In this document: positions 1 through 21,042 of the stretch, one piece after another
How the letters are laid out: every line of letters begins with the position of its first letter
Numbering within the stretch: the first letter of the stretch is position 1
IMG/VR virus record: IMGVR_UViG_3300006345_000096
Span: 1-21,042 of that record
Length of the DNA: 21,042 nt
Direction: 5' to 3' (one strand)
DNA from: a virus
Notes under the pieces: generated by a model
Databases searched by the model: none
Seen by the model: only the letters and a program-made list of their open reading frames with translations
What the model was told of the DNA's origin: nothing
Made by a program: the position numbers and the translations under genes

Positions 1-783
1 ACAATAGTGTTCATTGATGACACTGAAGCACAACTTGCTGAGAACAAAGCAAGAGGTGTCAGTTCACCAGGTTGGCATAGTTTCTACACATATACAGACA
101 TGCACGGTAATATCCGTACTAAGTCAGAGATGTTAGTTTCTATTGCAGGTCCTGAGGCAAACGCATCAGAGACACAATCTGATGATACAATCGGAGCAGA
201 TATTACATCTACAATCACACCAGGAACTGTTGCTAACGTAACAACATTCGCTCCTGCGGGTGCTGTTGCTACATTTAGTGACAACGGTGGTGCTGATGGT
301 TCTAGAACAGCTGGAACATACACAGTTACTAACGCTGCGGGTAACTCATCTGGAACAGGTGCTGACTTCACAGTCGTAGTTGCTGCAGGTGGAGCACCAA
401 CAATAACATTAGTATCTGGTGGTACAGGTTACGCTGATAACGAAACAATCACAATCGCTGACGCATCACTTGGTGGTGGTGGCGGTGCTGCTGTGACCGT
501 TACTGTAACTGCTGCTGCAACAGCTGCTGCTACATTCACATTGAGTGGAGCATCATCTACAGGTTCTGGTGCATCTCTTACATACCAATGGCAGAGAGCA
601 GAAGCTGGTTCAACCAACTTCAAAGACTTGGCTGGTAAGACTTCAGTAAACACTGGATCAATTACAGGACTTACTGCTGCTGCTGACAATGGTGCCCAGT
701 ATAGATGTGTAGTTAACAACAGCATCGGTGGTGTCACAAAGACAAGTACTGCAGGAACACTAACTGTAACAGACAGAACATAA
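1..783 (+). CDS. Ig-like, Gly/Ala-rich phage structural-type protein (5' truncated)
   Basis: The frame is open from base 1, so the true start lies off the window; the first in-window start-like codon is a GTG at 7. Counting from that GTG, residues 1-60 are a charged head (FIDDTEAQLAENKARG, then a WHSFYTYTD stretch) of a type I recall from cyanophage proteins. Residues 60-175 are a low-complexity Thr/Gly/Ala-rich linker with a run of five glycines near 156-160. Residues about 177-255 look like an immunoglobulin-like domain, with YQWQ around 193-196 and a DNGAQYRC stretch ending in Cys234. Only one of the two classical Ig cysteines is present, so no intradomain disulfide is expected. Ig-like domains are common on tailed-phage surface proteins. 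A virion surface or fibre-associated role is inferred; the T4 counterpart is not identified. Confidence 0.7.
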   Translation, partial: TIVFIDDTEAQLAENKARGVSSPGWHSFYTYTDMHGNIRTKSEMLVSIAGPEANASETQSDDTIGADITSTITPGTVANVTTFAPAGAVATFSDNGGADGSRTAGTYTVTNAAGNSSGTGADFTVVVAAGGAPTITLVSGGTGYADNETITIADASLGGGGGAAVTVTVTAAATAAATFTLSGASSTGSGASLTYQWQRAEAGSTNFKDLAGKTSVNTGSITGLTAAADNGAQYRCVVNNSIGGVTKTSTAGTLTVTDRT

Positions 784-788
784 TGTAA

Positions 789-1160
789 ATGAGATTTGAT
801 GAATTGAATGAGGATAACTATATCCTTTTCGCTATTAAAAATTATGATAATCCACAGGCAGCAACGAAGGAAGATTTCTTTGAGGACATGAGACGTTTTA
901 AGTATATTAAACGTCTCCTCAAGAAATATCACAAGGGAACTGAGGTCAAACTCAGTTTGTTGCTTAACCATATTATTATCATATACAATGTATTTGGTGA
1001 AGCTGCACCACATCTACTCTTCTATAAAATGGAGAGAGATTATTGGTCAGATATCAAGGCAATCATGTTGTTCTTGAACAAATATCCAGAGATGGAAACT
1101 GCTAGTCTAAAAGAAATAGCAGTAAATGACTGTATCTTAGAGGAGCTTAAAAACTTATGA
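789..1160 (+). CDS. Conserved phage protein of unknown function (123 aa)
   Basis: The protein opens MRFDELNEDN and is mostly charged and helical, with a basic patch (KRLLKKYHK, about residues 41-49) followed by a hydrophobic LLLNHIIIIYNVF stretch and an aromatic-rich C-terminal half. I recognise this pattern as a small protein widespread in T4-like cyanophages, but I know no demonstrated function. It starts five bases after the structural gene and shares an ATGA stop/start with the next gene, so it is probably co-translated with it. The hydrophobic stretch is too short and too close to charged residues to call a membrane helix. It could be a small DNA- or protein-binding regulator; that is a guess. 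Confidence 0.75.
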   Translation: MRFDELNEDNYILFAIKNYDNPQAATKEDFFEDMRRFKYIKRLLKKYHKGTEVKLSLLLNHIIIIYNVFGEAAPHLLFYKMERDYWSDIKAIMLFLNKYPEMETASLKEIAVNDCILEELKNL

Positions 1161-1879
1161 TGGGTAGTGCAGGAATCACTAACGTCGGACCTATCAATAC
1201 ACCAACCACAGGTAAAGGTGCTATTGCAGGGTTTGATCCTATCATGAATGCTTCTAAGCGTAGGACTAAGAAACGCAAGAAGATGGAGTCTGCGGGTAAG
1301 CAATGGGATCATCGTAGAAGAGATCCTACCTACATAGATGGTAGGAGTAAGCAAGCACGTAACCTTATCAAACGTTTAACTAAGAAAAAGAAAATGGCAG
1401 AAGAAACATTACTCGAATACGGAGGAGCAGACGATAATAAGTCTGGTGGTTCTGGTGGTGACAACACTAGTCAAGCGTACAAGTTCATTGCACAGAAACG
1501 TAAGGTAGCAAAGAAACAAGAACGTGAGAAGAGAGCACAGAATCGTAAGCAAGAGATTCAAACAATCTCTCGTGCAAAGGCATCTGACTATCAGAAGAAA
1601 GCAAAGGATAGACAGAAGAAGTTATCTACTCAACTAGCAACAAAGAAAGAAGAGTGGGATGGTATTGTGTATATGGAGAGTCTCTTTGAGCAACTAGAGA
1701 ACGAGAATGAGAACCCAATATATTACTTCTTTAACGATGAGTCTGAACTAGAGGTGACAAACGAGCAAGCATATGATATAGTAGAGAAGTTCGGTTCACT
1801 ATCTGATGAGAACAAGGAGATGTTCCTTGACAAGATCGCAGAAAGTAAGAACTTTTTAAATCATATCATTCGTTTGTGA
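1157..1879 (+). CDS. Basic coiled-coil protein of unknown function (240 aa)
   Basis: The start overlaps the previous stop as ATGA; an adjacent second ATG at 1160 could also serve. The N-terminus (MMGSAGITNVGPINTP) is Gly/Pro-rich. Residues about 30-80 are strongly basic (RRTKKRKK and later KRLTKKKK). Residues about 110-170 are a long Lys/Gln/Arg/Glu-rich stretch predicted to form a helix or coiled coil. The last 65 residues are acidic (for example ENENEN and NDESELEV). The Lys-rich helical middle with an acidic tail recalls scaffold or core proteins, but nothing diagnostic ties it to a named T4 gene. It also overlaps the next gene (GTGA at 1876-1879). Confidence 0.7.
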   Translation: MMGSAGITNVGPINTPTTGKGAIAGFDPIMNASKRRTKKRKKMESAGKQWDHRRRDPTYIDGRSKQARNLIKRLTKKKKMAEETLLEYGGADDNKSGGSGGDNTSQAYKFIAQKRKVAKKQEREKRAQNRKQEIQTISRAKASDYQKKAKDRQKKLSTQLATKKEEWDGIVYMESLFEQLENENENPIYYFFNDESELEVTNEQAYDIVEKFGSLSDENKEMFLDKIAESKNFLNHIIRL

Positions 1880-2649
1880 TCCACAGATTAAAAACTTTTA
1901 CTGAAGAAGACTGTAATAAAATAGAAAAAACTGTAGATGACCTAGATAAGTTATGGGTCAATAGAAGTTGCGAACGTAGATTTTCGTTCGAGACTGAGAC
2001 AGTAATCAGTAGAGCACCCTTCTGGACGTTGGGTGCTGTTTCTTATTTGGATAGTGTTGCTAGTCCTGACAGGTACAACAAGCATAAGAACTATCTAAAT
2101 CCTGTGCTACGAAAAAAATTTACTTGGATTTATGAAATCATCTGCGAAAAATTACAAAGAGAATTTGGCGAACCTGTGGTCATTGACAAGTTTCTTGCTC
2201 ATCCTGGTTTTCATATTTTCGCTACAAAAACTGGGAGTGTTCTCCGACCAGAGTACGTAGAGTTGTTTCAAGAACCACTAGGCAGTGTTCATGTTGACGT
2301 GCAGTATGAAGAACACTATGAGTATTGGAATATATTTAAAGAGGTTGATCTAGAAAATACTTTATCATTCACCATACCTGTCAATCTACCTACACATGGT
2401 GGTGGATTATATACATGGGAGGATGAGGTTGATCCTAAACTTTTCAACTACACAACAAATGACACTAAACTGAGTGAATTAGAAAGTCCCTCCATCTCGA
2501 ATTTATATAATAAAGGTGAGATGATATACTTCATAGGTCACTTGCTACATCAGATGATGCCAGGTAAAGATCTGCAACCTACAGATAGAAGAATCACTGT
2601 GCAAGGGCATGGTGTCAAGTGCGATGGAGTGTGGAGACTCTACTGGTAA
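1876..2649 (+). CDS. Putative 2OG-Fe(II) oxygenase-like protein (257 aa)
   Basis: A GTG start overlaps the preceding stop as GTGA. The protein carries the order expected of a double-stranded beta-helix dioxygenase: H139-V-D141, which fits the HxD iron-binding pair; a distal histidine in GHLLHQM (H225 most likely, H222 possible); and an arginine after it (R238/R239, RRITVQGHG) in the place that normally holds the 2-oxoglutarate carboxylate. A Gly-rich turn (PTHGGGLYTWED, about 172-183) lies between them, as is usual in the prolyl-4-hydroxylase-like group. Such enzymes couple decarboxylation of 2-oxoglutarate to hydroxylation of a substrate. The substrate here is unknown. The neighbours suggest expression with morphogenesis genes rather than with nrdAB. 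Confidence 0.65.
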   Translation: MIHRLKTFTEEDCNKIEKTVDDLDKLWVNRSCERRFSFETETVISRAPFWTLGAVSYLDSVASPDRYNKHKNYLNPVLRKKFTWIYEIICEKLQREFGEPVVIDKFLAHPGFHIFATKTGSVLRPEYVELFQEPLGSVHVDVQYEEHYEYWNIFKEVDLENTLSFTIPVNLPTHGGGLYTWEDEVDPKLFNYTTNDTKLSELESPSISNLYNKGEMIYFIGHLLHQMMPGKDLQPTDRRITVQGHGVKCDGVWRLYW

Positions 2650-2655
2650 TAAATA
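2648..2655 (+). promoter_or_regulatory. Possible T4-type late promoter (AATAAATA)
   Basis: AATAAATA matches the T4 late consensus TATAAATA at seven of eight positions. It spans the stop codon of the oxygenase gene and lies 25 bases before the GTG start at 2681. Confidence 0.4.
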
Positions 2656-2680
2656 TAACTGAACGTAACGGAATATATGT

Positions 2681-3097
2681 GTGGAACCCAACATAAACAC
2701 AGCGATATTAGAGAGATTAGAACGTGTAGTTGAATCATTACAGGAGAACTCATCAAAGATGGGTCAACTTCTTGCTGTGCATAATGAAAAGTTGGATAAG
2801 CAAGACCAGATAGATGGTGTCTTGTTTGAGAAGGTGGAGTCGTTACACAGAGAAGTAACCCGTAAGACAGATGAAATTAAGAAGGGGTGCGAGAGAGATA
2901 TACGTAAGGTGGATGACCGTCTTAGGACGATGGAAAAGAAAATGTGGAGTATCTTTGGTGGTCTTGCTATTATTAGTTTCTTGGTTAGTCCAGTCGGACA
3001 AAGAATCATCAAACCAATCTTGACAAATGCTAATGCATCTGCTATGCTTATTGAACCACTAGGTTCAGATGAGTTATCTCGACACAAAGTATATTAA
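2681..3097 (+). CDS. Coiled-coil protein with one C-terminal membrane helix
   Basis: GTG is the only start that keeps the frame; the ATG at 2677 is in another frame and soon stops. Residues 5-85 form a charged heptad-like helix (ERLERVVESLQE, then EKVESLHREV and DRLRTMEKK). A hydrophobic helix of about 20 residues follows (roughly 88-107, starting MWSIFGGLAII), then a short tail. A coiled coil plus one terminal membrane helix resembles XhlA-type lysis accessory proteins and other small phage membrane proteins; resemblance of layout is the only evidence. The gene sits behind a possible late promoter, which would fit a late lysis or virion role, and its 3' end overlaps the primase start by 29 bases. 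Confidence 0.65.
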   Translation: MEPNINTAILERLERVVESLQENSSKMGQLLAVHNEKLDKQDQIDGVLFEKVESLHREVTRKTDEIKKGCERDIRKVDDRLRTMEKKMWSIFGGLAIISFLVSPVGQRIIKPILTNANASAMLIEPLGSDELSRHKVY

Positions 3098-4061
3098 TCT
3101 AGCATCTGCATCACTGCAGAAATATAAAAAGGTCAAGAATGGTCTATGGACTTTTCGTTGTCCTTATTGTGGCGACTCAAAAAAGAATAAGAACAAGACT
3201 AGAGGATATATCTTCTCAGTCAAAGGGGATCACGTGTTTAAGTGTCACAATTGTGGCATCACGAGATCCTTTTCTAACTTCTTAAAAGACCATGTTCCTC
3301 ATGTATATGATGAGTATGTCATGGAACGGTATAAAGAGGGAACAATAGGAAAGAACGTTCCTAAACCTGATCTCACACAGTTTATTTCCAAACCAAAATT
3401 TGAGAAAAAGACCATAGATCTAGAACCTCTTTCTCGTCTAAATAATTTTCACGTGGCGAAAAAATATATCCTCGATAGAGGTATACCAGAGAACAAATTA
3501 GACCGATTGTACTACTGTCCTAACTTCAAGGAATGGACTAACACACAGAAGCATACATTCTCGGATACCACTAACGATGAAGAAAGAATAATCATCCCAT
3601 TGAATAATACTGATGGAGATCTCATAGGTTTTCAAGGTAGATCTTTGTCTCCAAATGCAAAGATGAGATACATTACAGTCATGCTCAATGAGGATGCACC
3701 CAAACTATACGGATTAGATCACATAAACAAAAATGAAACAATTTACATCGTCGAAGGTCCTCTCGATTCCTTCTTCTTGGAAAACGCGGTTGCTATGTGC
3801 GGTTCCGATGTTGATATTAGGTCGTTTGGTTGGAGCGATTATATTTGGGTTTATGATAATGAACCTCGCAGCAGACAAATCACAGACAAAATCTCCAAGT
3901 CCATTGATGCAGGAGATGCAGTCGTCATCTGGCCAAGATCCATAAAGGAGAAAGATCTTAATGATATGGTAACATCTGGCATAAACGTCAGAAATGTGAT
4001 ACAATCAAATGTGTATCAAGGATTAAAAGCAAAACTACAATTATCAAGTTGGAAAATATGA
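3069..4061 (+). CDS. DNA primase, T4 gp61-like (330 aa)
   Basis: The N-terminus carries a zinc-binding domain with two CxxC pairs, C31-P-Y-C34-G and C59-H-N-C62-G, about 25 residues apart, as in DnaG-type primases, which use it to recognise the template. A TOPRIM-like core follows: IIIPLNNTDGDLIGFQGR (about 174-191), IYIVEGPLDS with E229 as the likely metal-binding glutamate (225-234), VYDNE with D263 (261-265) and KDLND (295-299). Length is close to T4 gp61 (about 340 residues). It would synthesise RNA primers for lagging-strand replication with the phage helicase. The ATG at 3069 lies inside the previous gene; the 3' end overlaps nrdA as ATGA, linking priming to dNTP supply. Confidence 0.9.
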   Translation: MSYLDTKYINLASASLQKYKKVKNGLWTFRCPYCGDSKKNKNKTRGYIFSVKGDHVFKCHNCGITRSFSNFLKDHVPHVYDEYVMERYKEGTIGKNVPKPDLTQFISKPKFEKKTIDLEPLSRLNNFHVAKKYILDRGIPENKLDRLYYCPNFKEWTNTQKHTFSDTTNDEERIIIPLNNTDGDLIGFQGRSLSPNAKMRYITVMLNEDAPKLYGLDHINKNETIYIVEGPLDSFFLENAVAMCGSDVDIRSFGWSDYIWVYDNEPRSRQITDKISKSIDAGDAVVIWPRSIKEKDLNDMVTSGINVRNVIQSNVYQGLKAKLQLSSWKI

Positions 4062-6358
4062 GCAACGGAATAACTGTCATCAAGAGAAACGGTGACAAAG
4101 ATTCTTTGAACCTAGAGAAGGTTCATAAAATGGTAGAACATGCCTGTGAGGGTCTTGCAGGGGTCTCTGCTAGTCAAGTAGAGATTAGCAGTGGCATACA
4201 GTTCTTCGATGGTATTAAGACTAGTCAGATACAAGAGATACTTGTTAAGTCTGCGTCAGATTTAATTTCATTAGAGACACCTAACTATCAGTACGTTGCG
4301 TCAAGGTTATTACTATTTGATCTACGTAAAGCATTGAATAATCACTACGAAGATCATCCTCCTATCTTAGAGCACGTCAAAAAATGTGCTGACTTAGATG
4401 TGTATGACAAGACAATCATACAAAAATATACAGAAGACGAATGGAAAGAGATAGATAGTTACATAGATTATAATCGTGATTACCTATTCAGTTATGCAGG
4501 GATGCGTCAAGTTGTTGACAAGTATCTTGTACAGGATAGAAGCAGTGGTGAATTGTATGAGACACCACAGCAAATGTATATCATGATTGCTACCACATTG
4601 TTCCAACAATATCCAAAAGAAACGAGACTCGATTATGTCAGAAGATACTACAACGCAATCTCAAAACACAAAATCAACATTCCTACTCCAGTTATGGCGG
4701 GTGTTAGGACGCCACTCAGACAATTTGCAAGCTGTGTTCTTGTTGATGTTGATGACACCCTCGATAGCATTTTTAGCAGTGACATGGCTATTGGCTACTA
4801 CATTGCACAAAGGGCGGGAATTGGTATCAACGCGGGTCGCATACGTGGGATCAACAGCAAAATCCGTGGTGGAGAAGTACAACACACAGGCGTTATACCT
4901 TTCCTCAAAAAGTTTGAAAGCACTGTCAGATGCTGCACTCAGAATGGCATTAGAGGTGGATCAGCAACTGTCCACTTCCCCATCTGGCACCAAGAAATAG
5001 AAGATATATTAGTTCTAAAGAATAACAAAGGAACTGAAGACAATAGAGTAAGGAAACTTGACTACAGTATTCAGATCTCAAAACTATTCTATGCAAGGTT
5101 TATGCAGAACAAAGAAATTAGTTTGTTCTCTCCACATGACGTGCCTAGATTATATGATGCCTTTGGTCTACCAGACTTTGACAGAATGTATGAAGAGTAT
5201 GAAGCAGACGAGTCTGTTCCTAGGAAAACTATTCCTGCAAGAGAACTATTCAACAGTCTATTGAAAGAGAGATCAGAGACAGGTCGTATCTATATCATGA
5301 ACATTGACCATTGCAATAGTCACAGTTCATTCCTAGACAAGGTAAACATGAGTAACCTATGTCAAGAGATTACACTACCAACAGACCCTATTCATCATAT
5401 AGATGACGAGGGTGGTGAGATAGCATTGTGTATTCTATCTGCTATTAACGTAGGTAAGATCACACAACTAGATCAGATGGATGAGTTATGTGACCTCGCT
5501 GTTAGGGCACTAGAAGAACTGATAGACTACATGCAGTATCCAGTAGATGCTGCTAAACGTAGCACACTAGCACGTAGATCATTAGGTATAGGATACATTG
5601 GTCTAGCACACTATCTTGCTAAGAATGGTGTCAAGTATGATGATCCAAAAGCATGGAAATTGGTACATGATTTAACAGAATCATTCCAATATCATCTACT
5701 CAAAGCATCAAATGAATTAGCAAAAGAGAGGGGTGCATGTGAAGGGTTTAGACACACTAAATATTCAAACGGAGTCTTACCGATTGACACCTATAAGAAA
5801 GAGGTAGACAAGTTAGTAGAGAACAAACTGAACTATGATTGGCATAGTCTTAGGACTAGTATCCTCCACCACGGACTCAGGCACAGCACTCTGTCCGCAC
5901 AAATGCCTTCGGAGAGCAGTTCCGTTGTGTCAAACGCAACCAATGGAATCGAACCACCTAGAGATTTCTTGTCCGTTAAGAAATCAAAGAAAGGACCTCT
6001 TAAGCAGATTGTTCCAGGCTATCCACATTTGAAAAGTAATTATACATTGCTATGGGACATGAAAGATAACAGTGGTTACATCAAAGTAACTGCAGTTATA
6101 CAGAAGTTCTTTGACCAAGCGATCAGTGGCAACTGGTCTTACAACCCACAAAATTATCCGAATAACGAAGTTCCTATGTCAGTTATGACAAAAGATCTTA
6201 TCGAAACGTACAAGTATGGTTGGAAGACATCTTATTACCAGAATACATACGACGCTAAGAGTGACTTAGATGTCGAGGACACAAAAGTTTCATTAGAAGC
6301 TCTTGTAAGTAATATAGAATCATCAAACGAATCAGAGTGCGAATCTTGTACGATATGA
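4058..6358 (+). CDS. nrdA: Ribonucleoside-diphosphate reductase, class Ia alpha subunit
   Basis: This is the catalytic subunit that reduces ribonucleoside diphosphates to deoxyribonucleotides. I start it at the ATG at 4058, which overlaps the primase stop as ATGA; the frame also has a TTG at 4049, but that is less likely. The protein is 766 residues, close to the usual length. Residues 1-90 are an ATP-cone (ITVIKRNGDKDSL). Catalytic residues are all visible: C226 (FASCVL), N433-L-C435-Q-E437 for the radical cysteine site, C458 (ALCILSAIN) as the partner of C226, the YY radical-relay pair at 726-727 (WKTSYYQNT), and a C-terminal redox pair C761/C764 (CESC). No intein or intron interrupts it. 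It overlaps nrdB as ATGA, so the two subunits are translationally coupled. Confidence 0.97.
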   Translation: MSNGITVIKRNGDKDSLNLEKVHKMVEHACEGLAGVSASQVEISSGIQFFDGIKTSQIQEILVKSASDLISLETPNYQYVASRLLLFDLRKALNNHYEDHPPILEHVKKCADLDVYDKTIIQKYTEDEWKEIDSYIDYNRDYLFSYAGMRQVVDKYLVQDRSSGELYETPQQMYIMIATTLFQQYPKETRLDYVRRYYNAISKHKINIPTPVMAGVRTPLRQFASCVLVDVDDTLDSIFSSDMAIGYYIAQRAGIGINAGRIRGINSKIRGGEVQHTGVIPFLKKFESTVRCCTQNGIRGGSATVHFPIWHQEIEDILVLKNNKGTEDNRVRKLDYSIQISKLFYARFMQNKEISLFSPHDVPRLYDAFGLPDFDRMYEEYEADESVPRKTIPARELFNSLLKERSETGRIYIMNIDHCNSHSSFLDKVNMSNLCQEITLPTDPIHHIDDEGGEIALCILSAINVGKITQLDQMDELCDLAVRALEELIDYMQYPVDAAKRSTLARRSLGIGYIGLAHYLAKNGVKYDDPKAWKLVHDLTESFQYHLLKASNELAKERGACEGFRHTKYSNGVLPIDTYKKEVDKLVENKLNYDWHSLRTSILHHGLRHSTLSAQMPSESSSVVSNATNGIEPPRDFLSVKKSKKGPLKQIVPGYPHLKSNYTLLWDMKDNSGYIKVTAVIQKFFDQAISGNWSYNPQNYPNNEVPMSVMTKDLIETYKYGWKTSYYQNTYDAKSDLDVEDTKVSLEALVSNIESSNESECESCTI

Positions 6359-7521
6359 CAAACGAATGGACAGTTAATAATATGAAAGGAGTGACGGTTT
6401 TTAATAAGAACCATGTAGATACAAAGAAACAACCAATGTTCTTTGGACAACCATTAGGAATGCAGAGATACGATGAGTTTAAGTATCCTGTATTTGACAA
6501 ACTAACAACACAACAGTTAGGATATTTCTGGAGACCAGAAGAGGTCTCACTACAGAAGGATAGGTCAGACTATAAAACACTGACACCAGAACAAAAACAC
6601 ATCTATACTTCTAATCTAAAGTATCAGATCATGCTTGACTCAGTTCAAGGCAGAGGTCCTGGCATGGCATTTATGCCATACTGTTCCTTACCAGAACTAG
6701 AGTCTGCTATGAATGTGTGGCAGTTGATGGAGATGATCCACTCCAGATCATACACATATATAATTAAGAATGTGTATCCAGATGCATCAGAAGTATTTGA
6801 TACAGTTCTAGATGACGACAAGATTATGTCTCGTGCATCGTCAGTAACAAAAGCATATGATGATCTCATCAATGCAGAACATGAATTTGATAGTGGCAAC
6901 GCATGGAAATTTGCAGCAGAAGGACACCCCGCAGGAACTTATGACAGGAAAGAACTCAAAAGAAAACTCTACCGAGCAGTCCTCAATGTTAACATTCTTG
7001 AGGGGATTAGGTTCTATGTATCCTTCGCTTGCTCGTTTGCGTTTGGTGAACTCAAAGTTATGGAAGGATCCGCTAAAATTATCTCTCTCATCGCCAGAGA
7101 TGAAAGCCAACATCTTGTCCTTACTCAACAGATCATCAAAAAATGGCAGGATGGTGACGATGAAGAAATGGTACGAATCGCTGAAGAAGAAAAACCCAAC
7201 GTTCTAGAAATGTTTAAGAACGCTGTTGATGAGGAGAAGGCATGGGCATCATACTTATTTCAGAACGGATCTATGATAGGTCTGAACGAGAAACTACTAG
7301 GACAGTATGTTGAGTTCACTGCTAATAGGAGAATGAAAGCGATAGGAATAGATCCTATATACGATATAAGTCCTAGAAACAATCCATTACCATGGACACA
7401 GTATTGGTTAAATTCTAAAGGTCAACAAAATGCACCACAAGAAACAGAAATCGAATCCTATGTCATCGGAGGAATCAAACAAGACGTCACAGAAGACACC
7501 TTCGCAGGACTATCCCTCTGA
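6355..7521 (+). CDS. nrdB: Ribonucleoside-diphosphate reductase, class Ia beta subunit
   Basis: This is the radical-bearing partner of NrdA, with a diiron site that generates a tyrosyl radical. The ATG at 6355 overlaps the nrdA stop as ATGA and is preferred over the GTG at 6337; a later ATG at 6382 is also possible. With 388 residues it is of normal size. Expected ligands are in order: D95 (MLDSVQGR), E126 and H129 (MEMIHSRSY), radical tyrosine Y133, E216 (LEGIRFY), E250 and H253 (ARDESQHL). The retained tyrosine separates it from class Ic-like forms. The C-terminus (EDTFAGLSL) would provide the tail that docks on NrdA. Its last 62 bases appear to overlap a small gene in another frame (7460-7609). 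Confidence 0.96.
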   Translation: MTNEWTVNNMKGVTVFNKNHVDTKKQPMFFGQPLGMQRYDEFKYPVFDKLTTQQLGYFWRPEEVSLQKDRSDYKTLTPEQKHIYTSNLKYQIMLDSVQGRGPGMAFMPYCSLPELESAMNVWQLMEMIHSRSYTYIIKNVYPDASEVFDTVLDDDKIMSRASSVTKAYDDLINAEHEFDSGNAWKFAAEGHPAGTYDRKELKRKLYRAVLNVNILEGIRFYVSFACSFAFGELKVMEGSAKIISLIARDESQHLVLTQQIIKKWQDGDDEEMVRIAEEEKPNVLEMFKNAVDEEKAWASYLFQNGSMIGLNEKLLGQYVEFTANRRMKAIGIDPIYDISPRNNPLPWTQYWLNSKGQQNAPQETEIESYVIGGIKQDVTEDTFAGLSL

Positions 7522-7609
7522 CTTGATGTGGGACATCGAAGAACTAAAACGTTCTATCGTTGAGTCTGCAGAAGAAAGTTATAATTTTGAGGACATGGCA
7601 GGAGGATGA
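7460..7609 (+). CDS. Small acidic protein overlapping the nrdB 3' end (49 aa)
   Basis: An ATG at 7460, in the +2 frame relative to nrdB, opens 49 codons without interruption and ends with TGA inside an ATGA shared with the next gene. The product begins MSSEESNKTS and continues with a helical, acidic second half (WDIEELKRSIVESAEES). The 84 bases between the nrdB stop and the next start are otherwise empty, which is rare in this packed genome, and the ATGA link supports translation through this frame. The start could instead be the ATG at 7526, giving 27 residues. No ribosome binding site is clear at either. Function unknown. Confidence 0.5.
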   Translation: MSSEESNKTSQKTPSQDYPSDLMWDIEELKRSIVESAEESYNFEDMAGG

Positions 7610-8004
7610 TTACACCTAAGATAGAGTTTTATAAACAGTTCGGCAAGGGATCAGACCCTTGGTACGCTAAGGCAGAGAGGTGGGCAAAGAAGCAACGCTT
7701 TCCTATCTCTTTCTTATTGCTTGGTGCTATCGAGTGGTTGAAAAATAAATGGATTGATGTTAAAATATATAATACAATGCGTGACGTAGATCGTCAGGCA
7801 GACGCAATCAAAAAGATCTGGGAAGAAGATGACAGAACAGAACCGAACATCGTGGAGACAGGAGTATTTGGAGATGAAGGCTGGTCTATCGAAATTTCAA
7901 ATCCAATTGTTGAAGGAGGGTCCTCATCAACTAGCACAGGCATGGTTACTCCAAGCGATGCACAACGATTACAAGAAGATGAAGGGGATAAAGGAACCTC
8001 CTAG
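7606..8004 (+). CDS. Hypothetical phage protein (132 aa)
   Basis: ATG at 7606 follows a clear GGCAGGAGG sequence, although that is very close to the start. The first 75 residues are well-formed protein: a basic N-terminus (PKIEFYKQFGKGSDPWYAK), a hydrophobic patch (PISFLLLGAIEWL, about 33-45) and a charged helix (TMRDVDRQADAIKKIWEED). The last 30 residues are Ser/Thr- and acid-rich and look less conserved. That stretch is shared with an overlapping frame that also looks coding (7829-8059), so either two genes overlap here or the reading frame shifts near 7900-7930. No family recognised. Confidence 0.6.
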   Translation: MITPKIEFYKQFGKGSDPWYAKAERWAKKQRFPISFLLLGAIEWLKNKWIDVKIYNTMRDVDRQADAIKKIWEEDDRTEPNIVETGVFGDEGWSIEISNPIVEGGSSSTSTGMVTPSDAQRLQEDEGDKGTS

Positions 8005-8059
8005 TCGAGAGTCGGGTTATCAAACTACACTAAAAGAATTTTTCAAAACCTATGAGTGA
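7829..8059 (+). CDS. Small hypothetical protein overlapping the previous gene (76 aa)
   Basis: The frame opens with ATG at 7829, preceded by GGGAAGAAG, and runs 176 bases inside the previous gene before continuing alone to a stop that overlaps the gcvP start. The second half looks real: QLAQAWLLQAMHNDYKKMKG is a plausible amphipathic helix, followed by a basic, aromatic tail ending FFKTYE. The unique portion fills the only space between 8004 and gcvP. A shorter version could begin at the ATG at 7961, which would reduce the overlap to 44 bases. Function unknown; tight linkage to gcvP suggests co-translation. Confidence 0.55.
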   Translation: MTEQNRTSWRQEYLEMKAGLSKFQIQLLKEGPHQLAQAWLLQAMHNDYKKMKGIKEPPSRESGYQTTLKEFFKTYE

Positions 8060-10796
8060 TTTTCTTAGAAGACATATAGGTCCTTCCAAGGATCAACAGA
8101 CTCAAATGCTACAGGATTTGGGTCTTTCTAATTTAGATGAACTCGTAAGACAAGTAGTACCAGATAGCATACTACTTCGAGGTGAGAATAACTTACCGAA
8201 AGGATGTCATGAACATCAAGCACTAGCAGAATTAAAAAATATAGCAAAAGCAAACAAAGTAAAACCTAGTCTTATAGGTCAAGGATACTATGGAACCATT
8301 ACACCCCCAGTCATACAGCGAAACGTTCTTGAGAATCCTGCTTGGTACACATCTTATACTCCCTATCAAGCTGAGATATCTCAGGGAAGATTGGAAGCTT
8401 TATTCAATTACCAAACGCTCATCACAGAACTTACAGGATTACCAATAGCAAACGCATCTCTATTAGATGAAGCAACTGCAGCAGCAGAAGCAATGCTGTT
8501 AGCATATAATTCTACAAGAGATAAGAAGACTGTCATAGTTGATCAAGATATATTCCCACAGACTCTAGCAGTTCTAGAGACCAGAGCAAAACCATTAGGC
8601 ATTGAAATTAAGATGCTTGATATCTTTGATACTATTGATCTTATAGAATTTGATGATGCATTTGCAATGATAGTTCAACTTCCAAATAAGAATGGACAAC
8701 TAAAATATTGTGATGCATTACTCAGAGTTGCAGAAGTATATAAGTGTGTCAAGATAGCAATCGTAGATCCTATGTGTCAGGTATTGATGCAACCTGTAGG
8801 TGAGTGGGGATTTGATATTGCTGTTGGTAGTATGCAAAGGTTTGGTATTCCTATGGGATACGGAGGTCCTCATGCTGCATTCTTTGCAACAACAGACAAG
8901 TATAAAAGAAAAATACCTGGCAGAATTGTAGGTCAGTCAGTAGATAGTGAAGGTAATAAAGCATATAGATTAGCACTACAAACTAGAGAGCAGCATATCA
9001 GGAGAGACAAAGCAACCAGTAACATCTGCACAGCACAAGCACTGCTCGCAAATATGTCTGGATTCTATGCAGCATATCATGGTGCAGAAGGACTACATGC
9101 TATAGCAAGAAGAATTAGATTACTACGACAAACTCTGCTGTCTGTTCTAAAATGGAATGGTTTTGAGGTAGATGACAACGAAGGATTTGATACTGTCAGA
9201 TGGAAGTCTGATGCACCAGTAGAAGGGTATAATGTCAAGTATGAAGGTGGTTACATTACACTATCTCTTGATGAACTATCAGACTTTGATACTGTATTTG
9301 ATGTTGTAAATACACAGAAAGATTATACACAACATAAAGATACTATCTACCAAGCATGGGATTATATTGTAGGATACAAATGGCATAGCATACCAGAAAG
9401 AACTAAACCATGGTTGACTCAGGAAGTATTCAATAAGTATCATAGTGAAACTGATATGATGAGATACATCTATGAGTTGTGCTCTAAAGATTTCTCATTA
9501 GTAAATGGTATGGTTCCACTTGGTAGTTGCACAATGAAACTAAATGCAGCATCAGAACTGATGCCTGTATCATGGGAAGAGTTTGCTAACGTGCATCCAC
9601 ATACACCTATGATACAGACCATGGGTTATCAAAAAATAATAGATGACTTACAGAAATGGTTATGTGATATCACAGGGTTTGATTCTATATCATTACAACC
9701 TAACGCAGGATCACAGGGTGAGTATGCAGGACTGTTAGCAATCCAAGCATACCATCAAGGATCAGGAGATGATAAAAGAAATGTATGTTTGATACCAGAG
9801 TCAGCACATGGAACTAATCCTGCTAGTGCAGTCATGGCAGGGATGAAAGTTGTGGGTGTTAAGTGTGATGATGATGGCAACATAGACATCAAAGATCTAG
9901 AGAAGAAAGCAATCATGAATACATTTGAACTGTCATGTATTATGATTACATACCCATCTACACATGGTGTATTTGAAACAAACATTAGACAGATATGTAA
10001 GATCGTTCATGAGAATGGTGGTCAGGTATATCTTGATGGTGCAAATCTAAATGCACAGGTAGGTCTAGCAAAACCATGTGACTATGGTGCAGATGTATGT
10101 CATCTAAACTTACATAAGACATTCTGTATTCCACATGGAGGTGGAGGTCCTGGCGTAGGTCCTATTGGTGTAGCAAAACATCTTACACCATTTGTAAATC
10201 AAAGAGTATCAGCAGCAGTGCAAGGTAGTGCATCTATCTTGCCTATCAGTTGGATGTATATAAGAATGATGGGTGCTGATGGACTCAAGCAAGCAACAGA
10301 GGTTGCATTGCTATCAGCAAACTGGTTAGCACATAAGATAGAAGACTCATTCAAAGTTCTATACAAAGGAGAGAATGGTAGGATAGCACACGAATGTATC
10401 TTTGACTGTCGTAACTTACCAGTAACAGCAGAAGACATAGCGAAGAGACTTATGGACTATGGATTCCATGCACCTACACTATCGTGGCCAGTGTTAGGAA
10501 CTATGATGGTAGAACCTACAGAGTCTGAGTCACTTGATGAGTTACAAAGATTTGTAGATGCTATGGATAAAATAAAAAGAGAGATACATACTATCCCAGA
10601 GATAGTAAAGAACGCACCGCATACACAGTCAGAGATATGTGGTGAGTGGGTGCATGCATACACACGTGAGGAGGCAGTGTTCCCCAACAGTCCCAAGCAC
10701 AAATTTTGGCCTGCTGTTGCTAGAATAGATAATGTGTATGGAGATAGAAATCTTGTATGTTCATGTTCGGTGATTATAGATGGCGACCTTAATTAG
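8052..10796 (+). CDS. gcvP: Glycine dehydrogenase (decarboxylating), P protein
   Basis: GcvP is the PLP-dependent P protein of the glycine cleavage system. It decarboxylates glycine and passes the aminomethyl group to the lipoyl arm of the H protein. The N-terminus RRHIGPS is characteristic. Both homologous halves are present in one chain of 914 residues, slightly shorter than the roughly 950-1000 usual in bacteria and organelles. Family signatures include MGYGGPHAAFF and IPGRIVGQS in the first half, PNAGSQGEYAG and PESAHGTNPASA in the second, and HLNLHKTFCIPHGGGGPG with K689 as the PLP lysine. No gcvT, gcvH or lpd is visible, so partner proteins would come from the host. The start overlaps the previous gene by 8 bases and the end overlaps the next by 17, so it is integrated in the phage transcription unit. 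Confidence 0.96.
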   Translation: MSDFLRRHIGPSKDQQTQMLQDLGLSNLDELVRQVVPDSILLRGENNLPKGCHEHQALAELKNIAKANKVKPSLIGQGYYGTITPPVIQRNVLENPAWYTSYTPYQAEISQGRLEALFNYQTLITELTGLPIANASLLDEATAAAEAMLLAYNSTRDKKTVIVDQDIFPQTLAVLETRAKPLGIEIKMLDIFDTIDLIEFDDAFAMIVQLPNKNGQLKYCDALLRVAEVYKCVKIAIVDPMCQVLMQPVGEWGFDIAVGSMQRFGIPMGYGGPHAAFFATTDKYKRKIPGRIVGQSVDSEGNKAYRLALQTREQHIRRDKATSNICTAQALLANMSGFYAAYHGAEGLHAIARRIRLLRQTLLSVLKWNGFEVDDNEGFDTVRWKSDAPVEGYNVKYEGGYITLSLDELSDFDTVFDVVNTQKDYTQHKDTIYQAWDYIVGYKWHSIPERTKPWLTQEVFNKYHSETDMMRYIYELCSKDFSLVNGMVPLGSCTMKLNAASELMPVSWEEFANVHPHTPMIQTMGYQKIIDDLQKWLCDITGFDSISLQPNAGSQGEYAGLLAIQAYHQGSGDDKRNVCLIPESAHGTNPASAVMAGMKVVGVKCDDDGNIDIKDLEKKAIMNTFELSCIMITYPSTHGVFETNIRQICKIVHENGGQVYLDGANLNAQVGLAKPCDYGADVCHLNLHKTFCIPHGGGGPGVGPIGVAKHLTPFVNQRVSAAVQGSASILPISWMYIRMMGADGLKQATEVALLSANWLAHKIEDSFKVLYKGENGRIAHECIFDCRNLPVTAEDIAKRLMDYGFHAPTLSWPVLGTMMVEPTESESLDELQRFVDAMDKIKREIHTIPEIVKNAPHTQSEICGEWVHAYTREEAVFPNSPKHKFWPAVARIDNVYGDRNLVCSCSVIIDGDLN

Positions 10797-11439
10797 TAAC
10801 ATGCCCGCAGAAGAAGTGTGGGTAAGAAAAGAATATCTAACTGATTTTCAATCAGGTCATGGTGAATTTACACCTGGCGTATGGGTATCTTGTAAATCAA
10901 TGCCAGGTAGAGCATTTTATTTTGAGACATATCTACCAGAGTATGCAGCAATATATGACAAGTTACCTATCAGTGCATTTGTAAGCGAACCTAAGACACC
11001 AGATCCTGATATGTCGTTAGAAAATTTACAGTTCTGGAACTGTATGGACTATGGTGTCACAACTATATGCAAACAGTTCATAGGTTCTATGGATTACGAA
11101 CTGTATACCAGAGACTATGGATCACAGTTAGGTAAGTATGTCATTACGTTAGACAACTATCATGATGAACCTGATACACCAGACTATAGCACAGCAGAGA
11201 CACCATCAGAACACAAGAGTCATAACCTGATAGCATTGAACAATGGTCAGTTTGCATTGTATCCTAATAATAGAATGAGAATATATGATAACTCATTGAC
11301 TCCTAAGAATCCTAAGATGCCTGACTTCAAGGTATCAACTAGAATATTCAGTGTAGAACGTGGTCATATGGAGAGATACGGAGACACAGATGACTACCAT
11401 TACGGTATCCAAGACAAAACTGTAACAGAGAATACATAA
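10780..11439 (+). CDS. Conserved cyanophage protein of unknown function (219 aa)
   Basis: The start at 10780 overlaps gcvP by 17 bases; an ATG at 10801 (MPAEEVWVRKEY) would remove the overlap and is about as likely. The protein is rich in aromatic and acidic residues, with stretches such as PGRAFYFETYLPEY (about 42-55), ENLQFWNCMDYGVTT (about 80-94) and NNGQFALYPNNRMRIYD (about 153-169). I recall closely similar proteins in many marine T4-like phages, always without a known function. No signal peptide, membrane helix or catalytic motif stands out. The many Tyr, Trp and Asp residues fit a compact beta-rich soluble domain. Confidence 0.75.
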   Translation: MATLISNMPAEEVWVRKEYLTDFQSGHGEFTPGVWVSCKSMPGRAFYFETYLPEYAAIYDKLPISAFVSEPKTPDPDMSLENLQFWNCMDYGVTTICKQFIGSMDYELYTRDYGSQLGKYVITLDNYHDEPDTPDYSTAETPSEHKSHNLIALNNGQFALYPNNRMRIYDNSLTPKNPKMPDFKVSTRIFSVERGHMERYGDTDDYHYGIQDKTVTENT

Positions 11440-11445
11440 GAATTT

Positions 11446-11453
11446 GCTAAATA
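11446..11453 (+). promoter_or_regulatory. Weak late-promoter-like element (GCTAAATA)
   Basis: GCTAAATA shares TAAATA with the T4 late promoter and sits 40 bases before the start at 11493, in one of the few intergenic gaps. Two mismatches to TATAAATA keep this tentative. Confidence 0.3.
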
Positions 11454-11459
11454 TGTATG

Positions 11460-11475
11460 GGTATGCTAACATACC
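11460..11475 (+). terminator. Short hairpin (GGTATG / CATACC), possible weak terminator or leader structure
   Basis: GGTATG, a CTAA loop and CATACC form a perfect 6-bp stem, followed by only three T residues. It lies between a late-promoter-like element and the next start, so it could terminate gcvP-side transcripts weakly or structure the leader of the mini-gene run. Confidence 0.35.
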
Positions 11476-11492
11476 TTTACGTTCATCCATAA

Positions 11493-11696
11493 ATGATAGA
11501 AGCAGTACTACTGGCATCTCTCCTTGCTGAACACAACGCTTCCCACTGGGAAATGACCTGTTCAGAATGGAATCAAAATAGGATCGAGATACTTAGCGAT
11601 AAGAATCTTAGGTCTGATGCTCAAGAGTATCTTATAGATTATTTTCTGACCAAAGTGTCAGGAGATTGCGACGCTTATATCATCGGACGCAAGTAA
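11493..11696 (+). CDS. Small conserved cyanophage-type protein (67 aa)
   Basis: The product starts MIEAVLLASLLAEHN and continues with a charged, Trp-containing middle (HWEMTCSEWNQNRIEIL) and LIDYFLTKVSGDCD near the end. The first 12 residues are hydrophobic but followed by acidic and polar residues, so this is not a convincing signal peptide. I recognise the pattern of a short N-terminal apolar helix followed by CxxW and a YFxTKVxGxC motif from small proteins in other marine myoviruses. The two well-spaced cysteines (CSEW and GDCD) might pair or bind metal. It is the first of five mini-genes. Function unknown. Confidence 0.65.
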   Translation: MIEAVLLASLLAEHNASHWEMTCSEWNQNRIEILSDKNLRSDAQEYLIDYFLTKVSGDCDAYIIGRK

Positions 11697-11711
11697 GCCG
11701 ACTCGGAACGG
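11695..11711 (+). repeat. Short direct repeat, copy 1 (AAGCCGACT..GGAACGG)
   Basis: AAGCCGACTCGGAACGG lies just after the stop of the 67-aa gene. A near-identical block occurs about 197 bases downstream at 11892-11910. Each copy sits at a gene end and about 15-35 bases before the next start. Confidence 0.5.
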
Positions 11712-11725
11712 GTTCGTTCATCCTT

Positions 11726-11902
11726 ATGTACCACATTCTTCTTAGTCTAATAGCAATTGGAGCACCACTTGATTGTGATCATGCTTCAGAACTTATAGAC
11801 TCTGCACGAAATAATCCTGATAAATCTGAGCAATTAGAAATTACAAGGGTTGTTATTGCACACACAGATCCAATGTGTTTTAAGGACGCAAAAGCCGACT
11901 GA
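11726..11902 (+). CDS. Small exported or membrane-anchored protein (58 aa)
   Basis: The frame is open from 11666, but the first ATG that leaves the previous gene is at 11726 and is preferred. It gives MYHILLSLIAIGAPLDCDHA: a short apolar N-terminal segment then a cysteine, followed by a soluble helical domain (SELIDSARNN, then EITRVVIAHTD) with a second cysteine near the end (PMCFKDAKAD). The layout fits a small periplasmic protein held by one disulfide, or a membrane-anchored one; the signal segment lacks basic N-terminal residues, so export is uncertain. Similar two-cysteine mini-proteins are frequent in cyanophages. Function unknown. Confidence 0.6.
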   Translation: MYHILLSLIAIGAPLDCDHASELIDSARNNPDKSEQLEITRVVIAHTDPMCFKDAKAD

Positions 11903-11910
11903 AGGAACGG
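11892..11910 (+). repeat. Short direct repeat, copy 2 (AAGCCGACT..GGAACGG)
   Basis: AAGCCGACTGAAGGAACGG spans the stop codon of the 58-aa gene and matches the copy at 11695-11711 apart from a small internal difference (CT-CGG against CTGAAGG). Confidence 0.5.
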
Positions 11911-11930
11911 ATGTCAAAGTCCAATTACTT

Positions 11931-11936
11931 TAGGAG
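11931..11936 (+). promoter_or_regulatory. Strong ribosome binding site (TAGGAG)
   Basis: TAGGAG ends 8 bases before the ATG at 11945 and fixes the start of a 38-residue gene too short for ordinary ORF cut-offs. Confidence 0.7.
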
Positions 11937-11944
11937 AAAACCAA

Positions 11945-12061
11945 ATGGCACAAGTCACATACCGTGGTGTTAAGTATGACACCAATGACTCAAAGAAAAA
12001 AGTCCAACAACCTCAAGCACAATTAGTGTATAGAGGCGTCGCTGTAAAAGGAGACAAGTAA
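11945..12061 (+). CDS. YRGV-repeat mini-protein, DUF4278-like (38 aa)
   Basis: The product contains the same short motif twice: QVTYRGVKYD at residues 3-12 and QLVYRGVAVK at 26-35, joined by a Lys/Gln-rich linker. The (L/V)xYRGVxY pattern is that of the DUF4278 family, small proteins of unknown function found mainly in cyanobacteria and their phages, which supports a cyanobacterial host. A strong TAGGAG site precedes the ATG at good spacing, and the next gene begins one base after the stop. No catalytic residues are expected in a protein this size; a binding role is likely. Confidence 0.75.
   Translation: MAQVTYRGVKYDTNDSKKKVQQPQAQLVYRGVAVKGDK
12047..12053 (+). promoter_or_regulatory. Ribosome binding site (AAAGGAG)
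   Basis: AAAGGAG lies inside the last codons of the 38-aa gene, 9 bases before the ATG at 12063, and supports a 29-codon membrane gene there. Confidence 0.65.
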
Positions 12062-12062
12062 A

Positions 12063-12152
12063 ATGTTGGCAGTCACAGAAATCATGCTCGCAAGCGTAGT
12101 TTTCTTGGCAGTTATCTACGCAGAGGCTAGAATCTTGTACAGTTATAAATAA
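12063..12152 (+). CDS. Single-helix membrane mini-protein (29 aa)
   Basis: Residues 2-19 (LAVTEIMLASVVFLAVIY) are almost entirely hydrophobic and long enough to cross a membrane, followed by a short charged tail (AEARILYSYK). A good AAAGGAG site precedes the start. Its stop codon TAA is contained in the late promoter TATAAATA, so this gene ends exactly where the next transcription unit begins. Tiny single-span proteins of this kind are common in phages and often modulate host membrane proteins; the target is unknown. Confidence 0.65.
   Translation: MLAVTEIMLASVVFLAVIYAEARILYSYK
12144..12151 (+). promoter_or_regulatory. T4-type late promoter (TATAAATA, perfect)
   Basis: TATAAATA is an exact match to the T4 late promoter. 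It is 23 bases from the ATG at 12175, with AGGAGGT in between. It is expected to be read by the phage late sigma factor (gp55 type) with the sliding clamp. Confidence 0.75.
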
Positions 12153-12159
12153 TTGTTAC

Positions 12160-12166
12160 AGGAGGT
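12160..12166 (+). promoter_or_regulatory. Full-consensus ribosome binding site (AGGAGGT)
   Basis: AGGAGGT ends 8 bases before the ATG at 12175 and is the strongest ribosome binding site seen in the window. Confidence 0.75.
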
Positions 12167-12174
12167 AAAGACAA

Positions 12175-12336
12175 ATGTTACACTTAAATTTGGATGGAAG
12201 TCCAAAGTTGCCAGAATACGACGCAGAAAAACACAACCCCGAAAAGGTGTTCGCTTTCCTGACATATCGTGGTCTGCATTATACAAAATGGGTGTATCTT
12301 GATCCTTTCCACATAAGAAACTGGAAAATAAATTAA
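12175..12336 (+). CDS. Small late protein with YRG motif (53 aa)
   Basis: The gene has its own perfect late promoter, a consensus AGGAGGT site and a strong terminator just after it, so it forms a self-contained late unit; high expression is expected. The product (starting MLHLNLDGSPKLPEYD) is rich in aromatic and basic residues. FLTYRGLHYTKWVYLD at residues 29-44 repeats the xTYRGxxY pattern of the 38-aa DUF4278-like gene upstream, so the two are probably related. No signal peptide or membrane helix. Function unknown. Confidence 0.75.
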   Translation: MLHLNLDGSPKLPEYDAEKHNPEKVFAFLTYRGLHYTKWVYLDPFHIRNWKIN

Positions 12337-12354
12337 TTGCCAAAGCTTAAATGT

Positions 12355-12391
12355 TGTCCTCGCTACATAGAGTAGTCGAGGGCATTTTTTT
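12355..12391 (+). terminator. Strong rho-independent terminator
   Basis: The arms GTCCTCG and CGAGGGC pair over 7 bases (one G·T), extended inward by CTAC/GTAG after a single bulged T, with an ATAGA loop, and are followed by a run of seven T. This would end the transcript of the 53-aa late gene. The T-tract ends only two bases before the next ATG. Confidence 0.85.
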
Positions 12392-12393
12392 AT

Positions 12394-12546
12394 ATGCAGA
12401 AATCAAGATTGAAAGTATTAATAACTCAATTAGAAGACATCCTCGCTGAACTTAAGTCTGAGGTATATGCTGACCCTCATTCTTATATTGACAGTGATGG
12501 AGAACAGTGGTATAGTGGTGACGACGATGACGGTTACGCAGACTGA
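12394..12546 (+). CDS. Small protein with acidic DDDD tail (50 aa)
   Basis: The product is a basic-to-acidic helix (MQKSRLKVLITQLEDILAEL) followed by a Tyr/Asp-rich tail ending SGDDDDGYAD. The pattern of an N-terminal helix with a terminal DDDGY(P/A)D is one I recall from small proteins in marine myoviruses. Its start is just two bases past a terminator T-tract and has no ribosome binding site, so it depends on read-through or on a promoter not recognised. The 3' end overlaps the next gene by 20 bases. Function unknown; the acidic tail could mimic DNA or bind metal, but that is a guess. Confidence 0.65.
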   Translation: MQKSRLKVLITQLEDILAELKSEVYADPHSYIDSDGEQWYSGDDDDGYAD

Positions 12547-12970
12547 TTATGACAACCCATGGGTCTACAAGAATACAACTTTCACTTCTGACGATATTGG
12601 CGATTTCTTCGGTTTCGTCTACAGGATTACTAATCTACAATCAGGTAAAAAATACATCGGAAGGAAATACTTCTATCAATTCAGAAAGCCTAGAGGTAAG
12701 TCTAGGAAAGTTAAGTCTGAAAGTGACTGGAAAAAATACTATGGGAGTAGTGATGAACTTAATACCGATAGAAAGACTCTTGGAAACGAATGTTTCAAAC
12801 GAGAAATAATATCACTACATACTACAAAAGGTTGGGTCAACTATGAGGAGACTCGCCAATTGTTTCTAAATAATGTACTGAGTGAGAATGAAAATTACTA
12901 CAATAGTAATATACTTGGACGTTACATGAGGAAGGATTATTACAATGAACAACGCACCACCGTCAGTTAG
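12527..12970 (+). CDS. GIY-YIG-like nuclease domain protein (147 aa)
   Basis: I start at the ATG at 12527 because the extra 20 codons back to 12467 are read in another frame by the acidic-tail gene. The domain matches a divergent GIY-YIG nuclease: GFVYRITN (29-36) for the GIY strand, KYIGRK (42-47) for YIG and the following arginine, a basic loop, DWKKYYGSS (68-76), a glutamate in NYEETRQLF (E107 or E108) at the usual catalytic place, and an asparagine in YYNSNI. GIY-YIG enzymes cleave DNA in homing, host-DNA degradation or repair. It stands alone with no DNA-binding extension and interrupts no gene, so a resident nuclease or a freestanding homing enzyme are both open. Confidence 0.7.
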   Translation: MTVTQTDYDNPWVYKNTTFTSDDIGDFFGFVYRITNLQSGKKYIGRKYFYQFRKPRGKSRKVKSESDWKKYYGSSDELNTDRKTLGNECFKREIISLHTTKGWVNYEETRQLFLNNVLSENENYYNSNILGRYMRKDYYNEQRTTVS

Positions 12971-13133
12971 AGAACAATGTGACTTGCATCTTACATGGAT
13001 GCAGGACAGGATTGAAGAATTACTTCTTGAAAAACTTTATGATGAAGCGTATGACTTGTACTTGGAATGGAATGAATGGGTAGAACAGGATAACCCTTCT
13101 ATATTAATACTTGAATCCCATGAAAACAAATGA
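12945..13133 (+). CDS. Small acidic helical protein (62 aa)
   Basis: An AGGAAGG site lies in the end of the nuclease gene at good spacing before this ATG, and the two genes overlap by 26 bases. The product (MNNAPPSVREQCDLHLTWMQ) is strongly helical and acidic, with Trp- and Tyr-rich turns (EAYDLYLEWNEWVEQD, about 34-49). No membrane segment or known motif. It resembles small conserved proteins of marine phages, without known function. Its end overlaps the start of the next gene by 14 bases. Confidence 0.65.
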   Translation: MNNAPPSVREQCDLHLTWMQDRIEELLLEKLYDEAYDLYLEWNEWVEQDNPSILILESHENK

Positions 13134-13584
13134 TTTAAAATATCTTTATGAATGGGCAGCAGAAACTGAATTTCCGTTACGACGAGCTCCAACTGCTGTT
13201 GGTTATTCTAACAAGGATATATACTTCTGTTGGTTGAAAGCACTAACTAACAATGGTGGCGGGGTTAGGGAGTCTGTGGTCAGAGACCAGAGAGCAAGAG
13301 ATATATTAAAATCAGATGAGATACTTGTAGCAACTATTGCCTTGTTTGAATCTGGCACAGAACTAGGACCTCATAAAGATCCTCCTGTGTATGATAAAAA
13401 ATATAGAAGGATACAAATACCTCTACACATTCCCTCCGAAGATTGTTATATGATATGGAGAGGAAGAAAAGTTTTTTGGAAAGAAGGAAAACCTCAAATA
13501 TTTGATGTGATGGATTATGTTCACGAAGGATATAACTATTCACCTGATGATATGATCTTTCTGTTTATAGACATAGTAAAATGA
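13120..13584 (+). CDS. Aspartyl/asparaginyl beta-hydroxylase-like protein (154 aa)
   Basis: I start at the ATG at 13120; the frame also offers a TTG at 13111. The core matches the AspH-type 2-oxoglutarate dioxygenase family: SGTELGPHKD (78-87) with H85 as iron ligand, YRRIQIPLHIP (95-105) with an arginine in the position that binds 2-oxoglutarate, the family pattern of WKEGKPQIFD (120-129), and YVHEGYNYS (133-141) with the distal H135. The animal enzyme hydroxylates Asp/Asn in EGF-like domains and lacks a facial carboxylate; here D87 follows H85 as HxD. The single-domain size equals only the catalytic core. The substrate is unknown, probably a protein. It overlaps the next gene as ATGA. Confidence 0.8.
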   Translation: MKTNDLKYLYEWAAETEFPLRRAPTAVGYSNKDIYFCWLKALTNNGGGVRESVVRDQRARDILKSDEILVATIALFESGTELGPHKDPPVYDKKYRRIQIPLHIPSEDCYMIWRGRKVFWKEGKPQIFDVMDYVHEGYNYSPDDMIFLFIDIVK

Positions 13585-13811
13585 CAACAGTACAATGTAA
13601 ACTATGCAAAGAGATACTCACATCTAAACATGATCACGACTATAAAGTTTGTAGTTGTGCAAACCAAACTTACGTTAAAGGTGATGTGATGGGTGGTAAT
13701 AATCTCAAGCACGTATTAGAAATTAAAGAACCTAAACAAAAAGAGATTAAAGTAGAGGGTCAAAGACCACGTAGAAGAACTACTAAAATGTCAGACATAA
13801 TGATTAGATGA
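13581..13811 (+). CDS. Zinc-ribbon-like small protein (76 aa)
   Basis: The first half holds C6-K-L-C9 and C24-S-C26 with a histidine pair at H17 and H19, an arrangement suitable for one zinc ion. The second half is basic (EIKEPKQKEIKVEGQRPRRR), as expected for nucleic-acid contact or protein docking. It is joined on both sides by ATGA overlaps to two 2OG-oxygenase-like genes, so it is very probably co-translated with them and might provide substrate binding, though no direct evidence shows that. I recall CKLCxEILTSKHxHD-type proteins in phages and bacteria as a domain of unknown function. Confidence 0.65.
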   Translation: MTTVQCKLCKEILTSKHDHDYKVCSCANQTYVKGDVMGGNNLKHVLEIKEPKQKEIKVEGQRPRRRTTKMSDIMIR

Positions 13812-14554
13812 ATATATCTTATTGTCCTCCTATAATAGATGCCAACTCTCTTGTAAATTTAAAGGATGAGGTGAGAGCATTCAATCCTTTAGCTGGCAAT
13901 ATGTGGTTAGGTATACATGATGAACCTGATAATACAATAGAAAGATACATACAAGATTCTTTTGACTTCTATCTAAAAGATAACTATAACTATTCTGGAA
14001 TACCTATGGGTGCACCTGTTGGTTTTGAATGGTGGTTTCATATCTTTGAAGATAATGATAGAGCAGTTGGATTTCATTCAGATCACGATGAGGTGATGAG
14101 AATGGAGGATGATGGGATGATGAGATACCCTTTCTGTTCTACTATAACTTATTTGACAAATCATATTAGTCCTACTATAATAACAAATACTATGACAGGT
14201 GGGTATGTAAAAGAGTTACTTAACTTCCCTCCAACTGAAGTGGTATTCTCATCACCAGAAGAAGGTAAGTTTGTAACATTTGATCCCCGCTATATACATG
14301 GCGTTTTACCTGACAGAAACGAGGGTAGGATAACCTTGATGTATAATGTATGGCATTATCATCCTAAAGGATTACATAGAATAGGTTGTAAGAGATTACC
14401 TCTTCCCTCTAGGTTCTATAAAGAACAAGTCAAAAGACCTGTACAATGGTTAGGTAAGACTGGTACTTGTAGAGCAGATGTAATAGACTTAAGGTTTGAC
14501 TTTAAGTATCCTGTTGGTGCAAACGAAGGAGATTGTTGGAGTGTAACTCAATGA
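13808..14554 (+). CDS. 2OG-Fe(II) oxygenase-like protein (248 aa)
   Basis: The motif set is clear: GFHSDHDEVMR with H90-S-D92 as the HxD pair, a distal histidine in RYIHGVLPDR (H164), and R174 ten residues further on (EGRITLMYN), the place of the 2-oxoglutarate-binding arginine. WWFHIFED (75-82) would be the strand before the HxD. The spacing of about 70 residues between HxD and the distal histidine is normal. The C-terminal 60 residues (after KGLHRIGCKR) form an extra basic segment that may define the substrate. No close relationship to the 2OG genes at 1876, 13120 or 14987 is apparent. The start shares ATGA with the zinc-ribbon gene. Confidence 0.75.
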   Translation: MNISYCPPIIDANSLVNLKDEVRAFNPLAGNMWLGIHDEPDNTIERYIQDSFDFYLKDNYNYSGIPMGAPVGFEWWFHIFEDNDRAVGFHSDHDEVMRMEDDGMMRYPFCSTITYLTNHISPTIITNTMTGGYVKELLNFPPTEVVFSSPEEGKFVTFDPRYIHGVLPDRNEGRITLMYNVWHYHPKGLHRIGCKRLPLPSRFYKEQVKRPVQWLGKTGTCRADVIDLRFDFKYPVGANEGDCWSVTQ

Positions 14555-14727
14555 TAGAAATTACCCAAAAAGAATTTGAAGAAAAAAAAGACTACTACTG
14601 TGACAAAGCAGAAAGTGGCACAGTGGTTCTTGTAGAAAAACCTGATGGTGCTAAAATAATGGTAGTTCCACAGAATCCAAACGATTTATCTTATGACTAC
14701 CTCAGAGACCACAACGATGGCTGCTAA
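14551..14727 (+). CDS. Phd/YefM antitoxin-like small protein (58 aa)
   Basis: I start at the ATG at 14551, in an ATGA overlap with the preceding stop, not at the TTG at 14533. The product follows the Phd-type pattern: a short strand (MIEITQ), a helix (KEFEEKKDYYCDKAESG) and a beta-hairpin (TVVLVEKPDGAKIMVVP). In Phd antitoxins this portion forms the DNA-binding dimer, and a disordered tail neutralises the toxin. Here the tail is short and acidic (NPNDLSYDYLRDHNDGC), and no toxin-like gene is adjacent. It may be a regulator of its own operon or an orphan antitoxin against a host toxin; both are inference. Confidence 0.55.
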   Translation: MIEITQKEFEEKKDYYCDKAESGTVVLVEKPDGAKIMVVPQNPNDLSYDYLRDHNDGC

Positions 14728-14986
14728 GACAGAAGTAATCTTAGAAAGATTCCCATACAGATTCGTCCAGAAAGGTTTGCTAGAAATCAATGGCGAACCA
14801 GACTATCGTATACAAAAGTTCAACGAAGTCACACGTCTTTACAGAGATATGTACTACCTTGACAGTTCCATACAATTAGACTATTGTATAGAAGACCCTG
14901 AGTATGTAAAATGGTTAGACCCAGACCCAGAGGTCGCTGCTTATCCCAACCAAGGTGATAGCGTGTCATACCAACCAGCAATCTAA
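14717..14986 (+). CDS. Conserved phage protein of unknown function (89 aa)
   Basis: Starting at ATG 14717 gives MAAKTEVILERFPYRFVQKG and an 11-base overlap with the previous gene; an earlier in-frame ATG at 14693 is possible. The middle has many Tyr and Asp residues (RDMYYLDSSIQLDYCIEDPEY). The C-terminus (DPDPEVAAYPNQGDSVSYQP) is proline-rich. There is no membrane or catalytic motif. I recall highly similar short proteins in cyanophages, with no assigned role. Its stop is immediately followed by the next ATG. Confidence 0.65.
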   Translation: MAAKTEVILERFPYRFVQKGLLEINGEPDYRIQKFNEVTRLYRDMYYLDSSIQLDYCIEDPEYVKWLDPDPEVAAYPNQGDSVSYQPAI

Positions 14987-15619
14987 ATGCAAAATCAAAG
15001 TGAACTAATAGCTCTATTCTCCACACCTTTATACAAAACGAGAATAGAGGTAGACCCTATTATCAATGAAGACTTTTTAAAAACAATACCATATCAACCT
15101 TACCCTGATAAGACTGGTTGGAGTAGTCAAGATTGTCAGATTCTTAAGAACAAAAATTTTAAATCACTTAAAGAACAGATTGATAAACACGTTGAAATTT
15201 TTCTGTACCAAGTAATAAAGATAGGACAAGGTAAACCCAAGCATACACAATCATGGATCAACAAACACGGTCCTATGGGATACTCACCTAAACATTATCA
15301 TACAAATTCATTTGTAAGTGGTGGAGTATATTTAGAATGCCCTCCTAAATGTGGTGCAATCGTATTCAATCAATCACACACTCACCCTTCGTGGAGTGCT
15401 AATACAATTAGACCCGCACTAAGTGAGTTGACCATATTTAATGCAGACAACTGGGCATTTGAAGTTAACAGAGGAGATCTATTGCTTTTCCCATCACACC
15501 TTATGCATCAAGTAGAGAATAACTTGTCTGGTAAAGATAGATATATGGTTGCATTTAATTATTTTATAGAGGGAGAAATCGGAGAACATACTGGTGCTAT
15601 GAAACTAAGGGTGTCATAA
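14987..15619 (+). CDS. Putative 2OG-Fe(II) oxygenase, cyanophage type (210 aa)
   Basis: The protein fits the putative 2OG-Fe(II) oxygenase group common in marine phages. It begins with a short FSTPLYKTRI segment typical of that group. The likely iron-site motif is PKHYHTNSFVSGGVYL (101-116) with H103/H105, then LLLFPSHLMHQV (165-176) with H174, and R185 in GKDRYMVAFNYF. SWIN (89-92) before the histidines is also usual. The strict HxD aspartate is replaced by N107 in HTN, as I recall for this group. In cyanophages such genes are widespread and their targets unproven. The gene follows the 89-aa gene without spacing, and its stop lies within the next late promoter. Confidence 0.75.
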   Translation: MQNQSELIALFSTPLYKTRIEVDPIINEDFLKTIPYQPYPDKTGWSSQDCQILKNKNFKSLKEQIDKHVEIFLYQVIKIGQGKPKHTQSWINKHGPMGYSPKHYHTNSFVSGGVYLECPPKCGAIVFNQSHTHPSWSANTIRPALSELTIFNADNWAFEVNRGDLLLFPSHLMHQVENNLSGKDRYMVAFNYFIEGEIGEHTGAMKLRVS

Positions 15620-15622
15620 ATA
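15615..15622 (+). promoter_or_regulatory. T4-type late promoter (CATAAATA)
   Basis: CATAAATA matches the late consensus at seven of eight positions and lies 21 bases before the ATG at 15644, overlapping the previous stop codon. Confidence 0.6.
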
Positions 15623-15643
15623 ATAAAAAATAGTCTGTGAAAG

Positions 15644-16438
15644 ATGACTTGGACACCTCATATTATCGTTAAGATAGAAGATGATGCTTCTACACCCACA
15701 GCGATTACAGCATTAAAAACATTTGAAACTGGATTCCCAGAGCATAAAGCATATGTACATTACATTGGTTCTTTACCTACTGGGTTGAACTTTTGTAAGG
15801 AATGGTGTAAGGAAGGAGGACATACTTTCTTTCATCACGGTTCCAACGTCAAGCAATCACAGTTACATTATGAGATAGTAAACGGTACAAGAGAACCAGT
15901 TGTTCTTATCAGAGGTACAACAGTTTTCTATGATGATATGAGTGACTACAGTACTACAAAACTATTTGGTGCTGATACTGTTCCATCATATAAACTATCT
16001 GATACTGTAATTAACATCGCTAGTATAGAAAAGACCGTAATATTTGTAGCAAAACCTATTCAAACAATATCTAAGTTAGAAGAGATAACAAGTCTTGTAG
16101 CAGCACCAATAGCAACAGAAGGAAAGAACAGTGCTATGTGGAACGATCAGTCTGTAGTTATGTGTGGTAAAGTATATCATCAGACATCAGGTATCTTTAA
16201 CATGATATACAACTTTGATGAGTCACTCTTTACAAACTTTAGTAAGGTGACATCAGAAAAGTATGATACAGTCTTTGGTGGTAATGGATTATCAGGGTTT
16301 GAGAAGTTAAGAAACGTAGGTATGGATCCATCTGGTTTTATGCCATACTATAATGCTGCTATGAATGAGGATTGGGAAGGAGTCAAGGGAATATATGACG
16401 TTTATCTAGATATGATAAGCGGTAGTGTGGTAAAGTAG
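15644..16438 (+). CDS. Unknown late protein (264 aa)
   Basis: The protein starts MTWTPHIIVKIEDD and ends MISGSVVK; it has its own late promoter. Two regions draw attention: an N-terminal alternation of strands and helices (HIIVKIEDD, then AYVHYIGSLP), and residues 85-101, PVVLIRGTTVFYDDMSD, where a hydrophobic strand runs into an acidic turn. This arrangement is weakly reminiscent of the acidic metal site of GT-A glycosyltransferases, but no canonical DxD or sugar-nucleotide motif can be confirmed. The later part (residues 170-260) is aromatic-rich, with CGKVYHQTSGIFN and GMDPSGFMPYYN stretches. No signal peptide. The function is not known to me. Confidence 0.65.
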   Translation: MTWTPHIIVKIEDDASTPTAITALKTFETGFPEHKAYVHYIGSLPTGLNFCKEWCKEGGHTFFHHGSNVKQSQLHYEIVNGTREPVVLIRGTTVFYDDMSDYSTTKLFGADTVPSYKLSDTVINIASIEKTVIFVAKPIQTISKLEEITSLVAAPIATEGKNSAMWNDQSVVMCGKVYHQTSGIFNMIYNFDESLFTNFSKVTSEKYDTVFGGNGLSGFEKLRNVGMDPSGFMPYYNAAMNEDWEGVKGIYDVYLDMISGSVVK

Positions 16439-16465
16439 CTATATAAAACAGAATAACTTTATACT

Positions 16466-16861
16466 ATGGCAGAAGTAAAAGAGAAACCGAAAGGTCCTCT
16501 AGGTAAACTTAAAGAAGTAGCAGAAGATAAAGAAGAACAACTTCAATACTTAGCTACACTCATAAGAGTGATAGTCCTTGTTTGGTCAGCAGGAATCTTG
16601 ACGTTGAATTACGTTAAAATACCAGGCTACGAAAGAGGAGAGAGAATTGATCCGACCTTTATAGCTTCGGTCTTCACAGGAACTTTAGCTACTTTTGGCG
16701 TTTCCGCTGGAGGTAAGAAAAAGAAAGATGAAGGTGGTGGTAGTGCTAACATATCTAAAAAGGATATGGAGTTCCTTATTGCTAAAGCATCTGAAACTGC
16801 ACCTGCCCAAACCATAAGGATTGAATCTGGTCCTGTTAAAATTGTCCCTGATACCAAGTAA
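16466..16861 (+). CDS. Two-helix membrane protein, holin-like layout (131 aa)
   Basis: A basic, acidic-balanced N-terminus (MAEVKEKPKGPLGKLKEVAE) precedes a first membrane helix at about 29-50 (LATLIRVIVLVWSAGIL), a short polar turn, and a second helix at about 63-82 (PTFIASVFTGTLATFGVSAG). A Lys-rich cytosolic segment (GKKKKDEGGG) follows. The layout matches two-helix class II holins, but equally other phage membrane proteins, and I recall it as a conserved cyanophage protein of unknown role. A 27-base AT-rich gap with TATATAAA lies upstream. Two further membrane-associated genes follow. Confidence 0.7.
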   Translation: MAEVKEKPKGPLGKLKEVAEDKEEQLQYLATLIRVIVLVWSAGILTLNYVKIPGYERGERIDPTFIASVFTGTLATFGVSAGGKKKKDEGGGSANISKKDMEFLIAKASETAPAQTIRIESGPVKIVPDTK

Positions 16862-16865
16862 AATC

Positions 16866-17102
16866 ATGCAAAAATTAATTAATGTACTCGCTGTTTCGTC
16901 TGCTGTTGTATCTCTTACCGTTGTTGGCATTGGCGGTTACGTTTATGTACGTAAGGATGCAATCATAGAAAGCATCAAAGAGAAAGCACTAGGTTCCCTT
17001 GGTGGTGGAGCATTAGGTGGTGTTACTGATATGATACCAGACATGGGATCACCAGAGTCACCTGCAGTTCCTCCTGTTGGTCTAGGAGTTCCTAGCTTCT
17101 AA
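16866..17102 (+). CDS. Small membrane-anchored Gly/Pro-rich protein (78 aa)
   Basis: The frame opens earlier, but the ATG at 16866, just past the previous stop, gives the sensible product MQKLINVLAV, with a membrane helix at about 4-27, a short basic segment (YVRKDAIIESIKEKAL), then a Gly-rich stretch (GSLGGGALGG) and a Pro-rich end (SPESPAVPPVGLGVPSF). The helix could act as an uncleaved signal anchor, leaving the Gly/Pro tail on one side of the membrane. Its neighbours are both membrane-associated, so a shared envelope role is likely. No known family. Confidence 0.65.
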   Translation: MQKLINVLAVSSAVVSLTVVGIGGYVYVRKDAIIESIKEKALGSLGGGALGGVTDMIPDMGSPESPAVPPVGLGVPSF

Positions 17103-17103
17103 A

Positions 17104-17859
17104 GTGCCTATCAGGGAGATAGAAATAAACAATATTGGGGTTCGTGATGTTAATGTATACACGTTCCCTACTCCTCATGCTTTCGTACCATACCAACCAG
17201 TTACTGCAGAGATTGGTACACCTATAATAAACATACCTGGTTGTGTAGAAGCACACGAGTTTAGCGATAGAAATGATAAGATAATAGAAGACGATTCAAG
17301 TACCGTTAAGGTATTTTGTGATGCAGGTGTTCCTAGTTATAATGCTATGAACTTTGAACCTGAGCAATTATTAATAACAAGACCAGAACAAGTACCAGTG
17401 GTAGCACCACCAGAAGTACCAGAAACAAAAGTTCCTGAGACACCTAAGGTAGATGGAGATCCACCATGTCCAGGACCTAATGCATTAAGGATAGGAGATA
17501 TAGCAACAAATCAAAAAGAAAAAGTATCAGGACATGAGTTAAGGGTTAATCCCCAGAATCCTGGTGGAGCGAAAATCTGTGTTACATTATATACTGATAT
17601 ACCACCAGTCGAACAATTTTTACCATCGACTCAGGTAGCAGCCACTACAGCAGTAATCGGTGTTACTGCAGCGACATCTGCCCTATTTGCAAAACCTCTA
17701 GCTGACTTGATTCTGAGGGTAGTGAAACCTGCTGTGAAGAAGGTGATTTCCAAAATTCAAACCAGCGTCGGGAAGACCCCTGATCGTCCTTCTCGTGATC
17801 TTGTTCGTGCGAATGCTTATCGTCAGAAGAAAGGTCTACCTCCTCTAAAGAAACGGTAG
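17104..17859 (+). CDS. Conserved phage protein with proline-rich linker and membrane helix (251 aa)
   Basis: A GTG at 17104 starts one base after the previous stop. Residues 1-95 form an ordered N-terminal domain (REIEINNIGVRDVNVYTFPTP; conserved-looking cysteines at about 47 and 72). Residues 97-121 are Pro/Val/Glu-rich (VAPPEVPETKVPETP). A further domain with two cysteines (PPCPGPN and AKICVTLY) follows, then a hydrophobic segment at about 178-206 that could span the membrane, and a strongly basic tail ending KKGLPPLKKR. I recall the N-terminal pattern from cyanophage proteins of unknown function. The last 197 bases are also read on the opposite strand by a convergent gene. Confidence 0.75.
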   Translation: MPIREIEINNIGVRDVNVYTFPTPHAFVPYQPVTAEIGTPIINIPGCVEAHEFSDRNDKIIEDDSSTVKVFCDAGVPSYNAMNFEPEQLLITRPEQVPVVAPPEVPETKVPETPKVDGDPPCPGPNALRIGDIATNQKEKVSGHELRVNPQNPGGAKICVTLYTDIPPVEQFLPSTQVAATTAVIGVTAATSALFAKPLADLILRVVKPAVKKVISKIQTSVGKTPDRPSRDLVRANAYRQKKGLPPLKKR

Positions 17860-18478
17860 GTTGTTGAGATAAAACATGAGTATGTTCTGCTACTACACCT
17901 GGTGGGTTTACTAACATAACATCCTCACATACCTTGGCATACCTGCTTCCTGGTACAAATATTATACCAGCTTTCATCAATTCTCCACAATTTTTTAACC
18001 TGGCTATTTCAAAGTCAAGGCGTTTATTGGCAGTGTTTTGTTCTACTGCTGCCATCTGTATCTCAGCAGCATTTTTACATAGTTCTTGTAGATCTTTGTC
18101 TAATGGTTTAGACCATGTAGCAGAGACACCTACTGATAAATTATAATTGTCTGTCTGTCCTGTTCTTGTTGGAACGAAATATAATACCTCTCCTGGATTG
18201 TCGATCTGACCATCATCATCGGCATCATGAACATCGTATACTGGATCATCATAGTATCGTTCAAAAGGTTTCTTCCATGTTACGTTTCCTGTTACAAATG
18301 GGGTAACGTTCATGGTAGGTCCTTGGCATTGTATACCACCACCATAAGTATTAGTTATATATGGTCCTTGAAGCACCTGTATAGCTTGGTTTGTGACACT
18401 TCCAGAACTGTTTGCGATTGGCGATGCAGTAGCACTCACCCCACCAACGGTCTCTGCCATGGTAGGTAAAGAGTTCAT
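17663..18478 (-). CDS. Exported-type protein with Ca-binding-like loop and His-rich tail
   Basis: The frame has a canonical ATG at 18478, used here (271 residues), but it is open upstream to 18667. The codons between 18478 and about 18530 encode a convincing signal peptide (KRNRYNKYIPTVIAAVLG, then MNSLPTMA) without any ATG, GTG or TTG at its head. The true start may therefore be a non-standard codon such as the ATT at 18508, or a base may be wrong. Counting from 18478, the mature protein has D85-A-D87-D-D89-G90-Q-I-D93, a DxDxDGxxD calcium-loop pattern, four cysteines, a helix (QNTANKRLDFEIARLKNCGEL) and a His/Asp-rich tail (DDKHSHEQDHEKDD). The 3' end overlaps the convergent gene by 197 bases. 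Function unknown. Confidence 0.7.
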   Translation of the reverse strand: MNSLPTMAETVGGVSATASPIANSSGSVTNQAIQVLQGPYITNTYGGGIQCQGPTMNVTPFVTGNVTWKKPFERYYDDPVYDVHDADDDGQIDNPGEVLYFVPTRTGQTDNYNLSVGVSATWSKPLDKDLQELCKNAAEIQMAAVEQNTANKRLDFEIARLKNCGELMKAGIIFVPGSRYAKVCEDVMLVNPPGVVAEHTHVLSQQPTVSLEEVDLSSDDKHSHEQDHEKDDQGSSRRWFEFWKSPSSQQVSLPSESSQLEVLQIGQMSLQ

Positions 18479-18495
18479 ACCGAGTACTGCTGCAA

Positions 18496-18942
18496 TTACT
18501 GTTGGAATATACTTGTTGTATCGGTTACGCTTGTTATTGTTGTCGTTCTTTGTATCACAGTGTGATTCTGAAGACCAGCTCCAGAATAACTTTCTACCAG
18601 AGAAAAGCTTGCTCCTGGTGTCGTCATTGTGACTGCTGGTTTTGTTGATAAATCTAAGTTTGTCCATGTTGAATTCACACCGTTAACGGTATTAGTTGAT
18701 GTCGAAGTATCAGGTGGTGTCAACCCTTCTGGGTCGTTGACTGTTACCCCGTGGCCAGAAATTGAATAGGTAAAACCAGTGGAGTAGTCCATACTATTTA
18801 TGGTCTCCACCACGGTACTAGTAGTTTCTGTATGGCTAGTCATCGAGCCCTGGGTGAAATTAGGCACCACAGGGACAGCTTGGGCAACTGGCACATTCAC
18901 AAGGGCAGTGGCACCCACAATCAGGACAAGTATCTTTTTCAT
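18496..18942 (-). CDS. Exported Thr/Ser-rich protein, paralog of the upstream gene (148 aa)
   Basis: MKKILVLIVGATALVNVPVAQA is a textbook signal peptide with cleavage expected after A22. The mature part is rich in Thr, Ser and Val, with few charged residues and no cysteine, which suggests a beta-rich extracellular or periplasmic protein. YSISGHGVTVND and PGASFSLVESY match, in the same order, YTVSGNNLKVSD and VGSAFSMSETF of the 165-aa protein just upstream, so the two are probably tandem paralogs. A TAGGAT sequence precedes the start. The stop at 18496-18498 lies within the frame that encodes the next gene's signal peptide. Confidence 0.75.
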   Translation of the reverse strand: MKKILVLIVGATALVNVPVAQAVPVVPNFTQGSMTSHTETTSTVVETINSMDYSTGFTYSISGHGVTVNDPEGLTPPDTSTSTNTVNGVNSTWTNLDLSTKPAVTMTTPGASFSLVESYSGAGLQNHTVIQRTTTITSVTDTTSIFQQ

Positions 18943-18955
18943 TAGACATAATATC

Positions 18956-19453
18956 CTACTTTATGGTAAGTTCTGACACAAACTGTCCAGTAGCTGAAGT
19001 TCCAGCTCCACCTGCTGTAATCGTAGTCACACCAGCAGATGTGATAGTACCAGCTAAGGTACCTGCTACTCCACCTGATGTGGTAGTTGTACTACCAAGT
19101 AATGGTAATGAAGCAACGACTCCACCAGAAACTGTAGATGCTGAAGTTACATCGTCACCTTCGATAAAGGTTTCCGACATACTGAATGCTGACCCTACAG
19201 TATTTAATTCTAGTGCTGATGAGGTATATCCAACAGCAGTACCTGAGGATAATGTTCCTAATCCACCAAAGGATCCACCATCACTTACTTTCAAATTATT
19301 TCCACTAACGGTATAACTTGATCCTATGCGACTAGCCTGGCTTGCAGCCGAATCCACGCTCAATTGTACACTAGAACTCATTTTATGTACTATCTCTGCT
19401 GATGCAGGAGATATCATCAAAAACATACCAAGTAACAATGCTTTTTTGATCAT
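18956..19453 (-). CDS. Exported Gly/Thr/Ser-rich protein (165 aa)
   Basis: MIKKALLLGMFLMISPASA is a clear signal peptide with cleavage after A19. The mature protein is low in charge and rich in Ser, Thr, Gly and Val, with a repetitive second half (VSGGVVASLPLLGSTTTTSG, then GVAGTLAGTITSAGVTTITAG). This composition fits a beta-structured surface or secreted protein. It is first in the minus-strand cassette, 22 bases after a perfect late promoter, so it is expected late and strongly. It resembles its downstream neighbour in motif order. I recall similar pairs in cyanophages, but no tested function. Confidence 0.75.
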   Translation of the reverse strand: MIKKALLLGMFLMISPASAEIVHKMSSSVQLSVDSAASQASRIGSSYTVSGNNLKVSDGGSFGGLGTLSSGTAVGYTSSALELNTVGSAFSMSETFIEGDDVTSASTVSGGVVASLPLLGSTTTTSGGVAGTLAGTITSAGVTTITAGGAGTSATGQFVSELTIK

Positions 19454-19474
19454 GTTAACAAATGTTTCTTGTTT

Positions 19475-19482
19475 TATTTATA
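19475..19482 (-). promoter_or_regulatory. T4-type late promoter, minus strand (TATAAATA, perfect)
   Basis: The plus strand reads TATTTATA, which is TATAAATA on the minus strand, 21 bases before the start of the first exported protein at 19453. It is the only perfect minus-strand late promoter seen and explains expression of the reversed cassette. Confidence 0.75.
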
Positions 19483-19554
19483 CCATAAAAGGATTAAAAA
19501 GGTATTAATACGGATAGTACCACCCATAGTGTACGGACTGATACTTTACATACT

Positions 19555-19562
19555 AATAAATA
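19555..19562 (+). promoter_or_regulatory. Late promoter for hsp20 (AATAAATA)
   Basis: AATAAATA lies in the divergent region, 58 bases before the hsp20 ATG, and differs from the T4 consensus in one base. It would give a leader of about 50 bases that includes a hairpin. Confidence 0.5.
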
Positions 19563-19565
19563 GTG

Positions 19566-19586
19566 GTGATTGCCTTCGGGGGTCAC
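19566..19586 (+). other. TTCG-capped hairpin in the hsp20 leader
   Basis: GTGATTGCC and GGGGTCAC pair around a TTCG tetraloop with CC/GG closing it and GTGA/TCAC at the base (wobbles and one bulge between). No T-tract follows, so this is a leader structure that may stabilise the transcript, not a terminator. Confidence 0.45.
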
Positions 19587-19607
19587 AAAACTTAACACTC
19601 GCTTTCT

Positions 19608-19613
19608 AAGGAG
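19608..19613 (+). promoter_or_regulatory. Ribosome binding site for hsp20 (AAGGAG)
   Basis: AAGGAG ends 7 bases before the ATG at 19621 and decides that start over the TTG at 19570, which lies in the leader hairpin. Confidence 0.75.
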
Positions 19614-19620
19614 AAAAACA

Positions 19621-20055
19621 ATGGGTAACATCCAGAGATACACTGCTGCAGATCTTCCATCATTAATGGAAAAGATTACTAAGAACAGCATAGGATTAGA
19701 CAATTATCTAGAATCCTTTTTTGATTTTCCAAATCATAGTAACTACCCTCCATATAATCTAATTCAATTAAATAATCATGAATCTAGATTAGAAGTTGCT
19801 TTGGCAGGATTTAAAAAAGATGAAGTAAAAGTATATACAGAGCATGGAAAATTGTATGTTGAAGGATCAAAAACAGACAAGAAAAAAGATTCTGATCAAT
19901 ATTTCCATCAAGGACTAGCACAAAGAGATTTTGAAAGGGCATTTATGCTTGCTGATGATACTGAAATTAGATCAGTATCTTTAGAAGATGGACTACTTAC
20001 TATTGAATTAGGTAAGGTAGTACCTGAGCATCATCAACGAAAAGATTACATCTAA
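19621..20055 (+). CDS. Small heat shock protein, Hsp20/alpha-crystallin family
   Basis: An ATP-independent holdase that keeps partly unfolded proteins soluble. The 144-residue protein has a short variable N-terminus (MGNIQRYTAADLPSL) and an alpha-crystallin domain at about 43-131: YPPYNLIQ (42-49), EVALAGFKKDEVKVY (58-72), the loop GKLYVEGSK (76-84), and DGLLTIEL (123-130), which corresponds to the family's GxLxI/V signature. The C-terminal IxI motif that docks oligomers is not evident (it ends VVPEHHQRKDYI). Hsp20 genes are a hallmark of marine T4-like phages and are thought to aid virion assembly or protect host proteins. Late promoter, leader hairpin and a strong binding site point to high late expression. 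Confidence 0.92.
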   Translation: MGNIQRYTAADLPSLMEKITKNSIGLDNYLESFFDFPNHSNYPPYNLIQLNNHESRLEVALAGFKKDEVKVYTEHGKLYVEGSKTDKKKDSDQYFHQGLAQRDFERAFMLADDTEIRSVSLEDGLLTIELGKVVPEHHQRKDYI

Positions 20056-20077
20056 ATAGTGTGTCTGTAATTTTATT

Positions 20078-20464
20078 ATGTCTATTAAAGTAATTAAATT
20101 AAAATCGGGTGAAGATATCATTGCTGATGTCCAAGAGGTTCAAGAAAAAGAAACCAAGGCAAGACAAGCATTCATCTTCACTCATGCATATCAGGTAAAG
20201 ATCGAAAAAGAACTAGTACCTGATGTTCCTGAGAGAAACCAAATATACAATGGTAGGATTCTCCTTGAAAGGTGGCAACCTCTTACCATAGATGAAGAGA
20301 TTGCTGTCAATCCAGATTGGGTTGTATCAATAGTAGAACCTATTCTTGCTGTACTGGAAGCATATGGTCAAACTATGAAACCATCTGAAGAAGGTAAGGC
20401 AGTATTTGGTGCTGATGAAGTCACTGAACCTAACCTTAGCATTACGGACACGATAAATAACTAA
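20078..20464 (+). CDS. Conserved small phage protein, possible Sm-like fold (128 aa)
   Basis: The N-terminus MSIKVIKLKSGEDIIADVQE has the strand-turn-strand pattern (xVxxLxSGExIxADV) seen at the start of Sm/LSm-like beta barrels; this is a weak resemblance. A segment rich in aromatic and acidic residues follows (FIFTHAYQVKIEKE, then ILLERWQPLT), and a C-terminal acidic tail (SEEGKAVFGADEVTEPN). I recall similar proteins next to hsp20 in cyanophages. It starts 22 bases after hsp20 without a clear ribosome binding site. Its stop codon and last codons overlap the next late promoter. Confidence 0.7.
   Translation: MSIKVIKLKSGEDIIADVQEVQEKETKARQAFIFTHAYQVKIEKELVPDVPERNQIYNGRILLERWQPLTIDEEIAVNPDWVVSIVEPILAVLEAYGQTMKPSEEGKAVFGADEVTEPNLSITDTINN
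20452..20459 (+). promoter_or_regulatory. T4-type late promoter (GATAAATA)
   Basis: GATAAATA lies 21 bases before the GTG at 20481, within the last codons of the preceding gene; one mismatch to TATAAATA. Confidence 0.55.
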
Positions 20465-20480
20465 AAAGTAATTTACTTCC

Positions 20481-21042
20481 GTGAAGTCCTTTAACGATCT
20501 TAGGTTAACCCTAATGTATCATGAGGATCTCAATGTAAAGTTCTGGGACGGACTTACATTAAGAACCGAAGTTCGAGATAAACTACTCGAAATAGGATAC
20601 ATCTGGGCAGAGTTTGCCAAGATCCCCCCAAATGCAATACAAGATATAATTCTAGTGGGTGGTAATGCCAACTATAATTATACAGAATATTCTGATCTAG
20701 ACCTGCATTTGGTGGTAGATAAGGATGAGATAGCTGCTTGTCAAACAGATTTCTTGGATGATTTCCTTAGAGATAAGAAAAGATTGTGGGCATTAACACA
20801 TGATGTAAACCTCTATGGTCAACCAGTAGAACTGTATGCACAAGATATTAACGATCCAACTCCCATAAACCAAGGTACTTACTCAGTTCTTAACAACTGG
20901 TGGATACAAGAACCACGTAAACAGTACGTGGACTTTTCCGACCCCTTGCTAAAACAGAAAGTTCGTGATATGATGGAGAGGATTGATGATCTCATAGATA
21001 CTCAAGCAGATGACATCACTGTTCTAAACAAACTCAAAGAGA
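20481..21042 (+). CDS. Nucleotidyltransferase-like protein (3' truncated)
   Basis: A GTG at 20481 opens MKSFNDLRLTLMYHEDLNVK, and the frame stays open to the window edge (187 complete codons); a TAA at 20469 blocks any earlier start, and the ATG at 20514 is an alternative. Residues 57-79 match the core of the DNA polymerase beta-like nucleotidyltransferase fold: IILVGGNANYNYTEYSDLDL, with the G60-G61 turn and S71-D72-L-D74 as the likely metal-binding pair, then HLVVD. The MKSF opening is common in cyanophage proteins. This superfamily includes tRNA, protein and antibiotic nucleotidyltransferases and MNT-type antitoxins; the role here cannot be told. A late promoter precedes it. Confidence 0.65.
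   Translation, partial: MKSFNDLRLTLMYHEDLNVKFWDGLTLRTEVRDKLLEIGYIWAEFAKIPPNAIQDIILVGGNANYNYTEYSDLDLHLVVDKDEIAACQTDFLDDFLRDKKRLWALTHDVNLYGQPVELYAQDINDPTPINQGTYSVLNNWWIQEPRKQYVDFSDPLLKQKVRDMMERIDDLIDTQADDITVLNKLKE

Follow-up and report, generated by a model that had tools for sequence, protein, structure and literature searches.

A reversed cassette of three genes for predicted exported proteins (A, B, and C) and two neighboring genes (D and F) together form one module that crosses virion types in marine cyanophages, a relationship that is new. We hypothesize, with a probability of about 0.5, that this cassette is a late envelope-disruption (lysis) module that would take the place of spanins. 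In the mechanism that we propose, A, B, and C would act with D, F, and often E as one conserved marine-cyanophage module at the last step of infection: F would permeabilize the inner membrane at a set time, A and B, whose beta arms are unusually long, would assemble in the outer membrane or the periplasm, and these two with C and the anchored D would bridge and break the outer membrane, which is the job of spanins elsewhere.

The reversed cassette and its export signals

The window, i.e., the whole stretch of DNA analyzed, is a 21,042-base fragment of a Prochlorococcus T4-like phage. P-HM1 and MED4-213 share ~91% identity with parts of its positions 1 to 16944, which do not include the cassette. 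No likely gene of the window other than A, B, and C lies on the minus strand, as the earlier note had stated; the three ORFs, overlapping or adjacent, fill positions 17663 to 19453 (Table 1). On the plus strand, F and E directly precede D, which is convergent with C, with a 197-bp overlap between its end and the tail of C, and hsp20 is the divergent right-hand neighbor of the cassette. In myoviruses, the module adjoins hsp20 or regA and is not part of a lysis cluster, which speaks against a lysis role. The antisense overlap of C and D was considered as a regulatory feature and rejected: its length varies (4 bp in P-HM1 and 80 bp in Syn9) and the two genes are collinear in other phages, and the overlap is therefore incidental. 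Elsewhere in the window, a full-length glycine dehydrogenase gene (8052 to 10796) lies shortly after nrdA and nrdB; it is also present in P-HM1, P-HM2, and MED4-213.

Table 1. Positions of the cassette, its partner genes, and associated features in the window
Feature	Position	Strand	Description
Gene A	18956..19453	-	165 aa; phrog_564 ("OMP1" in S-RSM2 and S-CAM1); predicted exported; Ser/Thr/Gly-rich; paralogue of B
Gene B	18496..18942	-	148 aa; phrog_650/DUF6322; predicted exported; two very long beta strands in the model
Gene C	17663..18667	-	334 aa; phrog_848/phrog_1755; predicted exported
Gene D	17104..17859	+	251 aa; phrog_570
Gene E	16866..17102	+	78 aa; phrog_568; single N-terminal TM
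Gene F	16466..16861	+	131 aa; DUF6450; small, two TM, holin-like; travels with the cassette
Late promoter TATAAATA of the A-B-C operon	19475..19482	-	Exact match, 21 nt before the ATG of A
Signal peptide of A (predicted)	19397..19453	-	Cut after ASA, residue 19
Signal peptide of B (predicted)	18877..18942	-	Cut after AQA, residue 22, directly ahead of VPVVPNF
N-terminal extension and signal sequence of C (predicted)	18455..18667	-	Cut after TMA, residue 71
B/C out-of-frame overlap	18496..18667	-	172 nt

Signal peptides were scored in 33 genes of the window by a simple rule that asks for a basic n-region, a hydrophobic core, and an AxA-type cleavage site. A and B pass the rule, as do E and one other small ORF. 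The cut site is of the ANA/ARA/ASA type in 88 distinct A sequences and AxA or AxS in 128/128 distinct homologues of B, so the textbook signal peptides ascribed to these two proteins hold up. C passes the rule only at residue 71. Its signal occupies residues 52 to 71, behind an extension of ~50 residues in which K, R, N, and S are abundant. The hydrophobic core comes next, then a cut site of the AxA type ahead of a near-invariant VGGVSATA; this site is found in 124/124 distinct homologues. By the rule and by conservation in homologues, A, B, and C thus all carry the features of Sec export, C with a long n-region, and the signal peptide prediction that had been proposed as a check was positive for each of them.

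The earlier note had placed the signal of the third protein just upstream of its first ATG, but it lies downstream of the first ATG (18667), which is within B. This ATG is formed by the last letter of a variable B codon and the TGG of an invariant Trp, and it is kept in 161/161 loci although the overlapping codon varies (ACA in 82, TCA in 49, and others in the rest, each ending in A). Since that codon ends in A in every locus, the ATG of C inside B is real, and a later start codon near the signal was rejected on the same count. The B/C overlap measures 166, 169, 172, or 178 nt in 160 of the 161 loci, and the conservation of B fourfold sites is 0.53 inside the overlap versus 0.415 outside.

A and B are paralogues (hhalign probability, 96%; E, 2e-9). 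The AlphaFold and fold searches suggested earlier gave a usable model for B and a poor one for C. The model of mature B is of fair confidence (pLDDT, 82; pTM, 0.49), with strands of 23 and 24 residues near both ends flanking a small beta domain. It has no significant fold match among solved structures; its insignificant PDB neighbors are mostly ring or barrel subunits with long hairpins, those at the top of the list including the phi29 and Andhra collars, lysenin, aerolysin and related pores, and FliF, which hints that B may be a ring-forming protein. Against viral models, the named matches of B at E values of <0.001 are all from marine phages. The C protein combines beta segments with a 42-residue helix, four invariant Cys residues, and a variable tail; the model of its mature form was too uncertain to use (pLDDT, 62), and a fold search with it returned nothing. 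Searches of PDB sequences with the A, B, and C profiles gave nothing significant.

An exact TATAAATA had been noticed ahead of the reversed genes. It is present, but the exact motif occurs no more often than expected by chance (two in the window versus 1.6 expected) and was rejected as stand-alone evidence. What is conserved is its position: a TAAATA core is found in the 60 nt before A, mostly 20 to 28 nt ahead of the ATG, in 97/106 distinct homologous loci, versus 2.4% of random windows drawn from the same loci. The core is rare before B (10/129). The longer form NATAAATA, which has been reported as the late promoter in S-PM2 and further cyanomyoviruses (PMC2984593), precedes C in 0/138 cases. 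Therefore, A-B-C looks like a late operon with a single promoter, and these results support the proposal of a reversed cassette, behind a late promoter, that encodes three exported proteins.

One module in phages of three virion types

The membership of phrog_564, phrog_650, phrog_848, phrog_570, and DUF6450 in the cassette was established by profile matches (A, 1e-46; B, 2.6e-55; C, 9e-129; D, 7e-74; F, 3.5e-33) and by adjacency in IMG/VR loci. Hundreds of cyanophage records carry the A, B, and C families, annotated as "hypothetical" or "OMP1", and none of the families of A through F has a named function apart from a doubtful label of E. OMP1 of Synechococcus phage S-RSM2 (AJ628768) is a homologue of A with 48% identity, but its name is an annotation given beside psbA/psbD, and no test of an outer membrane location was found. 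E (phrog_568, T4-GC 414) is labeled "plasmid stability protein" in many records. This label is probably spurious and misleading; a plasmid stability role of E and mobility of the cassette were rejected, their sole support being the phrog_568 label.

Part of this gene set has been described before. Sullivan et al. (2010) listed T4-GC 218, 219, 234, 235, and 237 as a hypothetical cluster present in 15/16 cyanomyoviruses and thought to be functionally linked (PMC3037559). Locus notes in P-HM1 and S-SM1 equate them with the genes described here (F, 218; D, 234; C, 235; B, 236; A, 237). The available portion of the main text mentions no export signals, A/B paralogy, podovirus or siphovirus copies, or link to lysis, and it reads the "plasmid stability" neighbor as a sign of mobility (PMC3037559).

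The module was recognized across virion types by following weak hits of C in podoviruses and siphoviruses. Besides T4-like myoviruses, both P-HS2-like siphoviruses and T7-like podoviruses carry it, always clustered but with its order rearranged. The expectation of the same cassette in other marine T4-like phages was thus correct but too narrow. In myoviruses, the A-B-C order is fixed and D flips strand while staying adjacent. Siphovirus P-HS2 (D, 2e-51; E, 4e-21) has F-A-B-C followed by convergent D-E, an order shared by 38 of 48 full loci on IMG/VR contigs. In podoviruses P-SSP7 (F, 2e-37; B, 2e-32; C, 2e-53), P-GSP1, and S-TIP37, the four genes D, F, B, and C are clustered, and all 40 uncut podovirus loci on IMG/VR contigs show the order D-F-B-C. 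The podovirus D proteins match phrog_570 weakly (E, about 1e-3 to 1e-4) and have their own family, phrog_9426. Among 14 cyanophages, the module is all or none: eight have B, C, D, and F, with B of P-SSP7 assigned by PHROG and the podovirus D hits being weak, and six (S-PM2, Syn5, P60, PSS2, S-CBS4, and Pf-WMP4) have none of the four.

Compared with P-HM1, which is closely related to it in other parts, the window shows 97% identity in F, 52% in E, 39% in D, 57% in C, 58% in B, and 37% in A. Identity drops at the cassette edge (16861 to 16944), and the right-hand neighbor is hsp20 here and hli genes in P-HM1, as if the edge were a recombination boundary and the cassette had been exchanged by recombination.

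Conservation across myoviruses, siphoviruses, and podoviruses, the particles of which are unrelated, argues against a role in the virion or its assembly, in which A, B, and C would join or decorate the particle or serve as envelope-attached assembly factors. Such a role would agree with the late promoter, late proteins being mostly structural, and the neighboring hsp20 has been proposed to aid capsid maturation (PMC3037559). Signal peptidase sites in essentially all homologues speak against it, as does the appearance of these genes as unlabeled hypotheticals in the record of S-SM1, a phage with a measured virion proteome; labels are no reliable guide, and this last evidence is weak. We found no support for the earlier suggestion that the proteins decorate released particles, and we consider a virion role quite unlikely.

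Searches of about 85,000 genomes for cellular homologues gave 10 hits, apparently on phage contigs, and a cellular origin of the genes was rejected accordingly. C homologues occur on two contigs with the size of a whole T4-like cyanophage: QCLS01000003.1 (189 kb), from a Prochlorococcus single cell, and NZ_RMVE01000006.1 (188 kb), filed under Nonlabens xiamenensis 1Q3 and probably a misplaced phage. This absence from cells speaks against an auxiliary role in the periplasm or thylakoid lumen, such as nutrient capture or support of photosynthesis, which would be in keeping with the supply of the thylakoid lumen by cyanobacterial Sec and with the presence of pstS, psbA, psbD, or transaldolase near the cassette in some phages. 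However, no enzyme or binding family is among the profile matches, and the auxiliary metabolic genes of P-HM2 fall in its middle expression cluster instead of the late one (PMC5082946). Of the explanations considered, this one appears the least probable.

A candidate lysis function

Among the functions offered in the earlier note, conditioning of the envelope for lysis is the best supported, on the basis of the genomic position in podoviruses, the two-TM F, the probable C-terminal anchor of D, and the spanin-less phages that carry the cassette. The recurrence of the clustered genes across virion types, their all-or-none distribution, the conserved late promoter core, and the long strands of the B model were also counted in its favor, and the lack of a significant fold match among solved structures was counted against it. 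In P-SSP7, the cassette lies between the tail-fiber region and PSSP7_047, the small terminase subunit (PF11123; E, 2e-18). The holin gene of T7, 17.5, sits between gp17 and gp18, and this correspondence of position was counted toward a lysis role. F resembles class II holins in its small size, its pair of TM segments, and its charged ends, and in the location of its podovirus orthologue in the T7 holin slot. Its hydrophobic segments start at residues 29 (2.21) and 65 (1.53), KKKK follows the second to give a charged C-tail, and the P-SSP7 orthologue is recorded with two TM segments by TMHMM. F differs from class II holins in matching only DUF6450 and the function-unknown families phrog_2714 and phrog_721, with no match to holin profiles.

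D has an acidic Pro-rich N-domain, one TM segment toward its C-end, and a basic C-tail (+3 to +19), a layout seen in 142 myovirus, 5 podovirus, and 2 siphovirus sequences. Judging from charge, D is probably anchored in the inner membrane by its C-end with the Pro-rich domain outside. Spanins were not found in P-HM1, Syn9, S-SM1, P-SSM2, or P-SSP7 in a 2018 survey, the authors of which proposed that the spanin job could fall to an outer membrane protein together with an N-out protein whose TM is C-terminal (PMC6139136). D fits this suggestion through its N-domain, single TM, and basic tail, which are kept in all three virion types. Against the lysis reading, D has no signal peptide, and its N-domain crossing the membrane would therefore be unusual.

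Like the two-component spanins (Rz/Rz1 and T4 PseT.3/PseT.2), the cassette has late overlapping genes for exported proteins in phages of Gram-negative hosts and a Pro-rich partner, D, that is membrane anchored. It differs from them in having three exported proteins and an anchor at the C-end rather than the N-end, and no cassette member matches spanin or holin profiles. Spanins have a lipobox, whereas the sites of A, B, and C are of the AxA, signal peptidase I type with no Cys at +1, unlike an o-spanin lipoprotein. Nor is there a counterpart of an i-spanin with an N-terminal TM and coiled coil: the TM of D is C-terminal, and E has a short tail after its N-terminal TM with no evident coiled coil. 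That the cassette represents a new class of lysis apparatus common to unrelated marine cyanophages, in which the paralogues A and B, with beta arms of 23 to 24 residues, would form a ring or barrel in the outer envelope that, linked through the helical C to a C-anchored inner membrane protein and triggered by a DUF6450 holin, would replace lipoprotein spanins, is a tentative and rather doubtful extension of the lysis reading.

S-PM2, Syn5, P60, PSS2, S-CBS4, and Pf-WMP4 are likewise listed as spanin-less (PMC6139136). These six lack the cassette, which is thus not a general or the only solution, and other routes exist. In P60, a gene annotated as lysozyme and one for a TM/coiled-coil protein occupy the slot of the podovirus cassette; the latter protein has a weak Rz-like spanin hit (E, 0.03), and Syn5 has the same TM/coiled-coil family (phrog_12220). 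These small proteins with an N-terminal TM and coiled coil, both encoded in that slot, are gp38 of P60 (6062 to 6325) and gp47 of Syn5 (6393 to 6653); given the marginal hit of P60 gp38, the two phages may have an i-spanin after all. PSS2, S-PM2, and S-CBS4 match one glucosaminidase-type lysozyme, for which no match was found in the cassette-bearing phages among the 14 genomes. Either of two lysozymes is present in 4/6 cassette-less versus 0/8 cassette-bearing phages (Fisher, 15/1001), a contrast drawn from 14 genomes with the two families picked after looking. PSSP7_050 (40359 to 42065), a large uncharacterized P-SSP7 protein adjoining the terminase, matches an endolysin PHROG in part (about 100 residues; E, 1e-9), which counts against this contrast.

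The main rival to lysis is superinfection exclusion or surface remodeling, in which A, B, and C would coat or plug outer membrane receptors late in infection and so keep sister particles from being wasted on a dying cell or on what remains of it. The rule-predicted signal peptides on all three proteins, their beta-rich and repetitive sequences with no enzyme family, and the carriage of the cassette by same-host phages whatever their virion type are all compatible with this explanation. It would not lead us to expect the tight link that is seen in each of the three virion types to a small, two-TM, holin-like F and to an anchored D, nor the T7 holin slot in podoviruses, and known exclusion genes are usually early and phage specific. 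We therefore regard exclusion as unlikely, and lysis remains our preferred reading.

A large share of ocean carbon is moved when phages lyse Prochlorococcus and Synechococcus. Of 91 phages without recognizable spanins in a survey of 677, 20 infect these two genera (PMC6139136), and a 2026 paper still treated the lysis mechanism of Syn9 as open (PMC13371907). The module described here is present in hundreds of cyanophage genomes of three virion types and was not found in our searches outside cyanophages. It provides a short list of deletable genes in phages already open to engineering: recombinant methods work for both Syn9 and S-TIP37 on Synechococcus WH8109 (PMC8776855). From the combined evidence we infer that the cassette is a strong candidate for the breakage of the outer envelope in marine cyanophages.
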